Source of the DNA: Flavobacteriales bacterium
GTDB lineage: Bacteria > Bacteroidota > Bacteroidia > Flavobacteriales > CAJXXR01
NCBI GenBank assembly: GCA_025210805.1
Contig: JAOAQX010000018.1
Span: 62,001-126,000, forward strand
Length of the DNA: 64,000 nucleotides
Direction of reading: 5' to 3'
The notes under the pieces were generated by a model. It ran no database searches. It saw only the letters and a program-made list of their open reading frames with translations, and had not been told where the DNA came from. The position numbers and the translations under genes are program-made. This document shows positions 1 through 64,000 of this stretch, piece by piece. The number at the start of each line of letters is the position of its first letter. Positions within the stretch are counted from its first letter, which is position 1.

Positions 1-787
1 CTCTGCTTTTTGTTGAGGAAATCCAATAGATTTTATCAAGCCAAGAAAGTTCTGGAGTTTTAAAGTCCATTTGAGTAAATAAGGTTCCAAAGTTTTCAGA
101 AAAATTACCCGCCAAACCGTGATTATTAAAATGAGTATGATTTCTTTTTCCCTTATCGGCAGAAATAATTAAACGCCCTACCCTATTACTATCTTCAAAA
201 TTTTTGATAAAATAAAGAGAATTCAGCAGAGGCATTTCTCTGCGATAATCAAAAGGTTTTATTTGTCTATCCTGTGCCGATGAATGCCCGATAACAGAAT
301 TAACAAAAGTATTTGCACCAGGAAAACGACCGCCCAAACCACCCGTAGTGGTTTTTAATGAAATAAAATCCTCCTTAATCTCATAATCTTTAAAGCTCGT
401 TTCGAAACTTTGATCATCCATCCACATAGATTTTGCAAAAAGCTTTGGTTTATGCAAAATACTACCCGTTCTTACATTAGAATTTATAGGAAAACCATTA
501 ATTGAATACTTATTCCAAAGAAAAGAACCTCCCCAAAGAGAATTTACGTATTCATCGGGGGTATTGTAATTCCCTCCTGCTTCTAACTGAGTATGAATAT
601 TGTCTCCTAACACTTCCCAATATTCTTCGGGATTGTGCATCAGCTGGAATTTTTGAGCAATATCTTTATGAAATCCTTCGAAATCTTTTGTAAGCTTATT
701 TTCCAAAGTGGAATCTGCTACTTGAGCTACTAAAGCTTGATTTATAAGAAAACTTAAAACAACCAAAGAGGTTTTGAATAAATTCAT
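1..787 (-). CDS. Secreted or outer-membrane protein, N-terminal part (runs off window)
   Basis: This frame is open on the minus strand from an ATG at 785-787 to the window edge, giving about 262 residues without a stop. The protein starts MNLFKTSLVVLSFLINQALV-AQ, a clear Sec signal peptide with cleavage expected after the Ala-Gln region, so the product is exported. The mature part is rich in aromatic residues and Gly/Asn (for example LKTTTGGLGGRFPG), which suits a surface or beta-barrel protein, but I do not recognise the family. It diverges from the START_2 gene across a gap of about 106 bp. Confidence 0.7.
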   Translation of the reverse strand, partial: MNLFKTSLVVLSFLINQALVAQVADSTLENKLTKDFEGFHKDIAQKFQLMHNPEEYWEVLGDNIHTQLEAGGNYNTPDEYVNSLWGGSFLWNKYSINGFPINSNVRTGSILHKPKLFAKSMWMDDQSFETSFKDYEIKEDFISLKTTTGGLGGRFPGANTFVNSVIGHSSAQDRQIKPFDYRREMPLLNSLYFIKNFEDSNRVGRLIISADKGKRNHTHFNNHGLAGNFSENFGTLFTQMDFKTPELSWLDKIYWISSTKSR

Positions 788-893
788 CGAAAATTTTTTA
801 AATTTTGGCTAAAATTAGAAAAATATTCATTAAAGTTTGCATTTTATAAAAATAAAAAGCATATTGCTTAACAAAACGATTTTAAACACAGAT

Positions 894-1268
894 ATGATTA
901 AATACACAATTGAATATCCTATGCGATCTTCAGTAAAGATACTCTATAATGCAGTTGCTACACCTAGTGGTCTTTCTGAATGGTTTGCAGAAAATGTAAG
1001 ATTAAATAATAAAAATTATGTTTTCACTTGGGAAGGATATGATGAAGAAGCTTCAATAGTTTCTAAAAAAGCAAACTCACACATTAAGTTTTCTTGGATT
1101 GATGAGGAAGATAAACCTTATTTTGAATTCAAAATTCAAGTGGATGACATTACAAACGATGTTTCTTTGATCGTTACAGATTATGCAGAAGATGAAGAAG
1201 ATAAATCTGACGCAACAAGACTGTGGGACAAACAAATACAAAAATTAAAATCTTCTATTGGTTCATAA
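894..1268 (+). CDS. START-like (START_2/SRPBCC) domain protein
   Basis: This is a 124-residue cytosolic protein. I start it at the internal ATG at 894 (MIKYTIEYPMRSSVKIL), because residues encoded upstream (837-893) are low-complexity and the family begins with this strand. The pattern of an N-terminal strand, 'YNAVATPSGLSEWFAENV', 'FTWEGYDEEA' and a C-terminal helix 'ATRLWDKQIQKLKSSIGS' is that of the small Bacteroidota START-like family related to AHSA1. These helix-grip folds bind hydrophobic ligands; no substrate can be read from the sequence. The permease operon begins 62 bp downstream. Confidence 0.8.
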   Translation: MIKYTIEYPMRSSVKILYNAVATPSGLSEWFAENVRLNNKNYVFTWEGYDEEASIVSKKANSHIKFSWIDEEDKPYFEFKIQVDDITNDVSLIVTDYAEDEEDKSDATRLWDKQIQKLKSSIGS

Positions 1269-1303
1269 AGCATTTTTAACTTTACAAAAACCAATCTTGG
1301 GAT

Positions 1304-1311
1304 TATCTTTG
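1304..1311 (+). promoter_or_regulatory. Bacteroidota-type -7 element for the envelope operon
   Basis: TATCTTTG matches the Bacteroidota primary-sigma -7 consensus TAnnTTTG. It lies 20 bp before the TTG start of the permease gene, and a weak TTTA-type -33 candidate sits about 20 bp upstream. The transcript would have a very short leader. Confidence 0.5.
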
Positions 1312-1330
1312 TAGCAAAGATGAAACACCT

Positions 1331-2764
1331 TTGAAAAAGATTGACAAGCTCATATTAAAGGCCTATTTAGGGCCTTTTCTTGCAACATTAGGTATATTAC
1401 AATTCATTTTCGTTCTTCAACACCTGTGGAAATATCTAGATGATATTGTGGGTAAAGGAATTGAGTTTTGGGTTATCCTAAAGATGCTCTATTACACTTT
1501 TTTTGTAAGTGTTCCACTTGCATTACCCCTTACGGTGATTCTTGCTTCTATTATGTCTATTGGAAATATTAGTGAGCATAATGAACTTACCGCATTAAAA
1601 TCTTCAGGGGTTTCTTTTCTAAGAGTTCTAAAACCTTTGTGGATTACCTCTATGGTAATGATGCTCGTAACTTTTGTTTTTTCAAACAATGTCTTGCCTT
1701 GGGCTTTACTCAAGCAAAAAACCATCATGCGAGATATCCGAAAAAAGAAATTTGCACTCTATATTCAAGAAGGGGTTTTCTATACCGATATCAAAAATCA
1801 TAGTATCAGAATAGGTAAAAAGCATAAAAACGAAAAAGATATTGAGGATATTATTATCTATAAAAGAAGTCTTAATGGAAGTACCAATGTTACTAGAGCA
1901 AAAACAGGGACTTTAAGTTTTACAGATAATGGACAATTCCTAATAATCGACCTTTTTGATGGTAATAATTACGATGAACAATTTAAACATCGACAAAGTA
2001 AAGATTACCACAAACTCCCACACCTAAAAACACATTTCAAACAACAAAAGGTTCGTTTTGACCTCAACCCTTTTAAAATGGGTAATACTAGAGAAGAACT
2101 CTACAAGGGAAAAGCGGAAATGATGAGCATTAGTCAACTAACTGAACTTAAATCTACTATTGAAGATTATAAAAAAGATCATCATGAAAAATTGTTGATC
2201 AATAGTCATAACCAGATGAAGTACTTTAGAAACCTAAAAGACAGTCTTCCGCAAAAGACCTCCTTTGTATCGGTAGATAAAGATCTTGAAAACGACATTA
2301 GAAAGTGGATTAAAACAGACAAAAGAGGTTTAATTTTAGATAATATCGGAGGGGAAATACGAGCAACGTATAATCGATTAAGTAATTTTCATGCATCCAA
2401 TGACTTTGAAGATATCAAGATGCGGAAAACTCAGCTACAAATGCACAAAAAATTCACGCTTGCTCTTTCTTGTATCATCCTCTTTATGGTAGGAGCTCCC
2501 ATTGGAGCGGTTATCAAAAAAGGAGGAATTGGATTACCCGTGGTTTTTGCCGTTTTGTTCTTTTTGCTGTACTATATGACTTCAAGATTTGGAGAAACAG
2601 CTGGAGAAGATGCCAATCTTTCTTTATGGCTAGGTGCATGGTTATCAAATCTGTTATTTCTTCCTTTCGGGATATTATTTATGTTTCAATCTGCACAAGA
2701 TTCCCCTTTATTTGATAGGAATTTTTACAAAAAAAATATCCGAAAACTCTTCACAAAAAAATGA
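1331..2764 (+). CDS. LptF/LptG (YjgP/YjgQ) family permease
   Basis: This 477-residue inner-membrane protein belongs to the LptF/LptG family, the transmembrane subunits of the LptB2FG exporter that extracts lipopolysaccharide for transport to the outer membrane. Three TM segments lie in the first ~125 residues (starting IDKLILKAYLGPFLATLGIL). A long periplasmic domain follows, then a C-terminal TM cluster (ALSCIILFMVGAPIGAVIKK onward). The conserved 'NELTALKSSGVSFLRVLKPL' coupling region is present. The start codon is TTG at 1331, since no nearby ATG keeps the first TM helix. Its TGA stop overlaps the ATG of the next gene, implying translational coupling. F or G cannot be decided from sequence alone. 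Confidence 0.88.
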   Translation: MKKIDKLILKAYLGPFLATLGILQFIFVLQHLWKYLDDIVGKGIEFWVILKMLYYTFFVSVPLALPLTVILASIMSIGNISEHNELTALKSSGVSFLRVLKPLWITSMVMMLVTFVFSNNVLPWALLKQKTIMRDIRKKKFALYIQEGVFYTDIKNHSIRIGKKHKNEKDIEDIIIYKRSLNGSTNVTRAKTGTLSFTDNGQFLIIDLFDGNNYDEQFKHRQSKDYHKLPHLKTHFKQQKVRFDLNPFKMGNTREELYKGKAEMMSISQLTELKSTIEDYKKDHHEKLLINSHNQMKYFRNLKDSLPQKTSFVSVDKDLENDIRKWIKTDKRGLILDNIGGEIRATYNRLSNFHASNDFEDIKMRKTQLQMHKKFTLALSCIILFMVGAPIGAVIKKGGIGLPVVFAVLFFLLYYMTSRFGETAGEDANLSLWLGAWLSNLLFLPFGILFMFQSAQDSPLFDRNFYKKNIRKLFTKK

Positions 2765-3936
2765 GAAAACTACTCATCATTAGTCATAAATCACCTTATA
2801 CTCATATAGATGGAGGCGTTTTGGCTGTCAAAAATCTTTGGGAAGAACTTTTTGAGCAAGTCGAGCATGTGGAGATGATTTGTTTCTCAACTCATAAACA
2901 CCCACATCTAGATATCAAGGTTCCCGAAAAAATGCAAGGGAAAATTCACGCTCTGAATATTGACACTCAAATAACAATTTTGGGAGCTTTTCAAGCACTA
3001 TTAAAAAACCAATCTTATCATTTGAGTAGATTCTATTCTGAAGAAATTAGCGATTTTATAAAAAACAAAGTATCTCAAACAAATTGGGATGCCATTGTAT
3101 TCGAAAGTCTTTTTTCACTAGTCTATGCTTCAGACGTTCGAAAATATTTTAAAGGAAAAATAATTTACCGTTCCCATAATATTGAGCATAAGATATGGGA
3201 AAGATTAGCAAATCAGCATTCTGGAATTCTTAAAAAATGGTATTTAAAAAAACTCACTTCACAACTTAAAAAAGAGGAGAAATCACTGCAAAATACCGCA
3301 GATGCCATATTCGCAATTTCCAAAAATGACCAAGATTTCTATTTAAAAAATGGATGTGTAAATTCCTTTCTACTTTTTCATCAAAGACATTTTCTGAAAA
3401 GAGAAAATCAAATAAACCCAAATCACTTTTTTCATCTAGCCTCAATGAATTGGCAACCCAATATTGAAGCAGTTGAGTGGTTTGTGGAAAAAGTTTGGAA
3501 ACCTGTTTTTGCTAAAAAACCCAACCTTAAACTCTTTTTGGGAGGAAAAGACATGCCCGAAAAATACTTTGACATGCAGAAATACGGAATCCATGCAGAA
3601 GGATATATTCCTCATGGAGATGCGTATATGCAGAACCACGGAAGCTTGATTGTTCCATTATTTTCAGGCTCGGGTATTAGAATAAAAGTGGTAGATGCAC
3701 TTTCTCTACAAGTACCCGTAATTAGTACTGATATAGGCGTAGAAGGTATTGGGCTTATTCAAGATAAACACTTTCTACAAGCCAATACCGACAAAGAATT
3801 TCAAGAGGCAATTTTGAGTATGAATATGGAGAAAATTAATTTCCTTACAGAAAATTCAACTAATTTTGCCTTGGAAAATTTTGATTCCAAAAAATCTATT
3901 TCCCGATTTATACAACAGATAAAACAATTAGGTTGA
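2761..3936 (+). CDS. Glycosyltransferase, GT4-like
   Basis: This 391-residue protein has a GT-B fold. The N-terminal acceptor domain begins MRKLLIISHKSPYTHIDGG, and 'IYRSHNIEHKIWERLA' is typical of the GT4/sugar-transferase group. The C-terminal nucleotide-sugar half contains 'LASMNWQPNIEAVEWFVEKV' and 'SGSGIRIKVVDALSLQVPVI', the donor-binding loop. There is no TM segment, so it is probably a peripheral inner-membrane enzyme. Its start overlaps the permease stop (ATGA) and its stop overlaps the next TTG start. It probably decorates a surface glycan or lipid; donor and acceptor are unknown. Confidence 0.85.
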   Translation: MRKLLIISHKSPYTHIDGGVLAVKNLWEELFEQVEHVEMICFSTHKHPHLDIKVPEKMQGKIHALNIDTQITILGAFQALLKNQSYHLSRFYSEEISDFIKNKVSQTNWDAIVFESLFSLVYASDVRKYFKGKIIYRSHNIEHKIWERLANQHSGILKKWYLKKLTSQLKKEEKSLQNTADAIFAISKNDQDFYLKNGCVNSFLLFHQRHFLKRENQINPNHFFHLASMNWQPNIEAVEWFVEKVWKPVFAKKPNLKLFLGGKDMPEKYFDMQKYGIHAEGYIPHGDAYMQNHGSLIVPLFSGSGIRIKVVDALSLQVPVISTDIGVEGIGLIQDKHFLQANTDKEFQEAILSMNMEKINFLTENSTNFALENFDSKKSISRFIQQIKQLG

Positions 3937-5087
3937 AAGAAAAATTGCTTATTCTAACTTCAAGGTTTCCTTATCCTCTTGAGAAAGGAGATAAATTGAG
4001 GCTTTATCAACAGATAATAAGTCTGAGCAAAAGTTTTGATTGTTATTTATTTGCCCTGCATGAAAAAGAAATGAGCAAACAAGAAATTGAAGCTCTTGCT
4101 CCCTACCTAAAGGGATCTTTGGTTTTAAAACAATCTTTTTTAAAACGCTATTGGCAGTTGTTTAAGGCAATATTTAATAAATTACCTTTTCAAGTAAGCT
4201 ATTTTTATAACGCCAGTGATCACAAAAAACTGACGAAACAAATAGAATTGTGGGGAATAGACAAAATCTATTGTCAACTCATTCGTATGAGTCCATACTG
4301 CACTGGGCTAAAACAAACCAAATTTTTAGACTTGATGGATGCCATGTCTTTGGCTATGAAAAACAGGTATCAAACAGAAAAATGGTACACAAAATGGCTC
4401 TATCGTTGGGAATATAAAAAAACTAAAAGATTTGAAAAGAATCAGATAAACAAATTCAAAACCAGTTTTATCATTTCACAAAGAGATCAAGAATTCATTG
4501 GGAATGATGAAATTATCATTGTTAAAAATGGAGTTGATAATGTTTATTTTTATCCACAAAAAACAGAAAAAATCTACGATCTCTGTTTTGTAGGAAATAT
4601 GCAATACCCGCCGAATAAAAAGGCGGCTATTTTTTTAGCTCAAAAAATACTTCCTAAATTACCCAAGGACACCAAACTACTTATCGCTGGTGCCAATCCT
4701 AGTAAAGAAATTATCCACTTAGCATCTGAGCAAATTACCGTTTCTGGATGGATGGATGATATTAGAAAAGCTTATTGGGAATCTAAAATAATGATTGCAC
4801 CTTTGTTTTCGGGAGCAGGACAGCAAAATAAAATTTTGGAAGCCATGGCATCTGGAATTCCTTGCATCACAACAAGTATGGTAAATGCCAGTATTTTAGC
4901 TAAAAATCAAGAGGAAATATTAGAACTAAATACCGCTTCTGAAATGATCGAAGCTTACAAAAAGCTGATAAAAAATTCCAAAAAACAAGCTGAAATCGCT
5001 AAAAATGCTCGAAATTTTATCGAAAAGAATTACCATTGGCATTTAGAGAACCAAAAATTAATCGAGAATATAAAAAATAACAATTAG
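3933..5087 (+). CDS. Glycosyltransferase, GT4-like (second copy)
   Basis: This 384-residue GT-B glycosyltransferase starts MKEKLLILTSRFPYPLEKGD, a strand-loop typical of sugar transferases of the Stp1-like group. The C-terminal half has 'LCFVGNMQYPPNKKAAIFLA' and 'APLFSGAGQQNKILEAMASG', the GT4 donor site with an E at the usual catalytic position. The TTG start at 3933 overlaps the preceding TGA (TTGA), and the TAG stop shares its G with the next GTG start. It acts with the upstream transferase, probably in consecutive steps. Confidence 0.85.
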   Translation: MKEKLLILTSRFPYPLEKGDKLRLYQQIISLSKSFDCYLFALHEKEMSKQEIEALAPYLKGSLVLKQSFLKRYWQLFKAIFNKLPFQVSYFYNASDHKKLTKQIELWGIDKIYCQLIRMSPYCTGLKQTKFLDLMDAMSLAMKNRYQTEKWYTKWLYRWEYKKTKRFEKNQINKFKTSFIISQRDQEFIGNDEIIIVKNGVDNVYFYPQKTEKIYDLCFVGNMQYPPNKKAAIFLAQKILPKLPKDTKLLIAGANPSKEIIHLASEQITVSGWMDDIRKAYWESKIMIAPLFSGAGQQNKILEAMASGIPCITTSMVNASILAKNQEEILELNTASEMIEAYKKLIKNSKKQAEIAKNARNFIEKNYHWHLENQKLIENIKNNN

Positions 5088-7060
5088 TGGAACACCTAAG
5101 GCTAGCTGAAATAAAAGTTTTATTGTACCGCCTCGTTCTTGCTTGGGCGGTATTATTTGCTTCTCGACTCCTGTTTATTGTCTTTAATTTTGACATTCTA
5201 GAGATCCCCAATTTTTTAACTTTTGTCAAAATCGTATTTTTCGGAAATGTATTTGACTTCGCCACACTGGCATTTCTGAATATTGCTTTTATGCTTTTTA
5301 GTTTACTCCCTTTTGGGATTAATAGGCATCTCTGGTATCAAAAATTTTTAGCACTACTCTACTTTATCCCTAATATAATAGGACTTCTATTAAACTTTAT
5401 AGACATTGCCTATTATCAATTCAATAATGGAAGACTCACAAAAACGGCACTTGAAGTAGCAGAAAATGAATCCAATTTTTGGGGTTTCTTTCTAACATTT
5501 TTTGGAGATTTTTGGTATCTCTTCGTTTTAGCTTTTCTATTCATTTGGGGGTGGGTGAAGCTTTTTAGAAAAAAGAACCTAATACACTCTAAACCAAAAA
5601 AATGGCTACCTTATTTTGGCTTTAGCCTCACATGGTTAGTTGTTTTTATTCTCACATTTTTGTACTTTATTAGAGGTGACTTAAATCATAGTACAAGACC
5701 GATAACTGTGGTGGATGCAAATGGATATGTAAACTACCCTAAAAATGCCGTTGCTGTACTCAATACGCCTTTTGTTTTCATCAGAACCTTTAACAAAAAT
5801 GGCATTCAAAAGAAAAATTATCTTCCACAAGAAACCGTAGAAAAAATAGTTCCTAGAACGCTCCAAATCCCTAAAGATTCTAATGATTTAAACAAACCTA
5901 ATATTGTTTTAATTATGGTGGAGAGCCTGAGCAGAGAATTCCTAGGAAGTTTTAATGAACATAAACAAATCCCTAATTACCAAAGCTATACTCCCTTTTT
6001 AGACAGCCTTGCAAATCATAGTTTGATTTTCCCAAACACTTTTGCAAATGGGATGAAATCTATCCATGCAATGGGATCTGTTTTAGCAGGAATTCCTTCT
6101 TTTAAAGATGCGTTTACTTCGAGTCCGTTTGTAAATCAAGAGATCGAGTCAGTGGTTTCTATCCTAAACAAGGAAGGCTATAAAACCAAGTTTTTCCATG
6201 GAGCAGAAAATGGTTCAATGGGCTTTAATGGTTTTGCAAATATTTTAGGTTTTGATGAATATCATGGTAAAACAGAGTATTATGAAAATGATGAAGATAA
6301 TTGTAAAGATTGTTATGACCATGACAATATTTGGGGAATTTGGGATGAGCCATTTCTTCAGTTTATGAAACGTGATCTAGATAGAGAAAAACAGCCATTT
6401 TTTGCGCATGTATTCACACTTTCGTCACATCATCCTTATGACCTACCCAAAGAATATGAAAATTATTATCCAAAAGGGAAAATTCCATTGCACGAATGCG
6501 TGGGTTATACAGATGATGCGCTAAGAAAATTCTTTGCTAAATCTTCTCAAGAAGAATGGTTTAAAAACACCATTTTTATGATCACTGCCGACCATACAAA
6601 CCAGTCTTTTTATACAGAGGAGTACTACAAAATGCTTAATACTTTTGCTGTACCCTTTATTCTATATGATCCTCACCATAGATTTCAAGGAAAAAATATG
6701 AGCTTGGCTCAACAAATTGATATTTTCCCTACAATTGCAGACATCATCGGTTATGATCAGCCTTTTAGAAGCTGGGGAAATTCTCTATTGAATACGAATA
6801 GAACTCCTAGAATCATAACAGGGAGAGATGGTTTGTTCTTTTACTCAGAAGGTGAATTTATTGTATCATTTGATGGCGAAAACATAAGAGGAATTTACCA
6901 TATTGAAGATCTTGGCTTAAAAAATAATATTTTAAATAAAAAAGACAAAAAGCACCTACAACTCATCAAGCATTGTAAAGCTTATATCCAAGATTATATG
7001 GAACGTATTACTTCCAAAAATTTAACGAGTAAAAATGCTGCTTCCACATTAAGAAAATAA
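5087..7060 (+). CDS. LTA synthase family (sulfatase-fold) phosphotransferase
   Basis: This 657-residue membrane enzyme has five predicted TM helices in residues ~1-205. A periplasmic alkaline-phosphatase/sulfatase domain follows, with 'NIVLIMVESLSREFLGSF' (metal Glu), 'FANGMKSIHAMGSVLAGIPS' (nucleophile region) and 'MITADHTNQS' (metal Asp-His). In Firmicutes this family makes lipoteichoic acid; in Gram-negatives, members transfer phosphoglycerol or phosphoethanolamine to glycans or lipids. Here it is the last gene of the permease-glycosyltransferase operon, so the target is probably an envelope glycolipid. GTG start, one base overlapping the previous stop. Confidence 0.85.
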   Translation: MEHLRLAEIKVLLYRLVLAWAVLFASRLLFIVFNFDILEIPNFLTFVKIVFFGNVFDFATLAFLNIAFMLFSLLPFGINRHLWYQKFLALLYFIPNIIGLLLNFIDIAYYQFNNGRLTKTALEVAENESNFWGFFLTFFGDFWYLFVLAFLFIWGWVKLFRKKNLIHSKPKKWLPYFGFSLTWLVVFILTFLYFIRGDLNHSTRPITVVDANGYVNYPKNAVAVLNTPFVFIRTFNKNGIQKKNYLPQETVEKIVPRTLQIPKDSNDLNKPNIVLIMVESLSREFLGSFNEHKQIPNYQSYTPFLDSLANHSLIFPNTFANGMKSIHAMGSVLAGIPSFKDAFTSSPFVNQEIESVVSILNKEGYKTKFFHGAENGSMGFNGFANILGFDEYHGKTEYYENDEDNCKDCYDHDNIWGIWDEPFLQFMKRDLDREKQPFFAHVFTLSSHHPYDLPKEYENYYPKGKIPLHECVGYTDDALRKFFAKSSQEEWFKNTIFMITADHTNQSFYTEEYYKMLNTFAVPFILYDPHHRFQGKNMSLAQQIDIFPTIADIIGYDQPFRSWGNSLLNTNRTPRIITGRDGLFFYSEGEFIVSFDGENIRGIYHIEDLGLKNNILNKKDKKHLQLIKHCKAYIQDYMERITSKNLTSKNAASTLRK

Positions 7061-7123
7061 CAAGTTATATCTACAATAAAACACCGAATATCGAAATCCA
7101 AAAAATTGGCACGGCTTTTTTAT

Positions 7124-7131
7124 TAAATTTG
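7124..7131 (+). promoter_or_regulatory. Bacteroidota-type -7 element for the M48 protease
   Basis: TAAATTTG fits TAnnTTTG and lies 48 bp before the M48 start codon, giving the gene its own promoter. A TTGG candidate -33 element upstream has slightly short spacing. Confidence 0.45.
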
Positions 7132-7178
7132 TAAACGAAAAGATTTTAAAAAACTTTTTATTAAAAAAAATTATCAAA

Positions 7179-7976
7179 ATGAAAGTAAAATTATCATTGA
7201 TGAGTATAGCTCTAGTCGCTATTTTCATATTTTCATGTAACACAAACCCTATTACAGGTAGAAAGGGACTTAGCTTAATTCCTTCTTCTCAACTTACAAG
7301 CAATAGTTTTTCTGCTTATAAAGAAACCCTTTCTAAAGCAAAATTATCAACCAATCAAAAAGATGTGGCAATGGTAAAACGTGTAGGGCAAAGGATTCAA
7401 AAAGCTGTAGAAAAATATTATGCTGAAAAAGGTCTTTCTAGTAAACTTGCTGGTTTTGAATGGGAATATAATTTGATAGAAGAAAACACGGTAAATGCTT
7501 GGTGTATGCCTGGTGGTAAAGTAGCTTTTTATACAGGAATACTTCCTGTGTGTCAAACAGAAACAGGTGTGGCAGTAGTTATGGGACACGAAATTGCTCA
7601 TGCTGTTGCAAATCATAGTGGAGAAAGAGCTTCAAACCAAGTAGTGGCTCAAGTAGGCCTTGCAGGATTATCATCTTGGGTTTCAAATAATCCTTCTTCT
7701 TTTAAGCAAATTTTGCTTCAAGCAGCTGGTGTAAGTTCAAAACTAGGAATGCTGAAATTCTCGAGAAGTCATGAAAGTGAATCAGATCACATGGGATTGA
7801 TTTTTATGTCAATGGCAGGATATAACCCAGCAGAAGCTCCAAAATTTTGGGAAAGAATGCAGGCAGCTGGCGGTCAAGCACCACCAGAGTTTCTTTCTAC
7901 ACACCCAAGCTCATCAAGACGTGTTAAAGATTTGAATGGATGGCTACCAGAAGCCATGAAGTACTATAAAAAGTAA
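7179..7976 (+). CDS. M48 family metallopeptidase, lipoprotein (BepA/LoiP-like)
   Basis: This 265-residue zinc protease has the signal 'MSIALVAIFIFSC' ending in a lipobox Cys at about residue 20, so it is a periplasm-facing lipoprotein. The HExxH motif is in 'MGHEIAHAVANH' (about residue 137) and the third zinc ligand Glu is in 'RSHESESDHMGLIF'. The C-terminal 'STHPSSSRRVKDL' is the conserved M48 tail. Relatives degrade misfolded outer-membrane proteins. It is directly followed by a beta-barrel gene remnant. Confidence 0.9.
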   Translation: MKVKLSLMSIALVAIFIFSCNTNPITGRKGLSLIPSSQLTSNSFSAYKETLSKAKLSTNQKDVAMVKRVGQRIQKAVEKYYAEKGLSSKLAGFEWEYNLIEENTVNAWCMPGGKVAFYTGILPVCQTETGVAVVMGHEIAHAVANHSGERASNQVVAQVGLAGLSSWVSNNPSSFKQILLQAAGVSSKLGMLKFSRSHESESDHMGLIFMSMAGYNPAEAPKFWERMQAAGGQAPPEFLSTHPSSSRRVKDLNGWLPEAMKYYKK

Positions 7977-8230
7977 AAAAAGACATTAGCGATTCTTTTG
8001 AATACCTTTCTAAAACTAATGAAGATGTATATAACAGCTGGAAATATGGTGCAAGAATCCGTTTAGATCTTATTTTTAATGTAACAGAATCTTTTGATAT
8101 TGGACTTAATATGCAATTAGAAAGAGATTTTTCTACACATAAAGCAAATACCTCTTTCTCCAAATATTACGGAGAAAGACAACAAGCAAGTTCAAATAGT
8201 TTTGGACTCATTTTCCTCTATAATTTATAA
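7970..8230 (+). pseudogene. C-terminal remnant of an outer-membrane beta-barrel gene
   Basis: An open frame runs from just after the M48 stop to TAA at 8228-8230, with no usable start codon near its beginning. The translation alternates as in a beta-barrel end ('YGARIRLDLIFNVTESFDIG', then '...SSNSFGLIFLYNL*'), with a terminal hydrophobic strand. I read it as the last ~85 codons of an outer-membrane protein gene whose 5' part is lost. It is in a different frame from the M48 gene, so it is not simply a C-terminal extension of that gene. Confidence 0.6.
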
Positions 8231-8251
8231 TACAGTTAAAATTCTCACGCT

Positions 8252-9190
8252 TTGAAAAAACTCATGTCAGCAGTCTTTATTTTCTTGATTAGCCTTCAAT
8301 TTGGCTTTGCACAGGAATTTGAAATTTACAATCAAAAAGTTAAAGAAGCAAATTCTTTGTTGAAAACGGAACAATATAAAGAAGCCTCAGAAAAATATGA
8401 AGAAGCCCTAGCCAATGCGCCAATAGATTTACCCCATCATCAGATGGATGCTGCAAAAGCATTTTCAATGGCTGGAAATAAAGATAAAGCCTTTTTCTAT
8501 TTATCAAAAATGATTGATCAGTCTAAATTCAGGATGTATGATTATATTGTAAAAGACCTTCATTTTCAAACCCTACATGAAGACCCAAGATGGAAAGAAA
8601 TACTTGTAGCAATTCTTATAAACAAAAATGAATATGAAAAACACTTTGACAAAGAAGTTGTAGGGAAACTAGACACTGTCCGTCTCTTTAAAGAAATGTA
8701 TCGAGAAAAATATTTTGAAACGGTGAAAGAATATGGGGAAAAATCTCAGGAGGTTTCCGAAGCTCTTGAACAAATTAGAAGCACCGATTCTTTAAACTTT
8801 GAAATTGTTTCAGAAATCTTGGATAGAAAAGGCTGGCAACCTCAAAAAAGAATTGGATTAAAAGGAAGCCATACACTCTACACAACTATTTTAGAAACAA
8901 AACTAGAGAACCAATTGAAGTATTTACCCATGATTAGGGAAGCTTATAAAGAAGGAAATGTAAGCTCTACACAACTCTCCTTCATAGAAGATCAAGTAGC
9001 TCTCAAACAAAGGAATAAACAAATTTACGGATCCCAACTTGGACGAGACTCTATTACAGGTAAACCTTTCTTACTTCCTGTTGAAGATCCTGAAAACGTA
9101 AATAAAAGGCGACATGAAATAGGACTGCCAAAAATTGAAATATTTCTTTCGGTATGGAATATTCAATGGGATCCAAAAGAACATTTATAA
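8252..9190 (+). CDS. Secreted DUF6624 protein
   Basis: This 312-residue exported protein has the signal peptide MKKLMSAVFIFLISLQFGFAQ. I chose the TTG at 8252 because it keeps the basic n-region. Residues ~25-110 look like TPR helices ('LLKTEQYKEASEKYEEALAN'). The C-terminal half matches DUF6624: 'GWQPQKRIG', 'YLPMIREAYKEGN', 'QIYGSQLG', then 'LPVEDPENVNKRRHEIGLP'. The function of this domain is unknown. It ends at a bidirectional terminator shared with the convergent beta-barrel gene. Confidence 0.75.
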   Translation: MKKLMSAVFIFLISLQFGFAQEFEIYNQKVKEANSLLKTEQYKEASEKYEEALANAPIDLPHHQMDAAKAFSMAGNKDKAFFYLSKMIDQSKFRMYDYIVKDLHFQTLHEDPRWKEILVAILINKNEYEKHFDKEVVGKLDTVRLFKEMYREKYFETVKEYGEKSQEVSEALEQIRSTDSLNFEIVSEILDRKGWQPQKRIGLKGSHTLYTTILETKLENQLKYLPMIREAYKEGNVSSTQLSFIEDQVALKQRNKQIYGSQLGRDSITGKPFLLPVEDPENVNKRRHEIGLPKIEIFLSVWNIQWDPKEHL

Positions 9191-9230
9191 AACCTATAGA
9201 AACGATTTTCTAAATTCTTCATTTTGAATA

Positions 9231-9268
9231 AAAAAACGCCTTTTCGAGAAATTCGAAAAGGCGTTTTT
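9231..9268. terminator. Bidirectional rho-independent terminator
   Basis: The stem AACGCCTTTTCGA / TCGAAAAGGCGTT has a 5-nt loop, A-run before and T-run after. It lies between two convergent genes, so it serves both strands. Confidence 0.9.
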
Positions 9269-9289
9269 TTGTAAACTCTATCTAGATTC

Positions 9290-9769
9290 TTAGAAATACA
9301 CCCGTATAAAAGGTTGTGTTCTTAAATGTGGACTTTTACCAGGTTCATGTAATACATCGTATTCTAAACCAACAGTAACATTTTCTGTTCTATACCCTAT
9401 TCCCAAAAATAATGAGGGGATATAAGAGGGTAATTGATCTGAAAATTTTATTCGAGAATATTCCAATGCAGTAGAAAACTGAATCATTTCTATAGGATTT
9501 ACCAACCCGATTAAGTTAACTCCTAAACGAGTAGCCGAATTCAAATTATTTCCAGCATATTGGAAGGTAATTCCTCCTCCCCAAGAAAGGTATTTATTAT
9601 AATCATAAATAGCTGATGGTGCGACCAAAATACTGGTTGTATTCCCAAAAGTACCACCTATATTCCCTCCAAAACGCCATTTTCCTCTTTTTTGACTATT
9701 TGCAAATTGACCATAAGACAAAGAACTAAAAGTCAAAAGGAACAATAATAATAAACTTGCTTTTTTCAC
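9290..9769 (-). CDS. Small outer-membrane beta-barrel protein
   Basis: This 159-residue protein has the signal peptide 'LLLLFLLTFSSLSYGQ' (cleavage before FANSQ) and alternating strands ending in '...LRTQPFIRVYF'. The C-terminal Phe is the usual Bam-recognised end of a beta-barrel. It is probably a 6-8-strand outer-membrane barrel. The specific role is unknown. Its start codon overlaps the RlpA stop at 9769, suggesting coupled expression with that cell-wall protein. Confidence 0.75.
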   Translation of the reverse strand: MKKASLLLLFLLTFSSLSYGQFANSQKRGKWRFGGNIGGTFGNTTSILVAPSAIYDYNKYLSWGGGITFQYAGNNLNSATRLGVNLIGLVNPIEMIQFSTALEYSRIKFSDQLPSYIPSLFLGIGYRTENVTVGLEYDVLHEPGKSPHLRTQPFIRVYF

Positions 9770-10527
9770 TATAAACTTAATTTAATTTTCACTAAAAAAA
9801 CATCTGGGAAACTATTTGCTATTTGCATAGCTTTTGCTTTTGCTTTTTCTCTTGAGTAAAGCCCTCCTACAAGCTTGTAAATGGTTTTTCCATTCGCCTG
9901 TTCCTTAAAAATAAATAAGTCTTCATTCTCCGAAAATCCCATCTTTTTTGCTTTTTCTTTTATTTGTTCAATAGCTTCCAAGCTTGAAAAAGCTGCCAAT
10001 TGGATTCCATATACCGAAGGTTTTACAGAGTGCCCTACAATTGTTGGAAAATTGGTTTTAGAAGTGTCAGCAAGCTTTACGGCTTCCTTTTTTACTTGAG
10101 AAAAAGATTTATCGGTTGTTCTAGGCGCCATTCTTCTTACTAGATGACTGTTGTTTTTATACTGAATAATTTTCAATCTTCCCTTTACTTTCCCACGTTC
10201 AGTAAAACTCAAACTCTCAGCAGTAGCTCTTGATACTCTTAAAAATTCTTTGGCATCTTTAGGAAGTCGGTCATTAATTTCTACAAAAACACTTTTTTTA
10301 TTTTCAATATTTACCACTTCAATTATGGTATGAAAGGGTAAAGTTTTGTGAGCTCCAGATATTTTAGTTTTGTCATACACCTCACCATTTGCTGTTTTGT
10401 TTCCGTGCAAATTATCATTATAATAACTCATTATTCCCTCTTGGGTATCTCCAATGCTCATTTGGGCAAAACCCGAAAAAACGATTCCGATGAAAAGGAT
10501 ACTTAGCTGTAAAATTTTATTTCTCAT
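9769..10527 (-). CDS. rlpA: RlpA-like double-psi beta-barrel protein with SPOR domain
   Basis: This 252-residue exported protein has a signal peptide in residues 1-21 and an RlpA barrel (~28-120) with 'HGNKTANGEVYDKTKISGAH' and 'VEINDRLP'. These hold the Glu, His and Asp positions used for lytic transglycosylase activity in RlpA. A C-terminal SPOR domain (~170-250, 'VYGIQLAAFSSLEAIEQIKE') binds denuded glycan at the division site. It probably trims septal peptidoglycan. It is the first gene of a pair with the barrel protein downstream. Confidence 0.85.
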   Translation of the reverse strand: MRNKILQLSILFIGIVFSGFAQMSIGDTQEGIMSYYNDNLHGNKTANGEVYDKTKISGAHKTLPFHTIIEVVNIENKKSVFVEINDRLPKDAKEFLRVSRATAESLSFTERGKVKGRLKIIQYKNNSHLVRRMAPRTTDKSFSQVKKEAVKLADTSKTNFPTIVGHSVKPSVYGIQLAAFSSLEAIEQIKEKAKKMGFSENEDLFIFKEQANGKTIYKLVGGLYSREKAKAKAMQIANSFPDVFLVKIKLSL

Positions 10528-10619
10528 ATCGTGAATTTATACAAAGTTTAAAAAAAAGAGAAAAATATCATCTCAATTCTAGATTAATGTGGAATTTTGT
10601 TAAAGAAAAATCTACATTA

Positions 10620-11729
10620 ATGAGTTTCCAAAAAGTATTTGATAGCTATAACTGGGAAATTACCAAAGAAAGTATTTACCAAAAAAGCACCAAAGACGTA
10701 CAACATGCACTGGCTAAAGAGCACCTAGATCTTGAAGATTTCAAAGCCCTTATTTCCCCTGCAGGTCTGCCTTTTTTGGAACAAATGGCTCAAAAAAGTC
10801 ATCAGTTAACCATCAAGCGTTTCGGTAAAGGAATTCAGATGTACGCTCCCATGTACTTGTCTAATGTATGTGAAAATATTTGTACCTATTGTGGTTTTTC
10901 GATGAACAATAGAATTAAAAGGAGAATTTTAACTGATGCAGAAATTATAGAAGAAGCAAAGTTCATTAGAAATTTAGGCTATCAGCACATTCTTTTGGTA
11001 ACAGGTGAAGCCAATAGAAAAGTGGGCGTTAGCTATCTAAAGAATGCTATTGAATTAGTAAAACCCTATTTTCCATATATTTCTATTGAGGTACAACCCC
11101 TTGAACAAAATGAATATGAATCGCTTATTTCAGCAGGACTTCATGCAGTTTTAGTTTATCAAGAATCATATCATAGAGAAACGTACCAAAACTATCATAC
11201 CAGAGGAAAAAAATCTAATTTCGATTATCGCCTTGATACACCAGACAGACTTGGAAATGCTCAGATTCATAAAATAGGAGTTGGAGCACTTTTAGGACTA
11301 GAAGACTGGAGAACCGAATCTTTTTTTACAGCTTTGCATCTAGATTATTTGGAAAAAAAATATTGGCAAACAATTTACTCTATCTCTTTTCCCAGAATAC
11401 GTCCTCATGAAGGCGAATTTGAACCAAATATTTACCTTTCTGACAAAGAATTAGTACAGCTTATTTGTGCTTACCGACTTTTTAACCCAGAAGTAGAACT
11501 TTCTATTTCCACCAGAGAAAGTGAAATGTTCAGGGATCATATTATCAAACTCGGAATCACCAGTATGAGTGCCGAATCTAAAACAAATCCTGGTGGTTAT
11601 TCTGTAGATCCTGAAAGTTTAGAACAGTTTGAAATATCTGATGAAAGACCCACGCAAGAGATCGTACAAATGCTCAAAAAAAATGGCTATGAAGCTGTTT
11701 GGAAAGGATGGGACATGGCGCTTCAATAA
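10620..11729 (+). CDS. thiH: 2-iminoacetate synthase ThiH
   Basis: This radical-SAM tyrosine lyase makes dehydroglycine for the thiazole ring of thiamine. The CxxxCxxC cluster is in 'CENICTYCGFS' and 'ILLVTGEANRKVGVSYL' follows as in the family. The C-terminal BATS region includes 'SAESKTNPGGYSVD'. I start at the ATG at 10620 (MSFQKVFDSY). The upstream in-frame ATG at 10587 adds eleven residues that do not look conserved. Other thi genes are absent from the window. The product is about 369 residues, a normal length. Confidence 0.93.
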   Translation: MSFQKVFDSYNWEITKESIYQKSTKDVQHALAKEHLDLEDFKALISPAGLPFLEQMAQKSHQLTIKRFGKGIQMYAPMYLSNVCENICTYCGFSMNNRIKRRILTDAEIIEEAKFIRNLGYQHILLVTGEANRKVGVSYLKNAIELVKPYFPYISIEVQPLEQNEYESLISAGLHAVLVYQESYHRETYQNYHTRGKKSNFDYRLDTPDRLGNAQIHKIGVGALLGLEDWRTESFFTALHLDYLEKKYWQTIYSISFPRIRPHEGEFEPNIYLSDKELVQLICAYRLFNPEVELSISTRESEMFRDHIIKLGITSMSAESKTNPGGYSVDPESLEQFEISDERPTQEIVQMLKKNGYEAVWKGWDMALQ

Positions 11730-11870
11730 ATATTTGCCATAATAATAATGTTTTATCCCGCATTTTGAAAACATAAATAACTATTTAACTAACAAAAAGT
11801 TACTTAATTGTATTTTACAATTTTCTGATAATTTTTTCATATTTTAGAGAGCAATCTAAATTTTAAAGAA

Positions 11871-12250
11871 ATGTTTATTAAACTCTCTGCCTGTGCTTTA
11901 ATGGGAATAGTAGCCACCAAAATCACTATTGAAGTAAATATGGATATCGGGCTCAAATATTATTTGGTAGGTCTGCCAGATTCTGCCGTAAAAGAAAGCG
12001 AACACCGTGTTGAAGCAGCTATTAAAAATATTGGATATCGTAGGCCGGGAAAAAAGATTGTAATTAATATGGCCCCTGCCGATATTAGAAAAGAAGGTTC
12101 AGCTTATGATGCTACTATTGCTCTAGGTATTTTGATGTCTTCAGGACAAGTAAACTTTTCAGCAATCAATGAATTTATTGTTATGGGTGAATTATCGCTC
12201 AATGGAGATCTTCAACCTATTAAAGGTGCGCTACCTATAGCCTTAAAAGC
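11871..12250 (+). pseudogene. comM: comM/yifB, 5' fragment (interrupted)
   Basis: These are the first ~126 codons of the Mg-chelatase-like AAA+ ATPase ComM/YifB: 'YYLVGLPDSAVKESEHRVEA', 'INMAPADIRKEGSAYDATIA', 'VMGELSLNGDLQPIKGALPI'. At 12251 the sequence passes into the left end of a Tn7-like transposon. The frame then reads six transposon-encoded residues (VNYKRK) to a TGA at 12270-12272. ComM is a hexameric helicase that promotes branch migration in natural transformation. This fragment lacks the whole ATPase core. The 3' part is at 27096-27779. Confidence 0.9.
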
Positions 12251-12314
12251 TGTCAATTACAAAAGAAAATGAGAAAACACAAAAGTAAATGAGATTATTA
12301 CAAAAGAATGTAAG
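12251..12314 (+). repeat. Transposon left end with three packed TnsB-type sites
   Basis: After the terminal TGT, three direct repeats near ACAAAAGNAAATGAG occur at 12259-12273, 12279-12293 and 12300-12314. They are spaced 20-21 bp apart, as for the overlapping TnsB binding sites of one Tn7 end. The third copy is degenerate (ACAAAAGAATGTAAG). Confidence 0.75.
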
Positions 12315-12333
12315 AAATGGCAGGCAGAATAAC

Positions 12334-13152
12334 TTACACACTTAGCGATATACTGCCTTCTTCAATCCAAATTACATCTATTTCTCTTGATAAAGGTTTT
12401 AAATTTATATTTGCTTTATAATTTATTGAATACTGATCATTTTCTTGATCTGTATAGACTACCTTACATTTTAATATAGGAATATTTTCAACAATTGAGA
12501 GCTCCGAATTTTCAGCGATTCTTTGTATAATGACTAAAAAACCGAAATACGATTCACAAATAGGTATTAAAATCTCATCTTCTTTAAATATATTACCTAT
12601 AACATGTTCTTCCATTCCTTCATAACACCTATACAACTCAAAATCATGTATTTTTAAAACTATTTTATTATTTTCTTCAATAAATTCATATTTAATATTT
12701 GTCACATTTTCTAAACCATCAATGTACTTGACTAATAATTCGTGATTAAAATAATACTCTACATTCACATTCTTAGCTATCCCATTACCAATGTTTATTA
12801 ATCGAAAATATTGACTATCTCTAGTAGTTGTTTCATTGAAAGTCCACATAGGAAAACTTCTACTTATTATTCTATCTCCATCAAAAGAAAGTAAACCTTT
12901 AAACTTTCTATCAAATACAATAGTTGGTAAATACGAATATTTTATTTGTTTATCAAATAAAGCATTCTGCTCTTCAGCTTGTTTAAGTTTATCTGCTGAT
13001 ATTTCCTTTTGTCCTTTATTTGTTTTATATGTTAAATACGCTATTATAGTTGTTGCTATAGCAGTCACAACAGTAAAAACATCAGTCAAACTAAAGCCTA
13101 CAGAATCTATTAAGATACTAACCTTAACAATAAAATTTTCAAATACATTCAT
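12334..13152 (-). CDS. Membrane-anchored protein of unknown function
   Basis: This 272-residue protein has one TM helix near residues 22-42 (DVFTVVTAIATTIIAYLTYK) and a short charged coiled stretch (QKEISADKLKQAEEQNAL). The remainder is a soluble beta-rich domain containing 'FRLINIGNGIAKNVNVEYYF', a strand-turn motif seen in many small-anchor proteins. I do not recognise the family. It is the cargo gene nearest the left end and its start overlaps the stop of the broken reverse-transcriptase frame by 14 bp. It may have been the partner of that RT, but this is inference from position only. Confidence 0.6.
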   Translation of the reverse strand: MNVFENFIVKVSILIDSVGFSLTDVFTVVTAIATTIIAYLTYKTNKGQKEISADKLKQAEEQNALFDKQIKYSYLPTIVFDRKFKGLLSFDGDRIISRSFPMWTFNETTTRDSQYFRLINIGNGIAKNVNVEYYFNHELLVKYIDGLENVTNIKYEFIEENNKIVLKIHDFELYRCYEGMEEHVIGNIFKEDEILIPICESYFGFLVIIQRIAENSELSIVENIPILKCKVVYTDQENDQYSINYKANINLKPLSREIDVIWIEEGSISLSV

Positions 13153-13552
13153 TATTCTTTTTGTTCTTTGTGATCACTTTTTTTTTCAAAAGATTATGAT
13201 AAAATCGATCAGAGACCTCAGAATCATGAATTTGATAAATTGAAATCTTTCGTATTCCTCCAGATGGTTTTGGAATATTTTTCACCATTGGTTTGGATGG
13301 CATATATGTTCCATTCAATTTTTTTTTAGAAACTGATTTAGCAATTTGTTTTCTTCGTTTATGAACATAAAATGGGTTATACAATTTATTTTCTTTCCAT
13401 TCTAATGGTATACCTATTTTTTTGGGTTTAAGGTTTAAATATATCTAACTCAATCTTTCATGAGAAATATGAATATAATTATGATATAAATTATATCTAT
13501 TCATTAATTCCCTTGCTTGAATTTCAATATCTTCTAGTAATATTTCCTCCAT
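13139..13552 (-). pseudogene. Reverse transcriptase, truncated and with an in-frame stop
   Basis: Reading from the ATG at 13550-13552, 35 codons lead to a TAG at 13445-13447. The same frame then continues, without another start until later, to a stop at 13139. The second part reads '...YMPSKPMVKN IPKPSGGIRKISIYQ', then 'IHDSEVSDRFYHNLLKKK'. That is the N-terminal RT0/RT1 region of a bacterial reverse transcriptase (K-P-S-G-G-x-R-x-I-x-I). The palm domain with its catalytic Asp-Asp motif is absent. It is therefore a double-lesion remnant of an RT gene, possibly of a defence-associated RT (DRT) or retron type; the class cannot be decided. Confidence 0.55.
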
Positions 13553-13569
13553 AATATATAATAAAACAA

Positions 13570-13599
13570 ATATGTCCTGTAAAAAAATACAAGACATAT
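13570..13599 (-). other. 12-bp hairpin just upstream of the RT remnant
   Basis: On the minus strand ATATGTCTTGTA pairs with TACAGGACATAT (one G-U) around a T-rich loop, ending 18 bp before the RT start codon. Either it is part of a structured RNA with the 13601-13697 element or it is a weak terminator; the following TTTGTTTTATT is a poor U-tract. Confidence 0.45.
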
Positions 13600-13600
13600 A

Positions 13601-13697
13601 CACGGGTTACATAATTAAAAATAAGTTCTAATTTAATACCATATGTTTAGAAATAATGATACACCATTCTCTAAAAAAGAGCTGTAATGAAACCCGT
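13601..13697 (-). ncRNA. Candidate structured RNA upstream of the RT remnant
   Basis: ACGGGTT at 13602-13608 and AACCCGT at 13691-13697 are complementary and enclose about 80 nt. Inside are smaller inverted repeats, CTCT/AGAG and TTCTAA/TTAGAA. On the minus strand this region precedes the RT gene directly. Retrons and several DRT systems place a folded template RNA there, with outer a1/a2-like pairing. The resemblance is in layout only, and random A+T-rich sequence makes short hairpins easily. Confidence 0.3.
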
Positions 13698-13837
13698 TAA
13701 TTCCATAAGAATACCCACAATATAAAACAAAAAATGATAATAAAATAATATTTCATTTTCATAAGCTTATAGCGTAAACTATTACATTTTAAAAATTAAC
13801 TTTTATTAATTTACTCTAATAAATTTATAAAAAAAAT

Positions 13838-13879
13838 GACCCATCTGGGTACGCTATATTCAGGAAGCTTGATGGGTTC
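13838..13879 (-). terminator. Terminator-like hairpin after the small ORF
   Basis: On the minus strand ACCCATC pairs with GATGGGT, followed by CATTTTTTTT. It would end transcription coming from the XRE-ImmA pair and the 53-codon ORF, separating them from the RT region. Confidence 0.55.
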
Positions 13880-13966
13880 TATTAATACAAAACTAGTATA
13901 TTTTTGTGAAAAAAAATCAACTATCAGTATTCTTTCCAGGAATTGGGACTAAATATGGTTCATTCG

Positions 13967-14128
13967 TTAAATTCCAATGTAAAAGTAAATTCCCACAGTA
14001 CAATTGAGCCATCCTTCTTCTTTATATGGAGCTTTTAATTCATCATACTTTAATTTATACTTTTGATTACATTTTAAACAATAAAATGTACCATTATCTA
14101 ATTTCTTACAGTTTTTATAGTGGTGCAT
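13967..14128 (-). CDS. Small ORF, 53 residues, Cys-containing
   Basis: An ATG at 14126-14128 opens 53 codons beginning MHHYKNCKKLDNGTFYC-LKC, with Cys at positions 7, 17 and 20 like half a zinc ribbon. It lies 30 bp after the ImmA stop in the same direction and before a terminator-like hairpin, so it could be the third gene of that transcript. No family is recognised. Coding potential is plausible but unproven. Confidence 0.4.
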   Translation of the reverse strand: MHHYKNCKKLDNGTFYCLKCNQKYKLKYDELKAPYKEEGWLNCTVGIYFYIGI

Positions 14129-14158
14129 GAAAATTTTCTTCGTTTATTCACTAAATAA

Positions 14159-14674
14159 TTAAAACAGACCATAACCTAGGTTAGCTAGGCGAAATGACAT
14201 TGCTTGGATACTAACATTAAACTTTTTTGCTAAATATTCTACTGCATCAGAATTAACATTCTTCTCAATTAAGTTTATTTCATATTCAATAAAAGATTTA
14301 GGCATCAATAATGCAGCTGCGAATGCATTTGCTTCTCTTTCTTTTTTTAATTCACCTGTAGATGAATCTTGATTTCTGTATAATCTGTTTTCACCTTTAT
14401 CAACAAAAATAGGGAATCTACTATGCAGGAAAAAATGCCCCAATTCATGGGATATTGTAAACCTCTGCCTCTTTTCATCATGAGATTTATTATACCTAAT
14501 ATAAACATTATCCTCCTTAAGTATTAATACTCCTGATATTGAATCTTCTAATACTTCAGGCTGAACATCAATACCATAATGTTTTGCAATTTTATAAACG
14601 TCAATAAAATCACATTTTTCGATATTCAATTCCGACAAAATTTTTGTGGCTTTTTCTTCTATAAATTTGTTCAT
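14159..14674 (-). CDS. ImmA/IrrE family metallopeptidase
   Basis: This 171-residue cytosolic zinc peptidase carries HExxH in 'FTISHELGHFFLHSRFPI' and the later 'EREANAFAAALLMP', the third-ligand Glu helix of the ImmA/IrrE (COG2856) family. Family members cleave a cognate XRE repressor to induce mobile-element or toxin genes. Its start overlaps the stop of the XRE gene (ATGA), the classic repressor-antirepressor arrangement. Confidence 0.9.
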   Translation of the reverse strand: MNKFIEEKATKILSELNIEKCDFIDVYKIAKHYGIDVQPEVLEDSISGVLILKEDNVYIRYNKSHDEKRQRFTISHELGHFFLHSRFPIFVDKGENRLYRNQDSSTGELKKEREANAFAAALLMPKSFIEYEINLIEKNVNSDAVEYLAKKFNVSIQAMSFRLANLGYGLF

Positions 14675-15018
14675 GATGAAATTATTTTATCAATTACACT
14701 TCCTAGACTATCTAATTCCAAAGAATTAAAGCTATCAGGCTCCAAATATTTCAAATAATTATGTGATGCTTTTTTCTCTTGTAATTTAATATCTTCTAAT
14801 GAAGGTAACAGTGATGAAATCTCTATCTCAAGATAATTTGCGATCATATATAAAGTTGACAATGAAACATGATGCCTACCACTTTCTATGTTAGATAAAG
14901 ATGAGCGACTAATTACTAGTAGATTAGATAAAGTTTCTTGACTTAACCCTTTTTCTCTTCTTAGGTTCTTAATATTTCTCCCTATATAAAGGTATATACC
15001 TTCCTTAAATTTATCCAT
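14671..15018 (-). CDS. XRE family transcriptional repressor
   Basis: This 115-residue protein has an N-terminal helix-turn-helix, 'IKNLRREKGLSQETLSNLLV' with 'SRSSLSNIESGRHHVSLSTL' as the recognition part. The acidic C-terminal tail is the likely contact and cleavage region for the downstream ImmA peptidase. It faces the 297-residue gene across 291 bp holding inverted repeats around both promoters, so it probably represses that gene and itself. Confidence 0.88.
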   Translation of the reverse strand: MDKFKEGIYLYIGRNIKNLRREKGLSQETLSNLLVISRSSLSNIESGRHHVSLSTLYMIANYLEIEISSLLPSLEDIKLQEKKASHNYLKYLEPDSFNSLELDSLGSVIDKIISS

Positions 15019-15056
15019 ACCGATCCCTTTAAAGTTTGCTAAAATAGTAAATATGT

Positions 15057-15070
15057 TTAAATGATAAACA
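15057..15070. promoter_or_regulatory. Candidate XRE operator in the XRE promoter
   Basis: GTTT-N6-AAAC within ATATGTTTAAATGATAAACA resembles the half-sites of the repeat at 15125-15145. It lies about 40-50 bp upstream of the XRE start codon. Confidence 0.35.
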
Positions 15071-15106
15071 AAACAATACTAATTACAACTACAATATACA
15101 CACTTT

Positions 15107-15138
15107 TTTGTTAAAACCAAAATAAATGTTTATATTTG
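15107..15138 (+). promoter_or_regulatory. Bacteroidota promoter for the 297-residue gene
   Basis: TTTG at 15107-15110, a 20-bp spacer and TATATTTG at 15131-15138 match the -33/-7 consensus exactly. Transcription would start near 15145 and leave a leader of about 165 nt containing the 29-nt palindrome. Confidence 0.7.
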
Positions 15139-15145
15139 AAACATT
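15125..15145. promoter_or_regulatory. Candidate operator overlapping the -7 element
   Basis: AATGTTT-N7-AAACATT is a perfect inverted repeat that covers the TATATTTG box, so a bound dimer would block RNA polymerase. The XRE protein encoded 107 bp away is the obvious candidate. Confidence 0.5.
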
Positions 15146-15153
15146 GAAAGAGG

Positions 15154-15182
15154 GATGTATGTTTGTAATACAAACATACATC
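15154..15182. promoter_or_regulatory. Perfect 29-nt palindrome in the leader
   Basis: GATGTATGTTTGTA and TACAAACATACATC are exact reverse complements around a single A. It begins about 9 nt after the predicted transcription start of the 297-residue gene. It may be a second operator; as RNA it could fold only with a larger loop. Confidence 0.6.
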
Positions 15183-15310
15183 TAGTGTTTAACTTAAAAT
15201 GATGCGTATGATTAGATAATTATTATTTTTTAAGAAACTGTGAAAGTAGCATGCAGTTAAACCCTATTAAATATTTGCTACACTTTAATTAATACTTTAT
15301 AAAAAATAAT

Positions 15311-16204
15311 ATGCATAAAGTAAACTTTAATGAATACTTCGGTATTCAAGATCTGGATACAGATCATATCAATATTCCTCTTGATGAGGATTTAAAGGCT
15401 TTTATTTGCCCTTATCAAATTTTTAATAGCTCACATCCAACAGCTTCTCAAGTCAAGGCACGTCATGATGTATTCTTTAAATATGTGATTACAGATTTAA
15501 TCAATCCTAAATCAGAAAAAAAAGCTATTACATTTTTAGCAAATCTATCAGAACCAAATGAATATCATTTAGGATACTCAAAATCTAACAAAGGTAAAGG
15601 TATTGCTAAAGAAAAAGCCAGTAATATATACACTTCATTAAGTGATCATATATTTGTAAAAAATAATATTACGATTACCCATGAAGCGAGACATATATTG
15701 TTAAATGTTGAAGGTATTGGTCAAGACAATATGTCTGATATTATTTCAGATATTGCTAAAGATATTTTTGCTGAATTTACATTAAACCAGTGTAAAAAAT
15801 ATGGAATTACAACTGAACCTTATAAGGTTAAATATTTTTGTCAAGAGAACTTTATTTGGAAAGTTAAAGAAATGCATCTTCCATATTATAAAGGTAAACC
15901 TATAATATTATTACCTAAGTCAATTTTGAGTAACTCTAGAAGTTATCCTGAAAGATTCAACTATCATTGCTGTGTCAATAATATCGTTCCAAAAATACAA
16001 AAAAGAGAACTTCATATAGACAATCACAATGATTATATAAAACAGTATAAGACTCAAGAAAAGGTTTTACATAACAAAGTTTTTAAGGACTTTAAAAAAC
16101 CAAAAGGAAGTTTGTACTTATTCATTCAGGAATACCCAAACTCATTGTTAGAATTTGATGAATATGTTAAATACAATTTACCTTGTTACTCAGAAATATC
16201 CTAA
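15311..16204 (+). CDS. Unknown 297-residue cargo protein, XRE-controlled
   Basis: This is a soluble protein without TM segments or signal peptide. Visible features are 'MHKVNFNEYFGI', 'LKAFICPYQIFNSSHP', 'NEYHLGYSKSNKGKGIAKEK' and 'GIGQDNMSDIISDIAKDIFA'. I recall the last pattern (GIGxDxxSDxxxxI) from uncharacterised proteins in defence and mobile islands, but I cannot name the family. It has an exact promoter with operator-like repeats, diverges from XRE-ImmA and ends at a strong terminator. That is an inducible one-gene unit, which suits a toxin or defence effector. No catalytic motif is evident. Confidence 0.75.
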   Translation: MHKVNFNEYFGIQDLDTDHINIPLDEDLKAFICPYQIFNSSHPTASQVKARHDVFFKYVITDLINPKSEKKAITFLANLSEPNEYHLGYSKSNKGKGIAKEKASNIYTSLSDHIFVKNNITITHEARHILLNVEGIGQDNMSDIISDIAKDIFAEFTLNQCKKYGITTEPYKVKYFCQENFIWKVKEMHLPYYKGKPIILLPKSILSNSRSYPERFNYHCCVNNIVPKIQKRELHIDNHNDYIKQYKTQEKVLHNKVFKDFKKPKGSLYLFIQEYPNSLLEFDEYVKYNLPCYSEIS

Positions 16205-16248
16205 CAAAAAAGAGACTATTCGATAAAAAAAGGGTAGTCTCTTTTTTT
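16205..16248. terminator. Bidirectional rho-independent terminator
   Basis: The stem AGAGACTA (16211-16218) / TAGTCTCT (16235-16242) is flanked by A- and T-runs. It lies between the 297-residue gene and the convergent 72-residue gene. Confidence 0.88.
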
Positions 16249-16279
16249 ATAACGACTTTTTCAATAACCAGTTATCTAT

Positions 16280-16498
16280 TTAATGGTCTTGAAAATATAC
16301 TCCTATTTTCTCTCCAGTAGTTAAATTCGTAACCATACAATCTCCAAATGGATTATGTTCTCTCCAATACAATTTATCACCAACAGATAAATTATCATCA
16401 GAAATCATTTCAAAAATAGAATCTCCTGAATCAGTTGAAACGTAAATCATTCCTGTTTCCTTTTCAATTTTAGTAATTTCTCCTTCCATAAATAACAT
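16280..16498 (-). CDS. Small OB-like protein cotranscribed with the resolvase
   Basis: This 72-residue protein (MLFMEGEITKIEKETGMIYV...) has alternating beta strands and 'SVGDKLYWREHNPFGDCMV', reminiscent of a small OB or KOW-like barrel. It starts 2 bp after the resolvase stop, so the two are almost surely expressed together. An internal Met at codon 4 is an alternative start. The function is unknown; an accessory role in recombination is only a guess. Confidence 0.6.
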   Translation of the reverse strand: MLFMEGEITKIEKETGMIYVSTDSGDSIFEMISDDNLSVGDKLYWREHNPFGDCMVTNLTTGEKIGVYFQDH

Positions 16499-16500
16499 TA

Positions 16501-17067
16501 TTAATTTGATTGTTTGTCGACTCTATAAAATGTAGCTTTACTGATATTTGCTTTATTACAAGCTTCAATTATTGGCACGTTCATATTTTTATAAAGATGA
16601 TTTGCATAATTATATTTCTCTAAGGTCTCTTTTTTAAAACCTCTTGGACGACCTAAATGTTTTTTTCTTTTACGAGCATTGACTAATCCAGCTTTTGTCC
16701 GTTCACTGATTAAATTCCTTTCAAATTCGGCCACCGAAGCAAAAATCTGAAGTAAGAACTTACCATTAGCTGAAGTAGTGTCGAATTGAGGTTCTGTTAA
16801 GCTTTTAAAGTTAACCTCCATCTTTCCCAATTTCTCAATTAAATCAACCATATTCTTAAGTGATCTAAAGATTCTATCATTTTTATAGATAATAATTAAA
16901 TCACCCTTTCTAACATAGGAAAGCATTTGATTCAATCCTTCTCGATCTTCTCTTACACCGCTTGCAACATCCGAAAATATTTTTTTACAACCAGCTTCTT
17001 TCAGTAATGTAATTTGAGTTTCTAAATTTTGTCCTGGGCGACTTACCCTTGCATAACCAACCTTCAT
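16501..17067 (-). CDS. Serine resolvase (TniR-like)
   Basis: This 188-residue small serine recombinase has its catalytic Ser in 'MKVGYARVSRPGQNLETQ' (residue 9). It also has 'DREGLNQMLSYVRKGDLIII', 'KNDRIFRS', the helix-E region 'FASVAEFERNLISERTKAGL' and a C-terminal helix-turn-helix ('VPIIEACNKANISKATFYRV'). Length and domain order fit resolvases that separate cointegrates rather than large integrases. A palindromic res site lies just upstream. Tn5053/Tn402 elements use such an enzyme (TniR) to finish replicative transposition. Confidence 0.9.
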   Translation of the reverse strand: MKVGYARVSRPGQNLETQITLLKEAGCKKIFSDVASGVREDREGLNQMLSYVRKGDLIIIYKNDRIFRSLKNMVDLIEKLGKMEVNFKSLTEPQFDTTSANGKFLLQIFASVAEFERNLISERTKAGLVNARKRKKHLGRPRGFKKETLEKYNYANHLYKNMNVPIIEACNKANISKATFYRVDKQSN

Positions 17068-17083
17068 ACAATTTCTTATATAT

Positions 17084-17196
17084 GTCTCATAAAACTATTA
17101 TTTACGAAACTAATAAAAAAGACAATAAAAAAGACAGGTTTGATTAGAAAATTGAATAATTCCACTCTGTCTCATAAAACGAACGTTTAATAAGAC
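17084..17196. other. Candidate res site of the transposon resolvase
   Basis: At 17169-17196, GTCTCATAAAAC-GAAC-GTTTAATAAGAC is a 28-bp near-perfect palindrome (10 of 12 positions), the size of a resolvase crossover subsite. GTCTCATAAAAC recurs exactly at 17084-17095. Inverted ends AAAAAAGAC occur at about 17115-17123 and 17127-17135. This gives a multi-subsite region between the divergent resolvase and ietA genes, as in known res sites, and resolvase binding would also autoregulate. Confidence 0.7.
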
Positions 17197-17315
17197 TTAA
17201 TTCTTAACATTTGCAAATAAACCAAATAAGTGTAAAATATTACGATTTTTAGTAGAATAATCACGATTAACGATGTAAATATAACAAAATAACGCACGTT
17301 AATACGATTTTTGTA

Positions 17316-17323
17316 TATATTTG
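17316..17323 (+). promoter_or_regulatory. -7 element for ietAS
   Basis: TATATTTG matches TAnnTTTG and lies 27 bp before the ietA start codon. No good -33 TTTG is seen at the right spacing, so activity may be modest. Confidence 0.45.
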
Positions 17324-17349
17324 CATTGTGAAGTATTAAAAAAGCAACT

Positions 17350-18441
17350 ATGTATACAGAGTTAATCAAAATAATAGAAGGAAGTCTTAAAAATGATAAC
17401 AAGAAAGTTTTAAGTTATTCAAGACATTTAGCAAACAAGCTAAAAGAGAATGGTGAAGTTAAATTGGCAGAGAAAATCCTGGCAACCATTAATGGACATC
17501 ATAACCTACCAGTATTTAAAGATGAGTTATTTGAAGCTCCTGTTGATAACGACACTAGGTTAAATATAGCTGATGTAATTTTACCTGACAATATTGATTT
17601 AGACGTAAACATTTCTCCTAGTTTGAAAGAGCCAATCAATAATTTTCTTTCTTTAATAAGATCAAAAGATCAAATTCAAAGTAAAGGTTTTGAGATGAAT
17701 TTATCTCTATTATTATATGGTCCTCCTGGATGTGGAAAAACAACTTTAGCAATGCATATTGCAAAAGAATTAAATATCCCCATTGTAATCGCAAGATTTG
17801 ATTCTTTAATATCTTCTCTTTTAGGAAATACAGCAAAAAACATTAGGCGATTGTTTGATTATGCAAAGAACAAACCTTGTATACTTTTTCTTGATGAATT
17901 TGATGCCATAGCTAAGGCTAGAGATGATAATAATGAAACAGGTGAATTAAAAAGAGTTATTAATAGTTTACTTCAAAATATCGATGATTTTTTACATAGC
18001 GGGATATTAATTGCAGCAACAAATCATGAACAATTACTAGATCGGGCGATTTGGAGAAGATTTGAGAAAACGATACATGTTAGCAAACCTGATGTTAATG
18101 AAATTAAATATTTGATAAAAGAATATTTAAATAAAATTGATGATTTTAATGAAAATATTGATGATAAAAAAATTGAAACATTATCAAATTGTTTCAAGAC
18201 ATTATCCCATTCTGAAATCATTAAAATTATTAACAGTACTTATTATAATTCCATAATTGATAAAACAAGTTTTAATTATGAAGAAATATTTTGTGAATTT
18301 TTTAAATATCAAAATAATAACCAATATAATACCGAAGAGTTTATATGTTTTTTAAGTGAGTGTAATATTACTCAAAAGCATATATCTGAATATCTAAATA
18401 TATCAATTAGACAGGTCCGTAACGCAATTAATAACGAATAA
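17350..18441 (+). CDS. ietA: IetA, AAA+ ATPase of the IetAS defence pair
   Basis: This 363-residue cytosolic AAA+ ATPase has Walker A 'GPPGCGKT' at 124-131, Walker B 'ILFLDEFD' at 178-185 and 'IAATNHEQLLDRAIWRRFEK' as sensor-1 plus arginine fingers. The C-terminal 'ITQKHISEYLNISIRQVRNA' looks like a small helix-turn-helix. It is followed 12 bp later by a subtilase. An AAA ATPase plus subtilisin-like protease is the IetAS architecture, first described for plasmid stability and later as an anti-phage system. The ATPase presumably senses or delivers substrate to the protease. Confidence 0.85.
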   Translation: MYTELIKIIEGSLKNDNKKVLSYSRHLANKLKENGEVKLAEKILATINGHHNLPVFKDELFEAPVDNDTRLNIADVILPDNIDLDVNISPSLKEPINNFLSLIRSKDQIQSKGFEMNLSLLLYGPPGCGKTTLAMHIAKELNIPIVIARFDSLISSLLGNTAKNIRRLFDYAKNKPCILFLDEFDAIAKARDDNNETGELKRVINSLLQNIDDFLHSGILIAATNHEQLLDRAIWRRFEKTIHVSKPDVNEIKYLIKEYLNKIDDFNENIDDKKIETLSNCFKTLSHSEIIKIINSTYYNSIIDKTSFNYEEIFCEFFKYQNNNQYNTEEFICFLSECNITQKHISEYLNISIRQVRNAINNE

Positions 18442-18453
18442 ATCTATTAAAAA

Positions 18454-20808
18454 ATGAACAAAAAAAAATTACCAATCAAGCTTTTCCAAAAACGTACGCA
18501 AATTGATGAGCGAAGAGTTGAGGGAGGAGGAGATAAAACCCCTCCAAAATGGCAGTTATCTGGAGATCAACTTACACAAAGAGTTGAGCACTTATTATCA
18601 TCTATACAGAATATTGATAATGCATTTGAAAATAGGCCAAAAGAGAGAGCCTTCATTCCAGTTACATTAAAAATTGATATTAATGATGATGCCATTGCGA
18701 AGTCTCATAGAGCTGATATTCAAAAATTGTTTTATGGAGAAAAAACTAAAAACAATATAATAGGTTTTATAGGTTCAAATAGTGCAATTGTAAAAGTAAA
18801 TAATCTCCAAGATTGTAAAGCTATTCGTAAGAACATTAATCAATATTCTTTAAATCCAAAAGGAATATCTGCTGTTCAATCAATTCAAATTTTTGAACCA
18901 TTTATTATTGATTTAAATCAAGCTGAAACAATTAAAGTATCATTAATTGATTTCTTAAATTATGACATTAATGAAGCAGTCAAGCAATTATTTGAGAACT
19001 TTTGCATTAAACAAGGGATAAAAATTAAGAAAGTAAACTACTCTTCTGGTTTAATAATTTTTAAACTTAGTGATATTTCTAAAGTTCAATTAGATTCAAT
19101 AAAGGAATTTGAAGCTATAGAATCCATAACATTAATGCCTAGGTATTCACTTAGTATGGATTCTTTAAACAGTCAAAATGAAATTGATATTAAAATTCCT
19201 GATGAAAATAAAGTCTATCCAATTGTTGGTGTTTTAGATTCTGGGGTTGCAAGAAATAAATTTCTAAAACCATGGCTATTAAACAAAAACTACTCTTCAT
19301 ACCCTGAGGATTTTATCAACCAATTTCATGGCTCTTGTGTATCAAGTTTAATTGTTTACGGAGATGAATTAGAAAATAATAAGTGGACAAATGCTTCGGG
19401 GTGTATGATTTTTGATGCGACAGTTTTTCCAGATACTTCCAGAGAAGATATTCATGAAGATGAGTTGGTCGAAAATATTAGGAATGCAATAAAAGATAAT
19501 AGTCATATAAAAATATGGAATTTATCTTTGGGAACAATATCTGAATCTGATTTAAATGAATTTTCTGACTTCGGTAAAGCTTTAGATGAAATTCAATTAA
19601 ATTACGATGTAGTTATATGTAAATCAGTTGGGAATTGCACTAATTTCAAAGATGGCTATCCCAAAAGTAGAGTGGCGAAGTCAGGTGATTCTATTAGATC
19701 TCTTGTGGTAGGATCAATTACTCATAGTAAAAATAATCAAGATTTAGCAGAATTAAATCACCCCTCACCATTTTCCAGAATTGGTCCTGGACCAGCAAAC
19801 ACAATAAAACCTGATTTAGTATCATTTGGAGGAAACGCAGGTACGGCAAATGGTCGAATAATTCCTAATGGAGTTAATGTTATAACTCCAGATGGTTCGG
19901 TTTCTCAAATGGTAGGTACCAGTTTTTCAACGCCAAGAGTTACAGCTTTATTAGCTGAGTTAGATTTTAACATCAATGAAGAGTTCAATCCTACATTACT
20001 TAAAGGCCTTGCAATTCACTCTGCTAATTACCCTACTAATTTATCTCTTAATTCGAATGAAAGAATTAATCAGATGGGATTTGGTTTACCTAAGTCTGCT
20101 GATCAAATTATATATAATGATCCTCATGAAATAACATTAATTTTACAGGAGAATATTAACAAAGGTGAATTTATTGAAATATTAGATTTTCCTTTTCCTG
20201 ATAGTTTGAAAGATGAAGATGGTAATTATTATGGAGAGATACGAATAACAGCTGTAACACAACCAATTTTAAGAGAAAAACAGGGCGCTGAATATTGCCA
20301 GTCTAATCTGAAAATACAATTTGGAACATATGAAAACATAAAAAATCGTGATGTTACCAAATCGACTATTTTAAACCCAATTGGACCTCAAGATCCTCAG
20401 AATGTGATTTTAGAATCTAATTATGGAGCTAAATTCAAAAAAGACTACACTAGTGAATATGCAAAGGAAAGACTTCTTCTAAACTATGGAAAGAAATATC
20501 AACCGATAAAAAAATACTCAGTAAATTTAGATGAAATGAAGCCTGCAAGAAAAAGAGATTCTTTAAACGGAAATCTAAAATGGTTCTTAAAGGTTAAAGG
20601 AGAATATCGAGATTTTGCTGAAAACCTCGCAGTTCAAGATGGAGAGATTTTAAATCAAGATTTCACTTTAATCATTACAATAAAAGATACTAAAAGAGAA
20701 AAACAGGTTTATAATGAGGTTTCAAGATTATTAGCAAGTAGAAACTTCATTCATTCAAATATAAAACTCAGAGAGAATATTAGAATAGACATTAATGACA
20801 AACAGTAA
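18454..20808 (+). CDS. ietS: IetS, subtilisin-like protease of the IetAS pair
   Basis: This 784-residue S8-family serine protease has the catalytic triad Asp262 ('VGVLDSGV'), His292 ('NQFHGSCVSSL') and Ser490 ('MVGTSFSTPRV'), with oxyanion Asn394 ('KSVGNCTN'). The N-terminal ~250 residues form a non-catalytic region, and a beta-rich C-terminal region of ~250 residues follows the protease. There is no signal peptide, so it acts in the cytoplasm, as expected for IetS. The triad is intact, so the enzyme is probably active. It ends at a strong terminator. Confidence 0.87.
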   Translation: MNKKKLPIKLFQKRTQIDERRVEGGGDKTPPKWQLSGDQLTQRVEHLLSSIQNIDNAFENRPKERAFIPVTLKIDINDDAIAKSHRADIQKLFYGEKTKNNIIGFIGSNSAIVKVNNLQDCKAIRKNINQYSLNPKGISAVQSIQIFEPFIIDLNQAETIKVSLIDFLNYDINEAVKQLFENFCIKQGIKIKKVNYSSGLIIFKLSDISKVQLDSIKEFEAIESITLMPRYSLSMDSLNSQNEIDIKIPDENKVYPIVGVLDSGVARNKFLKPWLLNKNYSSYPEDFINQFHGSCVSSLIVYGDELENNKWTNASGCMIFDATVFPDTSREDIHEDELVENIRNAIKDNSHIKIWNLSLGTISESDLNEFSDFGKALDEIQLNYDVVICKSVGNCTNFKDGYPKSRVAKSGDSIRSLVVGSITHSKNNQDLAELNHPSPFSRIGPGPANTIKPDLVSFGGNAGTANGRIIPNGVNVITPDGSVSQMVGTSFSTPRVTALLAELDFNINEEFNPTLLKGLAIHSANYPTNLSLNSNERINQMGFGLPKSADQIIYNDPHEITLILQENINKGEFIEILDFPFPDSLKDEDGNYYGEIRITAVTQPILREKQGAEYCQSNLKIQFGTYENIKNRDVTKSTILNPIGPQDPQNVILESNYGAKFKKDYTSEYAKERLLLNYGKKYQPIKKYSVNLDEMKPARKRDSLNGNLKWFLKVKGEYRDFAENLAVQDGEILNQDFTLIITIKDTKREKQVYNEVSRLLASRNFIHSNIKLRENIRIDINDKQ

Positions 20809-20815
20809 CTTCCAG

Positions 20816-20841
20816 AAAGAGGGTTTTCAAAAGCCCTCTTT
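20816..20841 (+). terminator. Rho-independent terminator of ietAS
   Basis: The stem AAAGAGGG / CCCTCTTT, with extra pairing of TTTT and AAAA near the loop, lies 8 bp after the ietS stop and is followed by TATT. It separates ietAS from the TnsE-like gene. Confidence 0.8.
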
Positions 20842-20898
20842 ATTGCTCTATCCTAAAAAAATCATTAAATAGATTATTCATTTTAAAATTCTCACTTT

Positions 20899-22659
20899 AT
20901 GAAAGAAAAACCAATTATCGAGCTACAGAAAGCTTCTGTTAATCAATATGATTATTGGTTATTGATTAATTTTGAAAAAGTTAGATATGATAATCAAGAT
21001 GAAAGATCTCGTTGTCTAGAATTTATTAGTACTAAAGCTCCCGATTTTTTTAATACTAATAATTGGAATCTAAAAAATCGAATATCAGTATATGTGCCTG
21101 AAGAAAATTTAGTTACTCTCCGTTTAGGAAATATATTTAATTCAAAAGGTGAAAATGTCAAAACAAATCTATTAGAAGAAAGTATACATATATCAAAACA
21201 TACTCTAAAGATAGAGAGATGGGGAAATAAATATGTTGCAAATCATGATGATTCTTTCTTTTATGGTACAATTCTGTCAGATACCTGTAAAAATAGATAT
21301 TATCATTTATCTAGTACCAAAGGTAATTTATTCTACATCTCAACGGCATTAATAGCTCAATTCTTTTATTATAAATCCACTAAGTTAATAACGTATTTAT
21401 TACATTATGTTAATGAAGATGATAATGGTATATACAGGCAAGGTGATTCAGATTTGTATCTATTTAATTCAAAAATTATCAATACAAATGACGTTATTCA
21501 TTTGGTTAAGTTCAACTACATAAATAATGAAAATGAAAAATCAGGAAGAGATATTCTTAATCACTCATTAATAAAATTTTATGAGGTATTAACTAATTAC
21601 AGAAAAAATTATAGATTTAATAACAGTGTATTTGAAAGTGAAATTATCTATAAGTTTCCTTTTGATAGACCACTTGATATTGAAGTTAAAGCCCAAAAAA
21701 TTTCAGAAAATAAATATATAGTATATTCTATCGATTCTGTTAAATCTAAATACCCATTGTTCAAAAAAAACAAAATGATGTTTTTGAATATTAATGATCC
21801 TAGAGTTGTAGATCAATATTTAAATGATGAAGTGAAAGGTTATATTCTGACCCTTCCTAGCTATAATGATTCTATTAAATCAGAAGAGCAATATGATTAT
21901 GATTATAACGATATAAACTCAAAAATAGAATCAATACCTAATAAGATTGACATTCCTTTTTTTTCTTCAGTTCCTGAGTATGATATTCTTGATAAAGAGA
22001 AAAGCTTAAATAAACATGAGTTAAAAAAAATAAATGATTTTCTGGTAGAATCTTTAGCAATAAGTTCTAATAATAGAAGTAATAGCTCAGCCATTCAAGG
22101 GGTGAATAGTATTTCATATGACCCTAAAAACACTGATGAGAATTTTTACAGAGAAATGTTTACTCAACTAAAAAGTCTAAATTATATTATAGGAGTTAAA
22201 TATTTAACTTTTGAATTCGATTTAGACATGAGTAATAATATTATAGATACACCTTATGAAATCTTAATTCATGAGGGAAAGTATATAATCCTAAAAATAC
22301 GATTAAAAGTAAAAGAAAAGTCTTATGATTTCTTTTTGATCCACAAAACCTCAGAAAAAAGGATGGGAGTGGTGTATTTAAGTCATTCTATATACTCAAA
22401 TAACAAGCAAACTTTTCTTCAAGTCAAAAACTTCTTAGAAAGTATGAACGGAATCATTAATTTTCCTAAATATTATTACTCCAATAAATCATCTAAAAAT
22501 AAAGAGTATAAATTTGATGATATCTTAAAAAAGTATGGTCTAATAGTTTTAAAATCAATAAATATCAAAAAGAATATTCCTCTCGATTTATTAACCAAGA
22601 ATTTGGAAAAGTATTTACTTACTTTTATTCGTAAAAGGAGCATAAAAAAGGGAATCTAA
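20899..22659 (+). CDS. TnsE-like transposon targeting protein (candidate)
   Basis: This 586-residue soluble protein is not recognised by any strong motif, but several stretches fit my memory of TnsE. 'DSFFYGTILSDTCKNRYYHL' is followed by hydrophobic helices. 'IIYKFPFDRPLDIEVKAQKI' is followed by 'ISENKYIVYSID'. A C-terminal domain has 'YEILIHEGKYIILKIRLKVK' and 'KSYDFFLIHKT'. It has about TnsE size (Tn7 TnsE is ~540). TnsE directs Tn7 to replicating lagging-strand DNA and conjugative plasmids. Unlike in Tn7, this gene is convergent with tniQ and overlaps its 3' end by 45 bp. The alternative is an unrelated cargo protein. Confidence 0.5.
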   Translation: MKEKPIIELQKASVNQYDYWLLINFEKVRYDNQDERSRCLEFISTKAPDFFNTNNWNLKNRISVYVPEENLVTLRLGNIFNSKGENVKTNLLEESIHISKHTLKIERWGNKYVANHDDSFFYGTILSDTCKNRYYHLSSTKGNLFYISTALIAQFFYYKSTKLITYLLHYVNEDDNGIYRQGDSDLYLFNSKIINTNDVIHLVKFNYINNENEKSGRDILNHSLIKFYEVLTNYRKNYRFNNSVFESEIIYKFPFDRPLDIEVKAQKISENKYIVYSIDSVKSKYPLFKKNKMMFLNINDPRVVDQYLNDEVKGYILTLPSYNDSIKSEEQYDYDYNDINSKIESIPNKIDIPFFSSVPEYDILDKEKSLNKHELKKINDFLVESLAISSNNRSNSSAIQGVNSISYDPKNTDENFYREMFTQLKSLNYIIGVKYLTFEFDLDMSNNIIDTPYEILIHEGKYIILKIRLKVKEKSYDFFLIHKTSEKRMGVVYLSHSIYSNNKQTFLQVKNFLESMNGIINFPKYYYSNKSSKNKEYKFDDILKKYGLIVLKSINIKKNIPLDLLTKNLEKYLLTFIRKRSIKKGI

Positions 22660-23619
22660 ATATGAAGGGATTATCCAATCATTATTTATTACTCGGGCTT
22701 TAATAATAAAATACTCGTTAAATATATATTTTAAAGTATGATATTCATTATGAATTAAATTATGTACGAATGGAAATATTTGACTTCTTTGTTCAACTGA
22801 CCAGAATTTCATTTCTTCTTTGTTGAATAAAAATATTACATTCAAGACTTCGTTAACACCATTTCTTAACCTATTATCCTTTGTATCAGATGTTAACCTT
22901 CGTGACAGAAGGAACAAAACATTAATATAAAGAATAGAAGATTCATTTTTATATTTACCGATAGTTAATATTTCATTTATTTCTTTTTGATAGTTTAAAT
23001 TAAAATCGGATACGTATTTTGGTTCAAAATCTTCTATCTTACAACCACAATGATAGCAATTGTACAATTGTTTGTAATCATTGTCTAAAACACTTTGATT
23101 ACCTCCAAATTCAGCCCTGTAAAATGCTATTGGAGATCCACATAATTGACAGCGATCAATTAATAAACATTTGTGTCTTATACATACAATAGTTGTTAGT
23201 AATCTCCAAGATGTTTTATAATATGGGTTAGACTCTCTTAGACATAAAATACAACATTGTAACCCAAACCGATTTCGTTGTCTATGATTGACACCTAATG
23301 CCAATACATTTTTTGTTGTTGAAGAAATTTTATAAAATGATTTCCCAATATACTTTGATAAGAATAAGTTCTCAACTTTTTCTTTAGAAAGTAGCGTGTG
23401 ATTATAAATTAAATCTTTAAGATAACTAGGTGGCATTAAGTCAACATCACGATTCCATATATTAGGGTTACTATCCAAGATATAGTTCTTAATGAATGTC
23501 CTACTTTTAACTCCATGATTATAAGATAATCTACAAATCCAGGAAGAGAATAATTCATCTTCATATGGAGGAATATAGAATGGGAATATATTTTTCTTAA
23601 GATTCCTAATATAGACCAT
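22615..23619 (-). CDS. tniQ: TniQ/TnsD-family target-selection protein (short form)
   Basis: About 334 residues from the ATG at 23619 (MVYIRNLKKNIFPFYIPPYE). The TniQ core shows 'EDELFSSWICRLSYNHG' and a zinc-finger block 'LQCCILCLRES', 'TIVCIRHKCLLIDRCQLCGS', and later 'CYHCGC'. This is much shorter than Tn7 TnsD (~508), so the sequence-specific C-terminal part is small. TniQ proteins bridge the target site to TnsC. It overlaps the tnsC stop by 14 bp. Confidence 0.85.
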   Translation of the reverse strand: MVYIRNLKKNIFPFYIPPYEDELFSSWICRLSYNHGVKSRTFIKNYILDSNPNIWNRDVDLMPPSYLKDLIYNHTLLSKEKVENLFLSKYIGKSFYKISSTTKNVLALGVNHRQRNRFGLQCCILCLRESNPYYKTSWRLLTTIVCIRHKCLLIDRCQLCGSPIAFYRAEFGGNQSVLDNDYKQLYNCYHCGCKIEDFEPKYVSDFNLNYQKEINEILTIGKYKNESSILYINVLFLLSRRLTSDTKDNRLRNGVNEVLNVIFLFNKEEMKFWSVEQRSQIFPFVHNLIHNEYHTLKYIFNEYFIIKARVINNDWIIPSYLDSLFYAPFTNKSK

Positions 23620-24505
23620 TGTTGAAAAATGCTTTTTTTCTATTTGATGGTGTTGTATAATCAATAGAATTTAAAACTTTGATTGTGATTTTTTCAGAGC
23701 CATCTTCAATAGCAAAAATCGAAGCCAATTCTAGTATTTTTGATACTTCTCCAATTAAACCATCACTCATTGATAGTATTTTACTAGAAATGTGATTTTG
23801 TACTAATCCAGATTCTTTTTTTAAAGGTAAAATCCTTTCAAAGCTTAATAAGAGTCTTTTAAATTCTAAATCGTTTTTCCATCTTCTTAAAATGTTTGGC
23901 TCAAATCTATTTGACAATTGATGGTCTGTTTGTATCGCATTGAATGCTAATTTAGTTCCTGCACATACTAAGGGTATCCTCAACTCATTTGATAAATACT
24001 TCAAAACATTTAAGAAAAGTCTTTGCTTTTTAGGAGTACCAGCTAAAACATGATGTATTTCATCAATAACCAAAACTTTTACCTCTAACTTTTGTAATAG
24101 TTTTATAACTCTATTTTGTCTACTGTCTAACCTTTCAGATGTCTTAGAAGGCGCAAATAGTTTTTCTAAAATAGCATTGTAGAACCTACGCTCATCTGGT
24201 TCGGGTGGTGCTTGAATTAATAAAACAGGATTTATTAAATTATTTGTTTTTTCACAGATAAATGCTTCGTTTTTCATATTAAAACGATTTAGAAGAGCAG
24301 TCTTACCATTATTAGAATCACCTACAATAAGTATATTAGGCATTCTGTGGTTATTTGGATAGTTCATGCAATCCTCCATTTTATCTAAAATATTATTAGC
24401 TTCAGTATAACCAATCCATTTGAACTTTTTAATGGCTTCAATGCGTTCGGAATCACTAGAAGATAATATTAACGTTTTGGTTCTTTCAGTTATATGCTTC
24501 ATCAT
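23606..24505 (-). CDS. tnsC: TnsC/TniB AAA+ transposition ATPase
   Basis: This 299-residue ATPase has Walker A 'GDSNNGKT' at 62-69 and Walker B 'VLVIDE' at 144-149, followed by 'IHHVLAGTPKKQRLFLNVLK', characteristic of TniB/TnsC. 'RIPLVCAGTKLAFNAIQTD' is sensor-1. It forms ATP-dependent filaments on target DNA and passes the target signal from TniQ to TnsB. It is short like TniB rather than Tn7 TnsC (~555). It overlaps the tnsB stop by 20 bp. Confidence 0.92.
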   Translation of the reverse strand: MMKHITERTKTLILSSSDSERIEAIKKFKWIGYTEANNILDKMEDCMNYPNNHRMPNILIVGDSNNGKTALLNRFNMKNEAFICEKTNNLINPVLLIQAPPEPDERRFYNAILEKLFAPSKTSERLDSRQNRVIKLLQKLEVKVLVIDEIHHVLAGTPKKQRLFLNVLKYLSNELRIPLVCAGTKLAFNAIQTDHQLSNRFEPNILRRWKNDLEFKRLLLSFERILPLKKESGLVQNHISSKILSMSDGLIGEVSKILELASIFAIEDGSEKITIKVLNSIDYTTPSNRKKAFFNNGLY

Positions 24506-26327
24506 CTATATCTTCAAAAGGTGTAATTGTAATGTCAGGTTCAGTATCTTCAGAAGATTCTATATCATCAACTGGATCTTTACTATCTATATTTTCAATA
24601 GTTTTTTCTATTGTTTTGTTATTATGTTTAGTTTCTCTAATAGCTTTTTCTTCAATACTATTCAATTCTCTATACGCTTCAAAAATTGCATTCTCATTGA
24701 CTTCGATTTGGTTCCCCTTTAATTTTGAAACAATGTTTCTGTATTCCCAAATTGAGATTGAAGGTAATGATGTATCTCTATATGGAATTTCATAGTATGT
24801 TTTTGAATTTGGATCAAAAAAATAGATTAAACTAATATCTCTTGGGTCTCTTTTAAATTTATGTTTTACTTTTTGACCATTTTGATTTGTATCATGAATA
24901 AAATGTCTTAAAACGTCTGCATAATAATAAATATGATCAATTAAAACACCATATTCTTGAACAGATCTTTGTACTACTGGAAGAAAATCAATCTTTACTT
25001 TTCTTTCGTTATTTAGACGGAATGGAAGCCCTGTTCCTTTTTGATCTTCACTACCTAATAAACCTTTTCTATATTTGTTAATAGGAGTAGTTTTTATTGT
25101 CGAGTGGATCTTATTGTGATATACCTTTGTAATATAAGTAACTAACCATTTTTCAAATTCCTTAAGTGTGAAAGATGCATTTTGTTTAGAATTATACCTC
25201 CCTCTTTCCGCACTAGAAGAAAATGTTGTCCCTGGTAAATTATGTATCTCTTTAGCAAAAGTTCCTAGTAACCTTTCAACATGTCCCCCATAATTAGGTG
25301 ATCCAATTGGTCTAAACTCTAACTCTATACCATAATCAACACAGGCGTCTTTGAGCATTATTCCTTTAAATTCTTTTGCATTATCAACATGTATTTTTTT
25401 CATGATACCCCAACATGGCCAATCAGATTCTATACCTTTATCTTCTAACCATTTTTCTTTCGGTAAAATTGCATTTGCAATACATATTCCAGTGCCTAAT
25501 GCTCCTGGTGTTTCAAATGATAAATGAATTCCTAAAACAACCCTACTATAGACATCAATAGCCAGCGTTAACCAAGGTCGAGATAATGGTTTTCTTGATT
25601 CATGGTCAACTAGTATAATATCTACAGGAGTGTGATCTATTTGTACAACAGATAAAGGGTAATCTGCTCCAGGAAATGATCCTCTAATGGGTTCATATTT
25701 GAATTTTGCTTCTTGGTGACCAAACCTCTTTCTTAATGTAAGTTCATTAGATAAACTCTTTATCCTATTGCGTATAGTGTTGGGATGAGGCGACTTAATT
25801 CCAAGCTCGTTACAAGTTAACTGAATCTCTCTTATCGTTTTAGTTATTGATTTTCTAGATTTATTTAGATAAACAGAATTTATTTTGTTGAGAATAATAT
25901 CTTCTTGAGCTTCCATAAGCCTACTCTTATTCTTTCCTCCTGTACGCCTTTTATTAGCAAGAGAAGAAACCAAACCAGTGGTGTCAAAAGATTTAATCCA
26001 TCTATAAATAGTGGATTGACTAACCTTATGTTTTTGAGTAATTTCTTCGATTAAATTTGTATTGCTGCGATCTTCTATAATAGGTTTAATAATTTGATAT
26101 CTTTCTTGTGCAGTATTCCATTCTTTTTCAGTTAACGCATCTCTTTGAAAAGGAGTTTTTTTAGATTTAGTATGAGTAGATAAATCATTAATAGGAACAG
26201 TTTGTATGGTACCTGATTCTACTTCTTCAATCATAACTTTTTCTATATCAATAATTCGTGTTATGATTGCTTTTTTATTATTATACAACACTTTATACCC
26301 TGGTTCTATATAAATTCTATCTTCCAT
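24486..26327 (-). CDS. tnsB: TnsB/TniA DDE transposase
   Basis: This 613-residue RNase-H-fold transposase has the DDE residues at about Asp231 ('VVQIDHTPVD'), Asp315 ('KKIHVDNAKEF') and Glu351 ('GGHVERLLGTFAKE'). N-terminal helix-turn-helix DNA-binding domains lie near residues 60-200 ('KHKVSQSTIYRWIKSF'), and an acidic C-terminal tail ('DIESSEDTEPDITITPFED') probably contacts TnsC. It binds the end repeats and cuts and joins the 3' ends. The catalytic triad looks intact. Confidence 0.94.
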   Translation of the reverse strand: MEDRIYIEPGYKVLYNNKKAIITRIIDIEKVMIEEVESGTIQTVPINDLSTHTKSKKTPFQRDALTEKEWNTAQERYQIIKPIIEDRSNTNLIEEITQKHKVSQSTIYRWIKSFDTTGLVSSLANKRRTGGKNKSRLMEAQEDIILNKINSVYLNKSRKSITKTIREIQLTCNELGIKSPHPNTIRNRIKSLSNELTLRKRFGHQEAKFKYEPIRGSFPGADYPLSVVQIDHTPVDIILVDHESRKPLSRPWLTLAIDVYSRVVLGIHLSFETPGALGTGICIANAILPKEKWLEDKGIESDWPCWGIMKKIHVDNAKEFKGIMLKDACVDYGIELEFRPIGSPNYGGHVERLLGTFAKEIHNLPGTTFSSSAERGRYNSKQNASFTLKEFEKWLVTYITKVYHNKIHSTIKTTPINKYRKGLLGSEDQKGTGLPFRLNNERKVKIDFLPVVQRSVQEYGVLIDHIYYYADVLRHFIHDTNQNGQKVKHKFKRDPRDISLIYFFDPNSKTYYEIPYRDTSLPSISIWEYRNIVSKLKGNQIEVNENAIFEAYRELNSIEEKAIRETKHNNKTIEKTIENIDSKDPVDDIESSEDTEPDITITPFEDIDDEAYN

Positions 26328-26341
26328 ATTTATCTGTTTTA

Positions 26342-26980
26342 CTACAAATATACTTTTGTTTTCATACTTAATTTAGTACTAAAATCAAATAAGATGCTCT
26401 TATGAACGATCATTACCCAAATAGTATATAAAAGTAATATCTTGTTATCTTCATTTTTCACTGAATAATCAAGTATATTTTGAATAGTTAACGATTTATG
26501 TTCTCGTAATGTCTTATTAACAATACTCATCCTATTATAATCAAATCCATATCCAGGTCTTTTATATTTTAATAGGAAATTTGAATTATGCAACTCATTA
26601 GAATGCTTAAAATCTTCATATTTATATTCAATAAATTTGATACCTAAATCAATACAATACTTTTTAAATACTTGAGTAATACTAGCGTCAATTGTTGAAA
26701 TCTCCTTAATATTAATTATTTCTAATGACCTATCATAATTCATTAAAATAAAAGGAGGACAAAATTTATGCTTTCTCCCGTATAAATCAATAATAAAATT
26801 TACACCTCTATAATTATATTCTATTACCTCGATCTTAACTTCAAAAAATGTTCTAAAATCAGTGATTAACTGATCCTCCTCTAAGTCATCATTGTCTATT
26901 CTTTGAATATCAATAATATTATCGGTCAAATTGAAATTTGACAAATCTAAATTTCTGTTGTTTCTCGTAATTATTCTCAT
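26342..26980 (-). CDS. tnsA: TnsA-like endonuclease fold, apparently catalytically degenerate
   Basis: This 212-residue protein starts inside the right end and precedes tnsB by 14 bp, the Tn7 tnsA position. The fold pattern fits the TnsA N-terminal nuclease: 'DLEEDQLITDFRTFFEVKIE', 'GRKHKFCPPFILMN', 'LEIINIKEIS', then 'YCIDLGIKFIEYKYED' and 'NSNFLLKYKRPG'. TnsA normally has E...(P)D...QxK. Here the Asp position reads Pro (CPPF) and QxK reads NIK, while Lys remains. If the alignment is right it cannot cut the 5' strands. It may still be a structural TnsB partner. Confidence 0.65.
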   Translation of the reverse strand: MRIITRNNRNLDLSNFNLTDNIIDIQRIDNDDLEEDQLITDFRTFFEVKIEVIEYNYRGVNFIIDLYGRKHKFCPPFILMNYDRSLEIINIKEISTIDASITQVFKKYCIDLGIKFIEYKYEDFKHSNELHNSNFLLKYKRPGYGFDYNRMSIVNKTLREHKSLTIQNILDYSVKNEDNKILLLYTIWVMIVHKSILFDFSTKLSMKTKVYL

Positions 26981-27095
26981 CCACTTTTAAAATTTCACCT
27001 TAGTTTTGGTTGGTTTCTACTCTGTATTCCTACCTTCTTTTGTAAATACAGTACTAAAATCAGCGTTTTATTCTCATTTAGTGTTGTAATTTACA
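26976..27095 (-). repeat. Transposon right end with spaced TnsB-type sites
   Basis: Read inward from 27095 the end is TGTAAATTACAACACTAAAT. Sites resembling the left repeats lie at 27073-27087 (ACAACACTAAATGAG), 27029-27043 (ACAAAAGAAGGTAGG) and about 26976-26988 (AAAAGTGGATGAG). The last covers the tnsA start codon, so TnsB binding there could repress the operon. Spacing is wide, unlike the packed left end. Confidence 0.7.
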
Positions 27096-27779
27096 GTTGG
27101 CGGAGGTTCTTATCCTCAACCGGGAGAAATTTCTTTAGCTCACAATGGCGTTCTTTTTTTAGATGAAATGACGGAATTTAACAAATCTGCACTTGAGGTG
27201 ATGCGTCAGCCCCTTGAAGATCGAGAAGTACATATCTCACGGGCAAAATTCTCGGTCACTTATCCTTGTAGTTTTGTACTGATAGCCGCAATCAACCCCT
27301 GCCCTTGTGGATATTATAACCATCCCACAAAAGATTGTCAATGTGCTCCCAATATTGTCCAGCGGTATTTAGGAAAAATTTCAGGTCCTGTTTTAGATCG
27401 AATAGATATGCATATAGAAGTAGTCCCAGTAGATTATGGAGAACTGGCTTCCAAACAAACTTCTGAAACCAGTCTCGAAATAAGAAAAAGAGTTGTTGAG
27501 GCAAGAAAACACCAAACTCATCGTTTTCAGAACATGGAAAAAGTGCATTGTAATGCCGAAATGAATGCCAAAATGATAGAGCAAATTTGTGAAATACCCG
27601 AAAATGGGCAAGAACTTCTCAAACAAGCCATGCAAAAATTTAATCTCTCTGCAAGAGCACATTCCAAAATCATTAAACTTTCTAGAACCATAGCGGACCT
27701 AGATGGCAAACCAAACATTGAAGTAGTTCACCTAGCCGAAGCCATACAATACCGAAGTTTGGATAAAAATTTGTGGTGA
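27096..27779 (+). pseudogene. comM: comM/yifB, 3' fragment (interrupted)
   Basis: About 227 codons of the C-terminal half: 'GGGSYPQPGEISLAHNGVLF' (Walker B LFLDE), 'KSALEVMRQPLEDREVHISR', zinc-ligand Cys in 'NPCPCGYYNHPTKDCQC', 'ISGPVLDRIDMHIEVVP' and 'SARAHSKIIKLSRTIADLDG'. It resumes where the right transposon end stops. Between it and the 5' fragment, the family normally has ~150 further residues including Walker A and 'RPFRSPHH'. These are missing, so comM cannot be restored by simple excision. Confidence 0.9.
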
Positions 27780-27802
27780 TTTTAAAAAATGCACTAATAA
27801 TT

Positions 27803-27905
27803 CTATTTATGGTGCTAATTTACTCACTGTTATAAGCCCCCTTTGAAGGGGGGAAGGGGGATGTTACACAAAGTAAACACCTATAAAAAGAAACTAAAGA
27901 AATGC
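27803..27905. repeat. MITE-like repeat, copy A
   Basis: The sequence GGTGCTAATTTACTCACTG, then an AGCCCC-type palindrome, then CAAAGTAAAC...AAAAAGAAACTA is homologous to copy B at 53938-54086. It begins about 25 bp after the comM stop. Its right terminal repeat is not intact. Confidence 0.65.
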
Positions 27906-27951
27906 TATTCGATTATGAAACAAGATGCAACATCCCCCTTCCCCCCTTCAA
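27843..27951. repeat. 23-bp perfect inverted repeat inside copy A
   Basis: The 23-nt G-rich arm at 27843-27865 and the C-rich arm at 27929-27951 are exact reverse complements separated by 63 nt. They look like two REP units in opposite orientation. The second is followed by TAGCTTGTCCCGA...TCGGGAGG, a phrase also present in copy B at about 53993-54007. Confidence 0.8.
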
Positions 27952-28229
27952 TAGCTTGTCCCGAAAAGTCGGGAGGAATTTTAATTCCAGAGCTTGTTCT
28001 GACTTTTCAGGAGGATAAGAGATATTCTACAACGAAAAACTCCGAAAAATAAACAAAATATATGGATATATTTAACAAAGCAAATGGCATAAAACTATGA
28101 TTGAATGAATTTTAAGTTGGAAATTATTAACAAAATCAAATATTTTAAAACTGTTGATATGCTCTAAAAGTGTATTTTAGCAATATCTGTATAAACTCCA
28201 ATACAAAACACCTTACACAGTTCTCCAAC
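27952..28229. other. Intergenic region after the repeat
   Basis: After the REP unit come the small hairpin TCCCGAAAAGTCGGGA (27959-27974) and plain A+T-rich sequence up to the next gene. I see no further gene. Confidence 0.5.
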
Positions 28230-28781
28230 ATGATTCTAAGAGAAAAAGAAACTTATGATTATCAAATTCGAAAATTAATTGGCTTACCAATTAAACAAAG
28301 ATTTGATATAACAAAAGTATCAAGTAGCTCTTTTTATTATATTAAAAAATTTGAAAACAAAATCCATACTGATAGAGCACTCAAAATAAATTCAAGATGC
28401 AGCTTTGAGCTATTCGAAAATGGATTATTATTAAGATCTAATTATTCCAATGAATTACTCACTATTCCTATTCATTACGGAGAAATTAAAAATATTATTT
28501 TGACAAAAGGCAATGAATTAGTCAATCCATTTCCATTTTCACCTATGTGGCTTTTGTTAAAACTAGGTGTCTCGATAAAAAATGCTCGATATTTTGGTAT
28601 TTATTGGCTTAAAGAATACCACATTAAAGAAACAGAACTAATCATTGAAACTAAAAATTATTATATAAAGATGACAAAAAATGGATATAGCTTCGAAAAT
28701 CAAAAACCATTTTTTGATAAATTACAAAAGAAAATAGAACGTTTTCGGAATTTAAATGATAACAATGGAAAAAATAATTAA
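28230..28781 (+). CDS. Unknown protein, first of a three-gene set
   Basis: About 183 residues from the ATG at 28230 (MILREKETYDYQIRKLIGLP); a GTG at 28170 would add twenty residues. It is mixed alpha/beta with a hydrophobic 'SPMWLLLKLGVSI' and 'RYFGIYWLKEYHI' in the middle, possibly membrane-associated. I do not recognise the family. It overlaps the next gene at its 3' end. Confidence 0.6.
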   Translation: MILREKETYDYQIRKLIGLPIKQRFDITKVSSSSFYYIKKFENKIHTDRALKINSRCSFELFENGLLLRSNYSNELLTIPIHYGEIKNIILTKGNELVNPFPFSPMWLLLKLGVSIKNARYFGIYWLKEYHIKETELIIETKNYYIKMTKNGYSFENQKPFFDKLQKKIERFRNLNDNNGKNN

Positions 28782-29220
28782 GATACTCTCAGGACTAATA
28801 TTCTTCATATTCTTTTATTTTTTTTCATCCTATTTTCTAGAAAACAATTTCTCAAATTTCGGTGAAAACTATTTTAAAGGACTAGGATATTTACTTGATG
28901 AAAAATTCGGAATAGGTTTTATTTTTTTAGTATTAAGACATTTCATTGTTCCTTTTCCATTGTTTTATGTTTTACTGATATCTCTTAATCAATCAACCAA
29001 AAAAATCTTGTACAAAACTTTACTAATTATATGTGTTCTTATCACCGTAATAATTTGGATTTTATTTATGTATAAATTTTATATTTTCATTGAGGATAAC
29101 ATAATAAAAATCAATAGATACATAGAGTTATTACTAACATGGAGTTTAAGATTATTAGCACTTTTTTCTGCCTATAATGTCAGTAAAATTGAGCATTCAA
29201 TAAAAAACATTTACAAATGA
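28765..29220 (+). CDS. Unknown integral membrane protein
   Basis: About 151 residues with four predicted TM helices: 'LSGLIFFIFFYFFSSYF', 'GIGFIFLVLRHFIVPFPLFY', 'LLIICVLITVIIWILFM' and 'LLLTWSLRLLALFSAY'. No family is recognised. An ATG at 28756 is an alternative start. It overlaps the preceding gene and stops 1 bp before the next, so the three are cotranscribed. Confidence 0.6.
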   Translation: MEKIIKILSGLIFFIFFYFFSSYFLENNFSNFGENYFKGLGYLLDEKFGIGFIFLVLRHFIVPFPLFYVLLISLNQSTKKILYKTLLIICVLITVIIWILFMYKFYIFIEDNIIKINRYIELLLTWSLRLLALFSAYNVSKIEHSIKNIYK

Positions 29221-29221
29221 T

Positions 29222-29755
29222 ATGATGAGGCAAACCAGAATTCAATTAGAGCTAAAAAATCAACAAAAATTAGAGAATCTCCTGTATGATATTGTAAAAA
29301 ATCATACAGAAAAGGATTTTGCTAAAAATATTTCACAGTATAGGCAAATTGGTGAAATGACTCACTTTGTACTAACTTTTGAAACAGACCCCAATTTTGA
29401 GGAATTAATTACCCTATTACATACTTTCAGAAATAATAAAAAACCATTAGAATTAGGTAGTATTCGTGCATATTATTGGCAAAGAAAATCGCCAAAGCTA
29501 GAAACGGTAGAGGAATTTATGTTGTTTTATGAACATGAAATAGAATTTGGTCTTGGTCTTAAAATGATTGATAAAGAAAATAATTGTTTTGCTCTTTCTA
29601 GAAGCGGATCTAGAAAGCATAGTAGCACAAACACTGTTTTTGAAACTCATATAATTCCGATGAATCAACTTAATCACCTCATAGATATTCTTTCAGAAAT
29701 AGAAGAAGATTCAAAACTCACAAATAAATGGTGGAAGTTTTGGGGTGAAAACTAA
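29222..29755 (+). CDS. Unknown 177-residue protein
   Basis: This soluble alpha/beta protein starts MMRQTRIQLELKNQQKLENL. It contains 'HFVLTFETDPNFEELITLLH' and ends in a Trp-rich tail 'TNKWWKFWGEN'. The family is not recognised. It is the last of the three small genes, 81 bp before the DUF4011 helicase. Confidence 0.6.
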   Translation: MMRQTRIQLELKNQQKLENLLYDIVKNHTEKDFAKNISQYRQIGEMTHFVLTFETDPNFEELITLLHTFRNNKKPLELGSIRAYYWQRKSPKLETVEEFMLFYEHEIEFGLGLKMIDKENNCFALSRSGSRKHSSTNTVFETHIIPMNQLNHLIDILSEIEEDSKLTNKWWKFWGEN

Positions 29756-29836
29756 GTAGTTCTTTTGTATTTTATCCATCCAAATACCTTATTTTTGAAT
29801 ATTCATTAATAATTTTTTCTTCAATAAATTATCAAT

Positions 29837-32800
29837 ATGGAATACGTTCAGAGCTCTAAATTTACTGTAGATTTTCAGTATATAGAAAAAGTGAATTTTG
29901 CGATTGTTCAAAACAAAATAGAACTCATTCAGAAATTCACCCTAGAAAACACTGAAAACGAACCTCATGAAAACATTCTGATACGTCTCGAATCCTCGGG
30001 AAATTTATTTTCAGCCATAGAACTCTCTATTCCCAAATTATCCCCAGAAATCCCTGTTGAAGTAAGTTTACCACCTATTTCTCTTAACAAGGAAACCCTT
30101 GTTTCACTTACCGAAAAAACAGAAGAAGAAATGCGTTTGGAGATCTTTATAGGAGACAGACGATGGATTCGTAGAGATTATCCTATTGAGGTTCTCCCCT
30201 ATGATTATTGGTCTGGAGCTCATATTTTCCCAGAAATTATTGCTGCATTTGTTACGCCCAATCATCCAGCTATCATTCAAGTACAAAGAAGAACGGCACA
30301 GATTATTAAAGAATGGACAAAAAACCCGAGTTTGGACGGGTATCAGCAAAAAAATAAAAACCATGTTAAACAGCAAATTGCTGCTGTATTCCAAGCACTT
30401 CAAGAACTAAAAATCACTTATGTAAATCCGCCCATAAGTTTTGAGTGGCAAGGACAAAGAATTCGTACTGCAGATCAGATTTTTGAACACAAAATGGGGA
30501 CCTGTTTAGACACTTCTATTTTATTCTCCAGTTGCTTAGAAGCTATAGGATTATACCCTATTTTAATCTTCAAAAAAGGACATGCTTATTTGGGAGTCTG
30601 GCTAAGTGACACTCTTTTTCCAGATGCCGTAAATGATGACAGTAGCCTGATTGAAAATAGAATTGCCGATGGGATTCATGAAATACTCCTTCTAGAAACA
30701 ACAACCCTCACAGACGGAAATCAACAAGCTTTTGAAGAAGCCATCGAGATTGCCAAAGATACCTTTAAAAAAGAAGCCGAATTTGAATATTTTGTAGATA
30801 TTAAAAGAGCTCGATTGGCAGGAATTCGTCCTATTGCACAACGAATATTATCAGACAAAGGTTACCAGTTAGTTCTACCAGAAAAAGAAGAGGATTTTGA
30901 TTCCCTTTATCATGAAGCTCCAGAAAAACTAGAAATTCATAACTTAGATTCTTTACAAAAAACAACTTTTTCTCGACAAGACTTATGGGAAAGAAAATTA
31001 CTTGACCTTTCACTTAGAAACAACCTTCTGAATATACGTGCCACACGATCTGTTTTACAGTTACTTACCGTGGATATAGACACAATAGAAGATGGTTTTG
31101 CCGATGGAAAAGAATATACACTCTTTCCTAAACCCGAAGAATGGATTCCACCAATGGATACCAAAGGGATTTTCCCAGCTCTCGGTAAACGAGAATCTAT
31201 TCATTCTCTTCTACAAAAAGAACAGGAAATTAATAGAATAAGAACCTACCAAAGTCCTAAAGAACTTGAAAAAAGCATTCTATTTCTTTACCGTAAAGCA
31301 AAGGTTTCCTTAGAAGAAAATGGAGCCAACACCTTGTTTATGACCATAGGTGCTTTGCGCTGGTATGAAACAGAAAATAGCGAACAAGCTCGTTTTGCTC
31401 CTCTTTTATTGGTACCTGTTGAGATGGTGAGAAAAAGTGCCAAAGCAGGATATATTGTTCGAACGAGAGAGGAAGATACCATGATGAATATTACCCTTTT
31501 GGAAATGCTTCGTTATGATTTTGATATCGATATACATGGACTAGAAGAACTTCCGAAAGATGAAAGCGGTATTGATGTAAAAAAGGTATTCTCTATTATC
31601 CGCCAAGGAATTTTGGATCAGAAAAGATGGCAAGTGGAAGAGGTGAATTTTTTAGGAACTTTTTCTTTTAATAAGTTTATGCTTTGGAATGATATTCATC
31701 ATCATGCACAAAAACTTACCCAAAACAAAGTGGTAGATTCTCTGGTAAAAAATCAATTGCAATGGAAACCTAATCAAGAAATTCTTTCTTTAGATTATAA
31801 TGCAAAAAAAGCCCAAGAACTTCTACTTCCTATACCCGCAGATGCTTCCCAACTTGAAGCAATTTATGCAGCCACACATGGAGAAAGTTTTATTCTTCAC
31901 GGACCTCCAGGAACTGGGAAATCACAAACGATTACTAACATGATTGCCAATGCCTTGTATCAAGGTAAAAAAGTTCTTTTTGTTGCCGAAAAAATGGCAG
32001 CACTTTCAGTGGTAGAAAAAAGACTTGAAAATATTGGCTTAGCTCCTTTTTGCTTAGAATTACATTCTGATAAAGTGAAAAAATCGGCGGTATTACAACA
32101 ACTAAAAGAAACCACTGAAGTGGTAAAAAAAACCAGTCCTGAAGAATTTAAAACTCAGGTGGAAAAACTTGCCGAATTAAAATTTGATTTACAAGCATAC
32201 CAACAAGCCCTTCACCAAAAACATCCCATTGGTTTCTCCTTATTTCAAGCATTTTCAGAAGCATTAAGCCTTAAAAATGTTTTAGAAAGAATTCCTTTTA
32301 CTTCCGATTTTTTGAAGAACAAAACCGAGAAAAATTATGATGAATGGATTGAAATTATTGAAGAGATTCAAACAATTGGAAAACAAACAGGACACCCTGC
32401 AGATCATTCATTATTTGGAATTCATAAAATAGCTCCAGATATCTCTAAAACTACATGGGAACAAATGCTTTCATCAATTGAAAACGATGCAAAAGCTCTT
32501 TCTGAAAAGATAAAAATCCTCAACAATTTATTTGAAGGAAACTGGACAAAAGATTCTTTGGATAATTTTATGATTTTTGCCCAAAATATTCCCCAAATTT
32601 CAACTTTTCCGAATGCAATTTCAGACTGTTTCTCTGATCATAAAACCCTCGATAAACTTTCTGAACTCCTACCCTATGGGAAAAAATCACAAAAAATTGC
32701 CCGAGAACTATTAAGTGAATTTTGTATAGAATCTGGGTTAGAATTACCTGCTGATCAACTTCTAAGTAGGTGGAAAATAGCCCAAAATAAATGGTTTTTA

Positions 32801-35617
32801 CCTAGATGGTTTGCTCAAAGAAAGATCACAAAAGAAATAAAACCATTTCTAACAAGAGAAAAAGAAACAGATGCCTTTTTAGAAAAATTATTGCTGTTTC
32901 AACAGGAAAATAAAAAGATTAAAGATGAAAAAAGTTTCCTTGCTAAGACGCTAGATTTCTGGTGGGAACAAAGAGAAACAAACTGGGAACAAATTTCGGA
33001 AGCGATCAACCAAACTTCCATTTTTAAAGATCAGATTGAAAGTTGGATTCATCAATATAAAATTGACAGAAATTTTATAGAAAAAATCACCGAAATAATC
33101 TCTAATAAATCGGTTTTGTGGGAAGGAAAAAATGCTCAATTCTTTGAAGTATTAAACGAACTATATCAACAATATCAACAAAACCTTTCAGCATTCACTA
33201 CACTTTGCTCCCTGGATAAAAACTGGGTTAAGCAACAAACTAATTGGCTAGATCATTTAGTGGAATCTACAACTCTTTGGAAAGAAGATTTTTCTGAAAC
33301 AAGACTTTGGAATCAATGGTTAAAAATTAGAGAAAAAGCTATAAACCAAGAACTTCAATTACTTATTTCTCACTACGAATCTGGTGTACCTACTCAAGAT
33401 CTTCATTGGGTTTTTCAAAAATCCATCCATTACTTATTAATTGAACTAATCCCAAAAAACCACGAAGCACTTGCAAGCTTTAATGGGGATTTATATGAAA
33501 ATAAGATTCGAAAATATCAAGAAATAACACGTTATCTACAGCAACTATCCATTGCCGAATTACAAGCTAAACTAGCTAGTAATATTCCTCATTTTGAAGA
33601 AGGAATTACCAATAGTTCTGAAATGGGAATTTTACAAAAAGCCATTCGCAGTAGAGGGAGAGGAATTAGTATTCGTCGTCTTTTTGATCGTATTCCAAAT
33701 TTACTTCCACGCATCAATCCATGTATGCTAATGAGTCCGCTTTCTGTGGCGAAATACCTAAAGGCTGATGAGCAACTTTTTGATCTAGTAATCTTTGATG
33801 AAGCCTCTCAGCTACCTACTTGCGATGCCATAGGAACCATGGCTCGAGGACAAAATGTGGTGGTAGTTGGAGATCCTAAACAGATGCCACCCACAAGTTT
33901 TTTCTCTTCGAATAGGTATGATGAAAATTTAAACGATATAGAAGATTTAGAAAGCATTTTAGATGATTGTTCTGCACTTTCTATGCCTTCAAAAAAATTG
34001 CGTTGGCATTACCGCAGCAAGCACGAAAGTCTTATTGCTTTTAGCAATGCACACTATTATGAATATAGCTTGCAAACTTTTCCTTCTCCAGATGATTTAA
34101 ACATCAAGGTAAAACACATGCCCGTAGATGGTTTTTATGACAAAGGTAAAACCCGACAAAACCGAGCTGAAGCGGAAGCTATTGTACAATATATTTTAGA
34201 TAGATATGCCGCTTCTTCATTACCAGATAGAAGTATTGGTGTGGTTACTTTTAGTATGACTCAGCAGAATTTGATTGAAGATTTACTTCAGGATGCCTTA
34301 AAAAATCATCCAGAATTGGAAACAAAAATATGGAATAACGAAGAGCCTTTGTTTATCAAAAATCTTGAAAATGTACAAGGAGATGAAAGAGATATTATTT
34401 TGTTCTCTATTGGCTATGCTCCCGACAAAAACGGGAAACTTTCCTTGAATTTTGGACCACTGAATAGAGAAGGCGGTTGGCGAAGATTAAATGTTGCTGT
34501 TTCTAGATCTCGCTATGAAATGGTGGTATTTTCTACCCTGAAATCTGAAGAGATCAATCTTAAAAGAACAAAATCGAAAGGGATAGCAGGTATCAAGGCT
34601 TTTTTGGAATATGCCGAAAAAGGAAAATTTGCTTTAACCTCTAATCGAATTAAAAAAGATACTTCGGGCAACGATTTTTTATTAGAAGACATTGCCGTAA
34701 AATTAGAAAACTTAGGATACAAAATAAAAACCAATATCGGTTATTCTGATTTTAAAATAGACTTAGCGGTGATGCATCCACAAAAAACTGATACCTATAT
34801 TCTGGGAATTCAAACAGATGGACCCAATTTTTTCAAAACGCCCTCTGCTCGAGATCGAAATTTCACTCAACCAACTGTTCTTCAACTATTAGATTGGAAT
34901 ATTTACCGAATTTGGAGTACCGACTGGTGGTTGTATTCCGATAAAATAGTGACTGATTTAGGTATATTACTTCAAGATCTCATCGAAAATCCTGAAAAAG
35001 ATCTCAATAAAACAGATCCCTCAACAGCATTTTCTATTACACAAAAAACAGTTGAAGAACCCAAAAATGCAGTGTATAAAGCTACCGATTTACGAGTAGG
35101 TCATTTATCTAGTGATGATTTTTATTTGAAGAAAAACGAATCTAAAATTGTCAATCAACTTGAAAAAATACTTCATCAGGAGGCACCCATCTGTCATAGC
35201 TTACTCCACCGCAGACTTCTAAATGCCTACGACCTCAGACTTACGGCAAAAATGGAACGTTTCCTCCATGATATTTGCAAAAAACAAAACTGGATAACTA
35301 CACAGGAATCTGAGGAAATAATTTATTGGAAAAACTTTCAAGATCCTGCCCTTTACAAAGGGTTTAGAACCGCTGAAAGCACCAACGATCTCCGTGCTCC
35401 AGAGCAAATCCCCTTAGTGGAGATAGAACAGGTTATTTTACATATTCTCCAACAACAAATGAGTCTCCCAACAGAGGAACTCATAAAAAATAGTGCACAA
35501 ATCATAGGATTCCGACGCCTTACTAGTAAAGTAAAACCTGTTTTCCAAAAAGGACTGGATTCATTGCTCCAAAAAAATCAAATTTTTGAAAATGATGGGA
35601 GAGTTTTTGGGAGGTAA
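29837..35617 (+). CDS. DUF4011-type SF1 helicase with PD-(D/E)XK nuclease domain and DUF3320
   Basis: This is a 1926-residue cytosolic protein. In order it has an N-terminal beta-sandwich (~1-170), a transglutaminase-like domain with Cys223 ('MGTCLDTSIL') and His249 ('KKGHAYLGVWL'), and DUF4011 (~385-650). The SF1 helicase has Walker A 'GPPGTGKS' at 689-696, 'VIFDEASQLP' near 1321, and 'NVQGDERDIILFSIG' with 'LNVAVSRSR'. Then come a nuclease domain of the Vsr/MTES_1575 type (~1615-1710, 'ILGIQTDG', 'IYRIWSTDWW') and a C-terminal DUF3320 region. Helicase-DUF4011-Vsr proteins recur in defence islands and related ones have shown anti-phage activity. It probably degrades invading DNA. It lies outside the transposon. 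Confidence 0.85.
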   Translation: MEYVQSSKFTVDFQYIEKVNFAIVQNKIELIQKFTLENTENEPHENILIRLESSGNLFSAIELSIPKLSPEIPVEVSLPPISLNKETLVSLTEKTEEEMRLEIFIGDRRWIRRDYPIEVLPYDYWSGAHIFPEIIAAFVTPNHPAIIQVQRRTAQIIKEWTKNPSLDGYQQKNKNHVKQQIAAVFQALQELKITYVNPPISFEWQGQRIRTADQIFEHKMGTCLDTSILFSSCLEAIGLYPILIFKKGHAYLGVWLSDTLFPDAVNDDSSLIENRIADGIHEILLLETTTLTDGNQQAFEEAIEIAKDTFKKEAEFEYFVDIKRARLAGIRPIAQRILSDKGYQLVLPEKEEDFDSLYHEAPEKLEIHNLDSLQKTTFSRQDLWERKLLDLSLRNNLLNIRATRSVLQLLTVDIDTIEDGFADGKEYTLFPKPEEWIPPMDTKGIFPALGKRESIHSLLQKEQEINRIRTYQSPKELEKSILFLYRKAKVSLEENGANTLFMTIGALRWYETENSEQARFAPLLLVPVEMVRKSAKAGYIVRTREEDTMMNITLLEMLRYDFDIDIHGLEELPKDESGIDVKKVFSIIRQGILDQKRWQVEEVNFLGTFSFNKFMLWNDIHHHAQKLTQNKVVDSLVKNQLQWKPNQEILSLDYNAKKAQELLLPIPADASQLEAIYAATHGESFILHGPPGTGKSQTITNMIANALYQGKKVLFVAEKMAALSVVEKRLENIGLAPFCLELHSDKVKKSAVLQQLKETTEVVKKTSPEEFKTQVEKLAELKFDLQAYQQALHQKHPIGFSLFQAFSEALSLKNVLERIPFTSDFLKNKTEKNYDEWIEIIEEIQTIGKQTGHPADHSLFGIHKIAPDISKTTWEQMLSSIENDAKALSEKIKILNNLFEGNWTKDSLDNFMIFAQNIPQISTFPNAISDCFSDHKTLDKLSELLPYGKKSQKIARELLSEFCIESGLELPADQLLSRWKIAQNKWFLPRWFAQRKITKEIKPFLTREKETDAFLEKLLLFQQENKKIKDEKSFLAKTLDFWWEQRETNWEQISEAINQTSIFKDQIESWIHQYKIDRNFIEKITEIISNKSVLWEGKNAQFFEVLNELYQQYQQNLSAFTTLCSLDKNWVKQQTNWLDHLVESTTLWKEDFSETRLWNQWLKIREKAINQELQLLISHYESGVPTQDLHWVFQKSIHYLLIELIPKNHEALASFNGDLYENKIRKYQEITRYLQQLSIAELQAKLASNIPHFEEGITNSSEMGILQKAIRSRGRGISIRRLFDRIPNLLPRINPCMLMSPLSVAKYLKADEQLFDLVIFDEASQLPTCDAIGTMARGQNVVVVGDPKQMPPTSFFSSNRYDENLNDIEDLESILDDCSALSMPSKKLRWHYRSKHESLIAFSNAHYYEYSLQTFPSPDDLNIKVKHMPVDGFYDKGKTRQNRAEAEAIVQYILDRYAASSLPDRSIGVVTFSMTQQNLIEDLLQDALKNHPELETKIWNNEEPLFIKNLENVQGDERDIILFSIGYAPDKNGKLSLNFGPLNREGGWRRLNVAVSRSRYEMVVFSTLKSEEINLKRTKSKGIAGIKAFLEYAEKGKFALTSNRIKKDTSGNDFLLEDIAVKLENLGYKIKTNIGYSDFKIDLAVMHPQKTDTYILGIQTDGPNFFKTPSARDRNFTQPTVLQLLDWNIYRIWSTDWWLYSDKIVTDLGILLQDLIENPEKDLNKTDPSTAFSITQKTVEEPKNAVYKATDLRVGHLSSDDFYLKKNESKIVNQLEKILHQEAPICHSLLHRRLLNAYDLRLTAKMERFLHDICKKQNWITTQESEEIIYWKNFQDPALYKGFRTAESTNDLRAPEQIPLVEIEQVILHILQQQMSLPTEELIKNSAQIIGFRRLTSKVKPVFQKGLDSLLQKNQIFENDGRVFGR

Positions 35618-35758
35618 GAGTGATCTAATCTTATACATATATCCCTTGAAGAAAACTGTTTAACTGAGAAAGTTTTATATAATATTTTTTAAAATTATTT
35701 GAGGTACTAGATAAATTCATCTGTCCCTAAAAACATACATTTCTCTACAATAAAACAA

Positions 35759-35798
35759 AAAAAAGAGGCTGCCAAAATACTTTTGGACAGCCTCTTTT
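35759..35798. terminator. Bidirectional terminator between helicase and dnaK
   Basis: AAAAGAGGCTG / CAGCCTCTTTT, extended by CAAAA / TTTTG around a 3-nt loop, forms a very strong hairpin between the two convergent genes. Confidence 0.9.
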
Positions 35799-35820
35799 AC
35801 ATTGTTGATTAGTAAATGTA

Positions 35821-37722
35821 TTACTTCACTTCTTCAAAATCTACATCTTGAACGTCGTCTGCTTTATTATCAGCTCCCTCGTTTGGATTTGGACCTTGTT
35901 GTGCTCCTGCATCAGCACCACCTTGTTGTTGGTACATTTGCTGAGAAGCTTCTTGGAAGATTGTGTTTACTTTTTCCATTGAAGTATCGATAGCTGCAAG
36001 ATCTTTTGCTTCGTGTGCTTTTTTCAATTCAGCTACAGCATCTTCAATTTCTTTTTTCTTCTCTTCTGGAAGTTTATCTCCAAATTCGCTCATTTGTTTT
36101 TCCACTTGGAAAATCAATTGATCAGCTTGGTTGATTTTTTCCGCAACTTCTTTTGCTTGCTTATCTGCATCGGCATTAGCTTCTGCTTCTGCTTTCATTC
36201 TTTGGATTTCATCATCAGAAAGTCCTGAAGAAGCTTCAATCTTAATATGTTGCTCTTTACCTGTTTTTTGGTCTTTTGCCGTTACTTTCAAGATTCCGTT
36301 TGCATCGATATCAAAAGTTACCTCAATTTGTGGTTCTCCTCTTCTTGCTGGTGGAATATCTGCCAATTGGAAACGTCCGATTGTTTTATTATCAGCTGCC
36401 ATAGGTCTTTCTCCTTGCAAAACGTGAATATCTACGGCTGGTTGGTTGTCCGCTGCTGTAGAGAATACTTGTGATTTGTTGGTAGGAATGGTTGTGTTAG
36501 ATTCAATCAATTTTGTCATAACACCACCCATTGTTTCAATTCCTAAAGAAAGTGGGGTAACATCAAGAAGTAATACATCTTTTACCTCTCCTGTAAGCAC
36601 TCCACCTTGGATAGAAGCTCCAATAGCTACCACCTCATCTGGGTTTACTCCTTTTGAAGGATCTTTTCCGAAGAATTTCTTCACCACATCTTGAATTGCT
36701 GGAATACGTGTGGAACCTCCTACAAGGATAACCTCGTCGATATCGCTAGCAGTCATTCCTGCATCATCTAAGGCTCTTTTACAAGGCTCAATAGAACGCT
36801 GGATCAATGTATCTGCTAATTGCTCAAATTTTGAACGTGAAAGCGAACGTACCAAGTGCTTAGGTCCCGAAGCTGTAGCGGTAATATAAGGCAAATTGAT
36901 ATCTGTTTGCGTAGAAGCCGAAAGTTCGATCTTCGCTTTTTCTGCCGCTTCTTTTAATCTTTGAAGAGCCATTGGGTCTTGGCGAAGATCCATGTTTTCT
37001 TCTGCTTTAAACTCTTCTGCCAACCAGTTGATGATTACTTGGTCAAAGTCGTCTCCACCTAAGTGCGTATCTCCATTTGTAGATTTTACTTCAAATACTC
37101 CGTCTCCTAGTTCTAGGATAGAGATATCAAAAGTTCCTCCTCCAAGGTCATAAACTGCAATAGTTCTATCTTCATCTGTTTTATCAAGTCCGTAAGCAAG
37201 TGCTGCGGCTGTAGGTTCATTGATGATACGACGAACTTTTAGTCCTGCAATTTCTCCTGCTTCTTTGGTGGCTTGTCTTTGTGCATCATTAAAATAAGCA
37301 GGTACTGTAATTACCGCTTCTCCTACTGATGTTCCTAAATAATCTTCGGCTGTTTTCTTCATTTTTTGAAGTACCATTGCCGATATTTCTTGTGGAGTAT
37401 ATAGTTTTCCGTCAATATCTACACGTGGTGTATTATTGTCTCCTTTTACTACTGTGTATGGCACACGTCCAGCTTCTTCTGTTACATTATCAAAAGATTC
37501 TCCCATAAAACGCTTGATAGAAGCGATGGTTTTCTTTGGATTCGTAATCGCTTGACGCTTGGCTGCATCTCCCACTTTAATTTCTCCTCCTTCTACAAAG
37601 GCTACAATAGATGGGGTTGTTCTTCTTCCTTCTGAGTTAGCTATAACGGTTGGTTCGTTTCCTTCCATTACCGAAACACACGAATTTGTGGTTCCTAAAT
37701 CAATTCCTATTATTTTACTCAT
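35821..37722 (-). CDS. dnaK: Chaperone DnaK (Hsp70)
   Basis: This 633-residue Hsp70 starts [20 protein letters not shown]. The phosphate loop '[19 protein letters not shown]' and hinge '[20 protein letters not shown]' are present, with the substrate domain '...[18 protein letters not shown]'. The Gly-rich C-terminus ends in [12 protein letters not shown], the usual co-chaperone tail. dnaJ and grpE are not adjacent. The upstream region holds repeated TGTCA motifs but no CIRCE element. Confidence 0.98.
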
Positions 37723-37737
37723 TGTATGGTGTTTTCT

Positions 37738-37906
37738 TTTTGTTACACTTTAAAATACTTTGTATCAGATTTTCTTTTTTTCCGATACAGTGGCTTTTAG
37801 TCAAAGGCTGTGCCATGGCTTTTTCGGCTGTTTTGTCTGACATTTTTACATATTAGACTGACATTTGGGGTATTTTCTTGAGTTTTGACAAACGTTTTAT
37901 ATGACA
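37738..37906 (-). promoter_or_regulatory. dnaK upstream region with four TGACA repeats
   Basis: TGACA (TGTCA on the dnaK strand) occurs at 37838-37842, 37859-37863, 37886-37890 and 37902-37906, and the first forms the palindrome TGTCTGACA. An imperfect TGTATCGGA/TCTGATACA hairpin lies nearer the gene. The cluster sits about 115-185 bp upstream of the start codon, where a heat-shock regulator could bind. Which factor is unknown. Confidence 0.4.
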
Positions 37907-38220
37907 AATGGACCTATTTTTTTAAAGCTTTTTCCTTAACAATACTTCGACAAAAAATTAAGCTGCGATTTTGCCTAAACTTCTGATTTTCTGAATTAGG
38001 TTTTTATTTTTCATGGAGTTGGGTTAATTCGGAACTTTGAAATAAATAAATCGTATCAGAAACTATTGTTATATAGTGTTGAATGTCTCTGATAGAAAAA
38101 GCCGGTAAATCATTTTTATTGAGGTCAAACCGTATAGTCCAACTTGCTTTTATCCAATCTTTAAAAATCACCTCTCTATTCCTAAAGACTCAAATAGGGT
38201 GCTGTTAAAATTTTAAAAAG
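37907..38220. other. Intergenic region between dnaK and the LytTR gene
   Basis: No convincing gene is seen. On the minus strand a frame from GTG 38171 to TAA 38004 (55 codons, ...FDLNKNDLPAFSIRDIQHY...) has protein-like composition but no recognisable family or ribosome site. It may be a gene remnant. Confidence 0.3.
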
Positions 38221-38988
38221 TTATTTTGTTTTTTTTGTCGGAGTATTGATCATCAACATTTTAATTTTATTCAAAAAACTCGTTTTATTTCTTTGCGATA
38301 GCGGAATGTAGGTGTTGATATTCGTTCGTATTCCTTCGGTTTTTATAGATAAAGGAATATGCACTTGCTTGAGATTAATTCCAAAACTTCTGTGAGAGCG
38401 AAAAAAATGAGTAGGTAAATCTTCAAGGATTTCTTTTAGAGGCTTTGAGGCTGTTATGGTTTCTTTTTCTAAAATCAAATGAGTGTACATGCCATCAGCT
38501 TCAAGACTGATAATCTCGTCAATTAAAATTAAGTATTCTTCTTTGTGAGTTTTAAGTAGATAAACAGGCTTATCATAAGGATTTAAATTTGTTTCTAAAA
38601 CGGTTGTTTTTTTCTTCATTAAGTCTTTTCCCTTTCTTTTCTTTAAACGCTTTAGCGTATCTTCCAACTCGTTTTTTTTCAGCGGCTTGAGAAGGTAGTC
38701 AAATGCAGACAACTTAAAGGCTTGAATGGCAAATTGATTATAGGCGGTGACGAAAATAATTTCAAAATCTATCGGATCTTGAAACTTATTTAATATTTCT
38801 AAGCCCGTGTGGTTGGGCATTTCAATATCTAAAAACAAAATATCAATTGGTTTTTGCTTAATCTGATCTATTCCATCCATTAAATTATCGGATTCTCCTA
38901 TAACTAGAATTTCAATATTTATTTCTTCCAAAAGATGTTTAAGAATCAGTCTTGGAGCTTTTTCGTCATCAATAATAAAGGCTTTCAT
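38221..38988 (-). CDS. LytTR family response regulator
   Basis: This 255-residue regulator has an N-terminal receiver (MKAFIIDDEKAPRLILKHLL), phospho-acceptor Asp in 'IDILFLDIEMPNHTGLEIL' and the switch Lys in 'YLLKPLKKNELED'. The C-terminal LytTR DNA-binding domain covers ~150-245 ('IISLEADGMYTHLILEKETI', 'FFRSHRSFGINLKQV'). It starts 5 bp after the stop of the kinase gene, forming a two-component pair. Target promoters are not evident. Confidence 0.92.
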   Translation of the reverse strand: MKAFIIDDEKAPRLILKHLLEEINIEILVIGESDNLMDGIDQIKQKPIDILFLDIEMPNHTGLEILNKFQDPIDFEIIFVTAYNQFAIQAFKLSAFDYLLKPLKKNELEDTLKRLKKRKGKDLMKKKTTVLETNLNPYDKPVYLLKTHKEEYLILIDEIISLEADGMYTHLILEKETITASKPLKEILEDLPTHFFRSHRSFGINLKQVHIPLSIKTEGIRTNINTYIPLSQRNKTSFLNKIKMLMINTPTKKTK

Positions 38989-38993
38989 AAGGA

Positions 38994-41819
38994 TTATTTA
39001 AAAGTGAATAGGAATGACTGGCGAGTACCCTTTTCGGAAGTAGAAGTCTGGAGTTCGATATGGTATCTTGTTGATTGTTGAGAAATGTTTTCAATACGTT
39101 TCTTTATAGCTTTCAGAGCAAATGGTTGGTGTGTTTCTTTTCTTTTAGTTTCATTTCCGAAGCCCTTTCCATTGTCTGATACAGTGAGTGAAAATCCATT
39201 TGAAGATCGTTGGGTCTTAATTTCGATAATTTTATTTTGGTCACTTTTGTTAAAGGCATGACGAATCGAGTTTTCAATCATGGGTTGTGTCAGCAAAGAA
39301 GGTATTTCTATATGATCAAAAAAATCAGAGTCATCTATAATTATGATTAATTTCACAGGTATTTCCACTCGAGAATTTTCTAGTTCTACATAGTTTCGCA
39401 TCAAAATAATTTCTTCTTTCAAATAAATATATTCCTTGCCCGATTTATCCAAGATATTTCTAATAAGATCTGCAAAATCACCTATATTTTGATAAGCTTC
39501 TTTGGTTTTACCTTCTATAACCTTTGCCTGAATTGCCGTTAGAACATTGAAAATAAAATGTGGATTCATTTGAGAACGAATAGCAGTTAACTCTGCTTTT
39601 AAGGCTCTAGTTTCGAGTTGTTTTTTCTGAAGTCTGAGCAATGCTTTTTTGCGTATTATTCCTTCACGCCACAGAATAATTCTCCATATTAGAAAAAAAA
39701 CGAAAGCAAAAATTAGTAAGACAAACCACCATTGCAAATAATAAGGAGGATCTACTTGGTAATGTACTGGGAGGACATCCGATTCTTCACCATTTATGTT
39801 CACTGCTTTAAATAATATTTGACCTTTTCCTATCGGCAAACGATCTACTTGAATATTGTCTAAAGGAGCTTCTAGTTTTTTCCATGAAAATGAAGCCTCA
39901 TTAAGTCGATAAAATATTTCAAACTGACCTCGTAACCTAAGGGCTTTGTGGATTTCTAGTTTTAGGTGGAGATTATTTTGGTGGAATGCTAAGACAAAAT
40001 GGTTGTTTTCAGAATTGAAATTTGAAATCGGCTGAAAACTCAACTCAGGTTTAATCCTTTTTTGAGTTTCTAAAATGGGTAGTACGCTTATGGAAGTTTT
40101 ATGTGTAAAAATAAGTTGATTTTTATTCTCAAATACTGTTTTGCTCAAGCGACTATTTAAACCATTTTGTGTGGAGAAACGATTGACCAATTGATATTTT
40201 TTATCGAGTTGAATAACCCCAGTAGGCATAAATACATACAGATGATCTTTCAGTGTTTTACAAGCATTAATGGTTCTTGTATTGCTATGATAAATGGTAT
40301 CAAGAGTGATGAAATCAGTGGTTTTCAGCCAAGTATTATTATGTAAAAAAGAAAAGGATGAACTCAAGGATTCTAGTGAATTAGTAGGAGCACTCTTCTT
40401 TAAAGATGAAAAATAAATCTGCGTAACAACCTTATTTTCCGTACGATACATAAATATACCCTTTTTAGTTGAAATATAAACAATTTGACGCTGTTCATCT
40501 TTGCACAAATCGATATTCCATCCTATTTCTTTATTATCTTCTAATTTTTGCCTATCCCATTTAATAAAGCCTTTTCGAGTTCCTAAGATAGTGTAGTCAT
40601 GTAGTGCTAAAATATTTTTAATGGATGACAGATTGTGGCTATTTATAATTTTCCAATACTTAAAATCTATTTCATAGAGTTGATCGCAATAAACCAAAAG
40701 ATTCTTCTTATTAGAGGTCCAAGAAATAGAAAGCGTTTCACATCGTTTACCAAAATTCAAAACTGAAATTTTATGGCTGGTCAACTGATGTTTAATTAAT
40801 TTCCCAGCACTCGTGGCATGTATCAAATAATCATCTTTGTAAATACTTTTAAGAATCGATTCGTTATCCAAATATTTACTATAATCATATAAAAAAGCAT
40901 GAATATTTGGAATTAACAAGAGTCCATTGCCATGGGTAGTAGCTAGATAATTACCCTCTAAATCTTTTCCGAAATGAGTGATTTGAGTCTTATTCAAAAG
41001 TTGCTTCTGAAACACACCATCTAAACTAAAAAAATGGAGTCCATTAGGACCACATAAAACCAATTGTTTATCCACTAGACTGGCATAGTTTATTTTACCC
41101 TCAAAGGGTATATCTATAAAACCCTTTGCATTCCCATCAATAAAATTGGTAACGGAAATGAGTTTATTCGCATCTTCAAAAAATAGATAATCTCCTGAAG
41201 GACTTTGTAAAAAACGGCATCGACTTTTGTTTACAAAATCGTTATTTATGCTGAACCCTTGTCCAGAATCGAGATCAATTATTTTTACTGACTCATCATT
41301 GTATTGGCAAATTCCATATACTTTGTTCTGGTAGGAAAATAATGTTCGAATAAGTGAAAAGGAATCAATAAGTGAAATATTCAGGTCTTCCGTGTTGATT
41401 TCATAAATCTTCTGCTCGGTTCTTAAGAAGAATCGATTGTTTAGTTTTTGAAAGGTAGTAAGCTCATTATTTTTTTGACTAAAAGGATGCTTTATAAAAG
41501 TATCTTTCTGTAGATAAAAAATATCTCCGTAGAAATTATTCGCCCAAAGTCTGTCTTTGGAATCATAAACTAAGGATGAAATGGGCTTTGCTCGTCCAAC
41601 CGTTCTGTAGGGGTAAAATATTTTTCCATCAAACCTAAAAATCCCGGAGTTTCCAGATACCCAAACTCGTCCTGTTTTTTCGGATTGTGTCCAATGATAT
41701 CCCGTATTTGTTGTAAAACCGCTATTACTTTGATTATACTCAAATCTTTTTAATTGGTATTCTTGAGCCCAAGACAGGGAGTGAATACAAAATAGTACTA
41801 TATAAATCCATTTTCTCAC
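38994..41819 (-). CDS. LytS-type sensor histidine kinase with propeller sensor
   Basis: This 941-residue protein has a signal peptide (MRKWIYIVLFCIHSLSWAQE) and periplasmic two-component-regulator propeller repeats (~25-590). A Y_Y_Y-like Ig domain follows (~610-690), then one TM helix ('WWFVLLIFAFVFFLIWRIIL'). The cytoplasmic His_kinase module has its phospho-His in 'RSQMNPHFIFNVLTAIQAKV', and a HATPase ('VSDNGKGFGNETKRKETH') ends the protein. It lacks fused HTH or receiver domains and passes the signal to the adjacent LytTR protein. The ligand is unknown; there is no SusCD pair nearby. Confidence 0.9.
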   Translation of the reverse strand: MRKWIYIVLFCIHSLSWAQEYQLKRFEYNQSNSGFTTNTGYHWTQSEKTGRVWVSGNSGIFRFDGKIFYPYRTVGRAKPISSLVYDSKDRLWANNFYGDIFYLQKDTFIKHPFSQKNNELTTFQKLNNRFFLRTEQKIYEINTEDLNISLIDSFSLIRTLFSYQNKVYGICQYNDESVKIIDLDSGQGFSINNDFVNKSRCRFLQSPSGDYLFFEDANKLISVTNFIDGNAKGFIDIPFEGKINYASLVDKQLVLCGPNGLHFFSLDGVFQKQLLNKTQITHFGKDLEGNYLATTHGNGLLLIPNIHAFLYDYSKYLDNESILKSIYKDDYLIHATSAGKLIKHQLTSHKISVLNFGKRCETLSISWTSNKKNLLVYCDQLYEIDFKYWKIINSHNLSSIKNILALHDYTILGTRKGFIKWDRQKLEDNKEIGWNIDLCKDEQRQIVYISTKKGIFMYRTENKVVTQIYFSSLKKSAPTNSLESLSSSFSFLHNNTWLKTTDFITLDTIYHSNTRTINACKTLKDHLYVFMPTGVIQLDKKYQLVNRFSTQNGLNSRLSKTVFENKNQLIFTHKTSISVLPILETQKRIKPELSFQPISNFNSENNHFVLAFHQNNLHLKLEIHKALRLRGQFEIFYRLNEASFSWKKLEAPLDNIQVDRLPIGKGQILFKAVNINGEESDVLPVHYQVDPPYYLQWWFVLLIFAFVFFLIWRIILWREGIIRKKALLRLQKKQLETRALKAELTAIRSQMNPHFIFNVLTAIQAKVIEGKTKEAYQNIGDFADLIRNILDKSGKEYIYLKEEIILMRNYVELENSRVEIPVKLIIIIDDSDFFDHIEIPSLLTQPMIENSIRHAFNKSDQNKIIEIKTQRSSNGFSLTVSDNGKGFGNETKRKETHQPFALKAIKKRIENISQQSTRYHIELQTSTSEKGTRQSFLFTFK

Positions 41820-41943
41820 AAGGCAAATATATATCCTTTTACCTATTGCGAATTACTTAAAAGTCTGCGTTTAGAAATAAAAAAAGCCATTCAGAAGATA
41901 TTGAAACGAGGCTCAATACCTATGCTATAGTTTTGAATCAAAA

Positions 41944-43035
41944 ATGTACAAAATGCACAAGAAAATTTTCGCAATACTACTGGTTTTTGGATGCCACTTA
42001 TCAGTAAATGCCCAAATAAAAGGGCTAGTAAAAGACCGTTTATTTGGAAAAAAGAAAACGGAACAGCTAAGTCCAAAAATTATTGGAGAAGCAGAGCTTA
42101 ATAGGAATACTTATTCGGATAAGGATCGTCTTTTTAAAGCAGAAAATGGAGAACTTTTAATTAAAGGAAATTATAAAAGATCGGCAGAAGACAGACTTCA
42201 ATTTTCAGGTTTCTATTACCTAAATACTTTTGGTATAAAGTCCCCAGATAATCACTTTAGCAAGGAAAAACCAAAAGCCTATAACGGTTTTTCTGTGGAA
42301 TACAATCCTGAAAACTATACTATGAATTTGTATTGGGAAGAAGCCGCAGGGCATAATGGTGTTGTTTTGGAACAATATCAAAAATCGGCAGATAAAGGAA
42401 ATATTATGTTTCAGTTAGGAATAAGCAGTACTGGACCTTCTACATTCAATAATATGCAGTGTTTGATGCTCGAACCAGGAGTTCTTGTAATGGGAGTAGA
42501 TGTATATTATAAGAATGATCAAGAGGGGCATTATTGGATGAATAATATTGAGCCAAAAGCATTTGTGCTTGCTGTGAAAGATACTTCCAAATTTGCAGAA
42601 TATCAAAGTAATATTGAGCATACTTCTAAGGTTATTTTCGAAAAATATGATGCCTTAAGACGTGTATGGATGGAAAGCGAAATAGCAAGCGCAAAACCAC
42701 TGCCGAAATCAGGTATGAAGAACTCAAAGCTGAAGGCTGACGCATTGAGTCTGATTAAAAAAACCGCCAAAGCCTATCAATGGAAAGAGGAAATAGAATA
42801 TGCTTATATAGAGTCTACAGATTGGAATGTTAAGTTGAGTATTCTGACAGGGCTACCACTTAGTAGAAGTCTAAAATGTATTGTTGTGATGAAATCATCA
42901 GATGGGAACTATAAAAGAGAAGGTTTTTATATCGGTCAAAAATATCAAGGAAATGGATATGGTAAAACCTATATGCTCTATAATGATCAACGAATTTTTT
43001 ACGTCAATCCTAAAGAGGTCAATAAGTATCGGTAA
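41944..43035 (+). CDS. Exported protein of unknown function
   Basis: This 363-residue protein starts MYKMHKKIFAILLVFGCHLS and is cleaved after 'VNAQ', so it is secreted or periplasmic. The mature part is soluble, with 'VYYKNDQEGHYWMNNIEPKA' and a C-terminal 'GFYIGQKYQGNGYGKTYMLY'. I do not recognise a family. It diverges from the kinase gene and precedes a T9SS cargo gene, with which it may share expression. Confidence 0.65.
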   Translation: MYKMHKKIFAILLVFGCHLSVNAQIKGLVKDRLFGKKKTEQLSPKIIGEAELNRNTYSDKDRLFKAENGELLIKGNYKRSAEDRLQFSGFYYLNTFGIKSPDNHFSKEKPKAYNGFSVEYNPENYTMNLYWEEAAGHNGVVLEQYQKSADKGNIMFQLGISSTGPSTFNNMQCLMLEPGVLVMGVDVYYKNDQEGHYWMNNIEPKAFVLAVKDTSKFAEYQSNIEHTSKVIFEKYDALRRVWMESEIASAKPLPKSGMKNSKLKADALSLIKKTAKAYQWKEEIEYAYIESTDWNVKLSILTGLPLSRSLKCIVVMKSSDGNYKREGFYIGQKYQGNGYGKTYMLYNDQRIFYVNPKEVNKYR

Positions 43036-43117
43036 GCTAAGGGAATAAATACGAAATCTGGAAAGAAATTTCATTCCTTTTCATCAAGAAAAAATAAAAA
43101 CAACTAAACAAAAAATC

Positions 43118-44632
43118 ATGAAAAAAAGATTATTATTTGCAACTCTTTTTGCAATGGGTCTATCATCAATGGCTCAAAACATTGTATATGTTGATGTAGA
43201 TGCAACAGGAAACAATGATGGAAGTTCGTGGGCAAATGCGTATAATTCGCTATTTTCAGCGCTCGAGGATAATGATGACACCAATTCTCCAATAGTAGGA
43301 CTCGAAATATGGATGGCAGAGGGTGTATATACCTTAAAGCATGGAGGGCTAAAGTATAAAATCAAACATGCGGAGAACATTTACGGAGGTTTCACAGGAA
43401 CAGAAACAAACAAAGATCAGCGTGATATTTTTACACATCCAACCATTTTAAGTGGAGATATATCAGGAGATGATACGGGACAGATAGGGCCAAATAACAT
43501 TTCGAATGAGGATAATTCCGACGGGATTATTGATATTGAGTCGGCTAGTGGAGCCGTTAATCAAGAAATTGTATTAGATGGTCTGATAATCGAAAGAAGT
43601 GTTGGTTCATCGGCAATAAATTCATCCACTTCTGATCATAAAGATTTGAGAATAGAGAACTGTATCATTCGAGATAATTGGTCGGACATTATGCCAGCCA
43701 TTCGTTATTATAGTTCTGAAGCAAACTCATCTTTTAAGCTCTTTAACACACAAATTATTGGAAATTCTGGTGGTAATTATGGGTTTGCCGTTGAGTATAG
43801 AACCCTTCATAATGGAGGAGGTCACGCGGATATTGTGAATTGCCATTTTGAAAACAATACTGTGGATAACGCTATAAGTGGAGCCAATTGTGGTCGTTTT
43901 ACCAATCTAACAAATGGAAAGCAAATGACAATCAATTTAGTGAATAATACTATGGTAAACAACACTTTAAATTATTATGCAGACGTTCGTGCTCCTTTTG
44001 CTATGGAAACAACTTCCACCGATAGTAACTCACTGAAAGTAACTGTTTGCAATAATGTTGTTTTTGACAATGGACTAACCAATTATATTATTGATCGTAC
44101 GACGGTTTCGCAATCCGGTGCCAGTATAGATATTACCGCAAGCACAAGCAATGTGATAGATTTTGTAGATTATTCGAATCTTCAACAGACTACTACAATA
44201 AGTACAAGCCCTTTTCAATTGGTATCATCCTCTGATTTCCGTGTAAAAAGTGCTTTTCAAGAAACAGGAGATACCTCAGTATATTTATCCTACTATCCTG
44301 AGAAAGATATTGACGGAGAAATGAGAAAAAACAATAATGGGAAAATTGATGTTGGAGCTTGGCAAACGGTTAACAATGTTTCCCTAGAAAGTCTGAATTC
44401 TCTTGAAGCTCAGTTGTACCCAAATCCTGTGCAATCCGTTTTGAATATCATATTCGACCAAGAGATTGAAGGTAATTGGAAAATGTACTCGGCAACAGGG
44501 GGGATTGTAAAATCATCGGTTTTGCATTCGAATAATCTTCATATTGATGTGACGAATTTACCAAAAGGAATCTATTATTTTTCGATTGAAAGTGAAGAAG
44601 GAACATATAATAAAAAAGTTGTTCTTCAGTAG
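43118..44632 (+). CDS. Secreted beta-helix protein with T9SS type A sorting domain
   Basis: This 504-residue protein has a signal peptide (MKKRLLFATLFAMGLSSMAQ) and a right-handed beta-helix region (~20-400) like DUF1565/pectate-lyase folds ('VDATGNNDGSSWANAYNSLF', 'YGGFTGTETNKDQRDIF'). The C-terminal type IX secretion signal (~435-504) has 'AQLYPNPVQSVLNIIF', 'LPKGIYYFSIESEEGTYNKK' and a final VVLQ. It is therefore exported by T9SS and anchored or released at the surface. No catalytic residues are evident. Confidence 0.85.
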   Translation: MKKRLLFATLFAMGLSSMAQNIVYVDVDATGNNDGSSWANAYNSLFSALEDNDDTNSPIVGLEIWMAEGVYTLKHGGLKYKIKHAENIYGGFTGTETNKDQRDIFTHPTILSGDISGDDTGQIGPNNISNEDNSDGIIDIESASGAVNQEIVLDGLIIERSVGSSAINSSTSDHKDLRIENCIIRDNWSDIMPAIRYYSSEANSSFKLFNTQIIGNSGGNYGFAVEYRTLHNGGGHADIVNCHFENNTVDNAISGANCGRFTNLTNGKQMTINLVNNTMVNNTLNYYADVRAPFAMETTSTDSNSLKVTVCNNVVFDNGLTNYIIDRTTVSQSGASIDITASTSNVIDFVDYSNLQQTTTISTSPFQLVSSSDFRVKSAFQETGDTSVYLSYYPEKDIDGEMRKNNNGKIDVGAWQTVNNVSLESLNSLEAQLYPNPVQSVLNIIFDQEIEGNWKMYSATGGIVKSSVLHSNNLHIDVTNLPKGIYYFSIESEEGTYNKKVVLQ

Positions 44633-44684
44633 TTTCTATCGCTCTATTGAATAAGTTTAAATATCTATTATTACAACGATTATT

Positions 44685-44717
44685 AAACCACTTAAACGAA
44701 ATTTTTAAGTGGTTTTT
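44685..44717 (+). terminator. Terminator of the T9SS cargo gene
   Basis: A 12-bp perfect stem, AAACCACTTAAA / TTTAAGTGGTTT with a 7-nt loop, is followed by a T-run. Confidence 0.85.
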
Positions 44718-44914
44718 AATTGTTTTCTATAATCGATACGCTCTTGTTAAGTGTGTATCTTTTAGAAAAAAGGCTTATAAGTTCTAAAACTCTATCCGCA
44801 AAAATCAATACATATTCACAAATATTTATTATTGAATAGCATCCTAATTGTTTTTTTACTCCTTTTAAGGGACGTCTTTTTCGTGCTCTTTATGGCACAT
44901 CTGTATCATATTGA
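44718..44914. other. Intergenic region, no feature seen
   Basis: This lies between two convergent terminators. The sequence is A+T-rich with no open frame of note on either strand. Confidence 0.5.
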
Positions 44915-44955
44915 GCATAAAAAAAGCCCCACAATCATTATCGTATTGTAGGGCT
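44915..44955 (-). terminator. Terminator of the OmpA-like gene
   Basis: On the minus strand AAGCCCTACAAT pairs with ATTGTGGGGCTT (one mismatch) and is followed by a T7 run. Confidence 0.82.
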
Positions 44956-44985
44956 TAATTTATAAAAAGTAAGATTTATTTTTGT

Positions 44986-45879
44986 CTACTTAGATTCCAA
45001 AAGTTTTTCGAAAGCTGTTAAATCTGGGATAATCACCACTTCTATTCGTCTGTTTTTTGCTAAATCTAATTGGGTATTTCCTTCAGAAATTGGGCTATAT
45101 AAGCTTCTACCTGCTGCGGTAATTCGCTTTTTATTTATTTGGGTATTTTTTAAGAGCTCTCTTACTACTGTAGTGGCTCTTTTTACACTCAAGTCCCAAT
45201 TATCTTTTATGAAATTATTTCCATTATAGGCTTTTTTGTCTGTATGTCCTTCAATCATTACATTGAGGGTAGGATCAGAAGCTAAAACTTTTGATAATTT
45301 TGAAATAGCCGTTTTTGCCTCATTATTCAAATCCCATCTTCCAGATTTAAAAAGCATTGAGTTATCCATAGAAACATATAGTTTCCCTTCTTTATTATGG
45401 ATTTTCACACCTTTTCCTTGATAAGATTTCAATGCCTGGATGAGTTTTTCTTTCACTCCTTGCATTTGATTTTCTTTTTGAGCCAATAATTTTTCTAACT
45501 TTTCAAGTCTTTCCTCACGTTTTTTTAGATCGGCAATTAATTGCTTCACCTTTGCTGCCTTTTGTGTGATGGCTCCTTCATTTGTATTAATCAGGTCATT
45601 ATAGCTTTCGTTGAGCGAATTTAGTTGATCTTTTAAATACTTTTTCTCTGTTTCTAAAATCGATACTCGATTTTCAAGAGATTTTGTTTGATTTCCTTTT
45701 GCAACATAATTATTATTAAGATTGTCTATCTTAGATTGTTGAGTTGCTAATTCTTCATTCAAATTTCTATTTTGATTCTCTAAAGCTGTTTTTTCACTTT
45801 TGAGTTCGTCAAATTGTTTTTGCGATACACAAGATGTTAAACCAATCGCTAAAACTGGTAAAATCCAAAAATTTTTCAT
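44986..45879 (-). CDS. OmpA family lipoprotein with coiled coil
   Basis: This 297-residue protein has a lipobox at 'LAIGLTSC' (Cys17). A long coiled coil follows (~20-150, 'FDELKSEKTALENQNRNLNE'), then an OmpA C-terminal peptidoglycan-binding domain with 'NVMIEGHTDKKAYNGNNFIK' and 'DLAKNRRIEVVIIPD'. It links the outer membrane to peptidoglycan. It is last in the run tatA-gatA-mltD-DUF4837-ompA, 4 bp after the DUF4837 stop. Confidence 0.9.
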   Translation of the reverse strand: MKNFWILPVLAIGLTSCVSQKQFDELKSEKTALENQNRNLNEELATQQSKIDNLNNNYVAKGNQTKSLENRVSILETEKKYLKDQLNSLNESYNDLINTNEGAITQKAAKVKQLIADLKKREERLEKLEKLLAQKENQMQGVKEKLIQALKSYQGKGVKIHNKEGKLYVSMDNSMLFKSGRWDLNNEAKTAISKLSKVLASDPTLNVMIEGHTDKKAYNGNNFIKDNWDLSVKRATTVVRELLKNTQINKKRITAAGRSLYSPISEGNTQLDLAKNRRIEVVIIPDLTAFEKLLESK

Positions 45880-45883
45880 CGTA

Positions 45884-46873
45884 TTATTTTTTAATTACTT
45901 CAATGCTATGAAGTATTGCTTCTAGTTCTCGAAGGTAAAACATTTTATCATATTTTGGACAATAAAGAAATGCTTCTACATAAATCATCTTTCCTCTATT
46001 GGGATCTGCAAAGCTATATCTAATGAAATAACCGCCCATAAAATCGTTGACTAATTTCCACCATCCTCTTGTTCTTATTCCAAATGTACCATTAACATCA
46101 ATGGTGTCTGAAACTGGCGGAATATAATATTCGGTAGTCATATATGAGTTTTCTCTACCACCTGGTAGATGCGCCCTACAAAGTGTATCTCTTCTGTCAA
46201 GAATTTGTTCAATTTTATATTGATCTTCAGAAATATAATCTTCTTCATAAATCGTTATTGATTCAATTACGTGGGGTTTATCTCTTTTAAACCAATAGAA
46301 ATCGGCTGAATCAGAAACCAATCTAAAATCGCCTGGTATTACCACTCTTAAATTGTTATTGGATTCAAAAAGATCTTTCACACCTTCCAGCATTTTTACA
46401 GAATTTTCTTTGGAAATTCTTTCTAAATCTGCTTCATAGAAATAATTAAATAGTGTTTTTGATGCCTTTTGGATTTGGTCTGCCATTTCTGGGCGATTTT
46501 TAAATCTTATTTGCATCAACTTTTGATCTTGAGCCCAGAGTTCATCGTAGGTTTTTATTTTTTGAATAGAATCTGTTTTAGAAACTATCAAAATATTTTG
46601 ATGTGTTTTAAGAATTCTAGAGAAATGTTCTTTTTGAATTCGGATAATATTAAAGAAAGGTTCTGTTTTTAAAAGCAAAGGATAATCTCTCTCATAAATA
46701 GCCTGTAACTCTTTTCCTATCCCATTTTCCCATTCTAGGCTATCGCAAACAACCAATATTTCGGAATGTCTTCCTGTAGATTCTGGTAAAATTCTTCTAG
46801 AAGATTCCTCACTCCCACAACTTAGAAACAATAAAGAAATAATTGTAACTAATCCTAACAAACTTCTTTTCAT
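45884..46873 (-). CDS. DUF4837 family lipoprotein
   Basis: This 329-residue protein has a signal and lipobox 'TIISLLFLSCGSEE' and the DUF4837 pattern: 'SEILVVCDSLEWENGIGKEL', 'RDYPLLLKTEPFFNIIRIQK', 'DFYWFKRDKPHVIESITIYE' and 'FGIRTRGWWKLVNDFMGGYF'. The family is confined to Bacteroidota and has no established function. It is cotranscribed with the OmpA-like gene, suggesting an envelope role. Confidence 0.85.
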   Translation of the reverse strand: MKRSLLGLVTIISLLFLSCGSEESSRRILPESTGRHSEILVVCDSLEWENGIGKELQAIYERDYPLLLKTEPFFNIIRIQKEHFSRILKTHQNILIVSKTDSIQKIKTYDELWAQDQKLMQIRFKNRPEMADQIQKASKTLFNYFYEADLERISKENSVKMLEGVKDLFESNNNLRVVIPGDFRLVSDSADFYWFKRDKPHVIESITIYEEDYISEDQYKIEQILDRRDTLCRAHLPGGRENSYMTTEYYIPPVSDTIDVNGTFGIRTRGWWKLVNDFMGGYFIRYSFADPNRGKMIYVEAFLYCPKYDKMFYLRELEAILHSIEVIKK

Positions 46874-47000
46874 ATCACAAACTCTTTTAATGCTAATTTC
46901 TAACTACTAAATTCTATTTATTCTTTTTATTTCCCAAACTCAGTTAATAATAAAATTGCATTTATTTTGATTACCTAATCGAGTGTCTGCTAAGAGATAA

Positions 47001-47025
47001 TACCATTTATGGTTTTATTTACTCA
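47001..47025. repeat. Solo end of the MITE-like repeat, copy C
   Basis: TACCATTTATGGTTTTATTTACTCA aligns with the left end of copy B (TACCGCTTACGTTGTTAATTTACTCA), matching at about 19 of 25 positions. No second end is seen nearby. Confidence 0.35.
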
Positions 47026-47062
47026 TGGCATGACATTAAAAAACAATTAGAACAAAGAACGT

Positions 47063-48310
47063 TTATTTATAAATAACGAGTTTTTTACCTACTTTAATCC
47101 TATTTGAACGAAGTCTGTTCCATGCTTTTATTTTCTTTACCGAAGTATTAAATTTTTGAGCAATGGTTCCCAAAACATCACCAGATTTTACGGTGTAAGT
47201 GACTCTTTTTCCTGATCTGCGATAATACTCATTCACCTGTTTCACTTTTGGATAATGGATTTTATGCTTTTTTTCATAAGCTGCCAAAAGTTCTTCTAGT
47301 TCAAAGTTTTTATCAATCCACAAACCTGATTTTGTAACGGGAATTACCAGTGGATATTGTTTTGTTTCACTACCTGGAATAATTTTTATTTTATACTGAG
47401 GATTCAAAAACGTTAGGTGTTTCATTTCTAAATCCAAAATTTTGGAAACAAATTTCAGGGGCATTTTCCGATCTATTTGAAGCGTTTTTGTTTGTTCACT
47501 CAAATAGATTGGTTTGATATAACGAATATTATGCTCTTTGTAATATTTAAACAGATAATTAAGTGCAATAAATCTTGGAATATATCCTTGTGTTTCTTTT
47601 GGCAAATAAGGCTGAATTGCCCAATAATCCCATTTTCCGTTTCCAAGTCTCAATGCTTTGTTTACATTTCCTGGTCCAGAATTATAAGCTGCCAAAGCTA
47701 GAAGCCAATCTCCATAAATGTCATATAAATAGTTAATATACTTCCCCGCAGCATGAGTAGATTTTGCAGGCTCCGATCTTTCATCTAAATATGAGTTTAT
47801 GGTTAATCCATTTGCTTTCCCCGTGTGATACATAAATTGCCAAAGCCCCGTAGCTCCCATTCGGGATTCGGCTATAGGATTTAAACCAGATTCCATCACA
47901 GGAATGTATTTAAATTCCATTGGTATTTTATTTTTATCAAGGGCTTGCTCAAAAATTGGAAAATAAAACTTTGCTCTTCCTCTCCACAATGCCATGTTTT
48001 TTGAAGAGGAATTTAAAAAACGTTTGATTTCTTTTTTTACCGAAGGTGTTAAATGAAAATGAATAGGTGATTCTTTATCCATTTCCTTAAAACGTTCTTC
48101 TAAAACAGAGTCTGTAATATGGGAAAACAATCGTTCTCCATTCCATACAAAAGTATCTTCCTCATGCACACGAAATGTATTAAATAGATGTAGATCTATG
48201 GAATCTAACCTAGCACTTGATGCTTCTATCTCATAAGACATTAAGCTATCTGGAGGCATCGCTACGCTATTTAACGCAACAAAAGATAATAATATTATTA
48301 AATACTTCAT
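47063..48310 (-). CDS. mltD: Lytic transglycosylase (MltD-like) with LysM domain
   Basis: This 415-residue periplasmic enzyme has a signal peptide (MKYLIILLSFVALNSVAMPP). The SLT domain (~110-250) carries the catalytic Glu in 'PVMESGLNPIAESRMGATGL' and the family motif 'WLLALAAYNSGPGNVNKALR'. A C-terminal LysM repeat (~370-413, 'YTVKSGDVLGTIAQKFNTSV') binds glycan. It cleaves peptidoglycan strands. There is a single LysM, fewer than in E. coli MltD. Confidence 0.9.
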   Translation of the reverse strand: MKYLIILLSFVALNSVAMPPDSLMSYEIEASSARLDSIDLHLFNTFRVHEEDTFVWNGERLFSHITDSVLEERFKEMDKESPIHFHLTPSVKKEIKRFLNSSSKNMALWRGRAKFYFPIFEQALDKNKIPMEFKYIPVMESGLNPIAESRMGATGLWQFMYHTGKANGLTINSYLDERSEPAKSTHAAGKYINYLYDIYGDWLLALAAYNSGPGNVNKALRLGNGKWDYWAIQPYLPKETQGYIPRFIALNYLFKYYKEHNIRYIKPIYLSEQTKTLQIDRKMPLKFVSKILDLEMKHLTFLNPQYKIKIIPGSETKQYPLVIPVTKSGLWIDKNFELEELLAAYEKKHKIHYPKVKQVNEYYRRSGKRVTYTVKSGDVLGTIAQKFNTSVKKIKAWNRLRSNRIKVGKKLVIYK

Positions 48311-48328
48311 AAAATTATTTTAAAATAG

Positions 48329-48354
48329 AAAAGACCATCAAAAGATGGTCTTTT
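48329..48354. terminator. Terminator after gatA
   Basis: The stem AAAAGACCATC / GATGGTCTTTT with a 4-nt loop lies between gatA and mltD, with T-runs on both strands. Confidence 0.8.
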
Positions 48355-48375
48355 TATAAAAATCGTTAGAGATAC

Positions 48376-49800
48376 CTAACTCATATCCACGATATATTTA
48401 GAAAAACTCAATAGTTCTTTTTCCTTAAACTTATCAGCCATAAGCTGCACACCAAAAGGAAGTCCGTTACTGTGTTTACCAATTGGGAGAGAAATTGCTG
48501 TATTTCCTACTAAGTTGGCATGAACGGTAAAGATATCTTCAAGATACAGTTTTGTAGGATCTGTAATAGGTTGACCTAACTCAAAGGCTGTATGCGGTGT
48601 TGTAGGGACAATAATAAAGTCATAATTTTCAAAAATTTCCTTTGTTTTATCAGAAAGGAGTCTTCTTACTTGTTGTGCTTTTGTATAATATGCATCATAG
48701 TAACCAGAGCTTAATACAAATGTTCCTAATAAAATTCTTCTTTTTACCTCATCACCAAATCCTTCAGTTCTGGTATTTTGATAAATACTTTCTAAATCTG
48801 TTCCTTTTTCTGATCGATACCCAAAATGTACGCCATCATATCTTGCAAGGTTTGAGGAAGCTTCAGCTGTAGAAATCACATAATAAGTAGGAACAAGATA
48901 ATCCAAATAAGGAAAATCTATGGCTTCTACAGTATGTCCTTCTGCTTTTAGTGTTTCAATTGTTTTTAAAACTTGGGCTTTAATTTCAGGATCAAGACCT
49001 TCGCTTTCAACATATTCTTTTAAAAAGGCTATTTTTTTCTTTCCTTCTATTTTTGAAGGTTGAAAAGAATCTATTTCTTTATCAGAAGAGCTTGCGTCTT
49101 TAGGGTCTTTTCCAGAAATAATTTCGGTAAGTAGAGCAATATCTTCAATAGAATTGGCAAAAGGACCAATTTGATCTAAAGAAGATGCAAATGCAATGAG
49201 TCCGTTTCTTGAAACACGTCCGTAAGTAGGTTTAAGCCCATAGACACCACAAAAAGAAGCTGGTTGACGAATTGATCCTCCTGTATCGGAACCTAAAGTT
49301 GCCAAGCACATATCTGCAGCTACAGCAGCTGCACTTGCACCAGATGAACCACCAGGAACTTTTGTATGGTCTAAAGGATTTTTCACAGGACCATAAGCGG
49401 AATTCTCATTTGCTGATCCCATTGCAAATTCATCACAATTAAGCCTTCCTATAATCACAGCATCTTCTGCCAGAAGTTTTTCAACAACTGTTGCAGAATA
49501 AAGGCTTTCAAAATTTTCTAATATTTTGGAAGCTGCTGTTACTTTGTGATTCTTATAACAGATATTATCTTTAATACCGATTACCATTCCAGCCAGTTTC
49601 CCAGCCTTTCCTTCTTTGATTTTTTGATCAATTACTTCGGCTTGCTCCAATGCTTCGTCTGTGTACACTTCAACAAAAGCATTAATTTCGGTATTCTTTT
49701 CTTCAATATTCTTTAAGAAATATTTTACTTGTTCTAAACAAGAGGAATTTCCTTTTTGAATATCATTTTGAATATCTGATAGACAAGTGTATTTTGCCAT
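48376..49800 (-). CDS. gatA: Asp-tRNA(Asn)/Glu-tRNA(Gln) amidotransferase subunit GatA
   Basis: This 474-residue amidase-signature enzyme has the Ser-cisSer-Lys triad: Lys in 'GMVIGIKDNICYKNH', cis-Ser in 'KVPGGSSGASAAAVAADMC' and the nucleophile Ser in 'LGSDTGGSIRQPASF'. With GatB and GatC (not in this window) it transamidates mischarged Glu-tRNA(Gln). It starts 2 bp downstream of tatA. The length is normal. Confidence 0.96.
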   Translation of the reverse strand: MAKYTCLSDIQNDIQKGNSSCLEQVKYFLKNIEEKNTEINAFVEVYTDEALEQAEVIDQKIKEGKAGKLAGMVIGIKDNICYKNHKVTAASKILENFESLYSATVVEKLLAEDAVIIGRLNCDEFAMGSANENSAYGPVKNPLDHTKVPGGSSGASAAAVAADMCLATLGSDTGGSIRQPASFCGVYGLKPTYGRVSRNGLIAFASSLDQIGPFANSIEDIALLTEIISGKDPKDASSSDKEIDSFQPSKIEGKKKIAFLKEYVESEGLDPEIKAQVLKTIETLKAEGHTVEAIDFPYLDYLVPTYYVISTAEASSNLARYDGVHFGYRSEKGTDLESIYQNTRTEGFGDEVKRRILLGTFVLSSGYYDAYYTKAQQVRRLLSDKTKEIFENYDFIIVPTTPHTAFELGQPITDPTKLYLEDIFTVHANLVGNTAISLPIGKHSNGLPFGVQLMADKFKEKELLSFSKYIVDMS

Positions 49801-49802
49801 AA

Positions 49803-50000
49803 TTACTTATCAGTGTCTTTGTTCTCTATTTTTTTTTCGTCTTCGTCCTTGGTGGCATCTTTAAATTCTTTGATTCCAGAACCAAGACCGCGCATCAGCT
49901 CAGGTATTTTTCTACCTCCAAAAAGAAGTAAAATAACAGCAACAATAATGAGAATTTGATATCCTCCAAGCATTCCAAGCATGAGTAATGATAAATTCAT
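49803..50000 (-). CDS. tatA: Twin-arginine translocase subunit TatA/TatE
   Basis: This 65-residue protein has one N-terminal TM helix ('[19 protein letters not shown]'), the '[20 protein letters not shown]' amphipathic hinge and a charged tail. It forms the protein-conducting pore of the Tat pathway for folded proteins. tatC is not adjacent. It leads the minus-strand run tatA-gatA. Confidence 0.93.
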
Positions 50001-50509
50001 AATCCTAGTTTGATTTAATGAAGTAACAAATTTAATAAAGTTTTTGTGGGAACAAGTATGATCTTCCCAAGAAGATGTAGAATTCTTTGGGATTTACAGT
50101 ATTTCTTATCAGAATATAAACCTTGATTTTTTTCAAAATACACATACAGTTAAAATCACTATATCTTTTATAACCTTCAGCAGAATATAATAATACAATT
50201 AAATAACACGCTCACTAGTTGAATTCACTCAAAGAATTCAAAAAATGTTATTCTTCAAAAAAACCATTCAACCGCAATATAGATAATTTCATCAATAACC
50301 AATGTTGTATTGCTTGCAGCGTAAAAAAACCATTATAAATGAAAAAACGCTCTTACATGAGTTATTTAGGGGTTGTTTTCTTATTTAATATTTAACCATT
50401 GATATGATCCCCTATTCACATCTTAAAGTACAGGTCTTTTTTTTTATAAAAATTCAATCACACTATCTTAAATTTGAACTTATATTCTAATACATATCAA
50501 CTAATTAAC
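50001..50509. other. Intergenic region with a short inverted repeat and promoter
   Basis: There is an 8-bp inverted repeat TTGAATTC/GAATTCAA at about 50219-50241, and a -7 box TAAATTTG at 50469-50476 serves the next gene. A start-like frame MKKRSYMSYLGVVFLFNI then stop at 50338 is only 18 codons and is not called. Confidence 0.4.
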
Positions 50510-53161
50510 ATGAAAAAAATCATACAACTCACCTTATTTTTTGGATGTATATCTCAATTAAGTTTAGGACAGTTAACCAATTTAAATTTTGGTTTAGAAG
50601 CTGGAACCTCTACTTACTCAAGCAAGTATTTTAATGGAAGTACGAACCTCAGTAGATTACCAAAAGCTGATCATCCTATTTCTAATGCCGTTTTTGCCGT
50701 CCATTTACGTCAGCAAATTGCTAGCTTTATGGACCTAGGAGCAAAATATTCTATTTCTACCATTCGAGATTTAAATCTAAACTTAAGTAATGTCAATGGT
50801 TTTGAATCAGAATTCAATAGCTTTCATTTTGGCACGAGGATTTATCCAGATGCGTTTTTCTGGGGCAACAAAGAGCCTTTTGCTCATGTTTTTGTTGGTG
50901 TAGGAGCATATTATGGTAGCCATCATATTACAAAATTTAGAGCTACTAGCCTCACTGATATTTTGGAATACGATAATAAAAAAAGCATCTCAGGAATTTT
51001 TGGACTTAATTATGAAGCTGGAATTGAAGTAAAACTTTCAAAAAGTGCTGGTTTGGTCTTTACTCATGAATGGTTTAATCTTAATAATATTGAATTTAAT
51101 GATTTTTTAAGAAAGGATGAATCACCTAACTATAAGTTAAGCAATTTCAAAATAGGACTTATGTTTGATCTAGGTGGTACTTCTGATAATAAAATTCCAA
51201 TTAAAAAATGGAATTCTACAAAAACATTACGAAATAAAAGAATACAGATAGCCCAAGCTGAAATTGAAAGAAAAAAGGGTAAGAAAATTATTATTATTAA
51301 AAGAAAGAAAAACACTGGAGGTGATTCTCCAAAATACTTGGTTTCAAGTAATGATACAATAGAAAACGTAACAATAATAGATAACTCTGACCAAAAAGAG
51401 GTGCATTTTGAGAAACCTGTAATGAAAAGCACCATGCACCAAACCGTTTTTACAGACGATAAAGAAACTGTGGTAAATACCACAGAATTAGGAAACAAAG
51501 AAGTATCACAAGCTGAACTCAGACAATATATTGCAGATTTAGTTCTATCCGAATCTTCGGTAGATTCTGTTCAAAATATACAATCGAATTCAACAGAGTT
51601 AGCTGTAAATAATACAGTAAAAAAGGAAAATAAAAAAATTGATATTAAAGATTTCGTCCGTGATAATAAACCAGAAATAAACACTACTGTGGTTTCTGAA
51701 AAAAATGATCGTGAAATCAGGCCTCAGCTTATAGAAGAAAGACCCATAAAAAACACTTCTAGTAAACGAAAGAAAGGAGTCGATATCAGTCAGTTTTTAG
51801 GGCTTGTAAAAAGAAAGAAAAAGCAAACAAAACAAGAACCCATTGAGGATATTTCAAATACTCAAGAAAGTAAAATCTCCCAAGAATCAAAATCAGACAG
51901 CACTTATATTGCTTCTCTCGCTAATGAAGTTAATAATAACAGACAAAACAATATTACACCTGTAGTATCAGCGGAGGTTTCTGTTGAATCAAATAAATCT
52001 TTAGAAATAGATACTGAAAACCTTGAGCTAAAGACAAAAGCAAGAAAACCTTCCCTAAAAGAAGAAAAGGTTGAAATTGTTTTAGAAAATGGAATAAAGA
52101 AAAGTCCTATCGATGTGAATAAGTTTGTAAAAAAGGATCCTATTTATAATCAATTAACTTTAGATAATAGTATTTCTCAATTGAATCTAAAAGAACCAAA
52201 ATCAATTGTTGAGGAAACTAAAAACACTAAACCTATTCAAAAAAATGAATCTGAAAAGTTAGCTGACACACAAAAACAAGAGATAACACCAATTGTTGAG
52301 GAGGTTAAAAACGTTGAACCGATTCAAAAAAATGACTCTGAAAAGTTAACTGACACACGAAAACAAGAGATAACACCAATTGTTGAGGAGGTTAAAAACG
52401 TTGAACCGATTCAAAAAAATGACTCTGAAAAGTTAGCAATTACACATAATCAAAAAGAACATGAAGAGACACCTCGATCAATTAAAAATCAATCTGTAAA
52501 TGAAACATCAAATGTTGTTCAAAATACAGTTCAAAACTTTGCGGCTTCTCCAGTAGCCACAATCGTAAAAAAACCAAAAAACTCTGTATCCTCTATTGAG
52601 CCAAAAACAGAAGAGGAGAAAACAATCATAGCGGAAACAGAAAATAATATTATTTCATCAACAACGAACAAGGAGGGAAAAAAGGAAGTTATAAACACTT
52701 CAGCAGAAACATTTGATGACAATTTCATGTTGCACCATCCTGCACAAAAAAGCAAAAAAATTGTATCTAATGTGTCAGCTCCTGTTGACGCTTCATTGCA
52801 TGAGCATGCAAAAAAGAAAAAAGAAAAAGTTCAAAATGAAGTTACTGATTCAAAAGAAGAAACCTCTTCAAAGAGAAAAGAACAAATCATTAAAACCCTA
52901 AAATACTCAAAAGACAGCCATATATTAAATAAAGGAGATCAAAAGAAACTCAAAGAAATTATTGTGATGCTTAGGAAAAATCCTAACAAAAAAATTCACC
53001 TAGAATTACTTGGAAAAAACCCACTTAATTCCAAAAGAATGGCTCTACTATACACCGATTTTACGATAAAAAACAGTATAGATGAATCTAGAATAATCAG
53101 TCAAAAATATACTACAAACTCCACAAAGGAAGATATTTTAAAGGTTATCGTATTGAAATAA
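50510..53161 (+). CDS. Outer-membrane protein: barrel, long repetitive linker, C-terminal domain
   Basis: This protein is about 883 residues. I start at the ATG at 50510, giving a clean signal peptide (MKKIIQLTLFFGCISQLSLG). Residues ~25-230 form an N-terminal outer-membrane barrel ('FGLEAGTSTYSSKYFNGSTN', 'YKLSNFKIGLMFDLGG'). A Lys/Glu-rich low-complexity linker (~240-780) contains a 29-residue tandem repeat. The C-terminal ~90 residues ('ILNKGDQKKLKEIIVMLRKN') look like a degenerate OmpA domain, without the usual GHTD. A role in anchoring or signalling at the envelope is plausible. Confidence 0.65.
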   Translation: MKKIIQLTLFFGCISQLSLGQLTNLNFGLEAGTSTYSSKYFNGSTNLSRLPKADHPISNAVFAVHLRQQIASFMDLGAKYSISTIRDLNLNLSNVNGFESEFNSFHFGTRIYPDAFFWGNKEPFAHVFVGVGAYYGSHHITKFRATSLTDILEYDNKKSISGIFGLNYEAGIEVKLSKSAGLVFTHEWFNLNNIEFNDFLRKDESPNYKLSNFKIGLMFDLGGTSDNKIPIKKWNSTKTLRNKRIQIAQAEIERKKGKKIIIIKRKKNTGGDSPKYLVSSNDTIENVTIIDNSDQKEVHFEKPVMKSTMHQTVFTDDKETVVNTTELGNKEVSQAELRQYIADLVLSESSVDSVQNIQSNSTELAVNNTVKKENKKIDIKDFVRDNKPEINTTVVSEKNDREIRPQLIEERPIKNTSSKRKKGVDISQFLGLVKRKKKQTKQEPIEDISNTQESKISQESKSDSTYIASLANEVNNNRQNNITPVVSAEVSVESNKSLEIDTENLELKTKARKPSLKEEKVEIVLENGIKKSPIDVNKFVKKDPIYNQLTLDNSISQLNLKEPKSIVEETKNTKPIQKNESEKLADTQKQEITPIVEEVKNVEPIQKNDSEKLTDTRKQEITPIVEEVKNVEPIQKNDSEKLAITHNQKEHEETPRSIKNQSVNETSNVVQNTVQNFAASPVATIVKKPKNSVSSIEPKTEEEKTIIAETENNIISSTTNKEGKKEVINTSAETFDDNFMLHHPAQKSKKIVSNVSAPVDASLHEHAKKKKEKVQNEVTDSKEETSSKRKEQIIKTLKYSKDSHILNKGDQKKLKEIIVMLRKNPNKKIHLELLGKNPLNSKRMALLYTDFTIKNSIDESRIISQKYTTNSTKEDILKVIVLK
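52208..52440 (+). repeat. 87-bp in-frame tandem repeat, about 2.7 copies
   Basis: Units start at 52208, 52295 and 52382 with GTTGAGGA. Copies 2 and 3 are nearly identical and copy 1 is diverged. Each encodes 29 residues such as VEEVKNVEPIQKNDSEKL. The number may vary by slippage without breaking the frame. Confidence 0.9.
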
Positions 53162-53248
53162 TCCATGATATTTGATGAGAAATAAACGACACTTAAAATG
53201 GTCTGAATCATAATATATTGAGTCCTGTTTATTTGAAACATATTATTC

Positions 53249-53280
53249 AACCCAACGATTGATTTTCGTTGGGTTTTTTA
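53249..53280 (+). terminator. Terminator after the barrel-linker gene
   Basis: AACCCAACG / CGTTGGGTT with a 9-nt loop is followed by a T6 run. Confidence 0.85.
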
Positions 53281-53389
53281 ATTTGGGTTTGTTTATTCAT
53301 ACTCCGTCCTTAACTTAAATATATGGGTATGTTTAATAATTTTATTCTCTATTTTTACATGAGTTCAATAATGTTTCTACACGGAATAG

Positions 53390-53890
53390 TTACAATAATC
53401 TTGTTAATTGATCCACTGTTTTCAAAATTTCAGGCATTCTATACACACCATGCATATTTTTTATGTTTTCTATGGCTTCTTCTGTATTGTAATCTATACT
53501 AGAAACAAATAGAGGAGAATTACTTTTCCCTCTATAAATAGGAAATGACACCTTATCTGTTTCATAAAAACTTTTTTTAGCTACACCTATTACAGGTATT
53601 TTTTTATCTAAGGATTTCCATAAAAAGCCCCCCAATCCAAAATTTTTATTATTGTCTATATAACAGTGTCCATCTACAATAATAGCCTGTAATTCATCAA
53701 ATTTTACTTGTTTTAATAATTCTAATATACAAGGTAATTCTCTTTTATAAAAGTTACCGGGTTCATAAGGTAATACTTTATTGTATTGGCAACTTATTAT
53801 CTTAATAGGTTCTACATCTTCCCATTGGAACAAAGCACCAACAACTTTGGCTCTTTGTTCTTTATAGTATACGTCTATGGCTAGTAGCAT
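53390..53890 (-). CDS. Endonuclease V-like protein
   Basis: This 166-residue protein carries Endo V landmarks: 'MLLAIDVYYKEQRAKVVGAL' (first metal Asp), 'YEPGNFYKRELPCILELL' (Glu) and 'AIIVDGHCYIDNNKNFGLGG' (second Asp), then 'VIGVAKKSF'. Endo V repairs deaminated bases (inosine). It is shorter than E. coli Nfi (~223) because the N-terminal strand region is reduced. The usual G-x-x-H-P-R after DGH is replaced by CYIDNN. Metal residues remain, so activity is possible with changed substrate contacts. Confidence 0.72.
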   Translation of the reverse strand: MLLAIDVYYKEQRAKVVGALFQWEDVEPIKIISCQYNKVLPYEPGNFYKRELPCILELLKQVKFDELQAIIVDGHCYIDNNKNFGLGGFLWKSLDKKIPVIGVAKKSFYETDKVSFPIYRGKSNSPLFVSSIDYNTEEAIENIKNMHGVYRMPEILKTVDQLTRLL

Positions 53891-53937
53891 TATTCTAATA
53901 TTTTTTTTGCTTGGGATAATATCTGTTACGGTAATTA

Positions 53938-54086
53938 TACCGCTTACGTTGTTAATTTACTCACTGTTTAAGCCCCTTTGAATAGCTTGTCCCGATTTTT
54001 CGGGAGGGAAAGGGGGATCTTATACCAAGTAAACGCATCCGAAAAAGAAGCTAGAACTTATGGGTAAATTAACACCGCAAACGGTA
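53938..54086. repeat. MITE-like repeat, copy B (149 bp)
   Basis: Terminal inverted repeats of 22 bp, TACCGCTTACGTTGTTAATT.. at 53938-53959 and its complement at 54065-54086, match at about 19 of 22 positions. The interior holds AGCCCC...TAGCTTGTCCCGA...TCGGGAGG and AAGTAAACGC, shared with copy A. No coding sequence is present. Confidence 0.7.
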
Positions 54087-54150
54087 TTACAACTTTTGCC
54101 TTTTGTTATTGTAAACAGACTGATTTCTCAAAAGTAATTATATCTGTACA

Positions 54151-54182
54151 AAAAAACCACTCTGCAAGCAGAGTGGTTTTTT
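54151..54182. terminator. Terminator of rpsA
   Basis: AAAACCACTCTGC / GCAGAGTGGTTTT with a very small loop is flanked by A- and T-runs, 25 bp after the rpsA stop. Confidence 0.88.
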
Positions 54183-54206
54183 AGAATATTAAAAAGGAAT
54201 CAGAGA

Positions 54207-55967
54207 TTATTTGCTCTCGTTATCCATTTTGTTTTTCAAGTCTGCTAGTGCAGAAATATCACCAAGCGTAGATTTCTCAGCTTGTGCATTCAATCTGCTT
54301 ACAGCATCTTTATTCTTCTTGTTGCTTTTTACAGCTTCATCACGGAAGATAGCACTATGAGAAACAACAACTTTTTGAGATCCTTTGTTAAATTCAATTA
54401 CTTTGAATTTAACAACATCACCTTTAGCTAATGCTCCACCTTCTTCTTTTTGCATGTGACGGTTAGGACAGAAAGCAGTTACTTTTTCGTCTTCAAAAAG
54501 GATGCTTCCACCTTTATCACCAGCTTCTACTACTTTTCCTTCGTGCTCAGATCCTTCTGCGAAGATTGTAGAGAATGCTTCCCATGGGTTTTCTGTAACG
54601 TGCTTGTGACCTAGGCTCAATCTTCTGTTTTCAACATCGATTTCAAGAACCTTAGCTTCTAGCTCATCTCCTATTTTACAGAAGTCACCTGGATGCTTGA
54701 TTTTCTCAGTCCAAGAAAGATCAGAAATGTGGATTAATCCATCAATTCCTTCTTCTAGTTCTAGGAATAATCCGAAGTGAGTAAAGTTTCTTACTTTACC
54801 TTTGATTGTACTTCCTTGTGGGTATTTTTCGTTAATATCAGCCCATGGATCTGGAGTCAATTGCTTGATACCAAGAGACATTTTACGCTCTTCTCTATCC
54901 AAAGTAAGGATTACAGCTTCTACTTCATCACCTACTTTTACAAAGTCACCTGCTGATCTCAAGTGTGTTGACCAAGACATTTCTGAAACGTGAACAAGAC
55001 CTTCTACACCTGGTAGAATTTCTACAAATGCTCCATAATCTGCCAATACAACTACTTTACCTTTTACAGTATCACCTACCTTAGCTTCCTCTGCCAATGC
55101 ATCCCATGGATGTGCAGAAAGTTGCTTAAGTCCAAGCTGAATTCTTGTTTTCTCCTCATCGAAGTCAAGAATTACGATATTAATTTTTTGATCTAGCTCA
55201 ACAATTTCCGATGGATGGTTGATTCTTGACCAAGATAAATCTGTGATGTGTACTAAACCATCAATACCTCCAAGATCTACGAATACACCGTAAGAAGTGA
55301 TGTTCTTAACAGTTCCTTCAAGTACTTGACCTTTTTCAAGTTTAGAGATGATTTCTTTCTTTTGTTGCTCAATATCAGCCTCAATAAGTGCTTTGTGAGA
55401 TACAACAACGTTTTTGAATTCATGGTTGATTTTTACTACCTTGAATTCCATGTTTTTACCTACATACTGATCGTAATCACGGATAGGCTTAACATCGATT
55501 TGAGATCCTGGCAAGAAAGCCTCAATTCCAAATACATCTACGATCATACCACCCTTAGTTCTGCACTTAACATAACCATGGATTGTAGTTTCTTCGTCAA
55601 ATGATTTATTGATTTTATCCCATGAAGCAATTGCTCTTGCTTTTTTATGTGATAATTTCAATGCTCCATACTTGTCTTCTCTTTGATCGATAATTACATC
55701 TACACGATCTCCAATTTTTAAGTCTGGGTTATAACGGAATTCATTTAAAGAAATAACTCCTTCCGATTTTGCTCCAATTTCGATAATCGCTTCTCTTTCT
55801 GTAAGAGCGGTTACGAAACCATCAATAACAGCGTTTTCGTTGATAGAACTTAAAGTTCCTTCATACATAGCTGTCATTTCTTTCATTGATTCGTCTGAGT
55901 ATGAACTCTGACCTTGTTCGAACTTTTCCCAATCGAAGTTCTCTAAGTTGTTAGTCTCTTCTGACAT
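54207..55967 (-). CDS. rpsA: 30S ribosomal protein S1
   Basis: This 586-residue protein has six S1/OB repeats, for example 'GYVKCRTKGGMIVDVFGIEA', 'GTVKNITSYGVFVDLGGIDG', 'GKVVVLADYGAFVEILPGVE' and 'GKVRNFTHFGLFLELEEGID'. S1 recruits mRNA to the ribosome. In Bacteroidota, which rarely use Shine-Dalgarno pairing, it is important for initiation. The length is usual for the phylum. Confidence 0.97.
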   Translation of the reverse strand: MSEETNNLENFDWEKFEQGQSSYSDESMKEMTAMYEGTLSSINENAVIDGFVTALTEREAIIEIGAKSEGVISLNEFRYNPDLKIGDRVDVIIDQREDKYGALKLSHKKARAIASWDKINKSFDEETTIHGYVKCRTKGGMIVDVFGIEAFLPGSQIDVKPIRDYDQYVGKNMEFKVVKINHEFKNVVVSHKALIEADIEQQKKEIISKLEKGQVLEGTVKNITSYGVFVDLGGIDGLVHITDLSWSRINHPSEIVELDQKINIVILDFDEEKTRIQLGLKQLSAHPWDALAEEAKVGDTVKGKVVVLADYGAFVEILPGVEGLVHVSEMSWSTHLRSAGDFVKVGDEVEAVILTLDREERKMSLGIKQLTPDPWADINEKYPQGSTIKGKVRNFTHFGLFLELEEGIDGLIHISDLSWTEKIKHPGDFCKIGDELEAKVLEIDVENRRLSLGHKHVTENPWEAFSTIFAEGSEHEGKVVEAGDKGGSILFEDEKVTAFCPNRHMQKEEGGALAKGDVVKFKVIEFNKGSQKVVVSHSAIFRDEAVKSNKKNKDAVSRLNAQAEKSTLGDISALADLKNKMDNESK

Positions 55968-56137
55968 ACAAATTGCTTTGATAAGAGTGGTTTTGTATCA
56001 GATTTACAAGGCGTTACTACACTTTATCATTTTTTTTAAGTTAATACTTATGTCTTTTTCTCTAATACCAATACCTAAAAAAGACCCGCAAAATTATGCA
56101 ATTATTTTGAAAAACAGAGGATTGAACAGCTTTTTAT

Positions 56138-56262
56138 TCTCGATACAATTTTTGATTTCATTGCATTTCATCAAAAACCACTCGAACTGACAAGAAATTA
56201 TATCGAGTATGTCAGTTCGAGTGATTTCTTTGGAGAGAAACGGAAAAGAAATTGTATCGAGA
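56138..56262. repeat. Nested REP-like palindrome
   Basis: The outer arms TCTCGATACAATTT (56138-56151) and AAATTGTATCGAGA (56249-56262) and the inner arms CACTCGAACTGACA (56179-56192) and TGTCAGTTCGAGTG (56210-56223) are both exact. I recall TGTCAGTTCGAGTG-type repeats as common in flavobacterial intergenic DNA. It fills most of the rpsA-FNT gap (55968-56384), where I see no gene. Confidence 0.85.
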
Positions 56263-56384
56263 ACAACATCAAAAAACGTATATTTTATCAAGTTTTTAAA
56301 TCTTTTTGTTCAAAATCTAATGATCCATCAAAAAAAACAACTTCATGACAATAAAAGCCATTAAATTTGCCAAAATATTTACGA

Positions 56385-57167
56385 ATGACACTAACGGGTT
56401 TTACAGATAAAATTGTAGAAAAGAAGAACCAAACCAACGTTTTATCTTTATTGATTTTAGGATTTTTTGGAGGAGCTTTTATTGCTTTAGGTGGGTTACT
56501 TTCTGTACAAGTGGCAGGTGGGTTACCAGCACTTCAGGTCGAAAATCCGGGTATGGTAAAATTCATTTTTGGTGCATTATTTCCTTTAGGGCTTATTCTG
56601 GTTGCTTTAGCTGGTGCCGAACTTTTCACGGGAAACACTTCTTATTATCCTCCTGTTATTATGGGGAAAAAAGCCACTTTTAAAGATCAAATGAAAAATT
56701 GGACATTGGTCTATTTGTCCAATTTTATTGGAGCCTTGTTTGTGGCATATTTTTTAACTTATTTAGCAGAACTTTTGGGAGAACCTCAAATGAATTTTGC
56801 AAAAACCATTGCCGAAAAAAAAGTGCATTTATCTTTTGAAGTGGCTTTTTTGAGAGCTATTGGTTGTAATTGGTTAGTTTGTTTAGCTCTTTGGATGGCT
56901 TTTAGAACAGAAAGTTTTGCAGGAAAAGTATTAGTTATTTGGTTTCCTATCATGGGTTTTGTAGCTATGGGAATGGAACACAGTATTGCCAATCAGTTTT
57001 TTATTCCTTTGGGAATGTTCTTGGGAGCTCCTATTTCTTGGGGCGATTTTTTAGTAAATAATTTAATCCCAGTTACACTTGGGAATATTGTTGGAGGTGC
57101 ATTTTTTGTAGGAACCTTATATTATTGGATTGATAAAAAAAATCATGATGGAAAACATAAAATTTAG
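56385..57167 (+). CDS. Formate/nitrite transporter (FNT) family channel
   Basis: About 260 residues from the ATG at 56385 (MTLTGFTDKIVEKKNQTNVL); a TTG at 56367 would add six residues. Six TM helices have FNT landmarks 'LVALAGAELFTGNTSYYPPV', 'VYLSNFIGALFVAYF', 'AIGCNWLVCLALWMAFRTES' and 'MGFVAMGMEHSIANQFFIPL'. It forms a pentameric channel for small monovalent anions such as formate, nitrite or hydrosulfide; which one cannot be read. It overlaps dapA by 20 bp. Confidence 0.92.
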   Translation: MTLTGFTDKIVEKKNQTNVLSLLILGFFGGAFIALGGLLSVQVAGGLPALQVENPGMVKFIFGALFPLGLILVALAGAELFTGNTSYYPPVIMGKKATFKDQMKNWTLVYLSNFIGALFVAYFLTYLAELLGEPQMNFAKTIAEKKVHLSFEVAFLRAIGCNWLVCLALWMAFRTESFAGKVLVIWFPIMGFVAMGMEHSIANQFFIPLGMFLGAPISWGDFLVNNLIPVTLGNIVGGAFFVGTLYYWIDKKNHDGKHKI

Positions 57168-58038
57168 AGGAACAGGAGTCGCTATTGTTACTCCATTTAA
57201 CACCGATTTTTCGGTAGATTATCATTCTTTGGAAGCATTGGTAAAAGATATGCACCAAGGGCAAGTTGAATTTTTAGTGATTCTTGGTACCACAGGAGAA
57301 TCTGTTACTTTATCTAAAGAAGAAAAAGCAGATATTATTCAATTTGTAATTGATAAAAACAAAGGGAAGCTGCCCTTAGTTCTTGGTATTGGAGGAAACA
57401 ATACCGCAGAAATGGTTCATCAAATTCAAGAATGTCCTGAAGGAATTGATGCTATTTTATCGGTTTCTCCTTTTTATAATAAACCTTCTCAAGAAGGAAT
57501 TTATCAACACTTTTCGGCTTTAGCCAAAGTAGCACCAAAACCGATCATTCTATATAATGTTCCAGGAAGAACGAGTTCTAATATGGAGCCTGAAACAGTT
57601 TTAAGATTAGCCAATGATTTTGGTAATATTATCGCCGTAAAAGAAGCAAAAGGAGACCTTAATCAAGCCATGAAGCTTATAGAAAATAAACCAAAAGATT
57701 TCTTGGTACTTTCTGGTGACGATGCCATTACTTGCGCCATGACTCTCATGGGTGGAGATGGTGTAATCTCGGTTCAAGCTATGGGAGCTCCAAAAGTGTT
57801 TAGTGATATGGTTCGTTTTGCTTTAGAAGGAAAAAAAGAAGAAGCTTTAAAAAATCATTATATTCAAAACACTATGATGGATCTTATTTTTGAAGAAGGA
57901 AATCCTGCAGGAATAAAATCGGCACTAAAATCTAGAGGAATCATTACAACAGATGAAGTAAGATTGCCTTTAATAAAGGCTTCTAAATCTTTAGAAGAAA
58001 AAATAAACACAGAGCTTAAAAAAATAGCAAATCTGTAA
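57148..58038 (+). CDS. dapA: 4-hydroxy-tetrahydrodipicolinate synthase
   Basis: About 296 residues from ATG 57148 (MENIKFRGTGVAIVTPFNTD). This TIM-barrel aldolase has the Schiff-base Lys in 'NIIAVKEAKGDLNQAM', catalytic Tyr in 'PIILYNVPGRTSSNMEPETV' and the pyruvate-binding 'ILGTTGESVTLSKEEK'. It makes the first dedicated precursor of diaminopimelate and lysine. It lies inside the FNT-dapA-uvrB-SCO1 run. Confidence 0.95.
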   Translation: MENIKFRGTGVAIVTPFNTDFSVDYHSLEALVKDMHQGQVEFLVILGTTGESVTLSKEEKADIIQFVIDKNKGKLPLVLGIGGNNTAEMVHQIQECPEGIDAILSVSPFYNKPSQEGIYQHFSALAKVAPKPIILYNVPGRTSSNMEPETVLRLANDFGNIIAVKEAKGDLNQAMKLIENKPKDFLVLSGDDAITCAMTLMGGDGVISVQAMGAPKVFSDMVRFALEGKKEEALKNHYIQNTMMDLIFEEGNPAGIKSALKSRGIITTDEVRLPLIKASKSLEEKINTELKKIANL

Positions 58039-58050
58039 GATAAAAACACT

Positions 58051-60045
58051 ATGGCATTTGATTTACATTCGTCCTACAAACCTGCTGGAGACCAACCCGA
58101 AGCAATAAAACAATTGGTAAAAGGTGTAGAGGAAGGCTTGCCCGCTCAAACTTTATTAGGAATTACGGGCTCTGGGAAAACTTTTACTGTTGCGAATGTT
58201 ATTAAAGAACTGGGGAAACCTACTTTGGTTTTATCTCATAACAAAACTTTGGCGGCACAACTTTATGGAGAGCTTAAAGAATTTTTTCCCAATAATGCTG
58301 TAGAGTATTTCGTATCTTATTATGATTATTACCAACCTGAAGCTTATATTCCCACCACAGGAACCTATATAGAAAAAGATTTATCTATTAATGAAGATAT
58401 TGAGAAACTAAGATTAGCCGCAACTTCAGCATTGCTTTCAGGAAGAAGAGATGTCATTGTTGTTTCTTCCGTTTCTTGTATCTACGGAATAGGAAATCCT
58501 GAAGAGTTTAATAAAAACACTATTGAACTCAACGTAGGAATGGAAGTAAGCAGAAATAGCCTTCTTCATGCTTTTAATTCTTCTTTGTACTCAAGAACAG
58601 AAACAGAATTTAGAGCTGGAAACTTTAGAGTAAAAGGAGATACTGTAGATATTTTCCCTGCCTATGGAGATATTTATTATCGTTTGCACTTTTGGGACGA
58701 AGAGCTAGAGGCCATTGAAAGTAGAGATCCCGTAGGAAATCATAAAATAGAATCCTTAGATCGGCTCACTGTATATCCTGCCAATCTTTTTGTTACTTCA
58801 CAAGATGTCCTTAATGGTGCCATGAAACAAATCCGTTTGGATTTAGGGCAACGCTTAGATTATCTAAGAGATGAAGGAAAACGTCTTGAGGCAAAACGCT
58901 TGGAAGAAAGGGTGAACTATGATTTAGAAATGATTCAAGAATTAGGCTACTGCTCGGGAATCGAGAACTATTCTCGTTATTTAGACGGAAGAGTTCCTGG
59001 AGCCCGCCCTTTCTGCCTGATTGATTATTTTCCTGACGATTTTTTAATGGTCATTGATGAAAGTCACGTAACTATTCCACAAATTAGAGCCATGTATGGC
59101 GGTGACCGATCAAGAAAAGAAAACTTAGTAGAATTTGGTTTTCGTTTACCATCAGCATTAGATAATAGACCCTTGCAGTTTGGAGAGTTTGAACAAGTGG
59201 TTAGTCAAACTATTTATATTTCTGCCACACCAGCAGATTATGAACTTCAAGAGTCTGAAGGAATGTTTATAGAGCAAATTATCCGTCCAACAGGTTTGCT
59301 TGATCCCGAAATAGAGGTGAGACCAAGCGGAAACCAAGTGGATGACTTGATGGAAGAAATCAAAATAAGAGCTGAAATAGATGAGCGAGTTTTAGTCACC
59401 ACACTTACTAAAAGAATGGCAGAAGAACTGACGACGTATTTGGGGAAATATGGAGTTCGCTGTGCCTATATCCATTCGGATGTTGATACAATGAATCGGA
59501 TAGAAATCATGCATAATCTTAGAAAAGGGTTCTATGATGTATTGATAGGGGTAAACTTACTGAGAGAAGGTTTAGATTTACCCGAAGTTTCTTTAGTAGC
59601 AATTCTTGATGCCGATAAGGAAGGTTTTCTTAGATCTGAAAGAAGCTTGGTGCAAACTATAGGGCGTGCTGCCAGAAATCCCAAAGGAAAAGCCATTTTA
59701 TATGCCGACAAGATTACCAATTCTATGGAAAAAACGATATCGGCAACAGAAAGACGAAGAAGTATCCAGATTGCCCATAATGAAAAACATGGAATTACTC
59801 CCAAAGCATTAAAAAAGGAAATTAAATCGGTTTTTGATACAATTTCAAAACCAAAAGAAGAAGAAAAAGATATTCTAGAAAGCGTTGCTGAAAGCGAAAT
59901 GGAATATCTATCGAAAAAACAAATTCAGCAAAAAGTAAAAAAACTTAGAGTAGCCATGGAACGAGCGGCCGATGAGCTAGACTTTCCTAGAGCTGCAAAA
60001 CTAAGAGACGAAATCAAAAGACTAAAAGAATTAATTGATGAGTAA
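58051..60045 (+). CDS. uvrB: Excinuclease ABC subunit B
   Basis: This 664-residue damage-recognition helicase has Walker A 'LLGITGSGKTFTVANVI', the beta-hairpin region 'YYDYYQPEAYIPTTGTYIEK', 'FLMVIDESHVTIPQIRAMYG' and helicase motifs V/VI '...LVQTIGRAARNPKGKAILY'. A C-terminal UVR domain ('ERAADELDFPRAAKLRDEIK') binds UvrC. It is complete and starts 12 bp after dapA. Confidence 0.98.
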   Translation: MAFDLHSSYKPAGDQPEAIKQLVKGVEEGLPAQTLLGITGSGKTFTVANVIKELGKPTLVLSHNKTLAAQLYGELKEFFPNNAVEYFVSYYDYYQPEAYIPTTGTYIEKDLSINEDIEKLRLAATSALLSGRRDVIVVSSVSCIYGIGNPEEFNKNTIELNVGMEVSRNSLLHAFNSSLYSRTETEFRAGNFRVKGDTVDIFPAYGDIYYRLHFWDEELEAIESRDPVGNHKIESLDRLTVYPANLFVTSQDVLNGAMKQIRLDLGQRLDYLRDEGKRLEAKRLEERVNYDLEMIQELGYCSGIENYSRYLDGRVPGARPFCLIDYFPDDFLMVIDESHVTIPQIRAMYGGDRSRKENLVEFGFRLPSALDNRPLQFGEFEQVVSQTIYISATPADYELQESEGMFIEQIIRPTGLLDPEIEVRPSGNQVDDLMEEIKIRAEIDERVLVTTLTKRMAEELTTYLGKYGVRCAYIHSDVDTMNRIEIMHNLRKGFYDVLIGVNLLREGLDLPEVSLVAILDADKEGFLRSERSLVQTIGRAARNPKGKAILYADKITNSMEKTISATERRRSIQIAHNEKHGITPKALKKEIKSVFDTISKPKEEEKDILESVAESEMEYLSKKQIQQKVKKLRVAMERAADELDFPRAAKLRDEIKRLKELIDE

Positions 60046-60718
60046 AGCACAAAACAAAGGAGGAGCCGTAAAAATTATCGTTTTTATTGGGGTATTATTA
60101 GTAGCAGCACTTGTTGCTATGCCTATGTTTCAGAGGGAAGCAAAACTAAGAGTTTTTTCTCCAGCAGATGTCAATCCTTTATTGGTAGATGAATCTTTGC
60201 AAGGAAAAAAAGGTGCCCATTCTATCGCAGATTTTTCTCTAATAAATCAAAAAGGTGAGCTAGTATCTAAGAAGAATTTTGAGGGGAAAATTAAAATAGT
60301 AGATTTCTTTTTTACTACTTGTACGAATATCTGCCCAAAAATGACTTTTCAAATGGAACGTGTGAATGAAAAATTTGCTGATGATAATGATTTAGTCATT
60401 CTTTCACACTCTGTAACACCCAAAGAAGATACACCAGAGGTTCTTTGGGAATATGGTAAGGAACATGGAGCAAAACTACCAAAATGGCAGCTGCTCACAG
60501 GAGAACTTCAGCATATTAATGATTTGGCAAGAAAATCTTATTTCGCTGCTAAAAAAGAATGGAAAGGAGATTTTGGAGATTTTATCCATACCGAAAATTT
60601 TGTTCTAGTGGACAAAGAATGGAGAATTCGTGGATACTATGACGGAACCAATCGTCAAGATATTAATCGTTTAATGAAAGAATATCTGATCCTTAAAAAG
60701 GAATATGAATTGAAATAG
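60038..60718 (+). CDS. SCO1/SenC family protein
   Basis: About 226 residues from ATG 60038. It has an N-terminal TM anchor ('IIVFIGVLLVAALVAMPMF') and a periplasmic thioredoxin-fold domain. The copper-site CxxxC is in 'FTTCTNICPKMTFQM' and the distal His is in 'GDFIHTENFVLVDKEW'. SCO proteins deliver copper or reduce thiols for the cytochrome oxidase CuA centre. Its start overlaps the uvrB stop by 8 bp, so expression is coupled to uvrB. Confidence 0.92.
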   Translation: MSKAQNKGGAVKIIVFIGVLLVAALVAMPMFQREAKLRVFSPADVNPLLVDESLQGKKGAHSIADFSLINQKGELVSKKNFEGKIKIVDFFFTTCTNICPKMTFQMERVNEKFADDNDLVILSHSVTPKEDTPEVLWEYGKEHGAKLPKWQLLTGELQHINDLARKSYFAAKKEWKGDFGDFIHTENFVLVDKEWRIRGYYDGTNRQDINRLMKEYLILKKEYELK

Positions 60719-60936
60719 GTTTTATGATTTCATCAAAAAACATCTTTTGAAGATTATTGATATTCACAACCATTTTCTACAAAAACACCTACGTTTTGAT
60801 CCGTTAAATCAAATTATATCTGCCAATCTGTCTACAATATTCAAAATGGAATTTTTTTTGACAAACTGATCACGAATTTTTTAGTATAACACTCAGATTA
60901 GTGTATTTTTGTTACTTTGAATAAACAAGGAAATCC

Positions 60937-63900
60937 ATGGGATTATTAGATAACGTATTATCCAAGTTTTTTGGATCTAAAGCGGATAGAGATATCAAGG
61001 CTATTCAGCCTATCGTAAAACAGATAAATGCAGAATATGAGAAACTGCACAACCTTTCTCATGATGATTTAAGAGCCAAAACTTTAACTTTTAAAGAAGC
61101 ACTAAATTTAGCTGTTGCCGATTTTGAAAAAGAAATTAAGGATCTTAATATTCAAGCAGAAAAGGAAGAATCTATCGAGAAAAAAGAAGCTCTTTATAAT
61201 CAGATTGATGAACTAAAAACTCAATCTTATGAAGCTTCTGAAAAAGTACTAGAAAAGATTCTACCAGAAGCTTTTGCTGTTGTGAAAGAAACAGCAAGAA
61301 GATTTGCTGAAAACGAAAGTATAGAAGTTACTGCTACCGAAATGGATAAAGATTTGGCCATGGACAATGGACATATCACTATTGATGGTGAAAAAGCCGT
61401 ATGGAACACGACTTGGGAAGCTGGAGGAAATGAAATAAAGTGGAATATGGTTCACTTTGATGTTCAGCTTATTGGAGGAAATGTACTTACTAGCGGAAAA
61501 GTAGCCGAAATGCAAACAGGAGAAGGAAAAACTTTAGTTTCCACCCTTCCTGTTTACCTTAATGCACTTACAGGTAATGGTGTTCACCTTGTAACCGTAA
61601 ACAATTATCTTGCTACCCGTGACCGTGACTGGATGGGACCTCTTTATGAATTCCATGGACTTACAGTAGATTGTATTGATATTCACCAGCCTAATAGCCC
61701 AGAAAGAAAAGAGGCATATCTGGCAGATATTACCTACGGAACGAATAATGAATTCGGTTTTGACTATTTGCGTGACAATATGGCTCAAAACCCTGAAGAT
61801 TTAGTTCAAAGAAAACACAATTACGCCATTATTGATGAGGTGGATTCTGTTTTAATTGATGATGCTCGTACTCCACTGATCATTTCTGGACCTGTGCCAC
61901 AGAGTTCTTCTAGTCATGAAGTATATGATTCATTGAAGGTTTTTGTAGAAAAACTCGTTCAAGCTCAGAAAAAACTGATCACAAAAGAACTTTCTAGCGC
62001 TAAATCTCTAATATCAAGTGGTGACTCTAAAGAAGGTGGTAAAAAACTTTTAAGATCATTTAGAGGTCTTCCAAGAAATAAAGCTATGATCAAATATCTT
62101 TCGGAAGATGGAGTAAAAACACTACTTCAAAAAACCGAAAACTACTATATGCAAGACCAAAACAAGGAAATGCATATTATTGATGATGATCTTTATTTCA
62201 CTATTGAAGAAAAGAACAATCAAATAGAATTAACCGATAAAGGTTTTTCACTTTTGAGTCAACATGTAGCCGATGAACATTTCTTTATTCTTCCAGATAT
62301 TGCTACAGAAATCGACAAGTTTCAAGGACGTGAAGACGAAGGAGCCATCGCTGAAAAAGATGCGCTTTTGAGAGACTACTCTATCAAGAGTGAACGAATT
62401 CATGCCATGAACCAATTACTTAGAGCCTATACATTATTCGAAAAAGAAGTAGAATATGTAGTTATGGACAATAAAGTAAAAATTGTTGATGAGCAAACAG
62501 GACGTATTATGGAAGGAAGACGTTATTCAGACGGACTCCACCAAGCGATTGAAGCAAAAGAAGCGGTGAATATCGAAGCTTCTACACAAACTTTTGCTAC
62601 CGTTACCCTTCAGAACTATTTCCGTATGTACAATAAACTATCGGGAATGACAGGTACTGCAGAAACAGAAGCAAAAGAACTTTGGGATATTTATGAACTA
62701 GATGTTGTAATAATCCCTACAAACAGACCTATTCTAAGAAAAGATCACCAAGACAAAGTTTATAAAACCAATAGAGAAAAATTTAATGCAGTTGTAGAAG
62801 AAATTGAAGAATTAACCAAAGCTGGACGCCCAGTATTGGTAGGAACCACTTCTGTAGAAATATCAGAGCTACTCTCTCGTTTTCTTAAAATGAAGGGAAT
62901 AGATCATGATGTTTTGAATGCCAAACAACATGCCCGTGAAGCAGAAATAGTTGCCAAAGCTGGTCATCGTTCTGCCGTAACTATTGCTACCAATATGGCA
63001 GGTCGTGGAACAGATATCAAACTAAGTGACGAAGTAAAAACCAATGGAGGTCTTGCCATCATTGGAACAGAAAGACATGATTCTAGACGTGTTGACAGAC
63101 AGTTAAGAGGTCGTTCTGGTCGTCAAGGAGATCCAGGTTCTTCACAATTCTTTGTTTCTTTAGAAGACAAACTCATGCGTCTTTTTGGATCAGAAAGAAT
63201 TGCCAAAATGATGGATAGAATGAATATGCAAGAGGGAGAAGTTATTCAGCACTCTATGATTACTCGTTCTATAGAAAATGCACAAAAGAAAGTAGAAGAA
63301 AATAACTTTGGAGTACGTAAAAGACTTCTTGAATATGATGATGCCATTAACTCTCAGCGTGAAGTAGTTTACAAAAGAAGACGCCATGCATTATTTGGAG
63401 AAAGACTACAAGTAGATATTGCTAATACTTTTGAGGATATGACTAGCTTAATCGTTAACAGCTTTAAGCCAATGAACGATTTTGATGGATTCTCCATAGA
63501 AATGATTAGAGTATTTGCCATGAATTCACCGTTTTCAAAAGAAGACTTTGAAAATACCAAAGCTCCAGAACTTTCTCAAAAACTTTATGATGCCGTAATA
63601 ACACATTACCATGAAAAAGCAGATAGAGTAAGAAATAATGTATTCCCAGTAGTAAAACAGGTATATGAAGATCAAAGTAATAGCTTTGAGAATATGATGA
63701 TTCCATTTACTGATGGTCAAAAAGCTATTCAAATTCGATCAAACCTTGAAACAGCTTTCCAATCTGAAGGAAAAACACTAATTACAGATCTTGAAAAAGG
63801 AATTTCATTAGCCATTATCGATGAAGCTTGGAAAGAGCATTTAAGAGAAATGGATTCTTTAAAACAATCTGTTCAAAATGCTGTTTACGAGCAAAAAGAT

Positions 63901-64000
63901 CCACTTTTAATTTATAAAATGGAATCTTTTAACCTCTTTACTGCGATGCTTGAAAATGTAAGTAGAGATATGATTTCTTTCTTATCTAAAGCTGAAATTC
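60937..64000 (+). CDS. secA: Preprotein translocase ATPase SecA (5' part, runs off window)
   Basis: The frame is open from ATG 60937 ([20 protein letters not shown]) to the window edge, giving about 1021 codons; family members in Bacteroidota have ~1100. Walker A is 'MQTGEGKT', DEAD-like '[18 protein letters not shown]', and '[11 protein letters not shown]' with '[18 protein letters not shown]' are the second helicase half. It drives Sec-dependent export with SecYEG. The C-terminal zinc or linker tail lies beyond the window. Confidence 0.97.

Follow-up and report, generated by a model that had tools for sequence, protein, structure and literature searches.

A Tn7-like transposon of the Tn6022 kind, inserted in the comM gene of a Flavobacteriales bacterium (Bacteroidota), appears to encode a TnsA protein that has become a pseudo-nuclease within an otherwise intact element. 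The arrangement occurs in one genome, and on the strength of its sequence we take it to be real and unusual. The element is 14.8 kb long and spans positions 12251 to 27095 of the 64,000-nucleotide stretch of DNA that was analyzed (the window). Terminal inverted repeats starting with TGT were found in the sequence at both termini, TGTCAATTACAA at 12251 and TGTAAATTACAA on the minus strand ending at 27095, and both ends of the element look intact. The insertion separates a 5' fragment of comM (11871 to 12250, plus strand), which lacks about 159 residues before the insertion site, from a 3' fragment (27096 to 27779, plus strand). The tnsA gene (26342 to 26980, minus strand) is an open reading frame of 212 amino acids that lies exactly where tnsA is expected, as the first-pass annotation had recognized, 14 bp upstream of tnsB and at the head of an operon with the order tnsA-tnsB-tnsC(tniB)-tniQ. 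The other genes of the operon, all on the minus strand, encode a DDE transposase (tnsB, or tniA, 24486 to 26327), an AAA+ regulator (tnsC, or tniB, 23606 to 24505; PF05621, E = 6e-71) and TniQ (22615 to 23664; PF06527, E = 1e-22), and these three genes lying side by side identify the element as Tn7-like, a group recognized by TnsB and TnsC together with TnsA, TniQ or both.

By its predicted fold, the window protein is a true TnsA. Its AlphaFold2 model (pLDDT 85.7, pTM 0.78) was built from an alignment of the window protein with the proteins of related loci, which include intact homologues, and the nuclease-domain part of the model leans on these and may be carried by them. The top Foldseek matches of this model in the PDB were TnsA (1f1z, 1.2e-4), the TnsA/TnsC complex (1t0f) and a TnsAB chain (9bw1), and VIA-align superimposed it on the same three structures with Z scores of 9.4 to 9.5 over 181 to 198 residues at an rmsd of 4.8 to 6.2, whereas unrelated winged-helix structures scored 8 and below and covered the C-terminal domain only. 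The concern that the protein might have no TnsA fold at all is thus answered by the model, and the predicted two-domain fold occurs together with the expected place before tnsB. The sequence had been described as fitting the N-terminal nuclease of TnsA. The family assignment stands, but the N-terminal half hardly fits a profile of intact relatives (9.0 bits, the best of 500 shuffles reaching 6.2), and it is the conserved C-terminal domain (about residues 129 to 212; 66.9 bits) that identifies the protein. Pfam gave no match to the TnsA N-terminal nuclease half, and PF08721 scored 16.7 bits against a cut-off of 23.4 bits.

Direct searches of genome contigs, plasmids and a phylum sample with the window TnsA returned no reliable match, and viral contigs held no relatives. 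A weak TnsA match in one genome was rejected, as no related tnsB, tnsC, tniQ or TnsA lay around it. Relatives were therefore reached through TnsB, and the gene before each tnsB was taken. This yielded 64 TnsA homologues for alignment, drawn from Bacteroidota, Proteobacteria and other groups, each encoded directly upstream of a related tnsB. The motifs quoted in the first-pass annotation are indeed present, with C74-P75-P76-F77 at the "PD" position and N90-I91-K92 at the QxK position. In the numbering of E. coli TnsA, and counting the sequences that reach each column, the D114 column holds Asp in 63 of 63 homologues and P76 in the window protein, the Q130 column holds Glu in 62 of 62 and N90 in the window protein, and the K132 column holds Lys in all 62, a residue that the window protein keeps as K92. 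The losses of D114 and Q130 and the retention of K132 had been anticipated, but a third loss had been missed: at E63, all 62 homologues that reach the column have Glu, and the window protein has I39. Three of the four active-site residues are gone, including both carboxylates of the catalytic triad and the residue two before the lysine. Profile alignments tie these columns both to E. coli TnsA (1f1z), with a score of 27.9 bits for the D114-K132 segment and a weak -0.2 bits for the E63 segment, and to E34, D71 and K87 of PseTnsA, which the PseTnsA structure shows as its metal-site triad (PMC13228271). An acidic residue at a metal position, which would have spoken for a working site, was looked for in the homologue and profile alignments and none was found. 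The first-pass annotation had asked whether the proline is fixed among homologues. It is not: no TnsA in the alignment other than that of the window element has it, and in the closest sister element tnsA is absent. Four further relatives, drawn from order and class genome samples, have all TnsA motifs intact. At the three changed positions, the window codons (ATC, CCT and AAT) would need two or three substitutions apiece to encode Glu, Asp and Glu, more than one isolated sequencing error accounts for. The case that the nuclease is catalytically dead is therefore stronger than originally stated, and the protein would be expected to have lost cleavage. The pairing with an intact TnsB, singled out earlier as unusual, is borne out as well, since D231, D315 and E351 of TnsB are invariant.

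The loss of constraint extends over the whole nuclease domain and is concentrated there. Against L018, the related element with the nearest TnsA, the nuclease domain of the window protein is 18% identical where 54% is expected (z = -6.2), the range in 97 comparable pairs being 41 to 66%, whereas the C-terminal domain is 44% identical where 46% is expected (z = -0.3); TnsB and TnsC of the same two elements are 58% and 70% identical. Against relatives other than L018, the C-terminal domain shows a mild acceleration (z = -1.7 to -3.4). On a fixed TnsB/TnsC/TniQ tree, the terminal branch of the window nuclease domain reaches 10.0, apparently the limit of the optimizer, with no other taxon above 1.36, and that of the C-terminal domain is 0.95, with other taxa at up to 1.31. 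The two TnsA domains could not be told apart by GC content at the codon positions, which was dropped as a discriminator. A single dead-TnsA sequence is known, which makes dN/dS by domain impossible, and the evidence for selection on the C-terminal domain comes from distant relatives.

We consider it probable that a true TnsA has here turned into a pseudo-nuclease that survives as a structural component of a now replicative transposase. A dying element, in which transposition is no longer selected and tnsA is an early pseudogene, is an unlikely explanation of the same data. The element is present as a single copy, lacks a target duplication and sits in a rearranged comM, and the TnsA branch is very long, all as such an element might show. 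However, decay would be expected in every gene of a dead element, and that of tnsA is concentrated in the N-terminal domain; the remaining operon genes, tnsB, tnsC and tniQ, have stayed intact at near-normal evolutionary rates, with branches only about twice the median and intact DDE and AAA motifs, and both transposon ends look intact. The tnsA frame is also open. In simulations of neutral decay of the N-terminal domain, none of 4,000 sequences stayed open, a stop being met before divergence to 45% identity, and the open frame over 212 codons has therefore itself been under selection. This is as expected if the C-terminal domain is needed, because it must be translated. That the N-terminal domain was instead re-purposed, for example for DNA binding or contact with TnsB, with the high rate reflecting adaptation, strikes us as improbable. 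Its fold is confidently predicted over most of its length, and K92 and several structural residues are kept, but nothing positively points to a new function and the profile score lies barely above that of the shuffles. It is very doubtful that catalysis survives through shifted residues, with E35, D41 or D82, for instance, as a metal ligand. Migrated catalytic residues are known among PD-(D/E)XK enzymes and several acidic residues lie nearby, yet three positions have changed and the whole domain has lost constraint; E35 in particular is not a replacement, because intact relatives already conserve it beside the catalytic Glu. TnsA cleavage supplied in trans by another element can be practically dismissed, since, although Tn7-like elements can share hosts, the TnsA profile finds only the window tnsA in the 99.9% complete genome of this organism, which also holds a single TnsB of this kind. 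A PF08722 search of the same genome carries no weight on this point, since it failed in all control genomes too.

The relatives of the element show that tnsA can be lost altogether. In a maximum-likelihood tree of TnsB, TnsC and TniQ, the window element groups with an element of Marinifilum sp. N1E240 (L026; SH-aLRT 91.6, UFBoot 93), in which tnsA is absent with no detectable remnant. The interval between its right end and tnsB (7389 to 9998) contains small genes, of which two resemble a toxin-antitoxin pair on visual inspection. A comM-inserted element of Mucilaginibacter SG564 (L032) also has no tnsA, its tnsB lying some 250 bp inside the right end (9752 to 9998), and this loss is independent of that in the Marinifilum element. 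A serine recombinase is encoded by all three elements without an intact TnsA (the window element and these two) and by 6 of 16 relatives with one. We do not rely on this association, which is not significant (p = 0.087), is uncorrected for kinship and includes some incomplete loci among the 16.

In the window element, the serine recombinase is of resolvase size (16501 to 17067, minus strand; 188 amino acids; PF00239, E = 8e-40) and is a candidate cointegrate resolvase. It is close to the recombinase of the Chryseobacterium element L020, and a stretch of some 91 bp upstream of the gene is conserved between the two elements (71%, E = 8e-7), marking a candidate res-like site at 17098 to 17188 (minus strand). 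Other cargo includes an IteA ATPase (17350 to 18441) and an IteS S8 peptidase (18454 to 20808), both on the plus strand and related to NCBIfam-named anti-phage proteins at scores below the curated cut-offs; a similar pair is carried by the Tenacibaculum relative L024 (15437 to 18948). A further cargo pair at 14159 to 15018 encodes an HTH regulator and an M78 metallopeptidase. Between the peptidase gene and tniQ, and convergent with tniQ, lies a fast-evolving gene for about 600 amino acids (20899 to 22659, plus strand), in the position that tnsE has in Tn6022. Its product has no family match and a low-confidence model (pLDDT 45), and no TnsF was recognized in the element. Eight related elements have a gene of similar size at this position (L018, at 13690 to 15528, L019, L020, L021, L023, L024, L025 and L032), and we regard the window gene as a candidate target selector.

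The comM insertion site is common to the relatives, and in most of them the right end meets the same comM codons. The left end joins comM at varying points in L019 to L022, L024 to L026 and L080, with 23 to 201 ComM residues missing, and the junctions are clean in L018, L030, L032, L034, L035, L041 and L066. The Chryseobacterium elements L020 to L022 are close relatives with different endpoints, and for this reason the deletions look recent and repeated. A 5-bp target duplication is present in L018 (GGAGG) and L032 (GGTGG) and absent at the window element (AAAGC versus GTTGG), where a deletion has removed the comM flank at the left end, so that the original duplication could not survive. Intramolecular replicative transposition with an adjacent deletion could account for both the absent duplication and the roughly 159 ComM residues that are missing. 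As a replicative footprint, however, we dropped these features, which are also found in relatives with intact TnsA.

On the reading of a pseudo-nuclease retained as a structural subunit, the PD-(D/E)XK N-terminal domain would have lost the ability to cleave the transposon at its 5' ends, and the C-terminal domain would be retained, probably since TnsA has a second role in the TnsAB transposase, as a structural or activating subunit. Also in favor of this reading, transposition of PseCAST needs the TnsA N-terminus (PMC13228271) and deletion of TnsA impairs transposition of Tn6022 (PMC10293859). With no 5' cleavage, TnsB would join the 3' ends to the target, the resulting Shapiro intermediate would be replicated into a cointegrate, and its resolution might fall to the serine recombinase or to host recombination. 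If currently active, the element thus probably copies itself now rather than cutting itself out; no second copy or cointegrate of it was seen. That transposition turns replicative and yields cointegrates when TnsA does not cleave, as the first-pass annotation stated, has been established with point mutants in related systems, the D90A mutant of the Vibrio cholerae CAST giving over 95% cointegrates (PMC8188705), and would apply to the window element by extension. Loss of tnsA and gain of a resolvase mark the Tn7-like branches that are taken to be replicative (Benler et al. 2021, PMC8649781).

Among known systems, the comM-targeting Tn6022 (Faure et al. 2023, PMC10293859) shares with the window element the order tnsA-tnsB-tnsC(tniB)-tniQ, the insertion in comM and an additional gene that follows tniQ on the opposite strand, tnsE in the case of Tn6022. 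It is reported to need TnsA and to give 61% simple insertions and 39% cointegrates (PMC10293859). The window element differs in that its TnsA lacks three of the four active-site residues, and by sequence neither TnsF nor TnsE can be recognized in the product of the gene that follows tniQ. Elements of the Tn5053/Tn402 family encode TniA, TniB, TniQ and TniR, have no TnsA and target res sites. The window element resembles them in its DDE transposase, TniB, TniQ and serine recombinase, and a working TnsA is expected in neither; however, it keeps tnsA as a putative pseudo-nuclease, its recombinase lies among the cargo rather than beside tniQ, and its target is comM. The Marinifilum element is the closest relative in TnsB, TnsC and TniQ and likewise has a comM insertion and a serine recombinase, but it has other genes in place of tnsA between the right end and tnsB, and its recombinase directly follows tniQ. 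Active-site mutants of E. coli TnsA are a comparable engineered loss at the PD site, with a switch to cointegrates expected. The PD-site Asp is similarly lost in the D90A mutant of the V. cholerae CAST (PMC8188705), and the same switch would be expected of the window element. Unlike in these engineered proteins, the loss in the window protein is natural, affects several residues and is accompanied by decay of the whole nuclease domain. We found no natural TnsA that is retained but dead in the open-access literature, and we know of no natural intermediate in which TnsA is kept in a catalytically dead form.

The window element would stand midway between cut-and-paste elements like Tn6022 and TnsA-less replicative elements like Tn5053. 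We lean somewhat toward regarding its natural pseudo-nuclease as an intermediate step on the way from cut-and-paste to replicative transposition, the next step, loss of the gene, being seen in the sister element from Marinifilum. Since decay affects the nuclease half of the protein and the C-terminal half is conserved, the element sets the cutting function of TnsA apart from its structural one. It thereby makes testable why Tn7-like transposition usually needs TnsA although TnsB does the joining.
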